The notes below the pieces were generated by a model, which saw only the letters and a list, made by a program, of their open reading frames with translations, made no database searches and was not told the DNA's origin. Below, piece by piece: positions 1-64,000 of a stretch of 64,000 nucleotides of DNA. Source of the stretch: Alphaproteobacteria bacterium (GTDB lineage: Bacteria > Pseudomonadota > Alphaproteobacteria > Rhodobacterales > Rhodobacteraceae). How positions within the stretch are numbered: the first letter of the stretch is position 1; every line of letters begins with the position of its first letter. The stretch is from positions 56,437-120,436 of the forward strand of contig JAUHVK010000012.1 in assembly GCA_030425145.1 (NCBI GenBank). The letters are read 5' to 3'. The translations under genes were made by a program, and so were the position numbers.

Positions 1-573
1 TCGTTACTTCCGTTTCTTGATGCCGGTACCGATCTCGGAGCGTGCGAGGTGATCTGCGCCCCATATGATCCGGAACTGAACCGTTTGGCAGACACGCTCG
101 GCCGCCTATCCGAAGAAGCGCAAACGCGTGGTTTGGGTGTTTCGCTCGAGTTCTTTCCCTGGACATTGGTTCCAGACTTGGGCAGTGCGCTCCGCGTCGT
201 GGACAGGGCGGGGCCAGACGTTGGCGTCCTTGTTGATACTCTGCATTTCGATCGCTCTGACACCACTCTCGAAGAACTGCGCGACGTACCTCTGCATCGT
301 TTGCGATTGGCGCATCTCTGTGATGCACCCGTTCAAGAGAAATATTCGACAGACGATCTTTTACATGCTGCACGGGAAGAGCGCCTGCCGCCCGGAGAAG
401 GGCAGATCGATCTCGTTCCGATCCTTTGTGCATTGCCGGATACGCTTCCCATTGGCATCGAGGTGCCGATGGCTGAACAAACCGCCATGTGCGGGATCGA
501 AGCTGTGCTTGACCGGGTGATGAAGGCGACCCGAAACGTGTTGGACGCTACCGCTCTCCATCTAGCTAGATAG
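1..573 (+). CDS. sugar phosphate isomerase/epimerase (TIM barrel), 5'-truncated by window edge
   Basis: Frame of ORF 49..573 is open back to base 1 (SLLPFLDAGTDLGACEVICAPYDPEL...); 'GVSLEFFPW', 'VGVLVDTLHFDRS', 'GEGQIDLVPIL' are typical of xylose-isomerase-like TIM barrels. Confidence 0.75.
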   Translation, partial: SLLPFLDAGTDLGACEVICAPYDPELNRLADTLGRLSEEAQTRGLGVSLEFFPWTLVPDLGSALRVVDRAGPDVGVLVDTLHFDRSDTTLEELRDVPLHRLRLAHLCDAPVQEKYSTDDLLHAAREERLPPGEGQIDLVPILCALPDTLPIGIEVPMAEQTAMCGIEAVLDRVMKATRNVLDATALHLAR

Positions 574-662
574 GAACCCACAGCGCCCAAGCGAGGGGGC
601 GTTACGCTGTCGGTGTCACCCGCGCGCCTTGCGATCCGCCGTCTGCCCTCAATTCTCAATGA

Positions 663-1562
663 TCACTGAGCAACTGTTTTGGATCGGCGCAAGAGTTCTC
701 CAATCCTTTGAAAAATCGCGGTCTGGGCACTGCTTTTCCTCCATGCCAGAACGATCTTTCGCGGGGTTGCACCTTCTAGGCGCGCCAGATGGAGATCATG
801 TCCCGCAGTGAGGCCCGCATCAATCGCGAGATTTGGCAATAAAGTGACCCCGATGCCTTCCTCCACCATCGAAACTAGTGTCGGCAGGCTCGTGGCCGAA
901 AAGGACGTGTCTTCTTTCAACGCGATGCCCGGAACACTCGAGAGTGCGTGCTTCTGCAAGCAGTGTCCGCGTTCCAATAGCAAGAGATGGCGGCCGGCAA
1001 GATCGGCACCTTCGACCTGCGAAAGATTGGCTAGGGGATGCGCGCGGGGCGTTGCCAGGCTGTAATCGTCCTCGAACAACGGCAATGTTTCTATTTGGGG
1101 TGACAGATCATGCGGCAATGCGATCAGGACAAGGTCCAAGCGCCCTTCCGTCAACCCCGTTAGCAAAGACTCTGTGAGCTCTTCGCGCAGGTAGATCTGC
1201 ATGTCGGGCCAAGTGTTGCGCAGTCGGGGGAGTGCACGGGGAAGCAGGAAAGGACCTACAGTCGGGATCACGCCAAGCCTCAGTTGCGTCATGCCGGCAT
1301 TTGTCTCGGCATGTGCCGCAGCTTCGAAGTCACTCGCCCTTGCGAGGATTTCCCTCGCGCGTTCTGCGAGGGCTGCACCGATGGGTGTCATGAGAACGGA
1401 ATGCGTGTTGCGTTCGGCGACGGTAACACCAAGGCGGGCTTCCATTTCCTTAAGAGCAGTCGAAAGCGTCGATTGCGTCACGTGACACAACTCGGCTGCA
1501 CGCGAGAAATTTTCCGTGTCTGCCAGAGCAACGAGGAACCGCATTTGGCGAAGTGTTGTCAT
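663..1562 (-). CDS. oxyR: LysR-family regulator, OxyR-like
   Basis: N-terminal LysR HTH (MTTLRQMRFLVALADTENFSRAAELCHVTQSTLS); OxyR-like 'ERGHCLQKHAL...EDTSFSATSL'; divergent from a peroxiredoxin. Confidence 0.8.
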   Translation of the reverse strand: MTTLRQMRFLVALADTENFSRAAELCHVTQSTLSTALKEMEARLGVTVAERNTHSVLMTPIGAALAERAREILARASDFEAAAHAETNAGMTQLRLGVIPTVGPFLLPRALPRLRNTWPDMQIYLREELTESLLTGLTEGRLDLVLIALPHDLSPQIETLPLFEDDYSLATPRAHPLANLSQVEGADLAGRHLLLLERGHCLQKHALSSVPGIALKEDTSFSATSLPTLVSMVEEGIGVTLLPNLAIDAGLTAGHDLHLARLEGATPRKIVLAWRKSSAQTAIFQRIGELLRRSKTVAQ

Positions 1563-1673
1563 GCCACCCTCCGGCTATTGGGGAATTCGATCACCATTCC
1601 CATTTAATTCAATTTCCGGAATGTATCCAGAGTGTCTATCTCCTGTCTCAGATGTTCAAAAGGAGTAACCATC

Positions 1674-2336
1674 ATGAATGCTGTCACCCAAATCTCATCC
1701 CAGGCGCAGGTTGCGCTGCCCCGTCTCAATGAAGCCGCACCTGCGTTCGATGCGTTGACCACGCACGGACGGAAATCTCTGGAAGACTACCGCGGTAAAT
1801 GGTTGATCCTGTTTTCGCACCCGGCTGATTTCACCCCGGTCTGCACCACGGAATTCATGGCCTTCGCCCGTCGCGCTGAGGATTTCGCTGCGCTCAATAC
1901 GGAATTACTCGGCCTTTCGATCGACAGCCACTATGCCCACATCGCATGGGTGCGGTCGATCAAGGAAAGCTTTGGCGTCGACATCCGCTTCCCGATCATT
2001 GCCGATCTCGACATGAAGGTGGCGCAAGCCTACGGCATGATCCAGCCAGGTGCGTCAGACACGCAAGCCGTGCGCGCGACTTTCATCATCGACCCCGAAG
2101 GCACCCTGCGGGCGATGGTCTACTATCCGATGACCAATGGCCGCTCGATCGACGAGTTCTATCGCCTGATCCAAGCGCTTCAGACTGCTGATACCCACAA
2201 GATCGCAACACCTGAAAACTGGAAGCCCGGTCAGGACGTGATCGTGCCGACACCTCAAACGACCGATGCCGCCGAGGCGCGTCTGGCCGAAGGCTATGAT
2301 ACAACGGACTGGTATTTCTCGACCAAGGCGCTCTGA
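1674..2336 (+). CDS. 1-Cys peroxiredoxin (Prx6-like)
   Basis: 'HPADFTPVCTTEF' peroxidatic motif; ATG at 1674 preceded by AAAGGAG, better than the ORF-track start at 1632. Confidence 0.88.
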   Translation: MNAVTQISSQAQVALPRLNEAAPAFDALTTHGRKSLEDYRGKWLILFSHPADFTPVCTTEFMAFARRAEDFAALNTELLGLSIDSHYAHIAWVRSIKESFGVDIRFPIIADLDMKVAQAYGMIQPGASDTQAVRATFIIDPEGTLRAMVYYPMTNGRSIDEFYRLIQALQTADTHKIATPENWKPGQDVIVPTPQTTDAAEARLAEGYDTTDWYFSTKAL

Positions 2337-2389
2337 GCCTTGGCGCATTGACCCTTCCCGATCCAAGTCCGTCGGGAAGGGCAGATGCG

Positions 2390-2866
2390 TCAGGCGGATG
2401 CGGATTGGCCCGAACAAGTCCCGAGAAGATCGGGGCGCATCGCAAGCAGATCAATCAGCCCGCAATTGCCGCGCACGAGATCCTCAAGCGTTACCATGTC
2501 CAATTCGTGATAGAACGCCTCAAGCGCTCTGACGATATAGGAGCGCAGTCGACAAGTCGCCGCGAGCGGGCAGGTGTTGTGGATTTCGTCAAAGCACTCG
2601 GCGAATGGGATGTCGGTCTCGAAGATACGAAATACAGCGCCGATCGAGATCATGTTCGCAGGTTTGGCAAGCCGGATGCCCCCGGTGCGTCCCCTCAGGG
2701 TTTCAAGATAGCCCTCGGTCTGGAGCTGCTGAACAACCCGTGCAACGTGATTGATCGAGGCATTGCAGCGTTCCGCAATGTCCGAGGTGCGCACAAGCTT
2801 CTCATCATTGACAGCGCAAAACATAAGAGTGCGCGCGGCAAGGTTGGTTCGGGTCGTCAGACGCAT
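2390..2866 (-). CDS. nsrR: Rrf2-family regulator, NsrR-like
   Basis: Rrf2 winged helix; Cys spacing C-x7-C-x5-C in 'ECFDEIHNTCPLAATCRL' as in NsrR Fe-S ligands. Confidence 0.75.
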   Translation of the reverse strand: MRLTTRTNLAARTLMFCAVNDEKLVRTSDIAERCNASINHVARVVQQLQTEGYLETLRGRTGGIRLAKPANMISIGAVFRIFETDIPFAECFDEIHNTCPLAATCRLRSYIVRALEAFYHELDMVTLEDLVRGNCGLIDLLAMRPDLLGTCSGQSASA

Positions 2867-2918
2867 GGTGTTACCTCAAAGTTCTGACTGATATTTCACA
2901 TCACAGATACCAGTTTCT

Positions 2919-2932
2919 TTGATCCAGATCAC
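2919..2932. promoter_or_regulatory. candidate FNR/CRP-type site TTGATCCAGATCAC between nsrR-like gene and cydD
   Basis: TTGAT-N4-ATCAC, 9/10 match to TTGAT-N4-ATCAA; lies in the divergent intergenic region. Confidence 0.5.
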
Positions 2933-2970
2933 GTCAAATCCCGGGATCATGTCGTAACAGTCCTGAAGCC

Positions 2971-4620
2971 TTGAAAAGAAAACGGACAATGAGCCACCCC
3001 GCAAAGCCAAAAATGGTGTTGACGCCAACTGCCGGATTAGGCGCGGTGCTGTCCGTTCTCGCAAGCTTGATATGGTTTGGGCAGGCTTGGGTGATCGCAA
3101 GTGTTCTTTCGGCGCTCCTGTCAGGCGACAACGTTGCCGTCTGGGGTGTCATGCTCTCGTTTATGGGTCTCAGCATTGCACGGGCTTTGTTGAACCAGCA
3201 GGCGCAGTCGGCGTTAACTCAGACGGCTGAGCGACATATCCAAACGCTGCGTGAAGAAATTATCGCCAAGGAAGCGGCCACCGACGAAGAATCTCGCTTT
3301 GGCGGTGCCGGTTCGATTGCCGCGCTGGCCACTGAGAAACTCGAGGTGATTCGTCCATTTCTGTTGCGCTATGCTCCGGCGCGATTACGGGTCATGGTTG
3401 TTCCTCTGATTATTCTCGCAATCACGGCATCGCAAAGTTGGGCGGCGGCGGTCGTTCTTTTGGCGGCAGGACCGTTGATCCCTGTGTTCATGGCTTTGGT
3501 CGGGTGGGCCGCGAAAGAAGCCAGTGCGCGCCAGATGGTCGAGATCGGATCGCTCAACGATCTTCTCGCAGATCGGTTGGCGGCTCTGGCAGACCTGACT
3601 TTGATCGGCGCTGGGCCGCAGGTCACACAGGGGTTTGCGGCGGCGTCAGACAGGCTCCGGCTAAAGACGATGGCGGTTCTGCGCATCGCATTCCTTTCGT
3701 CCACGGTTCTTGAGCTGTTCTCGGCGCTTGGCGTAGCGATGATTGCCGTTTGGGTCGGATTTGCGTTGCTGGGTGAAATCACTTGGGGGACGTGGGGCGC
3801 ACCGTTGACACCGCTCGCTGGGGTTTATCTCCTTTTACTAGCACCGGATTTCTTTCAGCCTTTGCGCGATTTGGCAGCAGCGTGGCATGACAAGTCTGCT
3901 GCGGACGCGGTGCAGGAAGAGCTTTTGTCCTGGAGGGATAACGCCCGCCGGCCGATGCTGGGCAAAGGTGCGGTCGTCCCTGCAATTGCCTTTGAAAACC
4001 TGATGCTGCAGGGCGTGGAAGTTGACCATGCGGATCGAAGGCTGCGCTTTCCGAACCTCGAAGTCCAACCCGGTGAAAGTTTCGCCCTCATTGGTCCGAG
4101 CGGTGTCGGCAAGACGACCTTGCTGCGTCTGTTTGCCGGTTTGGAGCAACCGACGCGCGGTGCGGTACTGGTGAATGATGCGCCTGTCACGGGCGCGACG
4201 GCCGACGGATGGCGCGCCACCGTGGGATGGATGCCACAAACGCCGCACTTTCTGGGACGCAGCCTTCGCCACAATATCGGTTTCGGTGCCGACTTGGATT
4301 CGAAGGTCCTTCGGCGCGCACGGGTATCGCCGGTTCTGGCTGGTTTGCCGGCCAAGGACTTGACGCTATTGGGGGAAACGGGCGCAGGCCTGTCGGGTGG
4401 CGAGGCGCGCCGTGTGATGCTGGCGCGCGCGTTGCACCGGTCTCCCGCAGTGCTCATGGCCGACGAGCCGACGGCCGATCTGGATGCCGACACCGCCAAA
4501 GACATCATCGACGCGCTCCTCGCATATGTCGCCGGTGGTGGCACGCTGATCACCACAACACATGATCGGCGCCTTATGGATCGAATGCAGCATGTCATCC
4601 GTTTGGAGGCTGACGCATGA
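2971..4620 (+). CDS. cydD: thiol reductant ABC exporter subunit CydD
   Basis: ABC exporter TM domain plus Walker A 'GPSGVGKTT', signature 'LSGGEARR'; directly upstream of cydC-cydA-cydB. Confidence 0.9.
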   Translation: MKRKRTMSHPAKPKMVLTPTAGLGAVLSVLASLIWFGQAWVIASVLSALLSGDNVAVWGVMLSFMGLSIARALLNQQAQSALTQTAERHIQTLREEIIAKEAATDEESRFGGAGSIAALATEKLEVIRPFLLRYAPARLRVMVVPLIILAITASQSWAAAVVLLAAGPLIPVFMALVGWAAKEASARQMVEIGSLNDLLADRLAALADLTLIGAGPQVTQGFAAASDRLRLKTMAVLRIAFLSSTVLELFSALGVAMIAVWVGFALLGEITWGTWGAPLTPLAGVYLLLLAPDFFQPLRDLAAAWHDKSAADAVQEELLSWRDNARRPMLGKGAVVPAIAFENLMLQGVEVDHADRRLRFPNLEVQPGESFALIGPSGVGKTTLLRLFAGLEQPTRGAVLVNDAPVTGATADGWRATVGWMPQTPHFLGRSLRHNIGFGADLDSKVLRRARVSPVLAGLPAKDLTLLGETGAGLSGGEARRVMLARALHRSPAVLMADEPTADLDADTAKDIIDALLAYVAGGGTLITTTHDRRLMDRMQHVIRLEADA

Positions 4621-6296
4621 GGCCATTGGTCCAAATCATTCGTATACTTCTGGCCGGAGAACGCCGTGCCTTTGCTCAAGGAATGGCATTGTCTGCTGTG
4701 GTCTTGATCATGGGGGGCGCGTTGTTGGCGTTGTCGGGGTGGTTCATCATCGCGGCCGCGGCGGCTGGAATGATCGGACTGGGGATCATCTTCAATGTGT
4801 TCGCCCCGTCGGCAATGGTACGGTTCCTGGCGCTGGGCCGTACGGTCGCACGGTACGGCGAACGGCTGACGACCCATGACGCGACTCTGCGCGCGCTGTC
4901 GAACTTGAGGGTGCGATTGCTGCATGGCGTTTTGACGTCGCCCTACCGCCAGATCGAACGCTTGCGGGCGAGTGTCTTTTTGAACCGCGTGACATCGGAT
5001 GTCGACGCGCTGGATGGTCTGGCCCTGCGGCTGGTTCTTCCCGGGGTAGCGGGTTTGCTGGTGATCGGCTTAACCGCTTTGGCTGTTGCTCTGTTGGTTC
5101 ACGCTGCAATCGCAACTGTCATTCTGCTGGGATACGGGATCGGACCGACATTGGTGTTCTTGTGTGGGCAGAGCAGGGCGGACGCGCCGTCTCGCAAGGC
5201 GCAGGCGGGTAGCCAGGCGCTTAGAAGCCGGATGATCGACCTGATCGCGGCGAGGGAAGAATTGATCGCATTTGGGCAGATGCCCGCGGCACGAGCGAAT
5301 GTTGCAAGAGCGGCGGACTTTCAGTCGAAAAACCAATCCGAAATCGAACGGATCGAAAGGGCGATGGGCCTTTGGCTCGACCTGATGGGATGGGCTGTTG
5401 TCGCCTTTGCCCTTGGGGCCGGAGCTTCTTTGGCTCAAGCGGGTGAGATTTCGGCGGCCCAAGCAGCAATTGGCATCTTTGCGGCGCTCGCTCTTTCGGA
5501 AGCGGTTGCGCCGGTGCGTCGTGCGCTGTCAGAGATCGGCCGGATGCGTTCGGCTGCGAAACGGATTGTGCCAATGATCGAAGAACCCCGTGTGGAACGC
5601 GGGTCGCTGCTGGACCACGACACTGTATCTCTTGTCGTCCAGGAATTTTCAGTGACGAGCAGCATGTCCAATCACCCGCTTTTTGAACCGGTTTCTTTTT
5701 CCTTGGAAGCGGGTGAAACCGTCGCTCTCACAGGGCGCAGTGGTTGTGGGAAATCAACTGCGCTGTTGCACGCGGCCGGGCAGGGAATGCTCTCGTGCGG
5801 CGTGCTGAAATTGGGCGGCATTGATGTTGTTCGAATTGATGCGGAGCTTCGGGTGAGGCTGATCGCGATGGTGCCGCAGCGACATGCACTTGTTGCTGGA
5901 ACGATTGCGGAAAACCTCAGGCTGGCGGCGCCCGAAGCGACTGAGGCCGAACTTTGGGCGGCGCTTCAAGCTGTTCAGTTGGACGAGACCATCAGGCGGA
6001 AAGGCGGGGTGGATGCCCGGCTGGGGTTCCGCGGTGCGGGTCTTTCTGGCGGGGAAGGGCGTCGATTGGTTCTGGCGCGGGCGCTTCTGAGAAAACCGAG
6101 TCTCCTGCTGCTGGACGAGCCGACCGAAGGTCTCGATGCACCATTGGCGAAACAGGTGCTCAAAGGCATCAGGGCGACATTGCCCGATGCGGCGATCCTG
6201 ATGGCCGCCCATCGACCTGAAGAGGTCGCGTTTGCGGATCGGGTTGTGTACCTGAGTCCGGTCATGTCGGCAGATTTAGATAATCCGCATCCTTGA
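4617..6296 (+). CDS. cydC: thiol reductant ABC exporter subunit CydC
   Basis: ATGA overlap with cydD; TM domain plus Walker A 'GRSGCGKST', 'LSGGEGRRL'. Confidence 0.9.
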   Translation: MRPLVQIIRILLAGERRAFAQGMALSAVVLIMGGALLALSGWFIIAAAAAGMIGLGIIFNVFAPSAMVRFLALGRTVARYGERLTTHDATLRALSNLRVRLLHGVLTSPYRQIERLRASVFLNRVTSDVDALDGLALRLVLPGVAGLLVIGLTALAVALLVHAAIATVILLGYGIGPTLVFLCGQSRADAPSRKAQAGSQALRSRMIDLIAAREELIAFGQMPAARANVARAADFQSKNQSEIERIERAMGLWLDLMGWAVVAFALGAGASLAQAGEISAAQAAIGIFAALALSEAVAPVRRALSEIGRMRSAAKRIVPMIEEPRVERGSLLDHDTVSLVVQEFSVTSSMSNHPLFEPVSFSLEAGETVALTGRSGCGKSTALLHAAGQGMLSCGVLKLGGIDVVRIDAELRVRLIAMVPQRHALVAGTIAENLRLAAPEATEAELWAALQAVQLDETIRRKGGVDARLGFRGAGLSGGEGRRLVLARALLRKPSLLLLDEPTEGLDAPLAKQVLKGIRATLPDAAILMAAHRPEEVAFADRVVYLSPVMSADLDNPHP

Positions 6297-6305
6297 TACC
6301 GGTTT

Positions 6306-6319
6306 TTGACTTAGATCAA
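6306..6319. promoter_or_regulatory. candidate FNR-type site TTGACTTAGATCAA upstream of cydA
   Basis: TTGAC-N4-ATCAA, 9/10 match to FNR consensus; ~80 bp upstream of the cydA ATG. Confidence 0.6.
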
Positions 6320-6398
6320 ATCAAACATCTTAGAATCGGAATACGAGTGTTTAATCCGCATCGCTGATGCGAATTATTGAGTATTCAAGGAGTTCATC

Positions 6399-8012
6399 AT
6401 GGAGATCGGGTTGGTCGAGCTGTCGCGCATGCAATTCGCGCTGACGGCGATGTATCACTTCCTCTTCGTTCCGCTGACGCTAGGGTTGTCTATCCTCGTA
6501 GCGATCATGGAAACCGTCTACGTCATGACGAACCGCCCCATCTGGCGGCAGATGACGAAATTCTGGGGCACGCTGTTTGGCATCAATTTCGTGCTGGGCG
6601 TCGCCACGGGCATCACAATGGAATTCCAGTTCGGCATGAACTGGAGCTACTACAGCCACTACGTCGGTGACATATTCGGTGCGCCGCTTGCGATCGAAGG
6701 TTTGATGGCCTTCTTCCTTGAGGCCACATTCGTTGGTTTGTTCTTCTTTGGCTGGGACAAGCTCAGCAAAGTACAGCACATGGTGGTGGCTTGGCTGGTC
6801 GCAATCGGTTCGAATTTCTCGGCGCTGTGGATTCTGATCGCCAACGGCTGGATGCAGAACCCGGTTGGCGCTGAATTCAACCCAGACACAATGCGCATGG
6901 AGATGACCTCATTCTTCGAGGTGCTCTTCAATGAAGTTGCACAGGCGAAGTTCGTTCACACCGTGTCGGCCGGCTATGTCACTGCGTCGGTCTTCGTGCT
7001 GGGTGTATCGGCGCTTTACCTGATCCAGAACCGGCACAAGGATTTGGCCCGCCGGTCCATTGCAGTCGCCTCGGCCTTTGGCTTGGCGGCGGCCTTGTCT
7101 GTTGTCGTTCTTGGCGACGAGTCGGGCTATTCCGCCAGCCATACGCAGAAAATGAAGCTCGCCGCGATCGAGGCGATGTGGGAGACCCACGACGCCCCTG
7201 CCCCGTTCACCGCGATCGGCTTTCCGGATCAAGAAGCACGAGAAACCCACTACGCTTTGGAAATCCCATGGGCGATGGGCCTGATCGGGACACGGTCGCT
7301 GACCAAGGAAATCCCCGGCATCAACGATCTGGTGGCAGAATCCGAGAACCGTATTCGCGAAGGCCTCATCGCCTATGACGCGCTGATGACCATTCGCGAA
7401 CAGCGTGAGGCAACGCCTCAGTCCGTGCGCGACACGTTTGAAGCGCATTCCGAGAACCTTGGGTTTGCCCTGCTTCTCAAGCGCTATGTCGACGATCCGC
7501 GCGATGCGACAGAAGAGCAAATCAAGATGGCTGCCGATGACACCGTTCCCGGCGTGGCACCGCTGTTCTGGGCCTTCCGCCTGATGGTGGCGCTTGGCTT
7601 CAGCTTTATCGCGGTGATGGCATATTTCTTCTACCGTGCCTCGTTCCGGAACATGCAGTTCCCGCGCTGGTCGCTTTATGCTGCTGTCGCCATCATCCCG
7701 ACGCCCTGGATCGCAGCCGAATTGGGCTGGTTCGTGGCCGAGTTCGGCCGCCAGCCCTGGACCGTGGATGGCGTGCTGCCGACAGCGCTCAGCGCATCGC
7801 ACCTGAGCATCGCGGACCTGCTGATCACGCTCGCCGGGTTCCTGATCTTCTACTCGGTCCTCTTCGTGATCGAGGTGAGCCTGATGGTGAAATACATCCG
7901 CAAGGGCCCATTCCAAGACGTCGAAGCAACCAACGACTGGCAGGAGCGGCACGAGGCACGACTGCGCGCCGAGACAACTTCTCCGACCCTTGCGACCACT
8001 CCTGCGGAGTAA
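6399..8012 (+). CDS. cydA: cytochrome bd ubiquinol oxidase subunit I
   Basis: 'MEIGLVELSRMQFALTAMYHFLFVPLTLG', long Q-loop with 'MWETHDAPAPFTAIGFPDQEARETHYALEIPWAMGLIGTRSL' (long Q-loop type). Confidence 0.97.
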   Translation: MEIGLVELSRMQFALTAMYHFLFVPLTLGLSILVAIMETVYVMTNRPIWRQMTKFWGTLFGINFVLGVATGITMEFQFGMNWSYYSHYVGDIFGAPLAIEGLMAFFLEATFVGLFFFGWDKLSKVQHMVVAWLVAIGSNFSALWILIANGWMQNPVGAEFNPDTMRMEMTSFFEVLFNEVAQAKFVHTVSAGYVTASVFVLGVSALYLIQNRHKDLARRSIAVASAFGLAAALSVVVLGDESGYSASHTQKMKLAAIEAMWETHDAPAPFTAIGFPDQEARETHYALEIPWAMGLIGTRSLTKEIPGINDLVAESENRIREGLIAYDALMTIREQREATPQSVRDTFEAHSENLGFALLLKRYVDDPRDATEEQIKMAADDTVPGVAPLFWAFRLMVALGFSFIAVMAYFFYRASFRNMQFPRWSLYAAVAIIPTPWIAAELGWFVAEFGRQPWTVDGVLPTALSASHLSIADLLITLAGFLIFYSVLFVIEVSLMVKYIRKGPFQDVEATNDWQERHEARLRAETTSPTLATTPAE

Positions 8013-8017
8013 AACAG

Positions 8018-9178
8018 ATGATCCTTTATGAATTGATCGAATATGACATTCTGCGCGTGATCTGGTGGGCGCTTCTGGGCGTGCTGCTGATCGGGTTTGC
8101 CCTGACTGACGGGTTCGACATGGGTGTCGGTGCGCTGCTGCCCTTTGTCGCCAAAACCGACGTGGAACGCCGGGTGGCCATCAATACGGTCGGGCCCGTT
8201 TGGGAAGGCAACCAAGTGTGGTTCATCCTCGGTGGCGGCGCAATTTTTGCCGCGTGGCCGCCGCTCTATGCAGTCAGCTTCTCGGGCTTCTACCTTGCGA
8301 TGTTCGTTGTGCTGGCCGCCTTCATCGTGCGTCCGGTGGCATTCAAGTACCGCTCTAAACGCGATGACGCTATGTGGCGCGCACGTTGGGACTGGGCGCT
8401 CTTCGCAGGTGGTGCCGTACCTGCGCTCTTGTTCGGCGTGGCAGTGGGCAACGTCCTTCTGGGTGTGCCGTTCTACCTGACCGAAGACCTGATGCCGATG
8501 TATCCGGGCAACTTTGCGGTGAAATTTCTTATTGTGCTGCGCCCCTTTGCGCTGTTGGCCGGGATCGTGTCGCTGTCGATGCTGCTGATGCATGGTGCCG
8601 CCTGGCTGTCCCTCAAGGCCGAGGGTGTGGTGGCCGAACGGGCGCGGGCCATCGGGATCAAAGCGGGCATGGTTGCCGCTGCGGGCTACGCGCTGGCGGG
8701 CCTTTGGCTGGCGGTTGGTGTTGACGGCTTTGCGCTGGGCGAGGTGCCTGCGAACGGACCGTCCAATCCGCTGTATTCCGAGGTCTTCCGCGGCGGTTCA
8801 TGGCTTTCTGCCTATGCCGAGCGTCCCTGGATCGCGATTGCGCCGATCCTTGGATTTGTCGGGATCGCGCTGGCGGTGATGGGCCTGCGGGCGGGCCGCG
8901 AGGTGTCCACCTTGCTGTGGTCCAAGCTGGGTATCTTCGGGATCATCTCGTCCGTCGGGCTGACGATGTTCCCGTTTATCCTGCCCTCGATCTCAGATCC
9001 GAACAGTTCTTTGACCGTCTGGGACTCGTCCTCGTCGCACCAGACTCTGTTCATCATGCTGGTGGTTACGGCGATCTTCATGCCGCTGATCCTGATGTAC
9101 ACGGCATGGGTTTACAAAGTGCTCTGGGGCAAGGTCACCGAGGCGCAAGTCACTGAAAACGCTGACACTGTTTACTGA
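8018..9178 (+). CDS. cydB: cytochrome bd ubiquinol oxidase subunit II
   Basis: 'LIGFALTDGFDMGVGALLPFVAKTDVERRVAINTVGPVWEGNQVWFILGGGA'; follows cydA by 5 nt. Confidence 0.97.
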   Translation: MILYELIEYDILRVIWWALLGVLLIGFALTDGFDMGVGALLPFVAKTDVERRVAINTVGPVWEGNQVWFILGGGAIFAAWPPLYAVSFSGFYLAMFVVLAAFIVRPVAFKYRSKRDDAMWRARWDWALFAGGAVPALLFGVAVGNVLLGVPFYLTEDLMPMYPGNFAVKFLIVLRPFALLAGIVSLSMLLMHGAAWLSLKAEGVVAERARAIGIKAGMVAAAGYALAGLWLAVGVDGFALGEVPANGPSNPLYSEVFRGGSWLSAYAERPWIAIAPILGFVGIALAVMGLRAGREVSTLLWSKLGIFGIISSVGLTMFPFILPSISDPNSSLTVWDSSSSHQTLFIMLVVTAIFMPLILMYTAWVYKVLWGKVTEAQVTENADTVY

Positions 9179-9192
9179 AGGAGACCAAAACC

Positions 9193-9330
9193 ATGTGGTA
9201 TTTTGCCTGGCTTCTTGGACTACCGCTTGCCGCGCTGTTCGCCGTTCTCAACGCGATCTGGCTGGAGATGAGAACGGACGCCTGTTTCTCGGACGAAGGA
9301 GACTGTCCGATGGGTGAGCATACGCACTGA
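9193..9330 (+). CDS. cydX: cytochrome bd-I accessory small subunit CydX (45 aa)
   Basis: Short ORF missing from the track: MWYFAWLLGLPLAALFAVLNAIWLEMRTDACFSDEGDCPMGEHTH*; GAAGGAGA upstream; CydX N-terminal MWYF signature; immediately after cydB. Confidence 0.93.
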   Translation: MWYFAWLLGLPLAALFAVLNAIWLEMRTDACFSDEGDCPMGEHTH

Positions 9331-9331
9331 A

Positions 9332-9363
9332 ACACGGGGGGCATTCCCTTCCGCCCCTCGTGT
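9332..9363. terminator. imperfect 11-bp hairpin between cydX and the SQR-like gene (no U-tract)
   Basis: ACACGGGGGGC-attcccttcc-GCCCCTCGTGT, one mismatch; not followed by T-run. Confidence 0.4.
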
Positions 9364-9526
9364 CGGCGGGGGCTCCGGGTCGCTCCGGGTCCTCGCCACA
9401 CGGATCACGCACAGGATCAACATGGGAAGGGACGCCTTGGGGCAAGACCCCGGGGGCATGTGACGCCGAGGGCCACCAAGCGAGGTGGCGCAACAACCGA
9501 CTGAACCGCTGATGGAAGGGAAACCC

Positions 9527-10834
9527 ATGAAGCTCAACTTGAATAGACGCCAAATGCTGTCGCTTGCCGCTGGAGGCGCGGCCCTTGCGGCGACAGGCGC
9601 GGCGAACACGGTGCAGGCGCAGGTCGCCACCAAGGCTCGTATCGTCATCATTGGCGCCGGAGCAGGAGGCACCGCCTTGGCAAACCGGCTTGTTGCCCGT
9701 TTGGACGGGGCCGAGATCACGCTGATTGATCCTCGCGTCGATCATTTGTACCAGCCGGGCCTGTCCCTTGTGGCGGCCGGGCTGAAACCGGCAAATTACG
9801 TCGTGTCGAGAACCGCCGACTGGCTGCCCAAAGGCGTCACGCTTGTCGCTGAAGCGGCTGCTGCGATTGATCCGGTGGCAAAGACAGTCAGCACGGCGAG
9901 CGGCCAGTCGATTGGGTACGACTTCCTTGTCGTGGCGCCCGGTCTTGTGCTTGACCACGATGCGATCGAAGGGTTTTCGCTCGACATGGTGGGGCAGAAC
10001 GGCATCGGCGCGCTCTATGCCGGGCCGCAATACGCTGCGGCGACGTGGAAAGCCGCACAAGCCTACACCGAAACCGGAGGCGTGGGCCTGTTCACCCGAC
10101 CCGCGACCGAAATGAAATGCGCTGGCGCTCCGCTCAAGCATACGTTCCTGATCGAGGACATTGCCCGCACCGCCGGCACCCGAGGCAAGCTCGACGTCCA
10201 TTACATGGCCAACAATGACAGCTTGTTCGGTGTCCCGATCGTGTCCGAGAAGGTGCGCATGCTGTTTGGTGATCGGGGCATCACCCCCGAATATTCGCAT
10301 GTGCTGAAGAGCCTCGACGCTGGGGCAAAGACCGCGACGTTCGATACGCCAACAGGCCCCGTGACCCATGAATACGATTATATCCACGTCATTCCACCCC
10401 AGCGCGCGCCTGAAGTGATCCGTCAATCCGGTCTCAATTGGGCTGACAAGTGGACCGATCAGGGTTGGGTCGAATGCGACAAGGCCACATTGCGCCATCT
10501 GCGGTATGACACGATCTGGGCACTGGGGGACGTGGCCGGCGTGCCCAAGGGCAAAACCGCCGCCTCGGTCAAATGGCAGGTACCTGTGGTCGAAGATGGC
10601 CTGGTCGCCGCCATCGAAGGCCGTGACCCCACCGAGACATACAACGGCTACACATCCTGCCCGATGATCACGCGCGTTGGTCGCGCCATGCTGATCGAAT
10701 TCGACTACAACAACAACCTGACCCCGTCCTTCCCTGGCATCATCGCTCCTCTGGAGGAGCTTTGGATCAGCTGGCTGATGAAGGAAGTGGCGCTGAAAGC
10801 CACCTACAACGCCATGCTGCGTGGCCGAGCCTGA
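9527..10834 (+). CDS. FAD-dependent sulfide:quinone oxidoreductase-like protein (type II SQR-like) with Tat-type leader
   Basis: Rossmann 'ARIVIIGAGAGGTALANRL'; redox-Cys motifs 'KCAGAPLK' and 'YTSCPMITRVGRAMLIEFDY'; N-terminal 'NRRQMLSLAAGGAALAATGA'. Confidence 0.85.
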   Translation: MKLNLNRRQMLSLAAGGAALAATGAANTVQAQVATKARIVIIGAGAGGTALANRLVARLDGAEITLIDPRVDHLYQPGLSLVAAGLKPANYVVSRTADWLPKGVTLVAEAAAAIDPVAKTVSTASGQSIGYDFLVVAPGLVLDHDAIEGFSLDMVGQNGIGALYAGPQYAAATWKAAQAYTETGGVGLFTRPATEMKCAGAPLKHTFLIEDIARTAGTRGKLDVHYMANNDSLFGVPIVSEKVRMLFGDRGITPEYSHVLKSLDAGAKTATFDTPTGPVTHEYDYIHVIPPQRAPEVIRQSGLNWADKWTDQGWVECDKATLRHLRYDTIWALGDVAGVPKGKTAASVKWQVPVVEDGLVAAIEGRDPTETYNGYTSCPMITRVGRAMLIEFDYNNNLTPSFPGIIAPLEELWISWLMKEVALKATYNAMLRGRA

Positions 10835-10845
10835 GGAGACCCATC

Positions 10846-11193
10846 ATGAAAGATCTGACTTTTGGAACCATTCTGGCGGTGTTCGAAGAGATTTTCGGAC
10901 GTGGCCTTTTCTGGACCATGGTTGTTGCCGCCGTCGTGGTGACAGTGGCCTATGTCTATGTTCTCATCCGGGATCACAGCATCTCGTGGCGGAAATTCCT
11001 GCTGGCACAACTGTCCATGCCAGTCGGGTCGGTTGCCGCGATCTGGTTCGTTCTGGCGATGACCAATTCCAAACTGAGCAACCTTGGTGGCCCGGTCGAC
11101 ATCATCGTCTTCCTCGGAATTGCCGGTGTAGGCGCCATAGGAACCGCAATTCTGGTTTACACGATCCAGTCCTTGATCCGCCCGAGACAGTGA
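10846..11193 (+). CDS. small integral membrane protein (DUF5368-like)
   Basis: 115-aa protein with predicted TM segments, ATG at 10846 with GGAG upstream, 11 nt after the SQR-like gene; DUF assignment is from memory. Confidence 0.6.
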   Translation: MKDLTFGTILAVFEEIFGRGLFWTMVVAAVVVTVAYVYVLIRDHSISWRKFLLAQLSMPVGSVAAIWFVLAMTNSKLSNLGGPVDIIVFLGIAGVGAIGTAILVYTIQSLIRPRQ

Positions 11194-11272
11194 GAGCTTG
11201 CATCATTCTCGCAGAAAAGCGTGATTGTGATGGGTTCAGGCGCTCGGTTTTCGCTGCTACCGTCGCGGGGAT

Positions 11273-12301
11273 ATGACCATCGCACCGACAGTCGCCATTT
11301 CTACCGTATCAAGCCAGTTCATTCAGGACTGGCTTGTTGCATTGCAATCGATTTGTGACCGGGATCACTACACCTCGCTGCTTGAACGATCCGACTTGCC
11401 CACTGGTGGTCATGCGCCGCAAGGGCGGGTCACGCTGGATCAGATCGTTCGTCTGTATCAGCTCGCAGCAGTTGAAACCGAGGACGAAATGATGGGGCTC
11501 TGGTCTCGTCCGATCCGACCACGCGCCTTGCAGCATCTTCTGACCTCCATGCGCGAGTCCACGTCTCTGTCCTCTGCGCTCTATCGGTATTCGACGTTCT
11601 GGAACCTGCTGCTGGATGACCACCAGTTTCAGCTGGTGGATGACGCGGAAACCCGAGCACTATGTCTCGTTCCTCAGACAAATGCCCCTGCGCAGCGGTT
11701 TGGGCACATGCTGATCCTCAAACTCGCCCACGGGATAGTGTCGTGGCTTGCGAGGAAGGAAGTGCCTCTGGACGCCATCGATTTTTCCTTCAAACGCCCT
11801 GCGTTTGAAGAAGATTACGCAGTCATCTTTCCTGCGCCTGTTCGGTTTTCTGCTCCTGTCACGGCGATCCATTTCCGCACGGATACCCTTGGGCCGGTTC
11901 GGATCAGGAGCAGTCATGATCTCGACCGTTTCCTGGAAAGCGCTCCGCGGGATTGGATTTTCACGCGCTCGCAAGAACACACGCAATCCCTGCGCGTCCG
12001 TGCCTATCTGAGCCAATCCACCTGGGACGAGGCGCACCTGAACGGCGTCGCAAGTGCGCTCAACATGACACCGCGCACTTTGATCCGGAAACTGGACGCT
12101 GATGGAACGTCCTTTCAGGCCATCAAGGATGGCTTGCGCCGGGACATCGCCATTCGTCGACTGCAAGTTGGGGACACGAGCATCGAAGCCATTGCTCAGG
12201 ATGTCGGGTTTTCTTCGGCGGCAAGTTTTCACAAAGCCTTTCACAGATGGACGGGCACAACGCCCAGTTCCTACCGGCGGCGGCACGCTGCTTCGGCATA
12301 A
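11273..12301 (+). CDS. AraC-family transcriptional regulator
   Basis: C-terminal AraC HTH 'NMTPRTLIRKLDADGTSFQAIKDGLRRDIAIRRLQVGDTSIEAIAQDVGFSSAASFHKAFHRWTGTTPSSYR'. Confidence 0.9.
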   Translation: MTIAPTVAISTVSSQFIQDWLVALQSICDRDHYTSLLERSDLPTGGHAPQGRVTLDQIVRLYQLAAVETEDEMMGLWSRPIRPRALQHLLTSMRESTSLSSALYRYSTFWNLLLDDHQFQLVDDAETRALCLVPQTNAPAQRFGHMLILKLAHGIVSWLARKEVPLDAIDFSFKRPAFEEDYAVIFPAPVRFSAPVTAIHFRTDTLGPVRIRSSHDLDRFLESAPRDWIFTRSQEHTQSLRVRAYLSQSTWDEAHLNGVASALNMTPRTLIRKLDADGTSFQAIKDGLRRDIAIRRLQVGDTSIEAIAQDVGFSSAASFHKAFHRWTGTTPSSYRRRHAASA

Positions 12302-12463
12302 ATCTGTCACTTTTGGACAATCGGCTGTCACCGCATGAGATGGAAATGCATCGGGGCGGGCTGATAACTGTCGCAATCAAAGAATGCAGCGATTTTTCGA
12401 TCTGATTCGCCATTTCCGCTTGGCGAAATTGGAGAGTCGCGTCCAGCCCAAAGGACCATACAC

Positions 12464-13669
12464 ATGTCAGCCAAGCTCGAAACAATCCTCGCCGCAGCCC
12501 GCGATCACGCCCGCGATGTCATCCTGCCGAACGTCGATGCGTGGAATGCGAACAAGGCATGGCCGCGCAGCGCGTCTGACAAGGCTGGCGAGGCTGGGCT
12601 GACCGGGCTCTACGCCCCCGAGGAACTCGGTGGGCAAGGGTTGTCCTTGTCGGAAGGCATTCAGGTTTATGAGCAGCTGGGTCTGGGTGACGGTGCTTAT
12701 GCCTTTGCACTGTCAATGCACAACATTTGCACCTTCGCCGGATGTGGTTACGGAACCGACGCCTTCAAAGCGAAATGGGCCCGCGACCTCACCTCAGGTC
12801 GCAAGCTGGCAAACTTCGCGCTGACCGAGCCTCAATCCGGCTCTGACCCCATGAAAATGTACACCCGCGCCACGATCAATGGTGACGGCACCTGGACGAT
12901 CAGCGGATCGAAAGCCTGGGTAAGCCTCGCCAGCGAAGCTGACATCTATTTCACTGTGGTAAAGACGAGTGATGCTCCCGGTCATAAAGACATGGCCATG
13001 ATCGCGATCCCGGCGGACGCTCCGGGCATCAGTTTTGGCCCACGGTACGACACGCCGTCTTATAACTTCCTGCCCTTGGCCGAGATGTATTTCAACGAGG
13101 TCGTTGTTAGCGAAGAAAACATCATCCTGCCTATTGGACAGGGCCTCCAAGGTTCGCTCATGGCCATTGATATCGCGCGGGTCTCGATTGCCTCCGGGTG
13201 CTGCGGTCTCATGCAGGCGGCTCTTGATACCGCGTTGTCCTATTCCAAGAACCGCAAGATGTTTGGTGGCAAAAACATCGAACTCGACGGCATCCAGTGG
13301 ATGCTGGGCGAAGTGGCAACGGACCTCGAGGTTTCCAGGCTGCTCTATCGCAAGGCGGCCGAGGCTTTGGGGACACCTGAGGGGCCTCTCATGGCGGCGC
13401 ACGCCAAGCGTTTCGTGCCGGATGCAGCCGTGAAGGCCGCCAACACCTGCACCCAGGTCTTGGGCGGCATGGGCTTGCTGCAGCCTTATGGTCTGGATCG
13501 TCTGTCACGTCTCGCGCAGATGCTGCGCATCGTCGATGGAACAACTGAGATCAGCCGTGTCGTCATTGGCCGCGCCCTGCAGAAACGGGCCGCTGGCTTG
13601 CCCGATCTGCCAGTGCCGAAGGGATACGGTGAGTCTGACATGCGAGACACGTCCGTGGCCGCTGAGTGA
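12464..13669 (+). CDS. acyl-CoA dehydrogenase
   Basis: 'FALTEPQSGSDPMKMYTRA', 'WVSLASEADIYFTV', 'QVLGGMGLLQPYGLDRLSRLAQMLRIVDGTTEISRVVIGRAL'. Confidence 0.92.
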   Translation: MSAKLETILAAARDHARDVILPNVDAWNANKAWPRSASDKAGEAGLTGLYAPEELGGQGLSLSEGIQVYEQLGLGDGAYAFALSMHNICTFAGCGYGTDAFKAKWARDLTSGRKLANFALTEPQSGSDPMKMYTRATINGDGTWTISGSKAWVSLASEADIYFTVVKTSDAPGHKDMAMIAIPADAPGISFGPRYDTPSYNFLPLAEMYFNEVVVSEENIILPIGQGLQGSLMAIDIARVSIASGCCGLMQAALDTALSYSKNRKMFGGKNIELDGIQWMLGEVATDLEVSRLLYRKAAEALGTPEGPLMAAHAKRFVPDAAVKAANTCTQVLGGMGLLQPYGLDRLSRLAQMLRIVDGTTEISRVVIGRALQKRAAGLPDLPVPKGYGESDMRDTSVAAE

Positions 13670-13723
13670 TCGGCGCATAGGCGCGGTTTTTACCAAGTGG
13701 TAAAATTTCTATCGACCGCGCCT

Positions 13724-14659
13724 TCACCCTCCGACGCTGTCCAGCAAATCACTTCGGAACAAAGCAACCTCGGGGCGACGCAGTGAGGATTGTCGGCAGA
13801 CCAGAAAGTTACCGCGTCCGGCGCTGACGGTGCCATCATGTGCCGTCACAAGGCTACCGTCTTTCAGGTGTTGCTCGACCAGATGCGGAAAGCCCAACAT
13901 GACGCCATCCCCAGCAAGGCAGGCCTCCATCAACAGGCTGACCTTGTTGGTGGACAGGCTTGATGGCGCCTGCTGCATCTGCGCGCCTTGCGCCTTGAAC
14001 CACTCGGCCCAGCCCAGCGGATGCCAGCCAATCGCTTCGGCGCTCCAGTGGCTTTCGTGCAGGTGCAAAAGGTTTACAGCATTCAATTGTTCTGGCGCAC
14101 GGAAAGGCCCATGTGCGACGAGAAAACCCGGCGCGCAGACAGGCTGGGCGACCTCGCCGAAAAGAAAGTGCATTTCCTCACCGGCTTCGCTGCGTTCATT
14201 GCCGCAGAGCAAAGACATGTCCGTTCGCGCGTAGTTGCGAAAGGTGTCGTCGCTGTCTGAGGCGAGTACGGTGAAGCCCACATCGGGATGGCGTTCCCGG
14301 AACGCCCGGATGCGCGGCGCTAACCAGTAGCGGGCCATCGCGTCTGTGGCGGAAATCGTCACCTGCTTGGGGTCTTCCGCGCCGGTGATTGCTTTGACCG
14401 AAGCAGAGATCGTGTCCAGCCCTTGCGTCACAGACCCCAGTAGCAACCGTCCCGCATCGGTCAGTTCCAGCGCGTTGTGCTTGCGCACGAACAGTTGTGT
14501 ATCCAGCGCGGTTTCCAACTGGCGGATTTGTTGGCTAACGGCCCCTTGTGTGACATTCAGCTCTTTGCCCGCCAACGTGAAGGACAGATGTTTGGCGGCG
14601 ACTTCGAACGTGGCGAATGCGCCGAGAGAGGGCATGTGGCGGCGTCTGAACGGGGGCAT
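13724..14659 (-). CDS. LysR-family regulator (GcvA-like)
   Basis: 'LGAFATFEVAAKHLSFTLAGKELNVTQGAVSQQIRQLETALDTQLFVRKHNALELTDAGR'. Confidence 0.88.
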   Translation of the reverse strand: MPPFRRRHMPSLGAFATFEVAAKHLSFTLAGKELNVTQGAVSQQIRQLETALDTQLFVRKHNALELTDAGRLLLGSVTQGLDTISASVKAITGAEDPKQVTISATDAMARYWLAPRIRAFRERHPDVGFTVLASDSDDTFRNYARTDMSLLCGNERSEAGEEMHFLFGEVAQPVCAPGFLVAHGPFRAPEQLNAVNLLHLHESHWSAEAIGWHPLGWAEWFKAQGAQMQQAPSSLSTNKVSLLMEACLAGDGVMLGFPHLVEQHLKDGSLVTAHDGTVSAGRGNFLVCRQSSLRRPEVALFRSDLLDSVGG

Positions 14660-14668
14660 CGGGGTTCC

Positions 14669-16012
14669 TCACTCGCGGCGCGATTGCCACTCCTTATAGC
14701 GAAGGTAAGCATTTGCGCCGATAGTGTCGAACGGATGCGGAGGCAGGCGGCTTGGTTGATCCTCGGCTGTGAAGTGGCGAGTGATGTCGGATGTCTGTCC
14801 GACCGCGAGTTCCGCAGCGCCTATCCCCGTCAGCGTGCCCCGCGCGGTGCCGAGCCCGTTCTGAACACAGGCGGAGAGCAGGCCGGGTTCCAGCTCGCGC
14901 ATCACCGACACTCCGTTCTGCGAGAGACATAGATGGCCGGACCATTTGAATTCGAACCGCACGCTTTTCAGTGCCGGGAACCGCGCGTCGAACTTGGCGC
15001 GCATGGCGCAGGCCGCACGTGTCAGATCAGCCTCGGATGTTGCCATGCCGGGACGGTAGTACGACCCATGCCGGATGATGATCCGATGACCACCTTGATC
15101 CGGGCCGATGCGGCGCACGGTGGTGCCCATTGGATCACAGGGCGTGATACCCCATTCCTGTTCCCCACCGAGCACGCGAACCTGATCGGGCGTCAATTGT
15201 TCGGTCATGCAGGCATTCAGCATGATGTGCATGAGCCGACCACGCGCGAAGCCGAAAGAGTCAAGGTGACCGTTGGTGGCAAGGATGACTTTGGAGGCCG
15301 ACAATGTGCCTTGCGCCGTTGTCAGCGACCACCCCTGCGCGCCGCTTTCCATCCGGGTGACGCCGGAGTCTTCGAACACCCGCACCCCGTCGCGCTCCAA
15401 CCCCAGCGCCAATCCCATTGCATAGCCCGCCGGTTGGATCATGGCGGTTCCCGGTGTGTGCAGACCACCAAAGTAATAGTCCGACCCTGTGATCCCTCGC
15501 ATCTCGGCCGCATCAAGCAATGTGTACGGTTCATCAAGCGCGTCGAGATGCTTCGCGTAGGCGCGGTTCGACGCCATGCCTGCTTCCGACCCGGCGCCAT
15601 TGATCTTGCCTGTGCGGCGGAAAAACCCATCGGGAATTCCGTAGTCCGCCACCGCCTGCGCGGCGAAGTCGATGGCAAAACGGTTCAGCCCGGTCAACTG
15701 CCGGTCCCGTGCCTCACCGCCGCCATCGTAGCTGGAGGCGGCCAGTTCGTGCGGCAGGTCGATCATGAAGCCGGAGTTGCGTCCGGTTCCCCCGTCGCCC
15801 ACCCGTGCCGCGTCTAGCACGATGACGTCCAACGCGGGGTCCAGTTGCTTCAGCCGTCGCGCCGCTGACAGTCCGGCATAGCCCGCGCCGATGATCGCTA
15901 CGTCACACCCCTGCGACCCAGTCAGGGGAGGGCGTGCCGCTCGCGGTCCCAGTATCTCGGCCCAGGCCGCTGCACCGGTAAAACGGGGCAGGCGTTTCGC
16001 CACGTGCGCCAT
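14669..16012 (-). CDS. FAD-dependent amine oxidoreductase (DAO/PuuB-like)
   Basis: 'CDVAIIGAGYAGLSAARRLKQLDPALDVIVLDAARVGDGGTGRNSGFM'; 'RFEFKWSGHLCLSQNGVSVMRELEPGLLSACVQNGLGTARGTLTGIGAAELAVG'. Confidence 0.85.
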   Translation of the reverse strand: MAHVAKRLPRFTGAAAWAEILGPRAARPPLTGSQGCDVAIIGAGYAGLSAARRLKQLDPALDVIVLDAARVGDGGTGRNSGFMIDLPHELAASSYDGGGEARDRQLTGLNRFAIDFAAQAVADYGIPDGFFRRTGKINGAGSEAGMASNRAYAKHLDALDEPYTLLDAAEMRGITGSDYYFGGLHTPGTAMIQPAGYAMGLALGLERDGVRVFEDSGVTRMESGAQGWSLTTAQGTLSASKVILATNGHLDSFGFARGRLMHIMLNACMTEQLTPDQVRVLGGEQEWGITPCDPMGTTVRRIGPDQGGHRIIIRHGSYYRPGMATSEADLTRAACAMRAKFDARFPALKSVRFEFKWSGHLCLSQNGVSVMRELEPGLLSACVQNGLGTARGTLTGIGAAELAVGQTSDITRHFTAEDQPSRLPPHPFDTIGANAYLRYKEWQSRRE

Positions 16013-16013
16013 G

Positions 16014-17522
16014 TCAGTCCAAAGCTTTGTCAGCGTTGTCGGTCAAATCCACCCAGATCGTCTTGAGCTGGGTGTACTGGTCATGTGCATGAACACCGTT
16101 ATCGCGGCCGCCAAAGCCAGAGGTATTGTAGCCACCAAACGGTGTGGAAATGTCGCCCTCGCCATAGCTGTTTACCGTCACGGTCCCCGCCCGCAGCATC
16201 CGTGCGCCGCGCAGGGCGCGCTTGCCATTGGCGGTAAAGATCGACGCGGCGAGGCCGTAATCGGTGTCATTCGCCACTGCGATCGCCTCTTCGAAACTGG
16301 CAACCTCGATGACCGACAGGATGGGGCCAAAGATTTCCTCGTGAGCGCGGCGGTCATCCTTTCCCACCTCGACCACCGTTGGTTCGACGAACATGCCGTC
16401 CGCCGTGCCGCCAAGGTGCAGCACATCCGCCTTGGCGTTTTCGAGGTAGGAACACACCTTGTCGCGATGCGCCTGTGACACCAGCGCGCCGACTCGGGTT
16501 TCCGGGTCCAGCGGATCGCCAACCGGCCATTCGCGCGCGTGGGCCTTCACCCTCTCCAGCAACGCATCCTTGACCCCTTTTTGCACGATCAGGCGGGACG
16601 TGGCCGAGCAGTTCTCTCCCATGTTCCAGAAGGCACCGTTGACCACATGCGCCGCCACGGCGTCGAGGTTTTCGGCGTCGTCCAATACGATGGCCGGGTT
16701 CTTGCCACCAAGCTCCAGCGTCACCTCTTTCAGGTTGCTGTCCGCTGCATAGTGCAGGAAACGCCGCCCCGTAATGGTCGAGCCGGTGAAGGACACGGCA
16801 TCGACGTCCGGGTGGCGCCCCAAGGGTTCACCGACCTCTGAGCCGCTGCCGGGCACAACGTTGAAGACACCGCGCGGCACACCCGCCTCATAGGCCAGTT
16901 CGGCAATGCGCAGCGCCGTCAGAGAGGTTTCTTCTGAGGGTTTCACCACTACGGAACAACCCGCCGCCAGTGCCGGGCCGATCTTCCACGCCAGCATCAG
17001 TGCGGGGAAGTTCCACGGCAGCACGAGACCCACCACGCCAACCGGCTCGCGCACAACCAGTGCCAGGTGATCATCTGAGGACGGCGCAACCTGATCGTAG
17101 ATCTTGTCAATCAGTTCGGCGTGCCACTTGATGACGTGGATCGTCTCGGGGATGTCTACCGTTTCGCAGTCGTAGATGGTCTTGCCGCTGTCCAAGCTCT
17201 CCATGACCGCCAATTCGCGCGCATTGCGGGTGAGCAATTTGGCAAAGCGGATCAAGACCTCTTTTCGCGCCGTCGGATGGAGGCAGGTCCAGCGGCCGTC
17301 GTCAAACGCCTCGCGCGCTTTCTCGACGGCGAAATCCACGTCCGCGGCGGCGCAGGACGCGATCTGCGCCAACACCGCACCCGTTGCCGGGTTCACGGTT
17401 TCAAAAGTCTCGCCAGAGAGCGCTGGGCGAAAACTGCCGTCGATGAAAGCCCCGGTCGGGAAATTCAGATTCGCGGCCAAGGCACCGTATTCAGCGCGGG
17501 TCAGCAGATCACTCATGGTCAT
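16014..17522 (-). CDS. aldehyde dehydrogenase (PuuC-like)
   Basis: 'PWNFPALMLAWKIGPALAAG', 'VTLELGGKNPAIVLDDA', 'FWNMGENCSATSRL', 'EEIFGPILSV'. Confidence 0.92.
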   Translation of the reverse strand: MTMSDLLTRAEYGALAANLNFPTGAFIDGSFRPALSGETFETVNPATGAVLAQIASCAAADVDFAVEKAREAFDDGRWTCLHPTARKEVLIRFAKLLTRNARELAVMESLDSGKTIYDCETVDIPETIHVIKWHAELIDKIYDQVAPSSDDHLALVVREPVGVVGLVLPWNFPALMLAWKIGPALAAGCSVVVKPSEETSLTALRIAELAYEAGVPRGVFNVVPGSGSEVGEPLGRHPDVDAVSFTGSTITGRRFLHYAADSNLKEVTLELGGKNPAIVLDDAENLDAVAAHVVNGAFWNMGENCSATSRLIVQKGVKDALLERVKAHAREWPVGDPLDPETRVGALVSQAHRDKVCSYLENAKADVLHLGGTADGMFVEPTVVEVGKDDRRAHEEIFGPILSVIEVASFEEAIAVANDTDYGLAASIFTANGKRALRGARMLRAGTVTVNSYGEGDISTPFGGYNTSGFGGRDNGVHAHDQYTQLKTIWVDLTDNADKALD

Positions 17523-18435
17523 TCCCCTTTTCGATCTCGGCCACAGTTGTCTTCAGCACACGGATCACCTGTGCCAATTCGCGTTTGTCGTCTTTGTTCA
17601 ATCCCTGCAGCGGCGGGCGCATCGGGCCAGCCGTGTGCCCGGCAATCTCGACCCCGTGTTTGACGCATTGGATGAACTTCCCACCCTGTTCGAGCACCCC
17701 CATCAGAGGCATCATGGCTGCCATGATCTTTCTGCCTTTGGCGAAGTCTCCGTTCACGGCACAGGCGCGGTAGAGCGCGATGTGCTCGTCGGGCAGGAAA
17801 TTCGACCCGGCGCAAATCCAGCTTCGAGCGCCCCAGGCAAAGAACTCCAACGCCTGATCGTCCATGCCGCAAGACATCTGGATGTGCGGGTAGTCGCGCG
17901 CCAGCAGATGTACGCGGTTGATGTCTCCCGAGCTTTCCTTGATCCCGATGAAGTTCTGCGAGCGCCCCACACGGTCGAGGAACTCGCGGCCCATTTCGAC
18001 GCCCATGCGTCCCGGGTAGTTGTAGAGGATGATCGGCAGGTCTGCGGCGCGGTCGATGGCCAATGCGTTCAGAGCATTCTCACGCTCGGTCGGCACCGAA
18101 TAGGGCGGTGTTCCGAGCAGCAGCGCATCCGCGCCCATCTCGCGCGCGCCCTGCGCCAACGCGATCGAGTCAGGGGTCCGCATCGCACCAGTGCCGACGA
18201 TCACTGGCAGACGGCCTTCGACCCGCTCAACGATGAAGCGCGCATTCGCCAGCCGTTCGTCAACCGTCTGGGCGTAGTTCTCGCCCGTGGAGCCGCCAGA
18301 GATCAGCCCATGCACACCCGCTGAGATCAAGTGGTCGATCAACACTGCCAACGCATCCCAATCCGGGCTGCCATCCTCGTGGTAGGGCGTGATCAGAGGG
18401 GTATAAATCCCCTCCAGCACAAATCTCGGCGGCAT
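17509..18435 (-). CDS. dihydrodipicolinate synthase-family aldolase/lyase
   Basis: 'GVHGLISGGSTGENYAQT', 'ILYNYPGRMGVEMG', Schiff-base 'GIKESSGD'; internal ATG 18435 (MPPRFVLEGIYTPLITPYHEDGSPD) preferred to ORF-track start. Confidence 0.9.
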   Translation of the reverse strand: MPPRFVLEGIYTPLITPYHEDGSPDWDALAVLIDHLISAGVHGLISGGSTGENYAQTVDERLANARFIVERVEGRLPVIVGTGAMRTPDSIALAQGAREMGADALLLGTPPYSVPTERENALNALAIDRAADLPIILYNYPGRMGVEMGREFLDRVGRSQNFIGIKESSGDINRVHLLARDYPHIQMSCGMDDQALEFFAWGARSWICAGSNFLPDEHIALYRACAVNGDFAKGRKIMAAMMPLMGVLEQGGKFIQCVKHGVEIAGHTAGPMRPPLQGLNKDDKRELAQVIRVLKTTVAEIEKGNDHE

Positions 18436-18588
18436 CAGCGTAGTCCTCTCGATGGTGATTGGCCCACCGATGCAGACCGAGAGGTATTGTTGCAAGCGAG
18501 AAAAAAGTCTCGCGCGGCAATAGAAATTCTAATGCGCATTCCGCAGCGCTTTGGGTCCGCCGGCTACCGGATATTGCAGCTAGGCAAG

Positions 18589-19482
18589 TTACTTTTTCGA
18601 GGCGTCAAGTACGCGGTCCAGCCGTGCCATGAGTTCCGCTGTCCCCGGGTCGAGATCAAGTGAAGCGATATGATCCTGCCAAACCGCTGTCGCTGCGCTC
18701 AGCCCGTTCGGAAGACCCAGCCCATCGACCGTCAAAGCGACCTCGCGCATTTCCGCTGCGCGGCGTGTGCCGTGCACCATCATGCGTTCGAGGTTGTAGG
18801 TGGCACGGTCCCGCCAGCGGATGTCGGGGTCCGAAGCCTCAAGCGATCCGATCACTTGGTCTTCAACGCCTGCGCGCCGTGCGGCAAGGAAACACTCGGC
18901 TGTCAGCGCCTCCAACCCCTTGATCATCACAGAACGCAGCATTTTGACCGAAGACGCCTGGCCTACCGTGTTCCCTGCAACACGGGGCTTCATTCCGAGT
19001 CCTTCCAGAACTTCATTCGCCGCATCGACATGCGGCCCCGCGATAAGCAGGGGAACTTCATGGCGCTTTGGGTGAACTGGAGCCATTACTGCGACATCGA
19101 CATACCGTCCGCCGACACTCTCGATCAGTTGCGCCGCTCGGACCTTGCTTTGAGGCGCGCAGGAATTGCAGTCGAACCACAATGCCCCTTCACCGAGAAA
19201 CTCCGCGGAGGTTTGTGCGGCGACGAAGGCCTGATCGGCGGTGACGACGCTGAAGACCGCTTGTGCGTCATTGAGAGCGCTGTCCACCGAGGCGTAACCG
19301 GCAACACTATGTTCGGCGTAACGGCGCTCCATCAAAGCGGCGGTGTCCGGGTTCCCCGACTTAATGTCGTAGGCGGACACCTCTGCGGCAATGGCGGCGT
19401 CCCGCCACCCGGAGGCGAACGCCATGCCGGCTTCTCCGAAGCCGATGAAAGTAATTTGGGGTGTGTTCAACTCTTGGGTCAT
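18589..19482 (-). CDS. NAD(P)-dependent beta-hydroxyacid dehydrogenase-like protein (6PGDH/HIBADH superfamily)
   Basis: 'ITFIGFGEAGMAFASGWRDA' Rossmann; 'GRYVDVAVMAPVHPKRHEVPLLIAGP'; 'NTVGQASSVKMLRSVMIKGLEALTAECFLAARRAGVE'. Confidence 0.85.
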   Translation of the reverse strand: MTQELNTPQITFIGFGEAGMAFASGWRDAAIAAEVSAYDIKSGNPDTAALMERRYAEHSVAGYASVDSALNDAQAVFSVVTADQAFVAAQTSAEFLGEGALWFDCNSCAPQSKVRAAQLIESVGGRYVDVAVMAPVHPKRHEVPLLIAGPHVDAANEVLEGLGMKPRVAGNTVGQASSVKMLRSVMIKGLEALTAECFLAARRAGVEDQVIGSLEASDPDIRWRDRATYNLERMMVHGTRRAAEMREVALTVDGLGLPNGLSAATAVWQDHIASLDLDPGTAELMARLDRVLDASKK

Positions 19483-19509
19483 GGTCCCTCCGTGGACGGT
19501 ATCCCTTTA

Positions 19510-20259
19510 TCAATACATGTCGCCGAGGCCCTGCCAGATCAAACGCAGGGAGATCAGCACCAGTAGAGCGTTTAGTCCCAGCCCGAAGCGTCGATCATCA
19601 ATCCGGTTGAGAACATGGCCCCCGGTCCAGGTTCCCGCAAAACCCGCCAACAACATCAAGACGATCAATCCGGCCCAGTTGGAAAAGGCAAAACCGAGGC
19701 CAGCGAAAACGACGACTTTCAGCCCATGCTGTAGCGTCATCAGTGCCGCATGGGTTGCCACATGCGCATGGCGGGGCAGTCGGAAGGCCTTGGTGTAGCT
19801 GGCGACGAAGAGGCCTGTCGCCCCGAAGAGCATCGTCAGAAAGCTGGACACGATCCCGCTGACCAGCGCTTTTTCCGAAAGCCATTTTGGCGGGCGCGCC
19901 ACCACCGTCCAGATCACGAAACAGCCAATGCCGATCTGAATCGCCGACTCAGGCAGGTCGATAGCGACCGAACCGCCAGAGACCGCGCCGACAAGCGAGC
20001 CAACTGCGAAGGCGGGTAAGGCTGGTCGATGTACCTTTCCAAGCAACAGCAAGGCGCGACCCGCATTTGACCCGAGTTGCACCACGCCATGAACCGGGAT
20101 CAATGCGGAGGCAGGAACGAGCGTCGCCATCACCGCCAGCAGCAGTCCGCCACCTCCGATACCGAGCGATCCGCTGATGAAAGAGCTGATGTAACTGGCA
20201 AGAACAAGTGCGAGCAGGGTTCCCTGGGACATGCCCTCGGGCAGCAGGGTCTCGATCAC
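19510..20259 (-). CDS. TauE/SafE-family membrane permease
   Basis: 'ISSFISGSLGIGGGGLLLAVMATLVPASALIPVHGVVQLGSNAGRALLL'. Confidence 0.88.
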   Translation of the reverse strand: MIETLLPEGMSQGTLLALVLASYISSFISGSLGIGGGGLLLAVMATLVPASALIPVHGVVQLGSNAGRALLLLGKVHRPALPAFAVGSLVGAVSGGSVAIDLPESAIQIGIGCFVIWTVVARPPKWLSEKALVSGIVSSFLTMLFGATGLFVASYTKAFRLPRHAHVATHAALMTLQHGLKVVVFAGLGFAFSNWAGLIVLMLLAGFAGTWTGGHVLNRIDDRRFGLGLNALLVLISLRLIWQGLGDMY

Positions 20260-21233
20260 CGGGCACCAATCGCATCGGGGTTGATCACGTTCACCGGTGC
20301 GCTGTCGGCAAAGGCGTTGATCTGGGCGTAGATCTCGGCGAATTGCAGGTCCAACTCATCCTCGGTTACGAAACCGATATGGGGCGTGCCGATGACGTTT
20401 GGATGCGACGCGATCGGGTCATTCGGATTGGTGAGTGGTTCTTTGTCGAACACGTCCAGCGCGAGGCGACCCGGTCGTCCGGCGGCAAGAGCCGCTTCCA
20501 ACGCTCCCGGAGCGACAAGGCCCGCGCGCGATGTGTTGATGAATGTGGCGGAGGGTTTCATCGCCATCAGGTCGTCTGCCGTGATGATCCCACGCGTCGC
20601 CGGAACAAGCCGGACATGCAGGCTCACAAAGTCGCTTTGGGCAAAGAACTCTTCCCGGCTTGCGGCGACGGTTTCACCATTGGCAGTTGCGCGAGCACGA
20701 CCCTCATCCGATCCCCACCAGACAACATCCATCCCGAAGGCTTTCGCATAGTGTGCGACCTGTCCGGCGATGCCACCGTAACCGTAGAGACCCAACCTGC
20801 GCCCGCCGACCGTCTGGCCAACGCCGATCTGCCAGTTTCCGGCCTTGAGAGAGGCCATCTGCTGCGGGATCTGTCGGGCGGATGCCAGAAGCAACGCGAA
20901 TGTCAGCTCTGCCGCTGCGCGCGAGGGCGCGTCTTTCTTGGTGTTGGAGCAGAAGACAACGCCATTTGCGGTGCAGGCTGGTACGTCGACGTGAGGATAC
21001 ACGCCACGCTGGCTGATAAGTCTGAGGTTCGGCAGGCGGTCGAGCAGCGCTGGGCCAATTGCAGTCCGTTCGCGGAACAGGACAAGGACATCCGCATCGG
21101 CCACACGCTCGGCGAGGGCTTCTGGATCGGGTTGGTGGTCAGTCCAGACAGTCACGTCATGGCTGTCGAGCAGGGAAAAGCTCGGCAGGGTCCGCAGAGT
21201 GTCGAACCAGTCGTCGAGGATATGAACCTTCAT
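20256..21233 (-). CDS. D-2-hydroxyacid dehydrogenase family protein
   Basis: 'VGGRRLGLYGYGGIAGQVAHYAKAFGMDVVWWG', 'TRGIITADDLMAMKPSATFINTSRAGLV', 'ALDVFDKEPL'. Confidence 0.9.
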   Translation of the reverse strand: MKVHILDDWFDTLRTLPSFSLLDSHDVTVWTDHQPDPEALAERVADADVLVLFRERTAIGPALLDRLPNLRLISQRGVYPHVDVPACTANGVVFCSNTKKDAPSRAAAELTFALLLASARQIPQQMASLKAGNWQIGVGQTVGGRRLGLYGYGGIAGQVAHYAKAFGMDVVWWGSDEGRARATANGETVAASREEFFAQSDFVSLHVRLVPATRGIITADDLMAMKPSATFINTSRAGLVAPGALEAALAAGRPGRLALDVFDKEPLTNPNDPIASHPNVIGTPHIGFVTEDELDLQFAEIYAQINAFADSAPVNVINPDAIGAR

Positions 21234-21254
21234 GTCGCGTCCAATCTGCTCGGG

Positions 21255-22916
21255 TTATCGTGAGGTTTGTGGCGGATGCGCGCGCCGGATCACAGGCGAG
21301 GCGACCTGATCCGAGATTGGAATGTCCCAAACCGTGGCGCTGTCGCTTGCTGCAAAGGCTTCGACCAGTCTTGGAATATCGGAAAGGTCGTTCACGGTTT
21401 CACCAACGAGTCCGAAGCCGCGCGCGATGGCGGCAAAGTCGGTACGTCCAAAGACAGCGCCATCATCGGGAAGACCTTCTGCACGCAGTTTGTGAATTTC
21501 AGAGCCGTAAGCGCCATCGTTCAGCACAACGATCAGCACTTTCAGACCGTGGCGTTTGATGGTTTCCAGTTCCTGCACATGCATCAACAGGCTGCCATCG
21601 CCGTCGAACAATACCACCGGGCTGTCGGGGCGTGCGCAGGCAACGCCCATGGCAAAGCTGATACCGTTGCCGATTGCGCCGAATTCGCGGATCGTCAGAA
21701 AGTGCTCCTGCGGGCGCGAAGGCATGTGCGCAACGTAGTAGGAACAATGACCCGAGGAGTTCACCATTTCCCACCCTGCGGGCAGTGCGGCTTCCAGCGC
21801 GGCGGCCACACCGCGGGGGTCATGGGTGCCATCGTCGATGGTGAAACTGGCCGCGTCGTAAGGTTCGGTTTTGATCCGTTCGGCCAGTTCCTTTGTCCGT
21901 TGATTTGAGGTGCGACGGCTGACGCAGGCGGCAAGGGCCTCGGCCCCAAGACGCGCATCCGCACGCAGGTGCATGTCCGCCGCGCGGCGCCCTTGTGACA
22001 GGGTCACAGGTTCCACGTCGATCTGCAAAACCTGCGCATTTGGCCAGAGCTTGCCCGCGTCGGCATTGTGCCGGGCGAGGGATGTTCCGAAAGCAAGGAT
22101 CAGGTCGGCTTGCCCCAGCACCTCTCGTGCCACGTCCGACGAAAAACCACCAGCAACGCCAAGGGAGAAGGGGTCATCGTGGAAGAGCCCCCTTGCGGGC
22201 AGTGTCGTGCAAAGCGGAGCATCCAGCGCCTCTGCCAGTGCCCGACACGCAGGGCCTGCATCGGAGTCCACCGCGCCCATCCCGGCCATGACAACGATGC
22301 GCCCTGCGCTTTCGATGGCCGCGACTGCTGCGGACAGATCTTCCGGGTTAGGCGGCATCGGCCCGGACTTGGGCACAATGTCGACCGAACAAGCGGGCAA
22401 GTTTGCGTTTTCGGGCCGAGCGGCATTTTGCAGGTCGAAGGGAACACCGACGACAACCGGACGGCGTTCCATTCTTGCCTGTACAAAGGCGTCGCGCAGT
22501 GTTGTGGCCATACGGGACACGTTGTGTAGAGAATGGTAGGCGGCACCAGTGGCGGTCACGAAGGGCGCTTGGTCTATAGCTTGATTGTACCAACCGGTGT
22601 TGAGCGGTGACTCGCCTGCAAAAACGACCATAGGCAAACGCGCGCGGACCGCAGCAGGCAGTGCAGTCATCAACTGAGTCAGGCCCGGGCCGCATGTGAC
22701 GGTGGCAAACCCGACTTCGCCTGTCTTGCGTGCGTGAGCCATAGCGGCGGCGGCCGCGCAATGTTCGTGCCGGACGTAGATCATTTCGACGCCGTGACCA
22801 GCGAGGCGGGTGGCGAAGTTCATGTTGGCGTCGCCGAGCAGAGCAAAGCAGGTGCCGACATCTTCCTGCGCGACCACATCCGCCAGAAGGTCGAAGACGT
22901 GCTGTTGGGTACTCAC
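21255..22916 (-). CDS. thiamine-diphosphate-dependent enzyme (acetolactate synthase/decarboxylase superfamily)
   Basis: Catalytic Glu 'RHEHCAAAAAMAHARKTG', ThDP motif 'FDGDGSLLMHVQELETIKRHGLKVLIVVLNDGAYG'. Confidence 0.9.
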   Translation of the reverse strand: MSTQQHVFDLLADVVAQEDVGTCFALLGDANMNFATRLAGHGVEMIYVRHEHCAAAAAMAHARKTGEVGFATVTCGPGLTQLMTALPAAVRARLPMVVFAGESPLNTGWYNQAIDQAPFVTATGAAYHSLHNVSRMATTLRDAFVQARMERRPVVVGVPFDLQNAARPENANLPACSVDIVPKSGPMPPNPEDLSAAVAAIESAGRIVVMAGMGAVDSDAGPACRALAEALDAPLCTTLPARGLFHDDPFSLGVAGGFSSDVAREVLGQADLILAFGTSLARHNADAGKLWPNAQVLQIDVEPVTLSQGRRAADMHLRADARLGAEALAACVSRRTSNQRTKELAERIKTEPYDAASFTIDDGTHDPRGVAAALEAALPAGWEMVNSSGHCSYYVAHMPSRPQEHFLTIREFGAIGNGISFAMGVACARPDSPVVLFDGDGSLLMHVQELETIKRHGLKVLIVVLNDGAYGSEIHKLRAEGLPDDGAVFGRTDFAAIARGFGLVGETVNDLSDIPRLVEAFAASDSATVWDIPISDQVASPVIRRAHPPQTSR

Positions 22917-24007
22917 GCCTTTCCTCCGAATATCGCTTTGGGGACCATTACCTCGCCACGTGCGATCAGACGTGCTGTGCGCACCACGCCGGCGGAGTGA
23001 AAGGAGAAACCGTTGTCTCGGCTGAACTTGACGGTGACGTCCATTGTGCCAACGGGATGTTCGATCATCATCGTGACGGGAGACCCTTCAACGGGTGTTG
23101 CAGTCCCTTCGGCAACGGTTCCGGGGGCGAGGGCGCAAGCCGCGAGGCATTGGGAACCCGTCACCGCCAGCGTCGGGTGCGTCGTCCACGGCATGAAGTA
23201 GCGTGCGCTAAAATGGCCACCATCGCGGGGTGGTGCGATCAGCCCGAGCTTCGGTGTCACTTGTTCGCGGACATCACCGAACCCCATCATCTCTCCGGCT
23301 TTGAGGCGGATCGCCTCCATCCGGGCGAAGAGATCGCGATTGGCGTCAAGCTCTTCCACGGTTTCGTACCCTGTGAGTCCGAAATCAGCGGCGCGGGCGA
23401 TCATCATGGGCATGGCCACATCGATGCAGGTGACGGTGACCCCGTCGATCACGTCTGTCGGGTTGCCGGTCGGGAACATGACCCCGCCGGAGCGAGAGCC
23501 AACCACGTCGAGGAAATCCAGCGCGACAGGCGCAGAGGTACCAGGCACGCCGTCGATGGCTACGTCGCCGTCATAGCTGACCTGCCCACCGGGGGTCTGT
23601 ACGATGGCCTCTACAAGTGCGCCAGTATTGACCGCACGGATACGGACCTTGGTTTCATCACCCTGCGGGGCGACAAGGCCCATCTCGATGGCCGCCGGGC
23701 CAACACCGACCAGGATGTTGCCGCAGGTTGGTTTGAAATCGACGATCGGTTTTTCAACGCCGACCTGGGCAAAGAAGTAGTCGACATCGACGCCCGGCTC
23801 TTCCGATTTGGACAGCATTGCGACCTTGGTTGTCACTTCGACGCCGCCACCCAGCCCGTCGATCGTGCGCTTGTTCCCGGCACCCATGACCGAAACCAGA
23901 ACGCGTGCCAGCGCCTCGCGGTCCTCAGGCAGGTCTTCGCGCCGGAAATACGGTCCCCGCGAAGTGCCGCCGCGCATAAAGTGAAAGGGTATCGCTGTCT
24001 GTGTCAT
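22913..24007 (-). CDS. PrpF/4-oxalomesaconate tautomerase family isomerase (GalD/LigU-like)
   Basis: 'IPFHFMRGGTSRGPYFRREDLP', 'KRTIDGLGGGVEVTTKVAMLSKS', 'TCGNILVGVGPAAIEMGLV'; ATG at 24007 (MTQTAIPFHFMRGG). Confidence 0.85.
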   Translation of the reverse strand: MTQTAIPFHFMRGGTSRGPYFRREDLPEDREALARVLVSVMGAGNKRTIDGLGGGVEVTTKVAMLSKSEEPGVDVDYFFAQVGVEKPIVDFKPTCGNILVGVGPAAIEMGLVAPQGDETKVRIRAVNTGALVEAIVQTPGGQVSYDGDVAIDGVPGTSAPVALDFLDVVGSRSGGVMFPTGNPTDVIDGVTVTCIDVAMPMMIARAADFGLTGYETVEELDANRDLFARMEAIRLKAGEMMGFGDVREQVTPKLGLIAPPRDGGHFSARYFMPWTTHPTLAVTGSQCLAACALAPGTVAEGTATPVEGSPVTMMIEHPVGTMDVTVKFSRDNGFSFHSAGVVRTARLIARGEVMVPKAIFGGKA

Positions 24008-26019
24008 ACAAGTGGCCATGGAAGATTGGTGAAGGATTGCAGAAGTCCTGGCGGGAAATCCCGTCCCAGTATCCAAGCAAGTCCGCAGATGAAGATGATC
24101 CCGGCCGCAGTGTAGCCTATTGTCGCCAGCCACCCGAGACCGGCGCGGATGCGGAAGAATGCGACCAAGAAGATCACGAGGGCGAGGATCAGCCCTAGAA
24201 GGAAGCTAAGAGCGAGCAGGGCGAAGAACCACGAAAGTGTCCCCCAGAGGCCGTAGCCGCTTTCGGCCGCTTCGGTGCCCTGTTCGAGGTCAATGAACAC
24301 CTCGTCCTCGGCGGACACGCGCCGCATCCGCCAGAGCAGAGCCAAACACCCCGCCAGTGTGATGAAACCCACGGTCATCGGGAAGACCCGGTCCTGGAAG
24401 CGCCCGACGCCCCACGAGTCGATGATGGTGATCGCAACATAAAGGGTCATCACACCGAGGAAGATCGCCGGTGCGACCTTGGCACCGGTGGGCGCGTCGA
24501 TGTTCTCGCGGATGTTCTTGGACTGCTTGATTCCAACCACCACTGAAATGACCGTCAGGATCAGGATGCCGATGGTCAGTGGGGACAGGATGTAGTCAAA
24601 ACCAAACTCAGGCCCGCGCCGAAAGCGTGCCGCAGCGATCTGCCAAGCCTGATTGACGAAAATCTCCGTCTGCTGAGACAAGACGAAGCCGATCAGGAAG
24701 GCTGGTCGGGAATAGTCAAACCGGCGGAGCATGATGCCGATGACACCGATTCCGATAAGTGCCACCAGATCGCCCAGGGATTGACGGGACTGAAACGCCG
24801 CAAAGGCGATGATCATGAAAAGAAATGGCGCCAGCAGCGTGAAGCGGATCGTCGTCAGGCGTGCGATCTGTGGGGACAAGAGGATGCAGAGCCCTGCACC
24901 AAAGACGTTGGCGAGCGCGAGCGACCAGACGATCGTATAGGTGATGTCCAGGTCGTTGCGGACCATCTGCGGGCCGGGCGTCATGTTGAGAAGGGCCAAC
25001 CCGCCAAGGAAGATCGCCATGGACCCCGAGCCCGGGATCCCAAAGATCAGCGTTGGAACAAGTCCGCCGCCTTCCTTTGCGTTGTTGGAGCTTTCTGGTG
25101 CCACGACGCCACGGATGTCGCCTTGGCCGAACATCGACCGGTCCTTGGCGGTTTGAACGGCAGAGCCATAGGCAAGCCAGTCCACCACGGACCCACCGAG
25201 GCCCGGGATCACGCCAACGAGTACGCCGATAGTGGCGCAGCGGATCGACAGCCACTTGTTCTGCCACCAGTCCTTAACGCCCTGCAACCAGCCATCGCCC
25301 AGCTGACCGGCACCGGCGATGGGTTTGTCCCGCCGCAGAAGAGAGACGATCTCGGGAATGGCGTAGATGCCGAGGCCGACGATGACCAACTGGAAGCCGT
25401 CTACGAGATAAGGCAAATCATAGGTCGACATGCGCAGGCTGCCGCCTGCCGGGGCAGCGCCGATCGTGCCCACCAGAAGGCCAACTCCTGCGGCAACAAC
25501 GCCCTTTAGAGGAACGCGTCCCGCGAGGATTGCCACCATTGACAGGCCAAGAACAGTAATCATCAGCATCTCAGGCAGGCCGAACGCGAGGATCAACGGG
25601 CGAGCAATGAAGATGAAGAAGGTCAGCACGACTGCACCGAAAAGCCCCCCGAAGAGGGACGAGGCGAAGGCTGCTGACAAGGCTCGGGCCGCATGGCCCT
25701 GCCGGGCCAGAGGGAAGCCGTCGAGCACGGTCGCCTGGCTGGCAGAGGAGCCGGGGATGCCAAGCAGAACAGAAGAAAAAGTGTCGGATGTCGGAATGAC
25801 GGCAATCAACCCGACCATCAGCGCAAGACCGCTGACTGGATCCATCCCGTACATGAACGGCAGAACCAGCGCGAGTCCGGCGATCCCGCCTAGGCCGGGC
25901 AGAACGCCGATAGACAGACCCAGCAGGACACCCGCCATAAGGTACATGAGCTGCACCGGGTGAAAAATCATAGTGAACGCGTCCGCCAGAGCCGGGAGCG
26001 CGGTTGCAAAAATATCCAT
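24004..26019 (-). CDS. tripartite tricarboxylate transporter, TctA-TctB fusion (671 aa)
   Basis: TctA signatures 'GVLPGLGGIAGLALVLPFMYG', 'GIPGSSASQATVLDGFPLARQG', 'VAPESSNNAKEGGGLVPTLIFGIPGSGSMAIFLGG'; extra ~170-aa C-terminal multi-TM segment like TctB. Confidence 0.88.
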   Translation of the reverse strand: MDIFATALPALADAFTMIFHPVQLMYLMAGVLLGLSIGVLPGLGGIAGLALVLPFMYGMDPVSGLALMVGLIAVIPTSDTFSSVLLGIPGSSASQATVLDGFPLARQGHAARALSAAFASSLFGGLFGAVVLTFFIFIARPLILAFGLPEMLMITVLGLSMVAILAGRVPLKGVVAAGVGLLVGTIGAAPAGGSLRMSTYDLPYLVDGFQLVIVGLGIYAIPEIVSLLRRDKPIAGAGQLGDGWLQGVKDWWQNKWLSIRCATIGVLVGVIPGLGGSVVDWLAYGSAVQTAKDRSMFGQGDIRGVVAPESSNNAKEGGGLVPTLIFGIPGSGSMAIFLGGLALLNMTPGPQMVRNDLDITYTIVWSLALANVFGAGLCILLSPQIARLTTIRFTLLAPFLFMIIAFAAFQSRQSLGDLVALIGIGVIGIMLRRFDYSRPAFLIGFVLSQQTEIFVNQAWQIAAARFRRGPEFGFDYILSPLTIGILILTVISVVVGIKQSKNIRENIDAPTGAKVAPAIFLGVMTLYVAITIIDSWGVGRFQDRVFPMTVGFITLAGCLALLWRMRRVSAEDEVFIDLEQGTEAAESGYGLWGTLSWFFALLALSFLLGLILALVIFLVAFFRIRAGLGWLATIGYTAAGIIFICGLAWILGRDFPPGLLQSFTNLPWPLV

Positions 26020-26050
26020 GGTCTCGTCCCCTGCGCCGTCGACAAACGTT

Positions 26051-26078
26051 GCCCCACCCGGCGGCGGCCGGGTGGGGC
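26051..26078. terminator. perfect 12-bp GC hairpin between tctC and the tctA-tctB fusion gene
   Basis: GCCCCACCCGGC-ggcg-GCCGGGTGGGGC. Confidence 0.7.
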
Positions 26079-26096
26079 TGTTGCGAGTTTAGCGCG

Positions 26097-27188
26097 TCAC
26101 TCGATCGTGATGCCGTAATCTTCCTTCAACCAGTTCAGGACGAAGGATTTGGCGTCAGCCGAAATGGACGTCGCCTGTTCGGTCGCGATCACGGCAGACT
26201 TGCCAGTCTGCTGCGGATAGACGCCCAGTTCTTTCGCCGAGATTTCAGCAAAGTCAGGGCGCGCCTTGACCGCGTTGAGGGCGGTTGTGAATGCGGCAAC
26301 GACGTCCGCCGAGGCAGAACCAGGCAGGTAGATCGTCTTCTGGTTTGCGAAACCGGCGATGAAGAACGCCTTGTACGCGTCCCATGCGGTGCCTTCGGTC
26401 TCACATGCTGCTGTTGCTTCACAGATTTCCTTGAAGCTCGGGAGGTCCGGGAATGTCGGGTCGCGGACGATGTTGCCGTCTTCGTCAAGAGAGCCCCAAG
26501 TGAAAACAGGAACTGCGAGGCCCTGCTCGACCAGTGGAACAACGTTGGCGAGGTAAGCCGAGGTGGTCTGATAGTCGATGTTGGCTTCGCCACGCTCGAA
26601 CATCAGGCGACCGTCGCCGCGACCTTCGACGCCGAATACCGGGTCGACCTGCAGGCCGAGCATCTTGAATGCCAGCAGTGGTACGAGGTCGAGCGTAGTC
26701 GCGCCCTGAGAGCCGTAGAGGAAGAATTCCTCGCTCAGGCCGTCCATGTCGCCGTCGAAACGCTCGGCCAGATCGGGCGGCAGGTAGACAACGCCGCCAG
26801 TGCCCGAAGCCAGAACGGGCTGCCAACCATTGTATTCATAGCGAACCCGGGGGTCGCCCAGAAGATAGGGGAACTTTGTCGAACCGGAATCGCCGAAGAT
26901 CAGCAGGCCGTCACCGCTGCCTTGGTTCGCTTCGAACCAGTTGGCACCTTCGGTCGAGCCAGCGCCAGGGCGGTAACGGACCACGACGGTCGGGTTGCCG
27001 GGCAGTGCTTCGCTCATCAGCGGCGCGTAGAAGTTAGCCCATTTTGCCGAGCCGCCGGACTCCGAGAACGGGATTACGTATTCGATGGTCTGGCCGGAAT
27101 AATCCTGAGCCATTGCGACGCTGGCTGAAAAGCCTGCCACCAGCCCGAATGCGCATGCCGCACCCGTCGCCTTTTCAAAAAATGTCAT
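26097..27188 (-). CDS. tctC: tripartite tricarboxylate transporter substrate-binding protein TctC
   Basis: Signal peptide, 'QTIEYVIPFSESGGSAKWANFYAPLMSEALPGNPTVVVRYRPGAGSTEGANWFEAN'; adjacent to TctA. Confidence 0.85.
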   Translation of the reverse strand: MTFFEKATGAACAFGLVAGFSASVAMAQDYSGQTIEYVIPFSESGGSAKWANFYAPLMSEALPGNPTVVVRYRPGAGSTEGANWFEANQGSGDGLLIFGDSGSTKFPYLLGDPRVRYEYNGWQPVLASGTGGVVYLPPDLAERFDGDMDGLSEEFFLYGSQGATTLDLVPLLAFKMLGLQVDPVFGVEGRGDGRLMFERGEANIDYQTTSAYLANVVPLVEQGLAVPVFTWGSLDEDGNIVRDPTFPDLPSFKEICEATAACETEGTAWDAYKAFFIAGFANQKTIYLPGSASADVVAAFTTALNAVKARPDFAEISAKELGVYPQQTGKSAVIATEQATSISADAKSFVLNWLKEDYGITIE

Positions 27189-27495
27189 TTTTTCTCCTCC
27201 CTAGTGTTGTGGCCAGTGTTTCTGGCCTTGCTAAAACTTTCTGCTGTTTCCTGAGTCTCTGCAAGAAGATCGAAGTTTGTCCCGCGGGTTGTCAGCCTCC
27301 TTCGGCGCATTGTTGGAATGCCATCGGTGAATTCTGTAACGCGATCGTCGCTGCATCGAAGTCAGCGATCATGCGCGTCGGCTGATTCAGTAAGGCGAAG
27401 CTGGGCCTGGCCGCCGCGACAAGCGTAGGCGTCATGAAGCGGTGTTTGGTTATTCTCAGTTCAGTCATCGGTCCGCATGGCTTGTTGCATTCAGG

Positions 27496-27515
27496 TGTAT
27501 CCAACTGTATCCAAT
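27496..27515. promoter_or_regulatory. tandem direct repeat TGTATCCAAC/TGTATCCAAT, candidate GntR operator
   Basis: Two near-identical 10-mers with exact 10-bp period, 22 bp upstream of the GntR start. Confidence 0.45.
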
Positions 27516-27537
27516 TTGAAAAGAACAGAGTGAACCC

Positions 27538-28200
27538 GTGGCCGAAAGAAACCGTTCCAGCGAAACCAGACAGGGTCAGGACGCTTATGAAAAGCTGCTC
27601 CGCGCTATTCTGGATGCGCGGCTGAGGCCCGGTGACCGGATTGTGGAAACGGAGTTGGCATCTTTGCTGGGCCTGTCCCGGACGCCGATTCGAGAGGCCA
27701 TTCGGCAGTTGGAATCAGACGGCCTTGTGACCCATCAGCCGCGTATCGGCGCGACCGTCCGCAAGCTTGATTATTCCGAAGTGAACGAGCTTTACGAAAT
27801 GCGAGCAGTGCTGGAAGGCACAGCTGCACGGCTGGCCGCGCGTGGGGCTTCGGATATCGAATTGTCCGAACTTGATGCCATTAACGAAGATATGGCTGGC
27901 TCCTCGGACACGGCGCGATTGTCGGAGCTGAACAGCTTGTTCCACGGCGTGATCCTCAACGCAGCCCGGAACCGGTTCCTCGTGAAATCGGTCAGTGCGG
28001 TGCAGAAAACTTTGCTCATTCTTGGGCCGTCGACGCTCGCGGATGATGCCCGTGCGCGCGCTGCAAACAACGAACACAAGGCCATCGTGGCGGCACTTCG
28101 CGCCCGCGACGGCGACGCGGCGGAGGCACAGATGCGCGCTCATATCGAAGGTGCGCATCGGGCTCGGCTTCAACTACTTCGAACGGCGGGAATGGGATGA
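27538..28200 (+). CDS. GntR-family regulator (FCD domain)
   Basis: GTG start; 'DRIVETELASLLGLSRTPIREAIRQLESDGLVTHQPRIGATV' wHTH; FCD-like C-terminus. Confidence 0.92.
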   Translation: MAERNRSSETRQGQDAYEKLLRAILDARLRPGDRIVETELASLLGLSRTPIREAIRQLESDGLVTHQPRIGATVRKLDYSEVNELYEMRAVLEGTAARLAARGASDIELSELDAINEDMAGSSDTARLSELNSLFHGVILNAARNRFLVKSVSAVQKTLLILGPSTLADDARARAANNEHKAIVAALRARDGDAAEAQMRAHIEGAHRARLQLLRTAGMG

Positions 28201-29591
28201 TGGAACTCGAGTCATCAGGTTGGGATGTGATCGTCGCGGGCGGCGGCAATGCTGGCCTCTGTGCCGCGATCGAAGCGGCGGAGACAGGCGCGCGTGTCCT
28301 CATCCTCGATGCGGCGCCCAAGCCCTACAGGGGGGGCAACTCCCGTCACACCCGCAATTTCCGCTGCATGCATCGCGGCCCTCTTTCGGTGCTAACCGGC
28401 AGCTACGGCGAAGAAGAGTATTACGATGACCTACTGCGGGTGACGAAGGGCAAGACGGATGAAGACCTCGCCCGCATGACCATTCGCATGTCCGAAGAGT
28501 GCCTGCCTTGGATGGAAGCACATGGCGTCCGGTTCCAGCCTTCGCTGTCGGGCACGCTTTCGCTGTCACGCACAAATGCCTTTTTCCTCGGAGGGGGCAA
28601 GGCTCTGGTGAACGCGTACTACAACACTGCGGAGGATCTGGGTGTTTCTGTCGTCTATGATGCGAGTGTCGGACATGTCGTCATTGAAAACGGCCGTTTT
28701 ACAGGTCTGGAGGTCGACATCAGCGGCAAGACACATCTCATCGAAGGGCAGGCGCTTGTGATCGCATCGGGTGGATTTCAGGCGAACACCGATTGGTTGG
28801 CAGAGGCCTGGGGGCCGGCGGCGCGAAATTTTCTGATCCGCGGCACGCCCTACAATCGAGGCCGCATCCTACGTGACATGCTGGATCAAGGAGCTGAAAG
28901 CGTGGGTGATCCGACCCAATGCCATGCCGTCGCCATCGACGGGCGGGCGGCGCAGTTCGATGCAGGTATAGTCACACGGCTCGATTGCGTGCCCTTTTCC
29001 ATCGTGGTCAACCGAGATGGGCAGCGCTTTTATAACGAGGGCGAGGATGTTTGGCCAAAGCGCTACGCAATCTGGGGCCGGATTGTCGCCGCTCAACCCG
29101 AGCAGGTTGGATATGCCATCATCGACAGCAAAGCGGTCAACGACTTCATGCCGTCAGTATTCCCGCCAGAAACCGCCGACACGATCGAGGGGCTGGCACA
29201 AAAACTGGGACTTGCTGGCAACGCTCTTGCCGAGACGATCAGGGAGTACAACGCCGCCTGTCGTCCGGGGACTTTCGACGGGACCGATCTTGACCGGCTG
29301 TCCACTCAAGGGATCGAGCCGCCCAAGACCAACTGGGCCCGGCCGATCGATACGCCGCCCTATTTCGGATACGAGCTTCGGCCCGGTGTGACCTTCACCT
29401 ATCTCGGCTTGCGGGTGGATCGGACCGCGCAAGTGCAGACAGGCAATGGGCCGCTTTCGAATGTTTGGGCGGCGGGGGAAACCATGGCCGGATCAATCCT
29501 CGGGGAGGGGTATCTCGCGGGGTTTGGAATGACCATCGGAACCGTCTTTGGGCGTATCGCAGGACAGGAGGCCGCCAAGTATGTCGCTTGA
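28197..29591 (+). CDS. tcuA: FAD-dependent tricarballylate dehydrogenase-like (TcuA)
   Basis: 'DVIVAGGGNAGLCAAIEAAETGARVLILDAAPKPYRGGNSRHTRNFRCMH'; fumarate-reductase flavoprotein fold; followed by tcuB-like gene. Confidence 0.85.
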   Translation: MMELESSGWDVIVAGGGNAGLCAAIEAAETGARVLILDAAPKPYRGGNSRHTRNFRCMHRGPLSVLTGSYGEEEYYDDLLRVTKGKTDEDLARMTIRMSEECLPWMEAHGVRFQPSLSGTLSLSRTNAFFLGGGKALVNAYYNTAEDLGVSVVYDASVGHVVIENGRFTGLEVDISGKTHLIEGQALVIASGGFQANTDWLAEAWGPAARNFLIRGTPYNRGRILRDMLDQGAESVGDPTQCHAVAIDGRAAQFDAGIVTRLDCVPFSIVVNRDGQRFYNEGEDVWPKRYAIWGRIVAAQPEQVGYAIIDSKAVNDFMPSVFPPETADTIEGLAQKLGLAGNALAETIREYNAACRPGTFDGTDLDRLSTQGIEPPKTNWARPIDTPPYFGYELRPGVTFTYLGLRVDRTAQVQTGNGPLSNVWAAGETMAGSILGEGYLAGFGMTIGTVFGRIAGQEAAKYVA

Positions 29592-30660
29592 TCTGACCCG
29601 ACCGGAAGGCGCTATCGCCGAGGCACGTCGGCAATCTGAAATCTGCAATGCCTGCCGCTACTGCGAGGGCTATTGCGATGTCTTCCCTGCTATGTTCGCA
29701 GAACGGACCTTTACCGATGGCGACATCACGCAGCTCGCCAATCTCTGCCATAACTGCCGGGGCTGTTACTACGCCTGCCAATACACGGAACCTCATGCAT
29801 TTGCGCTCAACATACCCGCCGCCTTGGCAGAGGTTCGGGCGGAAAGCTGGGAACGTTATGCCTGGCCGGGACGTCTTGGCGGCCTGTTCCATCGCTCGGG
29901 CGTGGCTGTCGCGGTGGCACTGGTAGTGGGCATCGCCGCACTCTTCATCGCGATGCGAGCGCTCGTCCCCGCCTCGGGTGAGGGGTTCTATGCCTATCTG
30001 TCCCACAGCATCATGGTGGCGATCTTCATGCCTGCCTTCCTGTTTCCGGTTCTGGCGCTGGTGATGGGCGTACGGCGGTATTGGGCAGAGGTGGGTGGCG
30101 CCCCGCTGCGCTGGGCGCATATGAAAGAGGCCGCTAGGCGAACCGCGTCAATGAAAAACCTGTCCGGCGGGCAGGGGCAGGGCTGCAATTTCGAAAAAGG
30201 CGACCGCTATTCGAACGCTCGGCGCCATGCGCATCAGGCGGTTCTGTACGGGTTTGTTCTGTGTTTCGCCTCCACCAGTTCGGGAACCTTGCTGCATTAT
30301 GTTTTCGGTTTGGAAGCGCCTTACAGCTTCTTCAGCCTTCCAAAGCTCCTTGGTGTTCCGGGCGGCATCCTTCTGACCATTGGTGCGGCAGGTCTGGTTG
30401 CGCTGAAGATGAAGGCTGATCCCGCGCTGGGTTCCGCCTCTCGGTGGGGCGGAGAAATGGGTTTCACGTTGCTTCTTGGCTTCACAGGGTTCAGTGGTCT
30501 TGTTCTTTATGCCGTGACGGGGACATCGCTGGTCTCGCTTATGCTGGCGGTCCACCTTGGGGCGGTCCTCGCACTGTTCCTGCTGACGCCCTATTCGAAG
30601 ATGGCTCACGGTGCCTATCGCTTTGCCGCGCTGGTCCGTGACGCCCAGAGGAGGGCGTGA
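29581..30660 (+). CDS. tcuB: TcuB/CitB-like Fe-S membrane protein
   Basis: Two Cys clusters 'CNACRYCEGYCDVFPAM' and 'CHNCRGCYYACQYTEPHAF' followed by TM segments; ATG 29581. Confidence 0.87.
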   Translation: MSLDLTRPEGAIAEARRQSEICNACRYCEGYCDVFPAMFAERTFTDGDITQLANLCHNCRGCYYACQYTEPHAFALNIPAALAEVRAESWERYAWPGRLGGLFHRSGVAVAVALVVGIAALFIAMRALVPASGEGFYAYLSHSIMVAIFMPAFLFPVLALVMGVRRYWAEVGGAPLRWAHMKEAARRTASMKNLSGGQGQGCNFEKGDRYSNARRHAHQAVLYGFVLCFASTSSGTLLHYVFGLEAPYSFFSLPKLLGVPGGILLTIGAAGLVALKMKADPALGSASRWGGEMGFTLLLGFTGFSGLVLYAVTGTSLVSLMLAVHLGAVLALFLLTPYSKMAHGAYRFAALVRDAQRRA

Positions 30661-31733
30661 TGCGCCTTCTTCTTCTACCCGGTGACGGGATTGGGCCAGA
30701 AATCGTTGCTGCAACGGTCCAGGTTTTGCGGGCCGCGAACGACGTTTTTTCTCTCGACCTGACCTTCGAAGAACGCTCGATTGGATTCGATGCATTGAAG
30801 GCGACCGGTACGACGATGCCGGAAGAGGTGCTTGATGCGGCTCGCGCGGCGGATGGTCTGATCATGGGGCCGGTGTCGCACAATGCGTATCCGCCCCGGT
30901 CGGAAGGTGGTGTGAACCCCTCGGCCATCCTGCGCAGTGGCCTCGATCTCTATGCCAACGTCCGCCCTGCACGAACGCGGGCAGGACTGGATGCACCGAG
31001 CCAGCGAACTTTTGATCTGGTTCTCTTCAGGGAGAATACCGAAGGCTTTTATGCTGACCGCAACATGCCTTCGGGACCGGCTGAATTTGCGCCCGACGCG
31101 GATATGGCGCTGGCCATGCGAAAGATCACCCGTCGTGCATCTGCCCGGATCGCGGACGCCGCATTCGCTGCAGCGGAGGCGCGCGAGGCCCGCAAGGTCA
31201 CGGCTGTCCACAAGGCCAATGTGTTGCGGTTGTCGGATGGGTTGTTCCTCGAAGAAACCCGTGCCGCCGCTGCACGACACCCTTCTGTCAGCTATGATGA
31301 GGTACTGGTCGACGCGATGGCGGCGCATTTGGTGCGGGAACCGGAAAGGTTCGATGTCATCGTCACGACCAACATGTTTGGGGACATCCTGTCCGATCTT
31401 GCGTCGGAGCTCTCGGGTGGGCTTGGACTTGCCGCATCTTTGAACCATGGGGACACTTACGCAATGGCGCAGGCGCAGCACGGATCGGCTCCGGACATTG
31501 CCGGTCAGGGCATCGCCAATCCCTCCTCTCTGATTGGCTCGGCATCCTTGCTCTTAGATTGGCTGGGGCGCACGCGGCAAGAACCTGCGCTGTCCAAGGC
31601 AGGACACGCGATTTCAACGGCGCTTGACCATGCCTTGCGCGACGTGATGGCCAGAACACCTGATATTGGCGGGAAAGGCTCGACGATGGTTTTTGCGAGC
31701 GCTGTAGCTGCACTGATGAAAGGTGAGGGTTGA
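30660..31733 (+). CDS. isocitrate/isopropylmalate dehydrogenase-family protein
   Basis: 'LLLLPGDGIGPEIVAATVQVLRA', 'LVLFRENTEGFYADRN', 'VIVTTNMFGDILSDLASELSGGLGLAASLNHG'. Confidence 0.9.
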   Translation: MRLLLLPGDGIGPEIVAATVQVLRAANDVFSLDLTFEERSIGFDALKATGTTMPEEVLDAARAADGLIMGPVSHNAYPPRSEGGVNPSAILRSGLDLYANVRPARTRAGLDAPSQRTFDLVLFRENTEGFYADRNMPSGPAEFAPDADMALAMRKITRRASARIADAAFAAAEAREARKVTAVHKANVLRLSDGLFLEETRAAAARHPSVSYDEVLVDAMAAHLVREPERFDVIVTTNMFGDILSDLASELSGGLGLAASLNHGDTYAMAQAQHGSAPDIAGQGIANPSSLIGSASLLLDWLGRTRQEPALSKAGHAISTALDHALRDVMARTPDIGGKGSTMVFASAVAALMKGEG

Positions 31734-32404
31734 TGACAGATTTGCGGAGCCTCGCGCGGAACGGAGTACTGCATGTCGCAATAAACACAGGGAACCGAGC
31801 GCTGGTGAAGGCCGAGGGTGACATCTTGGGCGGGGTCAGCCCTGCGCTTGGCCGCCGTCTCGCAGAGCAGATCGGAGCCCGTTTCGAGCCAGTGATCTAC
31901 GATGGGGCAGGCAAGGTCTTCGAAGACGCCGGTGCGGACCGTTGGGATGTCGCCTTTTTGGCGATTGACCCGATGCGGGCAGAGCGGGTCAGCTTTACAC
32001 GCCCCTACCACGTGATCGAAGCAACTTATGCCGTGCGCGCGGATAGCGGTCTGAACGATCCTGAAGACGCGGATCAGGAAGGGGTGCGTGTCCTGACATC
32101 CGTTGGCTCCGCTTACGACATGTACCTGCGGGCGAACCTGTCTAATGCGAAGCTTGATCGGGAGGGAACACCAACGGAGAGTTTCCAGCGGTTCCGGGGC
32201 GGGGCTGGGGACGCGGTTGCAGGTGTCCGGGCCTCGTTGGACCGGTTTTTTTCGGGAGATGAAACGGTGCGCGTCCTGCCGGGTGTGTTGACCAAAGTGG
32301 AACAGGCGATGGTGTTAAATGGACCCGCACATCCTTCGGTCGCTTCTCTCGATACCTTTGTGTCAGAGGCCATTTCCTCGGGGTTCGTGGCGGACCAACT
32401 GTAG
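31733..32404 (+). CDS. periplasmic-binding-fold (SBP_bac_3-like) protein without apparent signal peptide
   Basis: 'GVLHVAINTGNRALV', 'WDVAFLAIDPMRAERVSFTRPYHVIEATYAV'; N-terminus MTDLRSLARNG is not hydrophobic; TGATG coupling to upstream gene. Confidence 0.75.
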   Translation: MTDLRSLARNGVLHVAINTGNRALVKAEGDILGGVSPALGRRLAEQIGARFEPVIYDGAGKVFEDAGADRWDVAFLAIDPMRAERVSFTRPYHVIEATYAVRADSGLNDPEDADQEGVRVLTSVGSAYDMYLRANLSNAKLDREGTPTESFQRFRGGAGDAVAGVRASLDRFFSGDETVRVLPGVLTKVEQAMVLNGPAHPSVASLDTFVSEAISSGFVADQL

Positions 32405-32615
32405 GCTACTGTTTGATCGGAATTTGGCCGAAAGATCGCGCTCATGGGGTTTCTGGGCAAGCGCCATCTGTCAGCGGAAATCACACAGCGGTTGCAGGCA
32501 GTCCTGAATCAAAAAGATTGACCTTAAAGCCCTAGGTTCGCACACTCTTCAGATATTTGATCTGTGCGCGGAAGCGCTTCCGCAACACATCTTATGATTT
32601 GAGGGGTTGGTATTG

Positions 32616-34718
32616 ATGCAACCTAATTTTCTTCTAGCCGGTATCGCCGCTCTTAGCTTTTTCGGGGGGCACGCGAGCGCTGAGCGTCTGCAAGCTGCGG
32701 TGATCGGCAACAGTAGCTATAACGTAGCGCCTCTCGCGAACGCGGCTCGAGATGCCGCGACCGTTGCAGAAGCGCTGGCGAACGTAGGCTTTGAGGTCAG
32801 TACATATTTCGACGTAGAGCGCCAAGAAATTGAAACTGTGCTTTCCGAAATTTCCGAGCAGTTTGAAACGGCGGATATCAGTCTTCTCTACTATGCTGGT
32901 CACGCATTCCAGTTCGACGGAAAAAACCAACTCCTCGCCACAGACATCAAGGAACTGACGCGCGAGGAAATCGAGGCAAAGTCCTTTTCGCTCAGCGAAG
33001 TATTGGCCGCCTCTCGGAGCGATGATGTCGGTGTGGGGATGAGCCTCATTATCGTTGATGCTTGTCGTGACGACCCATTTTCGACGGTCGACCAGTCCAT
33101 TCGGCGGGGGCTTGCCTTTGAAGAGAGCGGGCGGGCGGAAACCCTGATTGCCTATTCCACGTCTGCCGGGGAATTGGCATATGATGGTCCTGCTGGCGGC
33201 AATGGCCCTTACGCGCTTGCTTTGACGCGTGCCCTTCAGGACAACAAACCCACGGTGTCGTCTGTCCTGCGTACAATCCGGCGCGATGTGAGAGTGGCGA
33301 CCGGCGGTCTGCAAATCCCCTGGGTTGTGGGATCGATCGAAACAGATCCGGTACTGAGTACGGACGAACAAGAAATCGATCCGATACTGGAAGGTGAGGG
33401 CGAAGTTCCGCCATTGGACACGATTGTCTGGGGGTTCGTACGCAAAGACCTGACAGAAGATACGCTCGCTCAGTTTGTTTTGAACTTTCCCAGTAGCCCG
33501 TTCGCTCCGGAAGCGGATGCGCGTGTCCGGCAGATCAGGGCGAATCGAGAGGGGGACAGCCGAGGCATTGAAGTCATCGGTGCGGCGTCAACCGCGACTC
33601 TGAATGAGTTGGCGGAAGCCCGACAACAGATAACTGCGGATTTTGAATTTAAGCCGGACACGACCCTTCCATCCGAGCTGTTTGAGATTTGGCCACGCGA
33701 ATTGCCGGCGTCGGGTTCGGGGCTTGGGACAATCGTGACCCGTTGCGATCTGCTGGCCGCTGACCCTGCTGATCCTCGCAGGATTGCCCCTCCGATCCGG
33801 AGTGGCTTGGTCAACCTTCGTGAAGCCGCGCGAGCCTGCGGTTTCGCGCTTGCACGCGATCCCGACAATCCGAGACTTCAGTTCCAATTTGGCCGGGTGC
33901 TTGAAATAGCCGGTCGATACGACTGGGCGCGCCTTTATTACCTCCGGGCATCTCGAGAGTATTCGGCGGCTTTGACCAACCTCGGCTACATGGCCATCGA
34001 GGGGATTGGTCAGGAGAAAGACTATGAGGCGGCGGCTGAGTACTACCGCCAAGCAGCAGAAATGGGGAATCTGCGTGCGCGAACCAATCTTGGGACGATG
34101 TACATACGCGGCGAAGGTCTGCCAGAATTGCCCGAAGAGGGAATACTCTGGTACCGCCTCGCGGCCGGGATGGGCTGGGCCAATGCACAGAACGCGCTTG
34201 CCGACCTCTACAAGAAAGGCATTGGCATTGAAAAAGACCTTCAAGCCTCGGCCGCGTTATATCATCTCGCCGCCTCAAACGGACAACGTGCAGCGATGAA
34301 CAATCTCGGAGTGAGCTACCTCAGAGGTCTTGGGGTAGACGCCGACGCGAACACTGCCGTTGTTTGGTTCGACCGGGCCATTCAAGAGGGCGATCGGTTT
34401 GCACCTCGAAATCTGGCCCGTCACCTCATGAAAGCACAAGGCGACCAAGTTGACGGTGGTCGTGTCGTTTCGCTTTTGGAATTGGCTACCAACCGCGGGG
34501 AAAGAAGAGCGTATCTCGACTTGGCCAATATCTACCGGAAGGGTGACTTGGTCGAGAAAGACATGGAACTCGCATATTTGAACGCGCGGCTCGCAGAACT
34601 GAGCAAGGTGAAGAAATCAGACGAGCTTGTAGCAAATCTAAAGAAAAAGCTGTCAGACGCTTCAGTTGAAGAAGTCGAAGCCGAAATCAAGCGGAGGCAG
34701 CGATTGAATGGCATCTGA
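32616..34718 (+). CDS. secreted caspase-like (peptidase C14/metacaspase-type) protein with C-terminal Sel1-like repeats
   Basis: Signal peptide MQPNFLLAGIAALSFFGGHASA; His motif 'LLYYAGHAFQ', Cys motif 'IIVDACRDDPF'; repeats such as 'ALTNLGYMAIEGIGQEKDYEAAAEYYRQAAEMGNLRARTNLGTMYIRGEG'. Confidence 0.85.
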   Translation: MQPNFLLAGIAALSFFGGHASAERLQAAVIGNSSYNVAPLANAARDAATVAEALANVGFEVSTYFDVERQEIETVLSEISEQFETADISLLYYAGHAFQFDGKNQLLATDIKELTREEIEAKSFSLSEVLAASRSDDVGVGMSLIIVDACRDDPFSTVDQSIRRGLAFEESGRAETLIAYSTSAGELAYDGPAGGNGPYALALTRALQDNKPTVSSVLRTIRRDVRVATGGLQIPWVVGSIETDPVLSTDEQEIDPILEGEGEVPPLDTIVWGFVRKDLTEDTLAQFVLNFPSSPFAPEADARVRQIRANREGDSRGIEVIGAASTATLNELAEARQQITADFEFKPDTTLPSELFEIWPRELPASGSGLGTIVTRCDLLAADPADPRRIAPPIRSGLVNLREAARACGFALARDPDNPRLQFQFGRVLEIAGRYDWARLYYLRASREYSAALTNLGYMAIEGIGQEKDYEAAAEYYRQAAEMGNLRARTNLGTMYIRGEGLPELPEEGILWYRLAAGMGWANAQNALADLYKKGIGIEKDLQASAALYHLAASNGQRAAMNNLGVSYLRGLGVDADANTAVVWFDRAIQEGDRFAPRNLARHLMKAQGDQVDGGRVVSLLELATNRGERRAYLDLANIYRKGDLVEKDMELAYLNARLAELSKVKKSDELVANLKKKLSDASVEEVEAEIKRRQRLNGI

Positions 34719-36132
34719 ACTTGATACGACGGCAAGACCAAGCGACGCACGTGATTTTGAAAAAATTTGCCTAGAGCTTGACGCTTTGGAAGCAATATAT
34801 CTGCGGCGCCGTAGGCTTCTTGATGGACCAGAGAATAACGCAATTCGATATATAGAAGAGCGCGCGGACGATCTTGCTTCCCGCGGCGGGCTTGATGCCG
34901 AAGGGTTGATCCATTGGGCGCGAGATAATTCTGAATCAGTCCAGCGCGTGACGCTTAACACTTTTGCTTTGTTGGCTCTTGAGAGAAAGCAGTGGGAAGA
35001 CGCGCGCAAACTGGCAAGCGAGGTCGTTTCTCGTGATCACCATGATCTGGTGTCACAGCGCATCGTTGATGCCGCGAGCGAGAAATGCCGTTTGAACGAA
35101 ACGGAAGCGGATCGTTGGCTTAGTGGACGCAGGTGTTCTGCACCATTCGAACAGTTGGAAACTCGCGTCAACCGAAGCGTTCATTTCTGTTGTTCTGCAT
35201 GGCAGCCCATTCCGATTGGACGGATTGACGGCGAAGACGAAGACTTCTGGACGTCCGAAATCGCAACCGAAATAAGACGGTCCGTTTCCGAAGGAGACTT
35301 CTCTCATTGCAGCAGGTGGCACTGTCCAGCGATCGCGGCACGACGGCTTGCCAAAGCAAAGCCACAGGAAAGCAAGCCAGTTCCGGCGTCACCACGCCGC
35401 GTCATCCTTTCCCATGATAGGTCCTGCAATATTTCATGCCCGAGTTGCCGCAAAGAGCTGATCCTGATTGATCATGCATCCTCTCGGCGTCTGGATGAAT
35501 TATTCGAAGAAAAACTGTTGCCGCTGCTTGCAGACGCAGAGCAAATCAAGGTTACAGGATCGGGCGACCCGTTTGGCAGTCGACATTTTAGAAGCGTACT
35601 AAAAGCCCTTTGCAGCCAAGATGCACCGCCAAGGAGGCTGCAATTACATACGAACGGCCTTTTGGCCAATGAGCGCGCTTGGAACGATTTGGGGCTTTGG
35701 GACAATGTCTCATCTGTTTGGGTGTCGGTAGATGCAGCAGATGCAGAGACATATTCTGAGCTGCGGCGTGGCGGTGATTTCGAACAATTGCTTGGAGCGT
35801 TAAAATTCTTGGGCGTTTTGAGACGAGCGGGCGCCATCGAAAGCCTAAGGTTGGACTTCGTCGTTCAAGCACGGAATTTCGATCAGATGGGTAATTTCGT
35901 GGACTTGGCGCAAAGGGTTGGTGCTGACAAAGTGTACTTCCTGCGCCTGCGGAACTGGGGTCACGAGAGTGCGGAGAACTTCCGAAAGCTCGATGTGTGC
36001 GATCAGGACCATCCGGCATATCACAAGCTCTTGTCGCGCCTCGCGGACCCGCGGCTGGCACAGCCTAACGTGGACCTTGGAAGTCTAGCTACGCTTCGTC
36101 GTGAGGCCGGAACGACCAGAGTATACGCCTAG
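34708..36132 (+). CDS. radical SAM protein with N-terminal helical region and Cys-rich segment ahead of the rSAM domain
   Basis: CxxxCxxC in 'SHDRSCNISCPSCRKE'; 'IKVTGSGDPFGSRHFRSVL', 'LQLHTNGLL'; ATG lies inside the 3' end of the caspase-like gene (11-nt overlap). Confidence 0.85.
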   Translation: MASELDTTARPSDARDFEKICLELDALEAIYLRRRRLLDGPENNAIRYIEERADDLASRGGLDAEGLIHWARDNSESVQRVTLNTFALLALERKQWEDARKLASEVVSRDHHDLVSQRIVDAASEKCRLNETEADRWLSGRRCSAPFEQLETRVNRSVHFCCSAWQPIPIGRIDGEDEDFWTSEIATEIRRSVSEGDFSHCSRWHCPAIAARRLAKAKPQESKPVPASPRRVILSHDRSCNISCPSCRKELILIDHASSRRLDELFEEKLLPLLADAEQIKVTGSGDPFGSRHFRSVLKALCSQDAPPRRLQLHTNGLLANERAWNDLGLWDNVSSVWVSVDAADAETYSELRRGGDFEQLLGALKFLGVLRRAGAIESLRLDFVVQARNFDQMGNFVDLAQRVGADKVYFLRLRNWGHESAENFRKLDVCDQDHPAYHKLLSRLADPRLAQPNVDLGSLATLRREAGTTRVYA

Positions 36133-36137
36133 GGCCC

Positions 36138-36968
36138 ATGCCGCGTATCTTGCTGATCTCTCAGAAACGATGTGGCACGAATTGGTTAATGGAGCTGATC
36201 GGTGCGCTCCCAAAGACGATATGTTTTCGTGACGTCTTCAACCCCGGTGGGGCATTTGGCCTGAAGCCCGGTAGAAATGCCGCTGCGGCCGCAATTGCAG
36301 AACATCTTGACTTGCCGATCCTAGAAGAGCGTGACCCGGATCTAATTGACTTCGTGCGAACAGAGCCCGAGCTGTTCTTGCGGTTTGTCGAGGCAGCAAT
36401 CCAGCGTAAGGGCTGTTGTTGGTGCGGTGCGACGATTTTCGATGGCCATTTGTCGCCGCAACAGTTTCGATCAGTGATCTCCGCCAAGGGAACACTTGTT
36501 GTGCTCCTCAAGAGACGAAATCTTGATCGGGCCATTTCGCTCAAAAAAGCGCGTTTGACCGGTGCATGGAAGGGTTTGGATACGTCAGAGATCCGCCCTG
36601 CAGTCACATGGCAAGATGTGGACAATGCGATTCAGGAAAGCAAAAGCTGGTTTGATTTCGTAGAAGATTGTCTTCAGGTGAATCAAATTCCATTTGTTGA
36701 ATTGCGCTATGAGGATCACATCTTGGAGGGACCGGAGCATGTCTTGCTTCATCTTGCTAGCCATACTTCCAATTTTCCTTGGGCCGAAGGCGAGCCAGTT
36801 CCAATACCTTCAATTCAGGCACAAGACCTGACGAGAGACGTATTCGAGAGGATTTCCAACGGAGCTGAGCTCAAGAAAGCGCTGCAAGAGCATGGGATAT
36901 TCGGTGAGGCAATGAATTATCCAGGGCGCATTTCACGCTCGATATCCTCGATGGTCGGTAGGGGTTGA
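36138..36968 (+). CDS. sulfotransferase-family protein (Stf0-like)
   Basis: N-terminal PAPS-loop-like 'ISQKRCGTNWLMELIGAL'; 'VVLLKRRNLDRAISLKKARLTGAWKG' resembles the Stf0 3'-phosphate region. Confidence 0.75.
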   Translation: MPRILLISQKRCGTNWLMELIGALPKTICFRDVFNPGGAFGLKPGRNAAAAAIAEHLDLPILEERDPDLIDFVRTEPELFLRFVEAAIQRKGCCWCGATIFDGHLSPQQFRSVISAKGTLVVLLKRRNLDRAISLKKARLTGAWKGLDTSEIRPAVTWQDVDNAIQESKSWFDFVEDCLQVNQIPFVELRYEDHILEGPEHVLLHLASHTSNFPWAEGEPVPIPSIQAQDLTRDVFERISNGAELKKALQEHGIFGEAMNYPGRISRSISSMVGRG

Positions 36969-37405
36969 GTTGGTTCTACGGATGCCCCAAAGCGTTCTAG
37001 GAACACGTCGATTGACTCGCCCACGTTGACAACCATGTCAGGGTTCCAAGAGCGTTGTATCCTGTCGATCCGGTTGGACACATAACGAGTCCAATCCAAA
37101 GTGGTCAGCTTGCTGCGGTCACTTTGACTGGGTAGCGTCTCGATAAAGCTTCCAAGAATGCTTGCGCTTTGGAACGCAAGATCGTCGATCACCAACACGA
37201 TTTCCGCATGCTCTGCGAATGACTTGATCGCATCATGAACCTTAGGGTCATCTGCAGAGCATCCGGCTGCCCAAAGCAAGGCGACAGGACGCTTGCGTGG
37301 TTGTTTGGAGCGAAAGTCCAGTGACCCCACGCTGAGACGTTTGTTCACGCCGACAGCGGTCAGGCCTAACTTCATGATCGCTTTGCGTAGGGGCATTCGC
37401 GACAT
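36917..37405 (-). CDS. hypothetical protein (162 aa)
   Basis: Start ATG 37405 directly follows the upstream gene stop (TGACATG); no recognised domain. Confidence 0.6.
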   Translation of the reverse strand: MSRMPLRKAIMKLGLTAVGVNKRLSVGSLDFRSKQPRKRPVALLWAAGCSADDPKVHDAIKSFAEHAEIVLVIDDLAFQSASILGSFIETLPSQSDRSKLTTLDWTRYVSNRIDRIQRSWNPDMVVNVGESIDVFLERFGASVEPTQPLPTIEDIEREMRPG

Positions 37406-37406
37406 G

Positions 37407-39602
37407 TCAACGCTGCTCCGCTGGCACGGTCCGTGCCGCGAACTCGATTGCACGTGCCGCAACTTCTGCACCGTTAAACTTTTGCCCAATTGACTGCATT
37501 CTAGCGCGCATGCTGTTCCTTTCGTCTGGTCGATCCATCATCTGATGAAGCGCGAAATCGAGTCCGTAACTGTCGCCACAGCGCGCAGACAAACCCCATC
37601 CGCAACGTGCTGCATAATCTGCACGCGCCTCCTGTAGATCCATTTCCGGTGCGGTATTCGGAACAAAAATGGTCGGCAAGGCCGCAGAGATGTTCTCGTG
37701 GTAGCTGTTGTAGCCACATGCGCTCACAGCGAAGTCAAACGCCTGAAGGTAGGTCGCAAATGGGAATACCGACACAAGCCTGTGTCTTGCATCCAAGCTT
37801 TCCACTTGTGTCAGCTTAACTGGAGATATCAGTTCGACAACCTGCCAACTTGGCTTGTCAAGTATTGTAGATAAGATGCGATCCCGCGCAGGTTCCATAT
37901 CGAAATTGCTTCCCGCGCCGAGTTGGACCAAAGCCAGATTTGCCTCTTGATCGAGTCCAAGTACCCGACGCGCCGTTTGGCGGGACAGTCCGTTTTCTGG
38001 TTGTACGGACAATATCGGCGGGGTCGTCAAAACGGGCTCAGTGTCGTGGTTTTCAAACGCCGGACCTTGAATTGCTGCAATTTCGCGAGGTTCAATAACA
38101 AGATCGAACTGTCTGCCGCGTTGTAGTGCTGTTTTATCCGGCCGTCGCCATAGGCCTCGCCGGACCCAAATCCTTGTAAGTTCGGGGACACCTTTCATTG
38201 CATCCAGAAGCCCCTGGTAGGGCATGTTCCCATCAAAGACCAACGCCTTAGGTCGATAGAATGCGAGCGCTTCGGCCAGCTCCTCGGCGAACCATTGGTT
38301 CCAGTTTTTGGTTTCTGCGGATACCTGCCGGTGAAACGCCCGATACTCTGTGACATAACCTGCGTTGGAGGCAAACTTCGCTGCGCGTGATAGGGTGAAG
38401 AAGACCGTTTGGAACCCAAGTGGCATAGCATCAGCGATCGCCAATTGCCTTGAAAGGTGGCCAAGCCCAACGCCATTGGAGGTCACCGCGAGAATGCGCT
38501 CTGGGACTGGTCCGTGTGTAGGGGCTGGGGTGAGGTGCGGCTGTCCCTTTGGTACTGGGTTTTGGCCAACCAGTGCTTCAAACCGCTCCCGGTAAGAGAC
38601 CAATCCGTGCTTCTGTTTGACGAATTCAAGTGAAGCTTTCGAAGCCTGGTCTGCTAGAGCCCGATCGGTTGCAAGCCGTTGGTAAATTCCAGGCGCCTCG
38701 ACAGGGTTAGCGTAAAGCGCGGCCGAGCCGAAGTTTTCTTTGAAATGTGGTGGAAGGACCACCGGCAGACCGACCGCCATGGCCTCCAAGATGTTATACC
38801 CAAGGGCTTCAATCCAATTTTCCGAGTGAAAATAAGAGTACGCGTCGAGAGTTGCTAGAAACCTAGGTGCAGCTTGATCGTCGAACGGCGCGGCAAACCA
38901 GTTCATCGGCCAGGGGGTAAACGCTTCCCTAACTTCATCGCCCACGCCGAGCATGTGAAACTCATACTCGGCCACTTCCGGATAGACCGTGCGCGCGACC
39001 TCGGCAGAAGGCCATTTTAAAAGATCGGGACGAGAGTGCCGGCCTATTTTGAATGCCCCATTTGTGCATTCCCGAGAGGCGCGTGGCCATTCGTCGAGGT
39101 CAATCAAGTTAGTCCAAGTGGAAGGCGAAACTGCGGCTGCAGCCTTGGACCCCAAGAAGCTCTTGCGAACGGTCTCGCTGACCGGCAGGATTTTGAGGTC
39201 TTTTCCGAAAAGGTCCCGAACAAGCTGTATCGCACGGTCAGCGGAGTATTGCGGCTTTCCCCAGCGGTCGACGAGCGGGTGATGGGCAATAAGCCCGACA
39301 TGCTCTGGATTGAGTAAGGGATTGCCAGCCAAAGGCTCGTCCAGCAGGTAAGGATGGCAATACAAAGCCAAACGACACGAGACCTCAAGATTCCGTGGCA
39401 AAACAGGCGTTTGTGTCTCGCTAATCGCAGCCGATATCTTGGAGTTGGGAATACGGCGGCGAGCTAAGCGCGAGGCACGTATAGGCCTCAAAGCAATGCG
39501 CAAACCTGCACGGGCTGCTGCCTTTATTTCATACGCAAGTGAAGAAGAGGACCCACCCGGAAAGCAGGGATCTGCCACAAATACTATATCGTGGTCGGTC
39601 AT
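37407..39602 (-). CDS. two-module glycosyltransferase (GT4-like N-terminal half, MurG/GT28-like C-terminal half)
   Basis: N-half 'ENWIEALGYNILEAMAVGLPVVLP'; C-half 'VTSNGVGLGHLSRQLAIADAM' and 'FDFAVSACGYNSYHENISAALPTIFVPN'. Confidence 0.8.
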   Translation of the reverse strand: MTDHDIVFVADPCFPGGSSSSLAYEIKAAARAGLRIALRPIRASRLARRRIPNSKISAAISETQTPVLPRNLEVSCRLALYCHPYLLDEPLAGNPLLNPEHVGLIAHHPLVDRWGKPQYSADRAIQLVRDLFGKDLKILPVSETVRKSFLGSKAAAAVSPSTWTNLIDLDEWPRASRECTNGAFKIGRHSRPDLLKWPSAEVARTVYPEVAEYEFHMLGVGDEVREAFTPWPMNWFAAPFDDQAAPRFLATLDAYSYFHSENWIEALGYNILEAMAVGLPVVLPPHFKENFGSAALYANPVEAPGIYQRLATDRALADQASKASLEFVKQKHGLVSYRERFEALVGQNPVPKGQPHLTPAPTHGPVPERILAVTSNGVGLGHLSRQLAIADAMPLGFQTVFFTLSRAAKFASNAGYVTEYRAFHRQVSAETKNWNQWFAEELAEALAFYRPKALVFDGNMPYQGLLDAMKGVPELTRIWVRRGLWRRPDKTALQRGRQFDLVIEPREIAAIQGPAFENHDTEPVLTTPPILSVQPENGLSRQTARRVLGLDQEANLALVQLGAGSNFDMEPARDRILSTILDKPSWQVVELISPVKLTQVESLDARHRLVSVFPFATYLQAFDFAVSACGYNSYHENISAALPTIFVPNTAPEMDLQEARADYAARCGWGLSARCGDSYGLDFALHQMMDRPDERNSMRARMQSIGQKFNGAEVAARAIEFAARTVPAEQR

Positions 39603-39613
39603 CTAAAATTCTG

Positions 39614-39808
39614 TCAGTAGGCCTGCTCTTCTAAGAAATCCTTGAATTGCTCGAGCCGTCTTTCATCTCCTGCCGGGTCATCGCCGTTTGATTGCAACGG
39701 CCACCACAGCGAAGTTTTCGATGACGCTTGTACTTTTGTGGGGAAACCGCTCCCCAGTGCAATCAATGCGGCTCCAATGGCCATGATCGTCGCTCGAAAA
39801 TGCTTCAT
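39614..39808 (-). CDS. small secreted peptide (64 aa; ~36-aa predicted mature form)
   Basis: MKHFRATIMAIGAALIALGSGFPTKVQA signal-like leader then SSKTSLWWPLQSNGDDPAGDERRLEQFKDFLEEQAY; GGAGATT upstream; 11 nt before the glycosyltransferase gene. Confidence 0.6.
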   Translation of the reverse strand: MKHFRATIMAIGAALIALGSGFPTKVQASSKTSLWWPLQSNGDDPAGDERRLEQFKDFLEEQAY

Positions 39809-39917
39809 GATAATCTCCAGTAAAGATTATTCTGCACGAAACCTTCAAATTATCAAGCCTTACGGACTCTCCCACATGGCTCAGGCTTAGAGGCGAATTG
39901 AGCTCCAGCTTTTTCTC

Positions 39918-40847
39918 TCAATGAGACAGCTGAGCCTCCCAAATTCTAGTTTCCACGGCATGCCTGACATGGCTGAGAAGTGCGTCACGTATCGCTTCTG
40001 ACGCGAAAGTCGGTGGGCGAGACGCCAACCTGCACAGATACAATGTTCGCGACAACTCAGGGCTGGTGATCGGTCGCGCCTTGACAGTGCCTCGGTCCAA
40101 CTGATCCTGCATGAATAACCTTGTCCCGATGACACAGCCCAGCCCGGCCTCGATCGAGCCGGCAATCGCCTGAACAGAATTCATCTGCAGGATTGCCCGT
40201 GTCTCGATCTTTTTCAGAAGCATCACGTCATCCATGATGGCGCGTGCAGACAGGCCCTGGCGAAGCAAAATTATCGGTAACTCGAGCAATTCGGCAAAGG
40301 TGATTGGATCGTCGGTTTTCCCTATGACATCCGGTCGGCCGACGCAGACCATCCGTTCCTCCAGCACAGCTTCAGATTGGAATGCGGGGTCTGCAGGTGG
40401 GTTGTAGACCAGCGCCATATCCACGTCCGATGACAACAGGTGCGGCAGAGCCACTCCGGAAAGGCTTTCTGTCAGAGCAAGCTGGACCTTGGGGAAATCC
40501 TGCACGACCTGCGTGATGAAGGGCACGCCAATTGCCTTAACCGCTGAATACGACATACCGACCGACACCGGACCCGAGATTTTCCCGGCGGTATCCGTCA
40601 TATCCGTTTCCGCTTGCGCGACTGCGCGCAAAATCGACCGGGCATGCTCATATAGCCGATGCCCGGCTGCGGTCGGCTCCATCCCACGCGGTTTTCGCAA
40701 GAAAAGGGGCGCACCGAACCGGGCCTCCAATTGCGCCAGATGGTGGCTGAGCGCCGACGCCGCCACTCGAAGCTGGGTGGAGGCCTGCGCAAGCGAACCT
40801 TGTTCGTAGATGGCCGAGAAATATTGCAGTTGGCGAGTATCAAGCAT
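39918..40847 (-). CDS. LysR-family regulator
   Basis: 'MLDTRQLQYFSAIYEQGSLAQASTQLRVAASALSHHLAQLEARFGAPLFLRKPRGMEPTAAGHRLYEH'. Confidence 0.9.
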   Translation of the reverse strand: MLDTRQLQYFSAIYEQGSLAQASTQLRVAASALSHHLAQLEARFGAPLFLRKPRGMEPTAAGHRLYEHARSILRAVAQAETDMTDTAGKISGPVSVGMSYSAVKAIGVPFITQVVQDFPKVQLALTESLSGVALPHLLSSDVDMALVYNPPADPAFQSEAVLEERMVCVGRPDVIGKTDDPITFAELLELPIILLRQGLSARAIMDDVMLLKKIETRAILQMNSVQAIAGSIEAGLGCVIGTRLFMQDQLDRGTVKARPITSPELSRTLYLCRLASRPPTFASEAIRDALLSHVRHAVETRIWEAQLSH

Positions 40848-40932
40848 TCTGGTTTCCAGAAGGGTTGCGTCGAAACACTATAATATCCTGTCGCCCATCG
40901 TTTGGCTATGCTCCGAGTCGGGAGGAAAATTA

Positions 40933-42117
40933 ATGACATCTGAGATCAGGCCGCTGGCTGGACTGCGCGTAGTTGAGATGACGCACATGATCATGGGGCC
41001 GACCTGTGGCATGTTCCTAGGGTTCTTGGGTGCAGAGGTGATCAAGGTTGAGCCGCCCGAGGGCGACAAGACCCGCGACCTGACCGGCATGGGTCGCGGC
41101 TTCTATCCTACCTTCAATCGCGGCAAGAAGAGTGTCACGCTGGACCTGAAGACCGAGGCGGGCAAGGCCGCGCTGCACCGTTTGCTGGAAACGGCGGATG
41201 TCTTTGTCGAAAATTTCCGTGACCAGTCTCTTGCCAAGATGGGCTTCTCGCCTGAGGTGCTGAAGGCGCGGTATCCGTCTCTGATCGTGTCCTCTCTCAA
41301 AGGCTTCCTCAAGGGGCCGTACGAGAACCGCACGGCGATGGATGAGGTCGTGCAGATGATGACCGGCATGGCTTATATGACCGGACCAACTGGCCGACCT
41401 CTGCGGATCGGGTCATCTGCCAACGACATCATGGGTGGCCTCTTTGGCGCTTTCGCTGTGCTGGCCGCACTGCTGGAGCGCGCGAAAGACGGCAAGGGGC
41501 ACGTTCTTCGTACTGGGCTTTTCGAGAACTGCCTGTTCCTAGTTGCCCAGCACATGGTGCAGTTCGACATCGAAGGGCGCGAGGCCCCACCGATGCCGGA
41601 GCGGGAATTCTCCTGGCCCGTCTATGATATATTTGAAACCGCCGACGCGCGGCAGATCTTCGTCGGGGCCGTGACCGAAGGGCAATGGATCACACTCTGC
41701 GATATCCTCGGGCTGGCCGAACTAAAGTCTGATCCCCGCTTGATTAGTCGAATGGACCAGATCAACGCCCGCGACTGGACGGTTCCAATTGTGGCTGAGG
41801 CCGTCCGTAGCCGTAACTTCGCTGACCTGATCGCGGCCTTCGAACCCGCGGGCATTCCGTTTTCGCCAATTCACCGACCGGCGGAGATGTATGATGATCC
41901 ACACGTGAACCGGCCTGGTGGCCTATTTCCCTCGACTCTCCCTGAGGGGCAAACCTACCGCGCCCCGATTATGCCGTTCGAGATCGACGATCAGCCGATC
42001 CACGGTGACAACCTCAACATCGTCGGGATCGGCGCGGACACACAGGAGGTGCTAGCCGCAGTCGGGATGACCCAGTCAGAGATTGTCGAGGCAAGCGGGG
42101 AAGGGCGTCAGGAATGA
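40933..42117 (+). CDS. CaiB/BaiF-family CoA-transferase (class III)
   Basis: 'PLAGLRVVEMTHMIMGPTCGMFLGFLGAEVIKVEPPEGDKTRDL', 'GFYPTFNRGKKSVTLDLKTEAGKAAL'; GGAGGAAAATTA RBS before ATG 40933. Confidence 0.92.
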   Translation: MTSEIRPLAGLRVVEMTHMIMGPTCGMFLGFLGAEVIKVEPPEGDKTRDLTGMGRGFYPTFNRGKKSVTLDLKTEAGKAALHRLLETADVFVENFRDQSLAKMGFSPEVLKARYPSLIVSSLKGFLKGPYENRTAMDEVVQMMTGMAYMTGPTGRPLRIGSSANDIMGGLFGAFAVLAALLERAKDGKGHVLRTGLFENCLFLVAQHMVQFDIEGREAPPMPEREFSWPVYDIFETADARQIFVGAVTEGQWITLCDILGLAELKSDPRLISRMDQINARDWTVPIVAEAVRSRNFADLIAAFEPAGIPFSPIHRPAEMYDDPHVNRPGGLFPSTLPEGQTYRAPIMPFEIDDQPIHGDNLNIVGIGADTQEVLAAVGMTQSEIVEASGEGRQE

Positions 42118-43058
42118 GCTTGGTCACCAACATATACCCTGCGGACCGCGTCACCCTGCGTGAAGTGGGGCTACGCGACGGGCTGCAACTGGCCAAGGCG
42201 ATTCCCTCGACCGAAGCCAAAATCGAATGGCTGTGTCGGGAATGTGCCGCAGGTGTGAGGCATTTCGAAATCGGTTCCTTCCTGCCTGCCGCTCGCTTTC
42301 CCCAGTTCGCCGACATCGATGCGATGATCGACGCCAGCGAAAGGCTTGGCGTTCACTCCGCCGGTCTGACGCTTAACGAACGCGGTGCCGAAACGGCCAT
42401 CAAGACGGCGATCCGTGAACTGGTTTGCGTTGTCTCTGCCACCGAAGAACACAGCCAGGCCAATATGCGTCGGTCGCGCCAGTCGGCGGTCGATCTGGTG
42501 AGCAAGGTTGTCGCTCTTCGGAATGCCGAAGCACCGGATAAGGTCGTCAACGTTGGTATCGCCATGGCGCTTGGATGTTCGATTTCGGGCGATGTGCATC
42601 CTGAAGAGGTTATTCGCCTCGCCGATGCCTGTTTGAACGCCGGGGCCGACATCGTGGGAATCGCAGATACGGTCGGCTACGCTGGACCCAAAGCTGTCGG
42701 CGACATCTGCGCGCGCATGACCAAACTTTGCGGCAACAGCCCCTTCATCATTCATCTGCACGACACGCGGGGCATGGGGGTGGCCAATGCAGCCGCGGCG
42801 CTGGACAACGGCGCACGGGTGATCGACGCGTCGCTAGGCGGGCTGGGCGGCTGCCCCTTTGCCCCCGGTGCTACCGGAAATGTCGTTTTTGAAGACGTCG
42901 TGTTCATGGCCGAGAGCATGGGTTTCGTTACCGGCATTGATCTCGACAAATTGAAATCCGCACGGACCATCGCAGAGGAGGCGATGCCCGAAGAGGAATT
43001 CCATGGCGCCTTGCATCGCGCAGGACCGCCAAAAAATGCAACATGGCGGGCCAATTAG
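42114..43058 (+). CDS. hydroxymethylglutaryl-CoA lyase-family protein
   Basis: 'VTLREVGLRDGLQLAKAIPSTEAKIEWL', 'HLHDTRGMGVANAAAALDNGARVIDASLGGLGGCPFAPGATGNV'; ATGA overlap with CoA-transferase. Confidence 0.92.
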   Translation: MSLVTNIYPADRVTLREVGLRDGLQLAKAIPSTEAKIEWLCRECAAGVRHFEIGSFLPAARFPQFADIDAMIDASERLGVHSAGLTLNERGAETAIKTAIRELVCVVSATEEHSQANMRRSRQSAVDLVSKVVALRNAEAPDKVVNVGIAMALGCSISGDVHPEEVIRLADACLNAGADIVGIADTVGYAGPKAVGDICARMTKLCGNSPFIIHLHDTRGMGVANAAAALDNGARVIDASLGGLGGCPFAPGATGNVVFEDVVFMAESMGFVTGIDLDKLKSARTIAEEAMPEEEFHGALHRAGPPKNATWRAN

Positions 43059-43086
43059 GCGGCCTGATATTCATAGGGAGGAAACC

Positions 43087-44073
43087 ATGAAACACTTTGC
43101 ATCCGCCGCACTCGGCGCGGCCCTTCTGGTCAGTACGGCAACCGGGGCTATTGCTGCCACCGAAATGCGGTGCAGCCACCAGCTGCCCCCTGCACACCAT
43201 ATCGCGCAGGTCGTCGACAAATGGGCCGCCGAAGTTGAAAAGCTTTCTGAAGGCGAGATCGATGTTCAGGTCTTTGGCGCAGACAGCCTTGTCGGAGCCC
43301 GCGAAAACATCGTCGCCACCGCCAAGGGCGACATCGAATGCGCCTTTTCTCTGAACTTCCAGTGGGGCAAGACTCTGCCGATCATGAATGTCACCGTGGC
43401 GCCTTTTGCCTTTGGTGATATCGAGATCTGGAAGAAATGGCCCACCTCCGAAGCGGCGGCGTTTCTTGAGGAAAAGCTGCTGGAAAAGGGTGTGAAGAAC
43501 GTCGTTTGGATGTTCCAGACCAATACCAGTGTATTCACCACAAATGGTGAACCGCTGGTCGCGCCCGAGGATTTCGAGGGCCTCAAGTTCCGAGGTCTGA
43601 CCCCGCCCTTTGACGCAGCCTTCGTGGCACTTGGCGCAACGCCGACCGCCATGCCGGGCTCCGAGGTTTATCAGGCGCTGGCCACAGGCGTGATTGACGG
43701 GGCGATCACTGATGTCGCGGCCGCCGTGTCGCGGAAATACTACGAGGTGCAGGACGCCTTTACGGTGGTTCCGGTCCTCTCGGCTTACCTGCACGGTTAC
43801 CTCAACCCCGAGTTCTATGACGGTCTTTCGGACAAATCCAAAGCCGCGTTGCAAGAGGCTGGGCTAAAGGCGTCCGAATGGGCCATCGAAGCTTCGACCG
43901 CCGCAGGGGCCGCAGGCCCGGGCGAACTGGAAGCCAAGGGTGTGACCGTCCACATCGCCACTTCGGAAGAGAATGCCGCACTTGAGGCCGTGATGCGTCC
44001 GGCTTTCGACAAGGCCTTCGGTGAAGGTGATGCCGACAGTCAGAAGCTTCTCGAACTGCTTGGCAAAATGTGA
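43087..44073 (+). CDS. dctP: TRAP transporter substrate-binding protein DctP
   Basis: Signal peptide; 'EMRCSHQLPPAHHIAQVVDKWAAEVEKLSEGEIDVQVFGADSL', 'MPGSEVYQALATGVIDGAITD'. Confidence 0.9.
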   Translation: MKHFASAALGAALLVSTATGAIAATEMRCSHQLPPAHHIAQVVDKWAAEVEKLSEGEIDVQVFGADSLVGARENIVATAKGDIECAFSLNFQWGKTLPIMNVTVAPFAFGDIEIWKKWPTSEAAAFLEEKLLEKGVKNVVWMFQTNTSVFTTNGEPLVAPEDFEGLKFRGLTPPFDAAFVALGATPTAMPGSEVYQALATGVIDGAITDVAAAVSRKYYEVQDAFTVVPVLSAYLHGYLNPEFYDGLSDKSKAALQEAGLKASEWAIEASTAAGAAGPGELEAKGVTVHIATSEENAALEAVMRPAFDKAFGEGDADSQKLLELLGKM

Positions 44074-44085
44074 GCATGATGCGTC

Positions 44086-44610
44086 ATGCATGACCAAAAA
44101 GAGGGGGGAGCAGCAGGTGCTCCCCTCTTTCCCGACCGTCTTGTCATCGGCCTTGTGCGTTTGTGCGGGGCGCTCAGCACGGCGCTGATCCTCGTGGTTT
44201 TCGCGCAGATCGTCGTCGCGGTGATCCGTCGATACATCTTTGACAAGCCACTTCAGTGGAACGATGAAATGGCGGGCTATTTGCTGGTCACTCTCGTCAT
44301 GCTTGGTGCGGCCGAAGCGCTTCGGCGCGGGGATCACATCGCAATCGACCTACTATCCGCCAAAGCGGGGCCACGGCTTGGTCGGGCCCAGCGGGCGATT
44401 GCTGACTTGTCCGTCATGGGGTTTGCGATAGTCGTCGGGGTTTCCATGTGGGATAGCATTGCTTTTGCCCGCAGCTTTGGATCCTACTCCGTCGGCTACA
44501 TCGAAATTCAGACATGGATCCCGCAGGTGCCCGTGGTTGTCGGGATGATCCTGCTTTTCCTGACCGCAGCGCTTGACCTCTATGTCACACTCCGGGGGCG
44601 TACCGGATGA
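44086..44610 (+). CDS. dctQ: TRAP transporter small permease DctQ (start uncertain)
   Basis: 'VIRRYIFDKPLQWNDEMAGYLLVTLVMLGAAEALRRGDHIAIDLL'. Confidence 0.87.
   Translation: MHDQKEGGAAGAPLFPDRLVIGLVRLCGALSTALILVVFAQIVVAVIRRYIFDKPLQWNDEMAGYLLVTLVMLGAAEALRRGDHIAIDLLSAKAGPRLGRAQRAIADLSVMGFAIVVGVSMWDSIAFARSFGSYSVGYIEIQTWIPQVPVVVGMILLFLTAALDLYVTLRGRTG
44098..44130. terminator. 13-bp hairpin (2-nt bulge) between dctP and dctQ, overlapping the annotated dctQ N-terminus
   Basis: AAAGAGGGG(GG)AGCA-gcagg-TGCTCCCCTCTTT. Confidence 0.65.
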
Positions 44611-45893
44611 TGCTGGCAATTGTGTTCGGCGGGCTGATCCTGCTGCTTCTGACAGGTATCCCGATATTTGCCGCGCTTGGCCTGACCGCCAGCGCCATTC
44701 TGATGATTGTCGAAGGCGACATCGACGGACTAGGCGACGCGGTCTATGTTCATCTGAACAAGCCCATTCTCAGCACTATTCCGCTGTTCGTCCTGATGGC
44801 GCAGGTGATGATCCGCGCCAAGGTCATCGATGACCTATACACTTTTGCCAATACCGTAATCGGCCATGTTAAGGGTGGACTCGGCGTCGCAACCGTGTTG
44901 GCCTGCACGATTTTTGCTGCGATCTCTGGGTCGTCCGTTGCCACCGCGCTCTCTATCGGTTCGAGCGCCATCCCGCAGATGAAACGCTTTGGCTATTCGG
45001 AACGCGATGCGCTTGGTGTTGTGGCAGCGGGCGGCACTCTTGGCATCCTGATCCCGCCGTCGGGACCGATGATCCTCTATGCCATCGTGTCCGAGGCCTC
45101 TATCGGGGCGCTGTTTCTGGCTGGTATCGTGCCGGGTCTGCTTCTGGCTTTGATGTTCTCGATCTATTGCATGATCCAAGCACGGGGCCGCACGGGCATT
45201 GATGCACCCGATTGGGCTGGCTGGTCCGCAGCCGCGTCGGCTTTTCGCCGGTCCGTCTGGGCGTTGTTGGCCCCGCCGGTTGTGATGGGGGGCATCTACC
45301 TCGGGATATTCACCGCATCAGAAGCCGCGGCTGCCGGTTCGCTTTACGCGGTGCTGGTTGCGGTTTTCGTCTATCGCAATTTCGGCCTTCGCGACCTTTG
45401 GGCCTGCGCTTTCGCGACGATGCGGACTTCCATGATGGTGTTCCTCATTATCGCCGGCGCTGCCATGTTCGGACATGCCATCACGCTTGTCCGTTTGCCC
45501 GTCGGTGTGACAGAGGCTGTTACCGGTCTCGGCCTTGGTCCGATTGGCTTTGTGATGGTTGTGATGGTCCTGATCTTCGTATTGGGGATGTTCCTGGAGT
45601 CCATCGCGATCATCCTGATCACCACGCCGATCCTGCTGCCTACAATGATGGCCCTCGGAATTGACCCTATCTGGTATGGGGTGCTGCTGATGATAAATCT
45701 TGAATTGGCAATGATCACTCCGCCGGTTGGGATGAATCTGTTTGTGATAAAGGGTATCACCGACGCGCCGCTGGGCACTATCGTCCGCGGGGCTGCGCCG
45801 TTTGTGGCAATCATGATTGCTGGATTGGGAATGTTGATAGCCGTTCCGGAACTTGCAACTTGGCTTCCTTCGGCTGCGGGGTTCGGCCGGTAA
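44607..45893 (+). CDS. dctM: TRAP transporter large permease DctM
   Basis: 'GGTLGILIPPSGPMILYAIVSEASIGALFLAGIVPGLLLALMF', 'ELAMITPPVGMNLFVIKGI'; ATGA overlap with dctQ. Confidence 0.93.
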   Translation: MMLAIVFGGLILLLLTGIPIFAALGLTASAILMIVEGDIDGLGDAVYVHLNKPILSTIPLFVLMAQVMIRAKVIDDLYTFANTVIGHVKGGLGVATVLACTIFAAISGSSVATALSIGSSAIPQMKRFGYSERDALGVVAAGGTLGILIPPSGPMILYAIVSEASIGALFLAGIVPGLLLALMFSIYCMIQARGRTGIDAPDWAGWSAAASAFRRSVWALLAPPVVMGGIYLGIFTASEAAAAGSLYAVLVAVFVYRNFGLRDLWACAFATMRTSMMVFLIIAGAAMFGHAITLVRLPVGVTEAVTGLGLGPIGFVMVVMVLIFVLGMFLESIAIILITTPILLPTMMALGIDPIWYGVLLMINLELAMITPPVGMNLFVIKGITDAPLGTIVRGAAPFVAIMIAGLGMLIAVPELATWLPSAAGFGR

Positions 45894-46167
45894 CAGATCC
45901 GGGCGCGGGTTCTCGCGCGCTTGTTCGATACGGTGCTGTCGCGCTGTGAACAGCGCTCTCCAGCTTTTTGCCGCCAGAACAGCCAAAGGCGCAAAACCCG
46001 CCGAATTGCGGCAACATCGTCTCCGGGTCGGAGTCGATAGCCGCTTTGGCCTCACCGGTGGCGAAATAGTAATCTAAGCGATCCTGTTTCAGGGTCCGCT
46101 AAACCTTTAGGGCTCTTTCCTGCGAAGTGATCGTCTGACCAGCTTCGACCGACTTGCTCGCAGTTCG

Positions 46168-48825
46168 TCATCTCACCGAAAACGCGGTGAGAACTTGTCC
46201 GAAGACCAAAGGCACAAAGCTCATCCCGGCTGCAACCGCAAGGCCCACGAGCGTCGGCGGCGGGAGATCGAGCACACGTGAAAGGGCGGGGATCCAGACT
46301 GCGCCCGCGATCAGGAGAAGGCAAAGCGCGATGGCGAGCCAGACAAAGATATTGCGCGTGATTTCGTTCAGGAAAAGCCCGTCATTGGGTTTGCGCACGT
46401 TGAAGACGTTCCAAAGCTGGGCCAGTGCAATCGTTAGAAATGCGACTGTGATGGCCTCGCCCTGACCAAGCATGAGGTGGAACTGGGCAATAGAATAGGC
46501 TGCGAGAGTTGAACAAGCGATCACCAGACCAAGAGCCGAAATCCTGACCCATGTCTTCCGATCCACAATCGGTTCGTTGGCATCGCGCGGTGGTTCCTGC
46601 ATGACCGAGGCGTTGCCCTGACCCAAGCCAAGCGCGAAGGCCGGAAACACATCCGTCACGAGATTGAGAAACAGGATCTGCAATGGCAGCAAGGGTGCCG
46701 CCATCCCCAACCCCAATGCAAACGCGACAACCAGAACCTCACTCACGTTACAGGACATAAGATAGACGACGAATTTCCGGATATTTGCAAAGATGATGCG
46801 GCCTTGCATGACTGCATCCGCAATCGTGTCGAAGGCATCGTCCAGCAGGATGATATCTGACGCCTCGCGCGCGACCTGCGTTCCGCGTTCGCCCATTGCG
46901 ATGCCGATATCAGCTTTCTTAAGGGCGGGTGCGTCGTTCACGCCGTCACCCGTCATCGCTATGATCCGGCCCTGCCTTTGGTGAAATGCGACGAGGTCCA
47001 GTTTGTTAGCCGGGGCAAAGCGAGCAAAGACCCGCGCGGTGTTGAGGCGATCTGACAGGGCAGGGTCCAAGTGTTCAGAGTCGAAATCCTGCAGAAGCTG
47101 ACCTTCCACCACGTCAGGATCAGCCTCGACGATCCCAGCCTCTACGGCGATGGCGGCTGCGGTTTCCGCATGATCCCCGGTGATCATCACGACGTCGATC
47201 CCTGCACCTCGACAAGCGGCGATGGCTGCTGGAACCTCATCCCGAAGTGGGTCGGCAAGACAAACGAGACCAATCCATTCGAGGTTTTCGAACGGGTCGG
47301 TGCACGGTGCGTCACCGCAGCGTTTTGCCAGCCCCAAGCATCGCAGACCTCGCGCCGTTTCGGTCTGGGTTTTGGCCAACCACTGAGCCCTCGCCTCATT
47401 ATCCATCGCGATCGAACCGGATGGCGTGAGAATTGACGCACAGTGCGCGATCACGGCCTCCGGTGCACCTTTGACGAGCCTGACACTGCCGTCATTATTC
47501 GGGTGATCGGTGGCCATCATGAGCCGATCCGGATCAAACGGGTAGGTGTTCGCCGCTTCGCCGACGTCACAATCCGCCATCGCATCGAACCCTGCGATCT
47601 GTGCGGCGCGCAGAAGGGCAACCTCCATCGGGTCTGCCGAAGTCGCCGCAACGCCCTCCACCCCCGGAGGAATTGAATTGCAGAGCGACCCCACGCAAAG
47701 CGCCCATTTCAGCGACACGTCGTCCAGTCGGCCAGGCGCTTCCATGCCGGAGGTCTCAACCGATCCCTCGGGCAGGACGTAGCGCTCGACCTCCATGCGA
47801 TTTTCAGTCAACGTTCCCGTCTTGTCGGTCAGGATCATTGTGGTCGATCCCAGCGTTTCTACAGACGAGAGCCGGTTCACCAGCGCATTGCGCCGCGCCA
47901 TGCGCAACATTCCCCGGGCAAGGCAGAGCGTCGCAACGATCGGTAAGCCTTCGGGGATAGCGGCCACGGCAAGCGCCACACCGGTCTGGATCATGTCGGC
48001 AAGAGGCTGTTGCCTCATCACCCCGAGTGACACCGTTAGAATAACGAGCAGCAAGGTGAGGCCGATCAGCCGATGTCCCAGTTGGTCGAGGCGCTTTTCA
48101 AGGGGGGTTGCGTCGTCGACCACGCTTTCGATCATCTGAGCGATCTGACCGATTTCGGTATTCATTCCGGTGGCGACGACCACGGCCACTGCCGTGCCTT
48201 GCGTCACAGCCGTGCCTTTGTAGGCCATCGACGTCCGATCGTTCAGGACGGTGCCTTGCGCGACCGCTTTTTCGTTCTTGAGAACCGGAACGGATTCCCC
48301 GGTGAGTGTGGATTCATCACAATGTAGGTTCACGGATGAGACCAGCCGAAGATCGGCTGACACAAGGTCGCCGACCTCCAAGAGCACGATGTCACCAGGA
48401 ACAAGTTCCTGGATCGGTACATCCAAGACCTTTCCCGACCGACGCACATGCGCAACGACTTCGGCAATCGCGTAGAGTGCTTCCATGGACCGCGCGGCCC
48501 GTAGTTCGGTGACAAAGCCTATGGTCGCGTTGATGAGCAGCACGAGAAGGACGGCGATCGCCTCGACGTAATCGCCAAGCACCAACGACAACACAACCGC
48601 AGCAGCGAGAAGCCAGACAACGATGCTGTTGAACTGATGAACGAGGATGCCGAACAGGCTTTTTGTCTTCGTACGTCCCAGCAGGTTCGGGCCGTATCGG
48701 GCCAGCCGCTCGGCCGCTTGGACCTCGCTAAGTCCTTGCTCTGGAACGACCCCCAACTTGGCCGCGACATCGGTCGCGGACAGCGCGAAGGCGTTGCTCA
48801 CATGTGTTTCGATCAGATCACTCAC
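46168..48825 (-). CDS. P-type cation-transporting ATPase (P2A/SERCA-like)
   Basis: 'DKTGTLTENRMEVERY', 'VAAIPEGLPIVATLCLARGMLRMARRNALVNRLSSVETLGS', 'MTGDGVNDAPALKKADIGIAMG'. Confidence 0.93.
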   Translation of the reverse strand: MSDLIETHVSNAFALSATDVAAKLGVVPEQGLSEVQAAERLARYGPNLLGRTKTKSLFGILVHQFNSIVVWLLAAAVVLSLVLGDYVEAIAVLLVLLINATIGFVTELRAARSMEALYAIAEVVAHVRRSGKVLDVPIQELVPGDIVLLEVGDLVSADLRLVSSVNLHCDESTLTGESVPVLKNEKAVAQGTVLNDRTSMAYKGTAVTQGTAVAVVVATGMNTEIGQIAQMIESVVDDATPLEKRLDQLGHRLIGLTLLLVILTVSLGVMRQQPLADMIQTGVALAVAAIPEGLPIVATLCLARGMLRMARRNALVNRLSSVETLGSTTMILTDKTGTLTENRMEVERYVLPEGSVETSGMEAPGRLDDVSLKWALCVGSLCNSIPPGVEGVAATSADPMEVALLRAAQIAGFDAMADCDVGEAANTYPFDPDRLMMATDHPNNDGSVRLVKGAPEAVIAHCASILTPSGSIAMDNEARAQWLAKTQTETARGLRCLGLAKRCGDAPCTDPFENLEWIGLVCLADPLRDEVPAAIAACRGAGIDVVMITGDHAETAAAIAVEAGIVEADPDVVEGQLLQDFDSEHLDPALSDRLNTARVFARFAPANKLDLVAFHQRQGRIIAMTGDGVNDAPALKKADIGIAMGERGTQVAREASDIILLDDAFDTIADAVMQGRIIFANIRKFVVYLMSCNVSEVLVVAFALGLGMAAPLLPLQILFLNLVTDVFPAFALGLGQGNASVMQEPPRDANEPIVDRKTWVRISALGLVIACSTLAAYSIAQFHLMLGQGEAITVAFLTIALAQLWNVFNVRKPNDGLFLNEITRNIFVWLAIALCLLLIAGAVWIPALSRVLDLPPPTLVGLAVAAGMSFVPLVFGQVLTAFSVR

Positions 48826-48834
48826 ACCACGACA

Positions 48835-51222
48835 TTATCGTGCGCGTTCCGCATCCGCGACGTGGGATTTTACCTTCTGAAAGCTGTCCGGGGTTACCGA
48901 AATGGAATCTATCCCGAACTCCACCAGAGTTCGAGCAAACTCTGGGTAGTTCGAAGGAGCTTGACCGCAAAGACCGACCTTGGTTCCAGCGCCATGTGCC
49001 TTCTCAATGACGGTCCGGATCATCCACTGAACGGCGGCATGACGTTCGTCAAAGAGCGGCGCAAGCCGGTCGCTGTCCCGGTCTATGCCAAGGGTCAGTT
49101 GGGTGAGATCATTCGAACCTATTGAAAACCCGTCGAACCGTTCGGCGAATGCCTCGGCAAGAATGACGTTCGACGGCACTTCGCACATCACGTAAACCTG
49201 CAATCCGTTCTCCCCGCGCACAAGTCCTTCCTCGGCCATGACAGCCAGAACACGGTCTGCTTCTTCAGGGGTCCGGCAGAACGGAACCATTACCAGAACA
49301 TTGTCGAACCCGGCTTGTTCACGCAGCCGGTGAATCGCTCGGCATTCCAGTCGGAATCCATCGACATAGGCCGGGTCATAGTACCGCGATGCGCCGCGCC
49401 ACCCGATCATCGGGTTTGACTCCTCAAGTTCGAACTGCCGCCCACCCAAAAGGTCGGCGTACTCGTTCGTCTTGAAGTCGCTCAAGCGAAGGATCATCGG
49501 GTTAGGATAAGCGACGGCGGCAATCCGTGACAGACCCAGTGCCAACTGATCGACGAAGTATTCTGCCTTGTCTTCGTACCCTCTGGTCAGGGCCTCGATG
49601 TCCTGCCGAATTTCGGCATCCTGGATCTTGTCGAAGTGTAGCAGCGCCATCGGATGTACGCGGATAGTATTTGAGATGACGAACTCCATACGCGCCAGAC
49701 CTACGCCATCCATTGGAAGCCGCCACCAGCGCGCCGCAATCGCCGGATTGGCGAGGTTCAGCATGACCTTGGTTTTCGTGGCAGGAATCGCGTCGAGCTT
49801 CACATCTTCGATCGTGAACTCTGCGTATCCCTCGTAGACCTGACCTTCATCACCTTCGGCACAAGATACGGTCACTTCCTGTTGGTCATGCAGGACATGA
49901 GTTGCATCACCACAGCCGACGATGGCGGGCACGCCCAATTCGCGGCTGACAATCGCAGCATGGCTGGTTCTGCCGCCGTGATCGGTGATAATCGCCGAGG
50001 CCCTTTTCATCACCGGCACCCAATCGGGGTCCGTCGTCGATGTGACGAGGATCGAGCCGTCCACAAAGTCGTCAATGTCTTTGACATCCTCGATCAGACA
50101 GACCCGGCCAGTCGCCACTTGTTCGCCCACGGACAGACCAGTGGTCACGACAGGGCCATGGGTTCCAATAGTGAAACGCCTCAACATTCCTGCAGCGACC
50201 CGCGACTGCACCGTCTCGGGACGCGCCTGCACGATATAAAGTCGGCCGGTTTCGCCGTCTTTGGCCCATTCCATGTCCATCGGCTGACCGTAATGCTCTT
50301 CGATGGTCGCCGCCTGACGTGCCAGATCAAGCACCTCGTCATCGGATAGAACGAACTTGCCGCGTTCGGCTTTCGAAGTGGGTACGTTGCGTACAGGCTC
50401 TGGAGCGCCCTTGCCAGCATAGATCATCTTGATCTCTTTCGCCCCAAGCTTCTTCTCGATGATCGGCTTGACCCCTGCTCTGGTAAGGAAGGGTTTGTAA
50501 ACTTGGAATTCGTCCGGAGTCACAGCACCCTGAACGACGTTTTCACCCAGCCCCCATGCGGCGCTGATCAGGATGATCTTGTCGAAACCGGTTTCCGTGT
50601 CGATCGAAAACATGACGCCCGATCCGCCGATATCCGATCGCACCATCTGCTGGACCCCGACAGAAAGCGCGACATCCAGGTGATTGAACCCGCGCAGCTT
50701 GCGATAGGTGATCGCGCGATCCGTGAAAAGAGAAGCATAACACTTGCGACATGCCGCCAGAAGATCGTCCTCGCCCGATACGTTCAGGTAGGTCTCCTGC
50801 TGTCCGGCAAAACTGGCATCAGGGAGATCCTCGGCCGTGGCGCTGGACCGGACAGCTACGGACACATTCGGCACGCCCGCCCTTTCGGACAGGTCACGAT
50901 ATGCGCTCCGGATCGCAGCCTCGGTCGATGCGGGCCAATCACCCGTGACGATCGTGTCCCGGATGTTTTGGCCTGCGTCATGCAGGCTGATCTTTCCGGC
51001 GTCGTAATCCGCGAGATAGGCCGCGATTGCTTTGTTAAGGCCATTTGCCTCAAGAAACATCCGAAATGCGTCGGATGTGGTTGCGAACCCCGGCGGGACC
51101 TGAATGCCCCTGGCACCAAGTTCCTGCACCATCTCGCCCAGCGATGAATTCTTGCCACCGACCAGAGCGACGTCCTCGCGGCGCAGGTTGTCGAAGGAAA
51201 TAACCTCTGTCTTCGGATTCAT
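48835..51222 (-). CDS. ppsA: phosphoenolpyruvate synthase
   Basis: 'VALVGGKNSSLGEMVQELGARGIQVPPGFATTSDAF', 'DHGGRTSHAAIVSRELGVPAIVGCGDAT', 'GFSIGSNDLTQLTLGIDRDSDRLAPLFDER'; ATG 51222. Confidence 0.95.
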   Translation of the reverse strand: MNPKTEVISFDNLRREDVALVGGKNSSLGEMVQELGARGIQVPPGFATTSDAFRMFLEANGLNKAIAAYLADYDAGKISLHDAGQNIRDTIVTGDWPASTEAAIRSAYRDLSERAGVPNVSVAVRSSATAEDLPDASFAGQQETYLNVSGEDDLLAACRKCYASLFTDRAITYRKLRGFNHLDVALSVGVQQMVRSDIGGSGVMFSIDTETGFDKIILISAAWGLGENVVQGAVTPDEFQVYKPFLTRAGVKPIIEKKLGAKEIKMIYAGKGAPEPVRNVPTSKAERGKFVLSDDEVLDLARQAATIEEHYGQPMDMEWAKDGETGRLYIVQARPETVQSRVAAGMLRRFTIGTHGPVVTTGLSVGEQVATGRVCLIEDVKDIDDFVDGSILVTSTTDPDWVPVMKRASAIITDHGGRTSHAAIVSRELGVPAIVGCGDATHVLHDQQEVTVSCAEGDEGQVYEGYAEFTIEDVKLDAIPATKTKVMLNLANPAIAARWWRLPMDGVGLARMEFVISNTIRVHPMALLHFDKIQDAEIRQDIEALTRGYEDKAEYFVDQLALGLSRIAAVAYPNPMILRLSDFKTNEYADLLGGRQFELEESNPMIGWRGASRYYDPAYVDGFRLECRAIHRLREQAGFDNVLVMVPFCRTPEEADRVLAVMAEEGLVRGENGLQVYVMCEVPSNVILAEAFAERFDGFSIGSNDLTQLTLGIDRDSDRLAPLFDERHAAVQWMIRTVIEKAHGAGTKVGLCGQAPSNYPEFARTLVEFGIDSISVTPDSFQKVKSHVADAERAR

Positions 51223-51278
51223 GGACTCATCCCCTGCCAAAACTTCTACGCAGTTTATCGCGGGGGCGTTACGGAACA

Positions 51279-51292
51279 TTGATCTCTGTCAA
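51279..51292. promoter_or_regulatory. candidate FNR/Dnr-type site TTGATCTCTGTCAA
   Basis: TTGAT-N4-GTCAA, 9/10 to consensus, between divergent ppsA (start 51222) and the 51348 ORF. Confidence 0.6.
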
Positions 51293-51347
51293 CGCTCATC
51301 GTCACTCAACTCTGCATCCTGATACAGAGGCATGGAAGGAGAACGTG

Positions 51348-51698
51348 ATGAACATGGAATTCGCGGCACTGGCGGAAGACGTGGAGGCGGCCCTCGTCTT
51401 GGAGGCTGACTTGGCAGATCGCGTCTTGTCGGCGATCAACGGGCTTGGTGCCAATCTCAACATAACGCGAGCGGATTTGGACTCCACCGACCAAGTATTG
51501 GCTCTGATATACGCCGCACGCCCTGGCTGGAGCGTGTCCATCAAGGGTTCGGCGACGCTGCCGAACGGCCACTGGAGGTGCACTCTCCGCAAGTCGGCCT
51601 CGCGGGACAATGACGAATATCTCGGGATCGGACGCGGGCCGACTCTCCCGCATTCCTTGCTCGCGGCCCTTATTAAGGCTCTTAGTTTCAGCGCATAA
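51348..51698 (+). CDS. hypothetical protein (116 aa)
   Basis: ATG 51348 with AAGGAGAACGTG upstream; upstream of pfkB-like gene. Confidence 0.6.
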   Translation: MNMEFAALAEDVEAALVLEADLADRVLSAINGLGANLNITRADLDSTDQVLALIYAARPGWSVSIKGSATLPNGHWRCTLRKSASRDNDEYLGIGRGPTLPHSLLAALIKALSFSA

Positions 51699-51805
51699 AG
51701 GCAGCAGTGGTTTCGCAGGTGATTTGGAACGGGAAACGCGTGCAAAAACTGTTCGCCGATGTTTCAATCACCTGATGATTTCCAACTTCGCGAATAGGAG
51801 CTGCC

Positions 51806-52750
51806 ATGAACCGCGTGCTGACGATCACCACCAACCCGGCAGTGGATATGTCCACGACGGTCGCTCAGGTGGTCGCGGGCCCCAAGCTCCGTTGTGAGGC
51901 ACCTCGATGGGATGCCGGTGGCGGTGGTGTCAATGTTGCCCGGGCGATCAGAAAGTTGGGCGGTGATGCTCTGGCCCTCGTTGCCGTGGGCGGCGCACTT
52001 GGCGAGAAACTTCTTTCGCTCCTGGCCATTGAAGAGGTCGCCGTTCAAGCTGTGCCTGTCTCTGCTGAAACACGTATCAGTTTCGCTGTCACCGAGGATG
52101 CGTCGAATGATCAGTATCGCTTCGGTGTTCCAGGCAACAAGCTTAGCGCGCAAGACTCCGACCTGCTTTTAAACGAAATCACCGAAGCCGCCCGTGGGCA
52201 CAGTCTCGCCGTCTTCAGTGGCAGTGTCGCACCGGGCCTTCCCGATGATTTCGTCGGACGGATCAAGTCTGCCATTTCTGCGGAGGAGACACGCCTCGTG
52301 GTCGACACTTCGGCCGCAGGATTGACGCATCTGCTTGATCACCCCGAGCGCGTGCACGTCCTGCGCCTTGACCGGGCCGAGGCTGAAGCCGCCGCCGGTC
52401 ACTCACTGAACAGCATTGAGGAGAGCCGACAGTTCGCGAAAACACTGGTCGATAGGGGCGTCGCCGAGATCGTCGTGATGGGGCGCGGGGCCGACGGGTC
52501 TATTCTAGTGTCGGCGGATACACATATCCATGCTTGGGGACCGCCTGTCAAAGTCCGAAGCAAGATTGGCGCTGGCGATACCTTTGTTGGGGCTTTTTCA
52601 CTGGCTCTTTCACGGAACGAGCCTTTGCAGACCGCACTCAAACACGGAGTCGCCGGTGCCGCCGCGACGGTCCAGACCGAAGGTACAGCCCTTTGCGACA
52701 GACAAGAGGCGGACGCCCTCTTTGCGCACTGCCAATGCATCGAGTTCTGA
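51806..52750 (+). CDS. PfkB-family hexose kinase (1-phosphofructokinase / 6-phosphofructokinase II-like)
   Basis: 'TITTNPAVDMSTTV', 'GGGGVNVARAIRKLGGDALALVAVGG', 'KVRSKIGAGDTFVGAFSLAL'. Confidence 0.9.
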   Translation: MNRVLTITTNPAVDMSTTVAQVVAGPKLRCEAPRWDAGGGGVNVARAIRKLGGDALALVAVGGALGEKLLSLLAIEEVAVQAVPVSAETRISFAVTEDASNDQYRFGVPGNKLSAQDSDLLLNEITEAARGHSLAVFSGSVAPGLPDDFVGRIKSAISAEETRLVVDTSAAGLTHLLDHPERVHVLRLDRAEAEAAAGHSLNSIEESRQFAKTLVDRGVAEIVVMGRGADGSILVSADTHIHAWGPPVKVRSKIGAGDTFVGAFSLALSRNEPLQTALKHGVAGAAATVQTEGTALCDRQEADALFAHCQCIEF

Positions 52751-52911
52751 AGAAATGGCTTTATTTTGCAAGGCAGAGCCAGCCGCACTTTCCAGTGAAG
52801 ATTTGAACTGAAGGGAAAGCCGGCATTCGCTGTGCTGCGCACTAACGGAAGCGATACGTGGCAAAGCTACTATAGCGACATGCCAAAAATAGGCCGCTCA
52901 GTCAGCGCGGC

Positions 52912-52941
52912 GGACGGTTCGGACACTTTGCCGAACCGTCC
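52912..52941. terminator. perfect 11-bp hairpin between convergent pfkB-like gene and second dctP
   Basis: GGACGGTTCGG-acactttg-CCGAACCGTCC. Confidence 0.65.
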
Positions 52942-52956
52942 AAATGTAGGTAGTTA

Positions 52957-53940
52957 TTAAAGCGCGTTGATCGCGTCGATCATTCCCTCGGGCCAGGATT
53001 CCGACAGTGGGGAGTTCAGGTACATTTCCTGAGCATGGTCCTGAAAGGCCTTTACGTCAGGGGTGTACACTTTGAGCCCTTCGCCCACGAAGAACTCCAC
53101 CAGCTCCGCCTCTTGGTCAAGGTACTGCTGATCCGACCACTCGGTCGCCTTGTTGGCGGCGGCTTGCAGAGTTTCCTGCTGCTCTGGCGTCAGTTCATCC
53201 CAGACCATCGACGAGACCAGGAGCATACCGAAGCCCACGTTGTGGCCGGTCATCACGATCTGGTCGGTCACTTCGTAGAACTTCATCGCCTTGTCGTTCG
53301 GAAGCGGGTTGTCCTGCCCGTCCACGACGCCGGACTGCAGCGCGGTGTAAAGCTCGGTATAGGGGATCGGCACCGGGTTTGCGCCCAGCGACTTGCCGAG
53401 GAACTGCCAGCTTTCACCGCCCGGCATCCGCAGCTTCACGCCAGCCATGTCTGCGGGCGTTTTGATCTCCTTGTCGCCGCGCAGGTTCACCTGACGGGTT
53501 CCGTAGTAGAAGGTGCCGAGAATCTCGACCTTGAGCTTATCGCGCGCGATCTGCTTGAGCTGCTCGCCGACCTCACTGTTGAAGATTGCCTTAAGATGCG
53601 CCTTGTCGCGGACCACGTAGGCCGCGCCGAGGATGTCGAACTCGGGTGCCTGCTGGGCGAGGTCCGACGGCGGCAGGCCGGCCATCTGGATGTTGCCACG
53701 CTGCAAGCCGACAAGCTCCGTCCCCTGCTTCATCAGCGTTGCGCCGAAATAGGGTTTGAAGTCGAAATCGTCGCCGATTTCCGCGGCGAAGATGTCGGTC
53801 ATCGCCTTGGAACGCGGGACCTCGGCCGCGTTTACGTCCGAAAAGATCAGTTCGATCTTGTCCTGTGCCGCGGCGCTGACCGCCAGCCCGAGGATCGTCG
53901 CCGCCGATAGGGCGGCGGTACGGAGATATGCAAATTTCAT
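52957..53940 (-). CDS. dctP: TRAP transporter substrate-binding protein DctP (second copy in operon)
   Basis: 'FDFKPYFGATLMKQGTELVGLQRGNIQMAGL', 'GVKLRMPGGESWQFLGKSLGANPVPIPYTELYTALQSGVVDGQDNPL'. Confidence 0.92.
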   Translation of the reverse strand: MKFAYLRTAALSAATILGLAVSAAAQDKIELIFSDVNAAEVPRSKAMTDIFAAEIGDDFDFKPYFGATLMKQGTELVGLQRGNIQMAGLPPSDLAQQAPEFDILGAAYVVRDKAHLKAIFNSEVGEQLKQIARDKLKVEILGTFYYGTRQVNLRGDKEIKTPADMAGVKLRMPGGESWQFLGKSLGANPVPIPYTELYTALQSGVVDGQDNPLPNDKAMKFYEVTDQIVMTGHNVGFGMLLVSSMVWDELTPEQQETLQAAANKATEWSDQQYLDQEAELVEFFVGEGLKVYTPDVKAFQDHAQEMYLNSPLSESWPEGMIDAINAL

Positions 53941-53972
53941 GTCGTTCCTCTCATTTCCTTTTCTTGGAGCCT

Positions 53973-54857
53973 TTAGGCGTCAAAGAGACATTCCGGGACA
54001 CCCTGGCCGACGCCGTCTATGGCCAGGACCGACCCAGCCAGCGGCTCTGCGGCGAGCTGGTCGGGCGTGAGGAATTTTGTTGCGCTAGTGATGAAGAGCG
54101 TCCGGAGGTCGGGACCCCCGAAGCAGAGGCAGGTCGGGTTGGTGACCGGCAGTGCGATCTCGCGGTCGATGCGTCCATCCGGGGCATAGCGCACTACTTT
54201 GCCGCCGCCGAAAAACGCCTGCCAAAGACAGCCGTCGGCATCGACGCAGGCACCATCCGGGCGGTCGCCCGTCGCGCTGTAATCAGCAAAGATTTCGCGG
54301 TTCTCCACGCGCTCGCCTGCTGCGTCCAGCGTCAGGCGGTATGTGATGTACCGCCGGGTGTCCGTGAAATACATGTGACGTCCGTCCGGGTCGAAGGCGA
54401 TTCCGTTCGAGACGATAACGTCGTCGAGCATCGTCTTCATCGAACCGTCGGGATCGACTCGGTAGAGGCTGCCGCGCCCATCCTTAAGTCCATTATCCAT
54501 AGAGCCGATCCAGAGACGCCCGCGCGCATCAACCCTTCCGTCGTTGAGGCGCGTGTCGGGCATGGATTCACCCGGCGTCTCGGCGAAAGGTTCGGCCGCT
54601 CCGGTTTCGGGATCGAGCAGCAGGAGCGAGAGGTCCCGGGCGATGAGATGCTTGCCGGATCGGGTCAGCGCCAGACTGCCTAGGTAAACCCCTGGCTGTT
54701 TCAGCGCGCTTGCCTCACCGCTCGCTGGATCGAGCCGCCAGAGCGTTGGGATTTCGATGTCGATCCACCAGAGTACACCCCGCGCGGCATCCCAGACGGG
54801 GGTCTCGCCGAGTTGGGCTTTAGCTTTCTGAACGCATTCAATCGTTGGTTCGCTCAC
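53973..54857 (-). CDS. SMP-30/gluconolactonase/LRE-family protein
   Basis: GTG start; 'GETPVWDAARGVLWWIDIEIPTLWRLDPASGEASAL', 'LNDGRVDARGRLWIGSMDNG', 'FGGPDLRTLFITSA'. Confidence 0.92.
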   Translation of the reverse strand: MSEPTIECVQKAKAQLGETPVWDAARGVLWWIDIEIPTLWRLDPASGEASALKQPGVYLGSLALTRSGKHLIARDLSLLLLDPETGAAEPFAETPGESMPDTRLNDGRVDARGRLWIGSMDNGLKDGRGSLYRVDPDGSMKTMLDDVIVSNGIAFDPDGRHMYFTDTRRYITYRLTLDAAGERVENREIFADYSATGDRPDGACVDADGCLWQAFFGGGKVVRYAPDGRIDREIALPVTNPTCLCFGGPDLRTLFITSATKFLTPDQLAAEPLAGSVLAIDGVGQGVPECLFDA

Positions 54858-54976
54858 ATCGGCCTCTCAGCTTTTCGGCATGTCAGCCGCAGTTCCTCCG
54901 CGATCCCGTCGAACCCAGCAGCCGAAATGTCGGCGCGTTCCCCAGCGATGCAGATAGTGGCGATTGAGGTCTTCAT
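54854..54976 (-). pseudogene. 40-codon remnant resembling the start of a QuiC-type 3-dehydroshikimate dehydratase/TIM-barrel gene
   Basis: MKTSIATICIAGERADISAAGFDGIAEELRLTCRKAERPM*; 'MKTSIAT...AAGFDGI' is like the N-terminus of TIM-barrel 3-dehydroshikimate dehydratases; far too short to be a complete enzyme. Confidence 0.45.
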
Positions 54977-54980
54977 CGGC

Positions 54981-56276
54981 TTAGCCCTTGTAGCCCAGCA
55001 GGCGCGGCAGCCAGAGCACGAAGTCAGGAACAAAGGTGATGATCCCGAGCGCCACAAACAGGGCCAGAAGGAAAGGCAACAGGTCTTGGACGATCTTTCC
55101 CAAGGGGGACTTGGTGATGGACGAAACGATGAATAGCAGCAGCCCATACGGGGGGGTGATCAGCCCCAACATCGCGTTCACCACGCAGATCACCCCGAAG
55201 TGCACGAGGTCGATGCCGAGCGCCTGCGCCGTCGGAATGAAGATCGGCACGATGATCAGCAGGATCGCTCCGGACTCCAGGATGCAGCCCAGCAGGAGGA
55301 AGAGCACATTGATTGCGATCAGGAAGCCGGTCGGCGACAGGTCATACTGACCAAGGAAGGCGGCGAGCGCATCCGGAACGTTCTCGCGAGTGACGACATA
55401 CTGAAAGGTCAACGCGCCGGCGATCAAGATCCCCACCGTCGCGGTGGAGCGGGACGAGGAGAGCAATGTCTCATAGAATTGCCGGCGTGAAACCGAGCGA
55501 TAGAATACCACCGAAATCGCCAGCGCGTAGAAGGCGGCGATGGCCGCGGCTTCTGTTGGGGTCATCACCCCGCCATAGATCCCGCCCAGCAGGATCACCG
55601 GCAACAACAGTGCCGGTATCGCCCGGAAGGTCACGCCCGGCATCGCTTTGAGCGGGACAATCTCGTCCACGTCGAAGTTGCGGCGGTGCGCGATGATGAA
55701 GTTCATGACCATCAGCACGACGCCCATGAGCAGCCCCGGCAGCATCCCGGCGGCAAAGAGGTAACCGACCGACTGGTCTGAGACGAGCGCGTAGAGCACC
55801 ATCGGGATCGACGGAGGGATGATCGGCCCGATCGTGGCCGAGGCGGCGGTGATCGCGGCAGCGTAGGAGGCGGTGTATTTACCGTCCTTCGTCATCATGT
55901 TGATGATGATTTTGCCCATGCCGACCGCGTCTGCGACAGCCGAACCCGACATGCCTGAGAAGATCAGCGAAGAGACAACGTTGACGTGCCCAAGTCCGCC
56001 CTTGAACCGGCCGACAAGCGCTTGGCTGAAACGCAGCAGGCGGTCGGCGAGTGAGCCGATATTCATGATGTCGGCGGCAAGGATGAAGAGTGGGATTGCC
56101 AGCAGTGTGTAGCTATTGAAGAGACCCTGCAGCAGAGTTTCGGCGGCGATCGATGGGTCGAACCCGCGCATTGCAAGGTAGACGGTCGAACCGCAGATCA
56201 TGGCAAGGCCCATCGAGAGTCCGCCGAAGGCGAGGAACGCGATCAGCAGGATCGCGGCGGTGAACGGATCAATCAT
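54981..56276 (-). CDS. dctM: TRAP transporter large permease DctM
   Basis: 'TIGPIIPPSIPMVLYALVSDQSVGYLFAAGMLPGLLMGVVLMVMNFIIAHRR', 'LGLITPPYGLLLFIVSSI'. Confidence 0.93.
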   Translation of the reverse strand: MIDPFTAAILLIAFLAFGGLSMGLAMICGSTVYLAMRGFDPSIAAETLLQGLFNSYTLLAIPLFILAADIMNIGSLADRLLRFSQALVGRFKGGLGHVNVVSSLIFSGMSGSAVADAVGMGKIIINMMTKDGKYTASYAAAITAASATIGPIIPPSIPMVLYALVSDQSVGYLFAAGMLPGLLMGVVLMVMNFIIAHRRNFDVDEIVPLKAMPGVTFRAIPALLLPVILLGGIYGGVMTPTEAAAIAAFYALAISVVFYRSVSRRQFYETLLSSSRSTATVGILIAGALTFQYVVTRENVPDALAAFLGQYDLSPTGFLIAINVLFLLLGCILESGAILLIIVPIFIPTAQALGIDLVHFGVICVVNAMLGLITPPYGLLLFIVSSITKSPLGKIVQDLLPFLLALFVALGIITFVPDFVLWLPRLLGYKG

Positions 56277-56790
56277 AGTCGTGGGTTCCCGCCGATTTTA
56301 GCGTGTCGAATGCTGGCCCCGCACCGGTAATGCCGCGCCAGATGGTTATCCCGCAGCGGATGATCACCGAGATCATGAAGGGCATGTAGATGGCGAAGAC
56401 CCAGTCGAACGGGATTTTCATGTAGGCGGATTTTTCAATCGCCATGAACTCGATGTAGCCCCAGACCGGCGGGATCGACCAGATGAAGATCCCGGCACAG
56501 ATCGTACTGGTGATCACGTCCAGCGCCCGCCGGGCCCAGCGGGGGAGCGCGGCATAGAGGATGTCTAGCCGGATCACGTCGGATTCCCGGACCACGAAGG
56601 CGTAGCCGAAAAGAATGCCCCAGAGCCAGGCGATGGAAACGAACTCCACAGTCCAGCCCAGTGGCAGGTTCAGCAGATAGCGGAACACGATCTGGATCAG
56701 GAAGCTCACGAAGAGCGCGCCCAAGATCAGCGCGAGGAAATTCTCCGCGCGCCGGGCGAGCCAATTATAGATGGATTTCAGGCGGTCCAT
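56269..56790 (-). CDS. dctQ: TRAP transporter small permease DctQ
   Basis: 'FRYLLNLPLGWTVEFVSIAWLWGILFGYAFVVRESDVIRLDILY'; overlaps dctM. Confidence 0.9.
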   Translation of the reverse strand: MDRLKSIYNWLARRAENFLALILGALFVSFLIQIVFRYLLNLPLGWTVEFVSIAWLWGILFGYAFVVRESDVIRLDILYAALPRWARRALDVITSTICAGIFIWSIPPVWGYIEFMAIEKSAYMKIPFDWVFAIYMPFMISVIIRCGITIWRGITGAGPAFDTLKSAGTHDYD

Positions 56791-56813
56791 TCTGCCCCCG
56801 CGTCAGTCAGGAG

Positions 56814-56836
56814 GGGGCCCGGCTGGTCCGGGCCCC
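56814..56836. terminator. perfect 9-bp GC hairpin between dctP and dctQ
   Basis: GGGGCCCGG-ctggt-CCGGGCCCC. Confidence 0.65.
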
Positions 56837-56844
56837 AAGGTTCG

Positions 56845-57831
56845 TCAAAGCCCGTTGATCTTGTCGAGCAGCCCCTCGGGCCAGTCTTCGGAGAACTTCG
56901 AGTTCTGGAAGACTTCAAGCACGTGGTCGCGGAACGCCTTTTTGTTGGGCTCGTAGACCTTCAGCCCTTCGCCCTCGAAGAACTCGACCAGCTCGGCTTC
57001 CTGTTCGATCGTATTGGCGTCCAATGCCTTCTGGAACTCGATGGAACATTTCTGGACCTTCGCCTGCTGCTCCTCGTTGAGGGAATCCCACTTCTGCTTT
57101 GAGATCGAGAAGACGTTCGAGGCGATCAGGTGTCCGGTCAGGATGATCTGATCCGTCACCTCGTAGAACTTCATCTGCTTGTCCGCGGGCAGAGGGTTGT
57201 CCTGCCCGTCCACGGCACCGGTTTGGAGCGCGGTGTAGACCTCGGTAAAAGCAAGCGGTGTCGGGTTCGCGCCGAGTGCTTCGCCGACGAATTGCCAGCC
57301 CTCGCCGCCAGGCATCCGGAGCTTTACGCCCTCTAGGTCAGCGGGGGTCATCACCTCCTTGTCGCCGCGGATATTTACGTGGCGGGTGCCGATGTAAGGC
57401 CAGGCCAATACCTTGATGTTGGTGGCTTCCTCCATCTTTCCGATCAGCTCGTCCAATACGTCGCCGTCATAGACCGCGCGCATGTGGTCATAATCGCGAA
57501 AGAGGTAGGCCGTGCCGAGGATCGAGGCCTCGGGAACCTGATTATAGAAGTCGAATATCGCCAACGCGCCCATGTCGAGGTTGCCGCGCTGCATCGCTGT
57601 CAGCTCGGTGCCCTGCTTGAAAAGGGTCGCGCCGAAATACGGCTTGAACTCGAACCCGTCGCCGAGACAGGTCGAGAAGACTTCGCGCAGGATGGTCGAC
57701 CGGCGGTCGGTCTCCTGCACCGTATCGGAATAGACCAGCTCGATCTTCTCCTGCGCGCTGGCCGGTTCGGACATGAGTCCGAACAAGGCAAGCGCACCGC
57801 AAAGCGCCGAGGTTAGTGTAAGATGTTTCAT
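56845..57831 (-). CDS. dctP: TRAP transporter substrate-binding protein DctP (first copy in operon)
   Basis: 'FEFKPYFGATLFKQGTELTAMQRGNLDMGAL', 'GVKLRMPGGEGWQFVGEALGANPTPLAFTEVYTALQTGAVDGQDNPL'. Confidence 0.92.
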   Translation of the reverse strand: MKHLTLTSALCGALALFGLMSEPASAQEKIELVYSDTVQETDRRSTILREVFSTCLGDGFEFKPYFGATLFKQGTELTAMQRGNLDMGALAIFDFYNQVPEASILGTAYLFRDYDHMRAVYDGDVLDELIGKMEEATNIKVLAWPYIGTRHVNIRGDKEVMTPADLEGVKLRMPGGEGWQFVGEALGANPTPLAFTEVYTALQTGAVDGQDNPLPADKQMKFYEVTDQIILTGHLIASNVFSISKQKWDSLNEEQQAKVQKCSIEFQKALDANTIEQEAELVEFFEGEGLKVYEPNKKAFRDHVLEVFQNSKFSEDWPEGLLDKINGL

Positions 57832-57846
57832 TTTGCTCCTCCCAAG

Positions 57847-58752
57847 CTATGCAAACGGGGCGCTGTCGCGTCCCGGGTCGAACGAACGGAATGCCTCCCA
57901 CATCCGTTCGGTATCCGGTTCCAGCCCGGTGAAAAGCCGGAACGCCTGCTCCGCTTGGTGAAGCGCCATGCCCGAACCGGGCAGCACCCGGCAGCCGAGG
58001 GCGCGCGCAGTGCGCAAGAGCTCTGTTTCAAGCGGAAAATAAACGATATCGCCGACCCAAAGGTCCGGCCGCAGGTCAGCCGCCGCGACAGGCATCCCCG
58101 GGTTCTTGTCCATCCCCATCGGCGTCGCGTTGACCACACCATGGGCTGAAGCAATGGCAGCCCGGACATCCGTTACCGTCTCGGCTCGGCCCGCCCCGTA
58201 GCGTTCAGTCAGGACCATGGAAAGCTCACGCGCCATCGCATCAGAGATATCTGCGACCAGCAGCGTGTCGACTCCGGCGTCAAGTAGCGCATGGGCCACC
58301 GCCCCACCGGCGCCACCCGCGCCGATCAGCACGACACGGTCCAGAGGGACGTCCGGCAATCCCCGCCGAAGACTTTCGCCAAAGCCCCAGTGATCGGTGT
58401 TGTGCCCGAACCGCTTGCCATCCCGGAAAACCACTGTGTTCACCGCGCCCACGTTTTGAGCGGAATCGGACAGCACGTCGATTGCGGGGATCACCGCGCG
58501 CTTGAACGGATAGGTCACGTTGATGCCGTTGAACCCTTTGGCCTCCAGCATGTCGAGGATCGCGCCAACGTCTTCGGGAAGTTCGCGCCGTTGCGAGTCT
58601 ATCAGACGGTAGTCGTAGGGAAGGCCCAGAGCCTCAGCGGCGGCCATGTGCATTCGTGGGGTTCGCGACGCGCCAATGCCTTGACCTAACAGGCCAATGC
58701 ACACCGGAAGATCGCGGTCCACAATCGCTTGAGCCGTCACGTCCTGCGGCAC
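57847..58752 (-). CDS. shikimate/quinate dehydrogenase family protein (AroE/YdiB-like)
   Basis: 'VCIGLLGQGIGASRTPRMHMAAAEALGL', 'GFNGINVTYPFKRAVIPAIDVLSDSAQNVGAVNTVV', 'GHNTDHWGFGESL'; GTG start 58752 with CAGGGAGGAGACC upstream. Confidence 0.9.
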   Translation of the reverse strand: MPQDVTAQAIVDRDLPVCIGLLGQGIGASRTPRMHMAAAEALGLPYDYRLIDSQRRELPEDVGAILDMLEAKGFNGINVTYPFKRAVIPAIDVLSDSAQNVGAVNTVVFRDGKRFGHNTDHWGFGESLRRGLPDVPLDRVVLIGAGGAGGAVAHALLDAGVDTLLVADISDAMARELSMVLTERYGAGRAETVTDVRAAIASAHGVVNATPMGMDKNPGMPVAAADLRPDLWVGDIVYFPLETELLRTARALGCRVLPGSGMALHQAEQAFRLFTGLEPDTERMWEAFRSFDPGRDSAPFA

Positions 58753-58830
58753 AGTCAGGTCTCCTCCCTGATATCGCCCCTCTGACGATGGGGTCTTGAC
58801 GGCAGAATGTTCTGTAAGGTTAATTGTGTC

Positions 58831-58851
58831 AACCAATTGTTCGGTTTGGTT
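58831..58851. promoter_or_regulatory. inverted repeat AACCAA-N9-TTGGTT in divergent promoter region (candidate TetR operator)
   Basis: Perfect 6-bp arms between shikimate dehydrogenase-like gene and TetR-hydrolase ORF. Confidence 0.4.
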
Positions 58852-58934
58852 CAAAATCGCAAAGATGACGCGATTTCGTTCTGCCTGGAAATGCGTTAAC
58901 AAGCGCCTCCGTACCGGCTGACAGGGAGGATAAG

Positions 58935-60584
58935 ATGGGCGAGGCAATGACCGGCGACGCCGCAGGCGAAAACCAGCGACGCGGCTGGAAACAGGATCCC
59001 GATGCTGTGCGCAGCAACATCCTCCAGATCGCCCGCGAGGTTTTCGCGGCGCAGGGGCTGTCAGGGGCCAGGATAGACGAGATTGCAGCCCGCACCCGTA
59101 CCTCGAAGCGGATGATCTACTACTACTTCGGCGACAAGCAGAAACTTTATCGCGCTGTCCTCGAAGACGCATACAGCCGAATGCGACATGGCGAGGACGC
59201 GCTTGATCTCGGCGCGCTCGACCCGGTGGCGGCGCTGCGACGGCTTGCAGAGTTCACTTTCGACCACCACCGACACAACCCCGATTTCGTGCGCCTCGTG
59301 ATGATCGAGAACGTGCACGAAGCCGAGCACATGTCGGGTTCGGATGCGATCGTGGGGCAAAACTCGTCGGTCATTCGGCTGCTCGAGGACATCTACCATC
59401 GCGGGGTTGAAGACGGGTTCTTCCGCCGTGGCCTGACCGCGCTCGAGCTGCATTGGCACATTTCAGCGGTCTCGATCTTCAACGTCTCGAACCGCGCAAC
59501 ATTCGCGAAGATTTTTGGCGACGAGCTGTTCTCGGAACGCGGCCAGCACATGCTGCGCCGTCACGTCGGCGACATGATCCTGGGCTTGGTTATGAAACCG
59601 GGCCTTTCCGCCGAAAGCGGATTGCCACGACCAAGGGAGGAGGCACGCATGATCAACCCGGACATCTTTCGGTTTCTGGAAGTGTGGGAGGACAAGTGGT
59701 CCACCCTCGGGCCTGACGCGACACCCGCCGAACGGCGCCTGCATTTCGAAAGCATTGCCCGCGACATGCGCCTTCCGACACCGCTGGAGGTGGAGACTGA
59801 CGAGGAACACTGGATTGACAGCGACGGTGGACCAGTCCGTGTCCGCATCTTCCGCCATTCCGATGGCGGAGCTCAACCTGCGCTGATCTATATGCACGGC
59901 GGCGCCTGGATGCAGGGCAGCCCGGAAACGCACTGGGACATTACGGCTCGGATTGCGGCTTGGAACAGGCAGACCGTAATCTCAGTCGACTACGCGCTCG
60001 CCCCAGAGCACCCCTTTCCAGCCGCGTACTTGCAAGTGCTGGCGGTGGCGAGATGGGTCCGCGACGAGGCAGAAACATTGGGCATCGACCCGGCACGCGT
60101 CGCCATCGGCGGCGACAGCGCCGGCGGCAACCTCGCTGCCGCAGTGGCCCTCACCTGTCGGGATGAGGGGTTGCCGCTATACGCCCAGCTTCTGATTTAC
60201 CCGGCTTGCGATTTCGACCGCACACGCCGCTCCTATGCTGAAAACGCTGAAGGCCCACTGCTTAAGGTCGCCGGGATGGCCGCGACCAACGCGCTCTATT
60301 GTGCAGACGAAATTCAATTGCAGACCGACCCCCGTATCGCGCCATTGGCCGCGGAAAGCCTCGCTGGCCTGCCGCCGACCTACGTGGCGGTGGCTAAATA
60401 CGATCCTTTACGCGACAGCGGCCTCGCATACGTTGATAAGCTCAAGGCGGACGGTGTTGCCGTCACGACGCATCAAGGCGACGGGCTGATCCACGGGTAC
60501 CTGCGGGCGATGGAATACTGCGCCGACAGTGAGGACCGTCTGCGCGAAATGTGTGCCTGGTTGAAAGGTGTCTCGGGAGATTAA
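58935..60584 (+). CDS. TetR-family regulator fused in frame to an HSL-type alpha/beta hydrolase (549 aa)
   Basis: TetR HTH 'NILQIAREVFAAQGLSGARIDEIAARTRTSKRMIYYYFGDKQKLYRAVLEDAY'; hydrolase 'IYMHGGAWMQGSPETHWD', 'IGGDSAGGNLAAAVAL', 'LIHGYLRAM'; internal ATG 59649 with AAGGGAGGAGG. Confidence 0.85.
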   Translation: MGEAMTGDAAGENQRRGWKQDPDAVRSNILQIAREVFAAQGLSGARIDEIAARTRTSKRMIYYYFGDKQKLYRAVLEDAYSRMRHGEDALDLGALDPVAALRRLAEFTFDHHRHNPDFVRLVMIENVHEAEHMSGSDAIVGQNSSVIRLLEDIYHRGVEDGFFRRGLTALELHWHISAVSIFNVSNRATFAKIFGDELFSERGQHMLRRHVGDMILGLVMKPGLSAESGLPRPREEARMINPDIFRFLEVWEDKWSTLGPDATPAERRLHFESIARDMRLPTPLEVETDEEHWIDSDGGPVRVRIFRHSDGGAQPALIYMHGGAWMQGSPETHWDITARIAAWNRQTVISVDYALAPEHPFPAAYLQVLAVARWVRDEAETLGIDPARVAIGGDSAGGNLAAAVALTCRDEGLPLYAQLLIYPACDFDRTRRSYAENAEGPLLKVAGMAATNALYCADEIQLQTDPRIAPLAAESLAGLPPTYVAVAKYDPLRDSGLAYVDKLKADGVAVTTHQGDGLIHGYLRAMEYCADSEDRLREMCAWLKGVSGD

Positions 60585-60753
60585 GCATTCTTGAAACAGT
60601 GCGCTTCGCCCTGACTTGGCCAAGGCCATGCCTAGAGTCTCGAACAGCCCAAAAGGCCACCTTCGATGCGCCCAGTCAACGGCCGTGATAGCGCGGTGTG
60701 TGCCAGACGGCCTTAGTCCGGAAGCAACTTACGGGTCTCATGATGCGAAGAGC

Positions 60754-60787
60754 GGGTCCGGGCGCAGCCTTACCCGTGCCCGGACCC
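60754..60787. terminator. perfect 10-bp hairpin between convergent genes
   Basis: GGGTCCGGGC-N14-GCCCGGACCC. Confidence 0.5.
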
Positions 60788-60906
60788 CATGTAATATTCT
60801 CGCTGCGCTGTAGATCGGCAAGAAGCGCACCTGCTCCCAAAAACCATTTCCCGCTAGGGCGAATGATTTTCGCTCGTGCTCCGCGCGCTCTCTACTTTTC
60901 CTTTCG

Positions 60907-63189
60907 CTAAGCGACACAGTCAGCGAAATACCTGACCTCACCGGTTTCCCCAATCTCCTGAACCAGCCCGTGAATATCGGTTTCAAAGCCGGGGCAGTCG
61001 CGGGAGAACTCGCGGTTAAACCGAAGATAATCCACGATTTCCTTGCTGAAGATCTCTCCTGGAATAAGCAGCGGGATGCCGGGTGGATACGGAGTGATAA
61101 GGCTCGTCGTCACACGGCCTTCGAGGTCGTCAATCGCGACCCGCTCGGTCTTCCTTTGCGCGATTTGCGAAAATGCCTCCAGCGGGGACATCGCCGGGAG
61201 ATGGTCGCCCAGGTAGATCTCGGTCGACAGACGCGCAACGTCATGTTTCGTGTAGAGGTCGTGAACGTGCTGCGACAGATCCTTGAGCCCCATGTGTTCA
61301 TACCGAGGATGTTTGGCACAGAATTCCGGCATGACACGCCAGAGAGGCTGATTGCGGTCGTAGTCGTCTTTGCACTGCTGGAGTGCGGCAAGAAGCGTAT
61401 TCCAGCGGCCTTTAGTAATCCCGATCGTGAACATGATGAAGAAACTGTAGAGACCGGTCTTCTCGACCACGACGCCATGTTCCGTCAGGTATTTTGAGAC
61501 GATCGAAGCCGGGATCCCTGTCTCTTCAAACCGACCGTCAATGTTCAGTCCCGGCGTAATGATCGTCGCCTTGATCGGGTCGAGCATGTTGAAGTTGCGG
61601 GCCATGTCGCCAAAGCCGTGCCATGCGTCCTCGCCAGAGCTTTCGACAGCCTCACTGTCGGTCTTCTTGAGTTCCCAGGCCTTCGCGCGGCCAATTCCGT
61701 CCTCAGCCAGATCATCGGGTCCCCAGACCTGGAACCACCAATCGTTGCCGTATTCCTCGTCGACCTTACGCATCGCACGCCGGAAATCGAGCGCCTCCAT
61801 CAGACTTTCTTCGACCAACGCCGTGCCGCCCGGTGGCTCCATCATCGACGCCGCAACATCGCAGCTTGCAATGATCGAGTATTGCGGGCTGGTCGACGTG
61901 TGCATGAGGTAGGATTCGTTAAACAAATGCCGGTCGAGCTTCGCCTCCTCTGCCTCCTGTACGAGAACATGACTGGCTTGGCTGATGCCGGCCAAAAGCT
62001 TGTGGACCGACTGTGTCGCGTAAACCACCGAGGACTTTGTCCGACCGCGCTTTTTGCCCATTGCGTGGTAGGTGCCGTAGAACGAGTGGAAGGCTGCATG
62101 TGGAAGCCAAGCCTCGTCGAAATGCAAAGTATCGACATAGCCGTCTAGCATCTCTTTCACGACTTCGGTGTTGTATAGCACTCCGTCATAGGTCGACTGC
62201 GTAAGCGACAGGATGCGCGGCTTTACCGTATCGGGGTCGATTCCTTCCAGAAGTGGATTGGCCTTGATCTTCGCTTTGATGGCATCGGGTTCGAATTCAG
62301 ATTGCTGGATCGGACCGATGATCCCCCAATGATTGCGCGTAGGCTTCAGGAAGATGGGGATGGCGCCTGTCATGATGATAGAATGCAGGATCGACTTGTG
62401 ACAGTTGCGGTCCACGAGCACCACGTCACCCGGAGCGACGTTATGGTGCCAGACAATCTTGTTTGAGGTTGAGGTGCCGTTCGTGACGAAAAAGCAGTGA
62501 TCGGCGTTGAAAATTCGCGCCGCATTGCGCTCCGACGCACCGATTGCGCCATTGTGATCCAGCAGCTGGCCAAGTTCCTCGACCGAATTGCAGACATCGG
62601 CGCGCAACATGTTTTCGCCGTAAAACTGGTGATACATCTGCCCGATGGGTGATTTTAGAAAGGCAACCCCGCCCGAATGCCCGGGACAATGCCACGAGTA
62701 TGAGCCGTCCTCGGCGTAGTCGAGAAGCGCCTTGAAGAACGGCGGTTGAATATATTCGAGATAGTTCTTCGCTTCGCGGATGATATGTCGGGCGACGAAT
62801 TCTGGCGTGTCTTCGAAAGCATGGATGAAACCATGCAGCTCGCGCAGGACATCGTTTGGCAGGTGCCGAGACGTCTTGGTCTCGCCATAGATGTAGATTG
62901 GCACATCTTCGTTCTTGTACCGGACCTCTTCGATGAAGCTCCGCAGGTTCAGGACTGCCGGGTCCAGGTCGGGGCCGGGGCTGAATTCTTCATCGTCGAT
63001 CGACAGGACAAAGGCCGCAGCGCGGCTTTGCTGCTGCGCGAATTGAGAGAGATCGCCGTAGCTCGTTGCACCCAGCACCTCGAAACCTTCTGCTTCGAGG
63101 GCTTGCGCAAGCGCCCGAATTCCAAAGCCAGAAGTGTTCTCTGATCGGAAATCCTCGTCAATGATGACGATGGGAAAGCTAAACTTCAT
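60907..63189 (-). CDS. arginine/lysine/ornithine decarboxylase (fold-type I, PLP)
   Basis: N-terminal wing domain; 'FFVTNGTSTSNKIVWHHNVAPGDVVLVDRNCHKSILHSIIMTGA', PLP-Lys region 'YATQSVHKLLAGISQASHV'. Confidence 0.93.
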   Translation of the reverse strand: MKFSFPIVIIDEDFRSENTSGFGIRALAQALEAEGFEVLGATSYGDLSQFAQQQSRAAAFVLSIDDEEFSPGPDLDPAVLNLRSFIEEVRYKNEDVPIYIYGETKTSRHLPNDVLRELHGFIHAFEDTPEFVARHIIREAKNYLEYIQPPFFKALLDYAEDGSYSWHCPGHSGGVAFLKSPIGQMYHQFYGENMLRADVCNSVEELGQLLDHNGAIGASERNAARIFNADHCFFVTNGTSTSNKIVWHHNVAPGDVVLVDRNCHKSILHSIIMTGAIPIFLKPTRNHWGIIGPIQQSEFEPDAIKAKIKANPLLEGIDPDTVKPRILSLTQSTYDGVLYNTEVVKEMLDGYVDTLHFDEAWLPHAAFHSFYGTYHAMGKKRGRTKSSVVYATQSVHKLLAGISQASHVLVQEAEEAKLDRHLFNESYLMHTSTSPQYSIIASCDVAASMMEPPGGTALVEESLMEALDFRRAMRKVDEEYGNDWWFQVWGPDDLAEDGIGRAKAWELKKTDSEAVESSGEDAWHGFGDMARNFNMLDPIKATIITPGLNIDGRFEETGIPASIVSKYLTEHGVVVEKTGLYSFFIMFTIGITKGRWNTLLAALQQCKDDYDRNQPLWRVMPEFCAKHPRYEHMGLKDLSQHVHDLYTKHDVARLSTEIYLGDHLPAMSPLEAFSQIAQRKTERVAIDDLEGRVTTSLITPYPPGIPLLIPGEIFSKEIVDYLRFNREFSRDCPGFETDIHGLVQEIGETGEVRYFADCVA

Positions 63190-63557
63190 TTGTTCTTCCT
63201 AGATGGTGCTTTCGGGCTTCACTGTTTCGCGCAGCGGCATTTGATGGCGCTACGTCCCCAAAAGGAAGTCGAGCAACCACTTTGTAAATGATCCAGTCAT
63301 TGTGCCGACCTTGAAGTTTCTTGTCGCATGAACGGCAGCGTTGTGGAAGTTGCATTGTGGTGGGCATGGAACCGCAGACGGCCGGATCGGGCCCGCTAGC
63401 GCCCTATGGTGCCATCTCGCATGTGTCCTATTCCTGCGGCGCAGTGAACGTCAGCTTCGAGCCCAAAGTGCTGTTTGGCTTGCGGCAGCCCTAACTCCTC
63501 GCCATTGTTGAGCCAGATTGAAACAAGTCCAATTTCGAACCAGGGAGGAACGCCTAA

Positions 63558-63893
63558 ATGCAATATCCGGATTTTATCAAAGCGTTTCCAAATATCGACG
63601 TGCCATTCCCCGATGATGTCGTGCAGACAGCGGTTGTGCAGTCCGAAAATGGGTTGGTGGCATTCTTCACCTTCCTCAAGGATATGGAGCTCCCCCCTCA
63701 TTCTCATGGTGCCCAATGGGGAACTGTAGTGGAAGGTGAAATCGAGTTTACCATCGGTGGAGAGACAAAGATCTATCGAGCCGGTGACAGCTATTCCATC
63801 CCGGCTGGCGTGGAACACGGAGCTCTAATCAAATCGGGAACCCGCGTCATCGACGTCTTCGCGGAGGCCGATCGGTACGCGATCAAACGGTGA
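63558..63893 (+). CDS. cupin-domain protein
   Basis: 'ELPPHSHGAQWGTVVEGEIEFTIGGETKIYRAGDSYSIPAGVEHGALI'; ATG with GGGAGGAACGCCTAA upstream. Confidence 0.85.
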   Translation: MQYPDFIKAFPNIDVPFPDDVVQTAVVQSENGLVAFFTFLKDMELPPHSHGAQWGTVVEGEIEFTIGGETKIYRAGDSYSIPAGVEHGALIKSGTRVIDVFAEADRYAIKR

Positions 63894-64000
63894 TAGGGGG
63901 CGGCTTCGTTGGCAGGGCAGGCAATTGACCCGCGCGTTGCTACCGGAAAGCAAGGGGTTGTTCGCCAACTCGTATTCCGTAGAGAAACCAGCTCTGAACC

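What the first reader, a model, noticed from the sequence alone, without database searches (positions are those of the whole stretch)
32616..39808. Accessory island: secreted caspase-like/Sel1 protein + radical SAM + Stf0-like sulfotransferase, convergent with a two-module glycosyltransferase, an orphan protein and a tiny secreted peptide
Sequence shows two tight convergent transcription units. Plus: caspase-like (His 'YYAGH', Cys 'DACRD'), overlapping radical SAM (CxxxCxxC), then sulfotransferase 5 nt later. Minus: 64-aa signal-peptide ORF, glycosyltransferase, 162-aa orphan. I do not recognise this combination as a named system. Inference: export and maturation of a modified surface peptide or sulfated glycoconjugate, with the caspase-like protein acting in processing or as a toxic/surveillance effector. 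The block sits between two catabolic regions, as an insertion would.
Basis: partly seen in the sequence, partly recalled or inferred. Interest (0 to 1): 0.75.

Follow-up and report, generated by a model that had tools for sequence, protein, structure and literature searches.

The report
Caspase–glycosyltransferase cassette with Tyr-ended secreted peptide
The six genes are one example of a previously undescribed, repeatedly inherited gene set in alphaproteobacteria in which a double glycosyltransferase travels with a small exported protein that almost always ends in tyrosine, usually together with a secreted caspase-type protease and swappable decorating enzymes such as a radical SAM enzyme and a sulfotransferase.

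Summary
In detail: two tight convergent units, A–B–C (secreted caspase-Sel1, radical SAM, sulfotransferase) and F–E–D (64-aa secreted peptide, double glycosyltransferase, "orphan"). The block is a real, recurrent, modular cassette, not a chance assembly. Homologues of all six genes recur together in another Marivita and in two further Rhodobacteraceae genera. The core E+D+A+F recurs in about 25 Rhodobacterales and Rhizobiales loci. A caspase lies near 25 of 28 full-length E genes and near 0 of 10 half-length ones. B and C are optional tailoring enzymes; elsewhere there are methyltransferase, GT25, PRTase or heparinase genes. F is the key. In 27 of 30 loci it is a small exported protein or lipoprotein whose LAST residue is Tyr, and the other three have Tyr one or two residues earlier. 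The rule passed 5 of 5 loci fetched after it was stated, including one with E split in two and no caspase. D resembles the acceptor half of E's second module. Best model: E and D glycosylate the terminal Tyr of F in the cytoplasm, tailoring enzymes decorate the product, and it is exported to a periplasmic compartment with the active caspase. Eight loci adjoin type VI secretion genes. No described system matches. The mechanism is inferred.

The parts
32616..34718 (+). A: secreted caspase-type protease (Peptidase_C14) with TPR-like linker and Sel1 repeats, 700 aa, N-terminal signal peptide
   Evidence: Pfam; homologues near 25 of 28 full-length E genes; nearest solved caspase folds are MALT1 paracaspases
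32901..33065 (+). catalytic His99 (YYAGH) to Cys153 (DACRD) of A
   Evidence: dyad kept in all but one of the cassette and neighbouring caspases aligned; lost only in the S. meliloti copy
34708..36132 (+). B: radical SAM enzyme with an N-terminal SPASM/twitch-type Cys domain; optional tailoring enzyme
   Evidence: radical SAM genes also in L010, L011, L012, L013, L018, L062, L070, L072; fused to C in L011
35134..35448 (+). invariant Cys of B: C143, C161, C162, C201, C206 (auxiliary cluster) and C240-x3-C244-x2-C247 (radical SAM)
   Evidence: alignment A1
36138..36968 (+). C: sulfotransferase, NodH-like by nearest solved structure; optional tailoring enzyme
   Evidence: other sulfotransferases in L069, L070, L072, L074
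36917..37405 (-). D: 162-aa core protein; profile resembles the N-terminal (acceptor) half of E's second GT module; elsewhere fused to a PRTase or a GT25
   Evidence: hhalign to E residues 361-469, E 3.7e-4 with 22 sequences and 0.012 with 9
37407..39602 (-). E: double glycosyltransferase: module 1 GT4-like (residues 1-350), module 2 GT1/GT28-like (361-731)
   Evidence: the two modules are separate genes in Pelagibacterium
39614..39808 (-). F: 64-aa secreted peptide, signal peptide ending ...KVQA, C-terminus ...LEEQAY
   Evidence: equivalent small secreted ORF in nearly every cassette
39617..39619 (-). codon of the C-terminal Tyr of F
   Evidence: terminal Tyr in 27 of 30 curated F proteins, Tyr within the last three residues in the rest

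Best explanation
The island is one variant of a modular cassette that makes a glycosylated small exported protein. Core: F (acceptor), E (two glycosyltransferase modules) and D (a free-standing domain resembling a glycosyltransferase acceptor half). Proposed steps: (1) E with D glycosylates the phenol of F's C-terminal tyrosine in the cytoplasm, and the second module extends it (inferred). (2) Swappable tailoring enzymes decorate the product; here these are the radical SAM B and the sulfotransferase C (inferred from recurrence and from the natural B-C fusion). (3) F is exported by Sec, in some lineages as a lipoprotein (signal peptide or lipobox seen in the sequence). (4) In the periplasm the secreted caspase A, whose catalytic dyad is conserved and whose linker in several lineages carries the same helical-hairpin motif as many F proteins, binds and processes or senses F (inferred). 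Frequent linkage to type VI secretion suggests a role in cell-cell contact or competition (inferred).
For: Shown: co-inheritance of A, B, C, D, E and F with falling identities in the same order of relatives. A caspase is near 25 of 28 full-length E genes and 0 of 10 half-length ones, p = 6e-7. A small secreted ORF ending in Tyr is in 23 of 25 full-length-E loci and 2 of 12 controls, p = 1e-5. Prediction test: 5 of 5 loci fetched after the rule was stated. The Pelagibacterium locus has E split in two, no caspase, and still a Tyr-ending peptide (...DGDSIY), so the Tyr tracks the GT pair and not the caspase. Terminal Tyr occurs in 3 of 187 other cassette proteins. Module 2's best solved relatives are GT1/GT28 enzymes: YjiC, MurG, OleD. 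D aligns with module 2's N-half. Natural B-C fusion in L011. Dyad conserved. Precedent: mycofactocin carries its sugar chain on the hydroxyl of a C-terminal Tyr (PMC7491314).
Against: No biochemistry. The acceptor and the sugar are unknown. Cytoplasmic glycosylation before Sec export is less usual than periplasmic routes. A phenol-only target would not need Tyr to be exactly C-terminal; another reader of the C-terminus (ligation, amidation, binding) is possible. Three F proteins carry one or two residues after the Tyr. No basic cleavage site is enriched upstream of the Tyr (p = 0.27), so caspase cleavage of F is unsupported. The D structure prediction failed (pLDDT 40.6). The D-E similarity is weak. 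Several F proteins were picked from lists partly by their Tyr end.
Confidence: 0.5

Rival explanations
1. A small surface-polysaccharide locus: E and the other GT/tailoring enzymes build a lipid-linked or capsular sulfated glycan, and F is a structural lipoprotein or anchor for it, with the caspase controlling assembly.
For: Module-1 relatives sit in polysaccharide clusters, e.g. Antarctobacter with GT2, GT4, a sulfotransferase and an LPS biosynthesis gene. NDP-sugar dehydrogenases, GT2, GT4 and GT25 occur in some cassettes. C is closest to an LPS sulfotransferase.
Against: No flippase, polymerase, Wza/Wzc or priming transferase gene was seen in the cassette neighbourhoods examined. It does not explain the near-invariant C-terminal Tyr of F or why the Tyr peptide follows the GT pair.
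Confidence: 0.2
2. A RiPP-like pathway comparable to mycofactocin: the radical SAM enzyme modifies the C-terminal Tyr of F, E glycosylates the product, and the caspase is the leader peptidase.
For: The mycofactocin core is a C-terminal Val-Tyr modified by a radical SAM enzyme and glycosylated on the Tyr hydroxyl (PMC7491314). Radical SAM enzymes recur in about ten cassettes.
Against: No radical SAM gene was seen in the Rhizobium and Shinella cassettes whose F still ends in Tyr. B scores 35.5 bits against a cut-off of 265 for the mycofactocin maturase. F carries a Sec signal, and the caspase is exported while the enzymes are not. No enriched cleavage site.
Confidence: 0.12
3. A conflict or type VI secretion module: the caspase is a periplasmic effector or guard (or immunity component) and the glycosyltransferases, sulfotransferase and F mask or mark self.
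For: T6SS genes adjoin L018, L020, L024, L071, L072, L080, L111 and L112. TssB is in 12 of 16 family genomes with full-length E against 63 of 286 others, p = 2e-5. Caspases are common effectors in bacterial conflict systems (PMC7159879).
Against: Most Rhodobacterales cassettes have no T6SS gene within reach, and in the window genome the T6SS is on another contig. The only PADLOC hit is a weak caspase match, E 1.1e-5. No toxin-immunity pairing was seen.
Confidence: 0.15

Closest known systems
Mycofactocin (MftA/MftC/MftF)
   Same: Small ribosomal precursor with a C-terminal Tyr, a radical SAM enzyme, and a glycosyltransferase that puts sugars on the Tyr hydroxyl
   Different: F is exported and carries a helical-hairpin module in many lineages; the GT is a double GT4/GT28-type enzyme, not GT2; radical SAM is optional; a secreted caspase is present; no MftB/D/E counterpart was identified
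Prokaryotic caspase homologues (meta/ortho-caspases) with Sel1 repeats
   Same: Peptidase_C14 fold with intact His-Cys dyad and Sel1 repeats; a signal-peptide-like helix is known for some (PMC3501461)
   Different: Consistently tied to a double glycosyltransferase, D and a Tyr-ending peptide, a setting not found in the papers searched
RaxX/RaxST tyrosine-sulfated peptide (own knowledge, not tested here)
   Same: Small bacterial peptide with a functional Tyr and a sulfotransferase
   Different: Sulfotransferase is optional here; the Tyr is the last residue; E, D and the caspase have no counterpart in that system
Cytoplasmic protein glycosylation before Sec export (HMW1C, serine-rich adhesins; own knowledge)
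   Same: A soluble glycosyltransferase modifying a protein that is then exported
   Different: Small acceptor with a single conserved C-terminal Tyr, a double GT plus D, an associated caspase

Membership tests
Mycofactocin biosynthesis | radical SAM maturase of the MftC family | tested here: not met
   TIGR03962 35.5 bits, cut-off 265
Mycofactocin biosynthesis | precursor ending in Val-Tyr | tested here: inconclusive
   F ends in Tyr but the preceding residue varies (A, L, N, S, V, P...)
Peptidase_C14 caspases | C14 fold with catalytic His and Cys | tested here: met
   Pfam 97.6 bits against cut-off 21.4; His99 and Cys153 aligned across loci
Peptidase_C14 caspases | proteolytic activity | not testable with these tools
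   needs purified protein
Anti-phage caspase defence (PADLOC) | match to a PADLOC caspase model and a complete system | tested here: not met
   one weak caspase hit, E 1.1e-5, no other component
Type VI secretion accessory module | located in or beside T6SS genes | tested here: inconclusive
   eight loci adjacent, genome-level enrichment p = 2e-5, but not adjacent in the window and most others
PAPS sulfotransferases (Stf0/NodH-like) | sulfotransferase profile match | tested here: inconclusive
   window C is below Pfam cut-off, L010 homologue above it (35.3 against 22); nearest structure NodH 9vki E 1.7e-8
Radical SAM with N-terminal twitch/SPASM (NF033640) | score above family cut-off | tested here: not met
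   53.6 bits, cut-off 170; the Cys pattern is present
Capsule/LPS locus | flippase, polymerase or transporter genes beside the GTs | tested here: inconclusive
   none recognised beside the window copy or the annotated cassette loci, but not every neighbour was annotated

The most novel reading that the evidence does not exclude
A new class of ribosomally made, exported 'tyrosine-cap' proteins: the C-terminal Tyr is glycosylated in the cytoplasm by a dedicated double glycosyltransferase plus acceptor-domain partner, diversified lineage by lineage by plug-in enzymes (radical SAM, sulfotransferases, methyltransferase, GT25, PRTase), and read or processed outside by a co-inherited active caspase, often linked to type VI secretion.
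Probability: 0.35. Interest if true: 0.88.

Novelty: categorically new. Interest (0 to 1): 0.74.

Why it matters
If the model holds, it gives many bacterial secreted caspases a concrete genetic partner set and a candidate substrate, an open question since prokaryotic caspases were found, and adds a protein-modification system with a very simple recognition rule (Tyr as the last residue). The rule makes the acceptor easy to find in genomes: unannotated F genes were found this way in two Shinella plasmids, and the rule held in loci fetched later. Knocking out E, D or F, with mass spectrometry of F, would settle it directly.

Tried and rejected
Chance co-location: rejected by recurrence and controls. 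Caspase cleaving F after a basic residue just before the Tyr: basic residues are not enriched (p = 0.27), so not claimed. Known defence system: PADLOC gives only a weak caspase match. Empty-site comparison in the genus: not possible, because neighbouring genes 31730-32404 and 39918-40847 are also missing, or only distantly matched, in the other 16 genomes. AlphaFold of D: mean pLDDT 40.6, unusable. AlphaFold of E: not finished in time. The genome-contig scan with B found only one locus. Literature searches for the combination gave no described system.

Full report
WHAT IS THERE. Plus strand: A (caspase-Sel1, ATG 32616 to 34718), B (radical SAM, 34708-36132), C (sulfotransferase, 36138-36968). 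Minus strand: F (64-aa secreted peptide, 39808-39614), E (731-aa glycosyltransferase, 39602-37407), D (162 aa, 37405-36917). Pfam confirms A strongly and B, C and E weakly; D and F have no family. The block has lower GC than its flanks.

IT IS A UNIT. In a second Marivita-type genome (contig CANNCS010000157.1, L006) all six genes recur in the same arrangement. Identities to the window are about A 87, B 84, C 71, D 68, E 78 and F 61 percent. In L010 (another Rhodobacteraceae genus) the same two convergent units recur: A, B, C on one strand and F, E, D on the other. In L011 the radical SAM and sulfotransferase are one fused protein, and A, D, F and E lie together. B is rare: 5 of 397 family genomes, 2 of 17 in the genus. 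Full-length E is broader: about 16 of 397 in the family and 4 of 386 across the class, the window genome included in both.

THE CORE AND THE VARIABLE PART. Profiles of A-E were run over the flanks of every E hit fetched. Loci with full-length, two-module E nearly always also carry A and D, in Rhodobacterales and in Rhizobium, Sinorhizobium and Shinella plasmids. A caspase is near 25 of 28 full-length E genes and 0 of 10 half-length ones (p = 6e-7; the 28/10 table was compiled by hand). Tailoring genes vary. Radical SAM genes occur in the window, L006, L010, L011, L012, L018, L062, L070 and L072. Sulfotransferases of three Pfam types occur in the window, L006, L010, L011, L069, L070, L072 and L074. 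Nucleotide-sugar dehydrogenases, GT2, GT4, GT25, methyltransferase, heparinase-like and phosphoribosyltransferase genes occur elsewhere. D is also found fused to the PRTase (R. etli) and to the GT25 (Paracoccus).

THE PEPTIDE. F sequences differ greatly except for an export signal (signal peptide or lipobox), in many cases one helical-hairpin motif, and the last residue: tyrosine. A scan for small secreted ORFs that ignored the last residue found one ending in Tyr in 23 of 25 full-length-E loci and 2 of 12 control loci (p = 1e-5). In L012 the counted ORF is probably spurious (its likely F ends ...GYDGYDG), so 22 of 25 is the safer count. The curated set has 27 of 30 ending exactly in Tyr, and three with Tyr one or two residues before the end...LYSR...PYN...YDG. 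Among 187 A-E proteins in these loci only 3 end in Tyr. The rule was then tested on loci fetched afterwards: R. gallicum, S. americanum, Rhizobium sp. 32-5/1, R. etli 8C-3 and Pelagibacterium, 5 of 5. R. etli 8C-3 is close to R. gallicum, so about four are independent. In Pelagibacterium the two GT modules are separate genes, identity is only about 26%, no caspase is near, and the peptide directly upstream of module 1 ends ...DGDSIY. The Tyr therefore tracks the glycosyltransferase pair. Nothing else in the tail is fixed, and basic residues are not enriched (p = 0.27).

MECHANISM. E's second module is closest, among solved structures, to GT1/GT28 enzymes such as YjiC, MurG and OleD; its first resembles GT4 enzymes. 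D's profile aligns over about 100 columns with the N-terminal half of module 2 (E 3.7e-4 with 22 sequences, 0.012 with 9), the half that binds acceptors in GT-B enzymes (established knowledge). The hairpin motif of F recurs in the linker of several of the caspases. The caspase dyad is intact in all but one of the sequences aligned; the exception is S. meliloti, where a neighbouring methyltransferase-GT gene is also split, i.e. a decaying copy. I infer that E and D glycosylate F on its terminal Tyr, that B and C decorate the product here, and that F is exported to where A works. Mycofactocin is a precedent for sugars on the hydroxyl of a C-terminal Tyr (PMC7491314), but the cassette fails membership in that family. 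Shown: gene linkage, conserved residues, export signals, the terminal Tyr. Inferred: every reaction and the link between F and A.

TYPE VI LINK. T6SS genes adjoin eight loci: Paracoccus, four Rhizobium/Sinorhizobium loci, and three other Rhodobacteraceae. TssB occurs in 12 of 16 family genomes with full-length E against 63 of 286 others (p = 2e-5); half-length-E genomes show no significant excess (6 of 18, p = 0.18; read off one search's listing, so approximate). The window genome has a T6SS on another contig. Genome size and relatedness were not corrected for.

KNOWN OR NEW. Full-text searches for the combination gave nothing. The prokaryotic caspase survey describes Sel1 architectures but the passages read mention no glycosyltransferase setting (PMC3501461). 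The library covers open-licence papers only. I rate the gene system as categorically new, while its chemistry may prove a variant of protein or peptide glycosylation.

Noticed in passing
G000 contig C105:92572-93024 (L109): The window's genome carries a type VI secretion locus (TssB/TssC, VgrG-like) on another contig, not beside the island.
   Followed up: partly
L085:6818-9499: A divergent relative in another Rhodobacteraceae genome: only the GT28-type module, a D-like 116-aa protein and an F-like peptide ending ...VPYS, no caspase found.
   Followed up: partly
L022, L023 (Sinorhizobium meliloti plasmids): Decaying copy: caspase dyad lost and the methyltransferase-GT gene split, yet F still ends ...SRNY.
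   Followed up: partly
L021:4566-4760 and L025:5560-5760 (Shinella plasmids): Small lipoprotein genes ending ...ARNY and ...RNRNY with no gene listed in the plasmid tables, found by the terminal-Tyr pattern.
   Followed up: yes
window 30657-32404 and 39918-42117: Flanking genes (isopropylmalate/isocitrate-dehydrogenase-type, solute-binding protein; LysR, CoA-transferase III) include ones absent from nearly all other genomes of the genus, so the wider neighbourhood is accessory too.
   Followed up: partly
window 46168-51279: P-type cation ATPase next to a PPDK/PEP-synthase-like protein on the minus strand.
   Followed up: no
L013:1990-5167: A B-type radical SAM gene beside an asparagine-synthase-like gene, FlgI/FlgL-like genes and a T6SS-type KAS, in a genome (G062) whose full-length E cassette is on another contig.
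   Followed up: no
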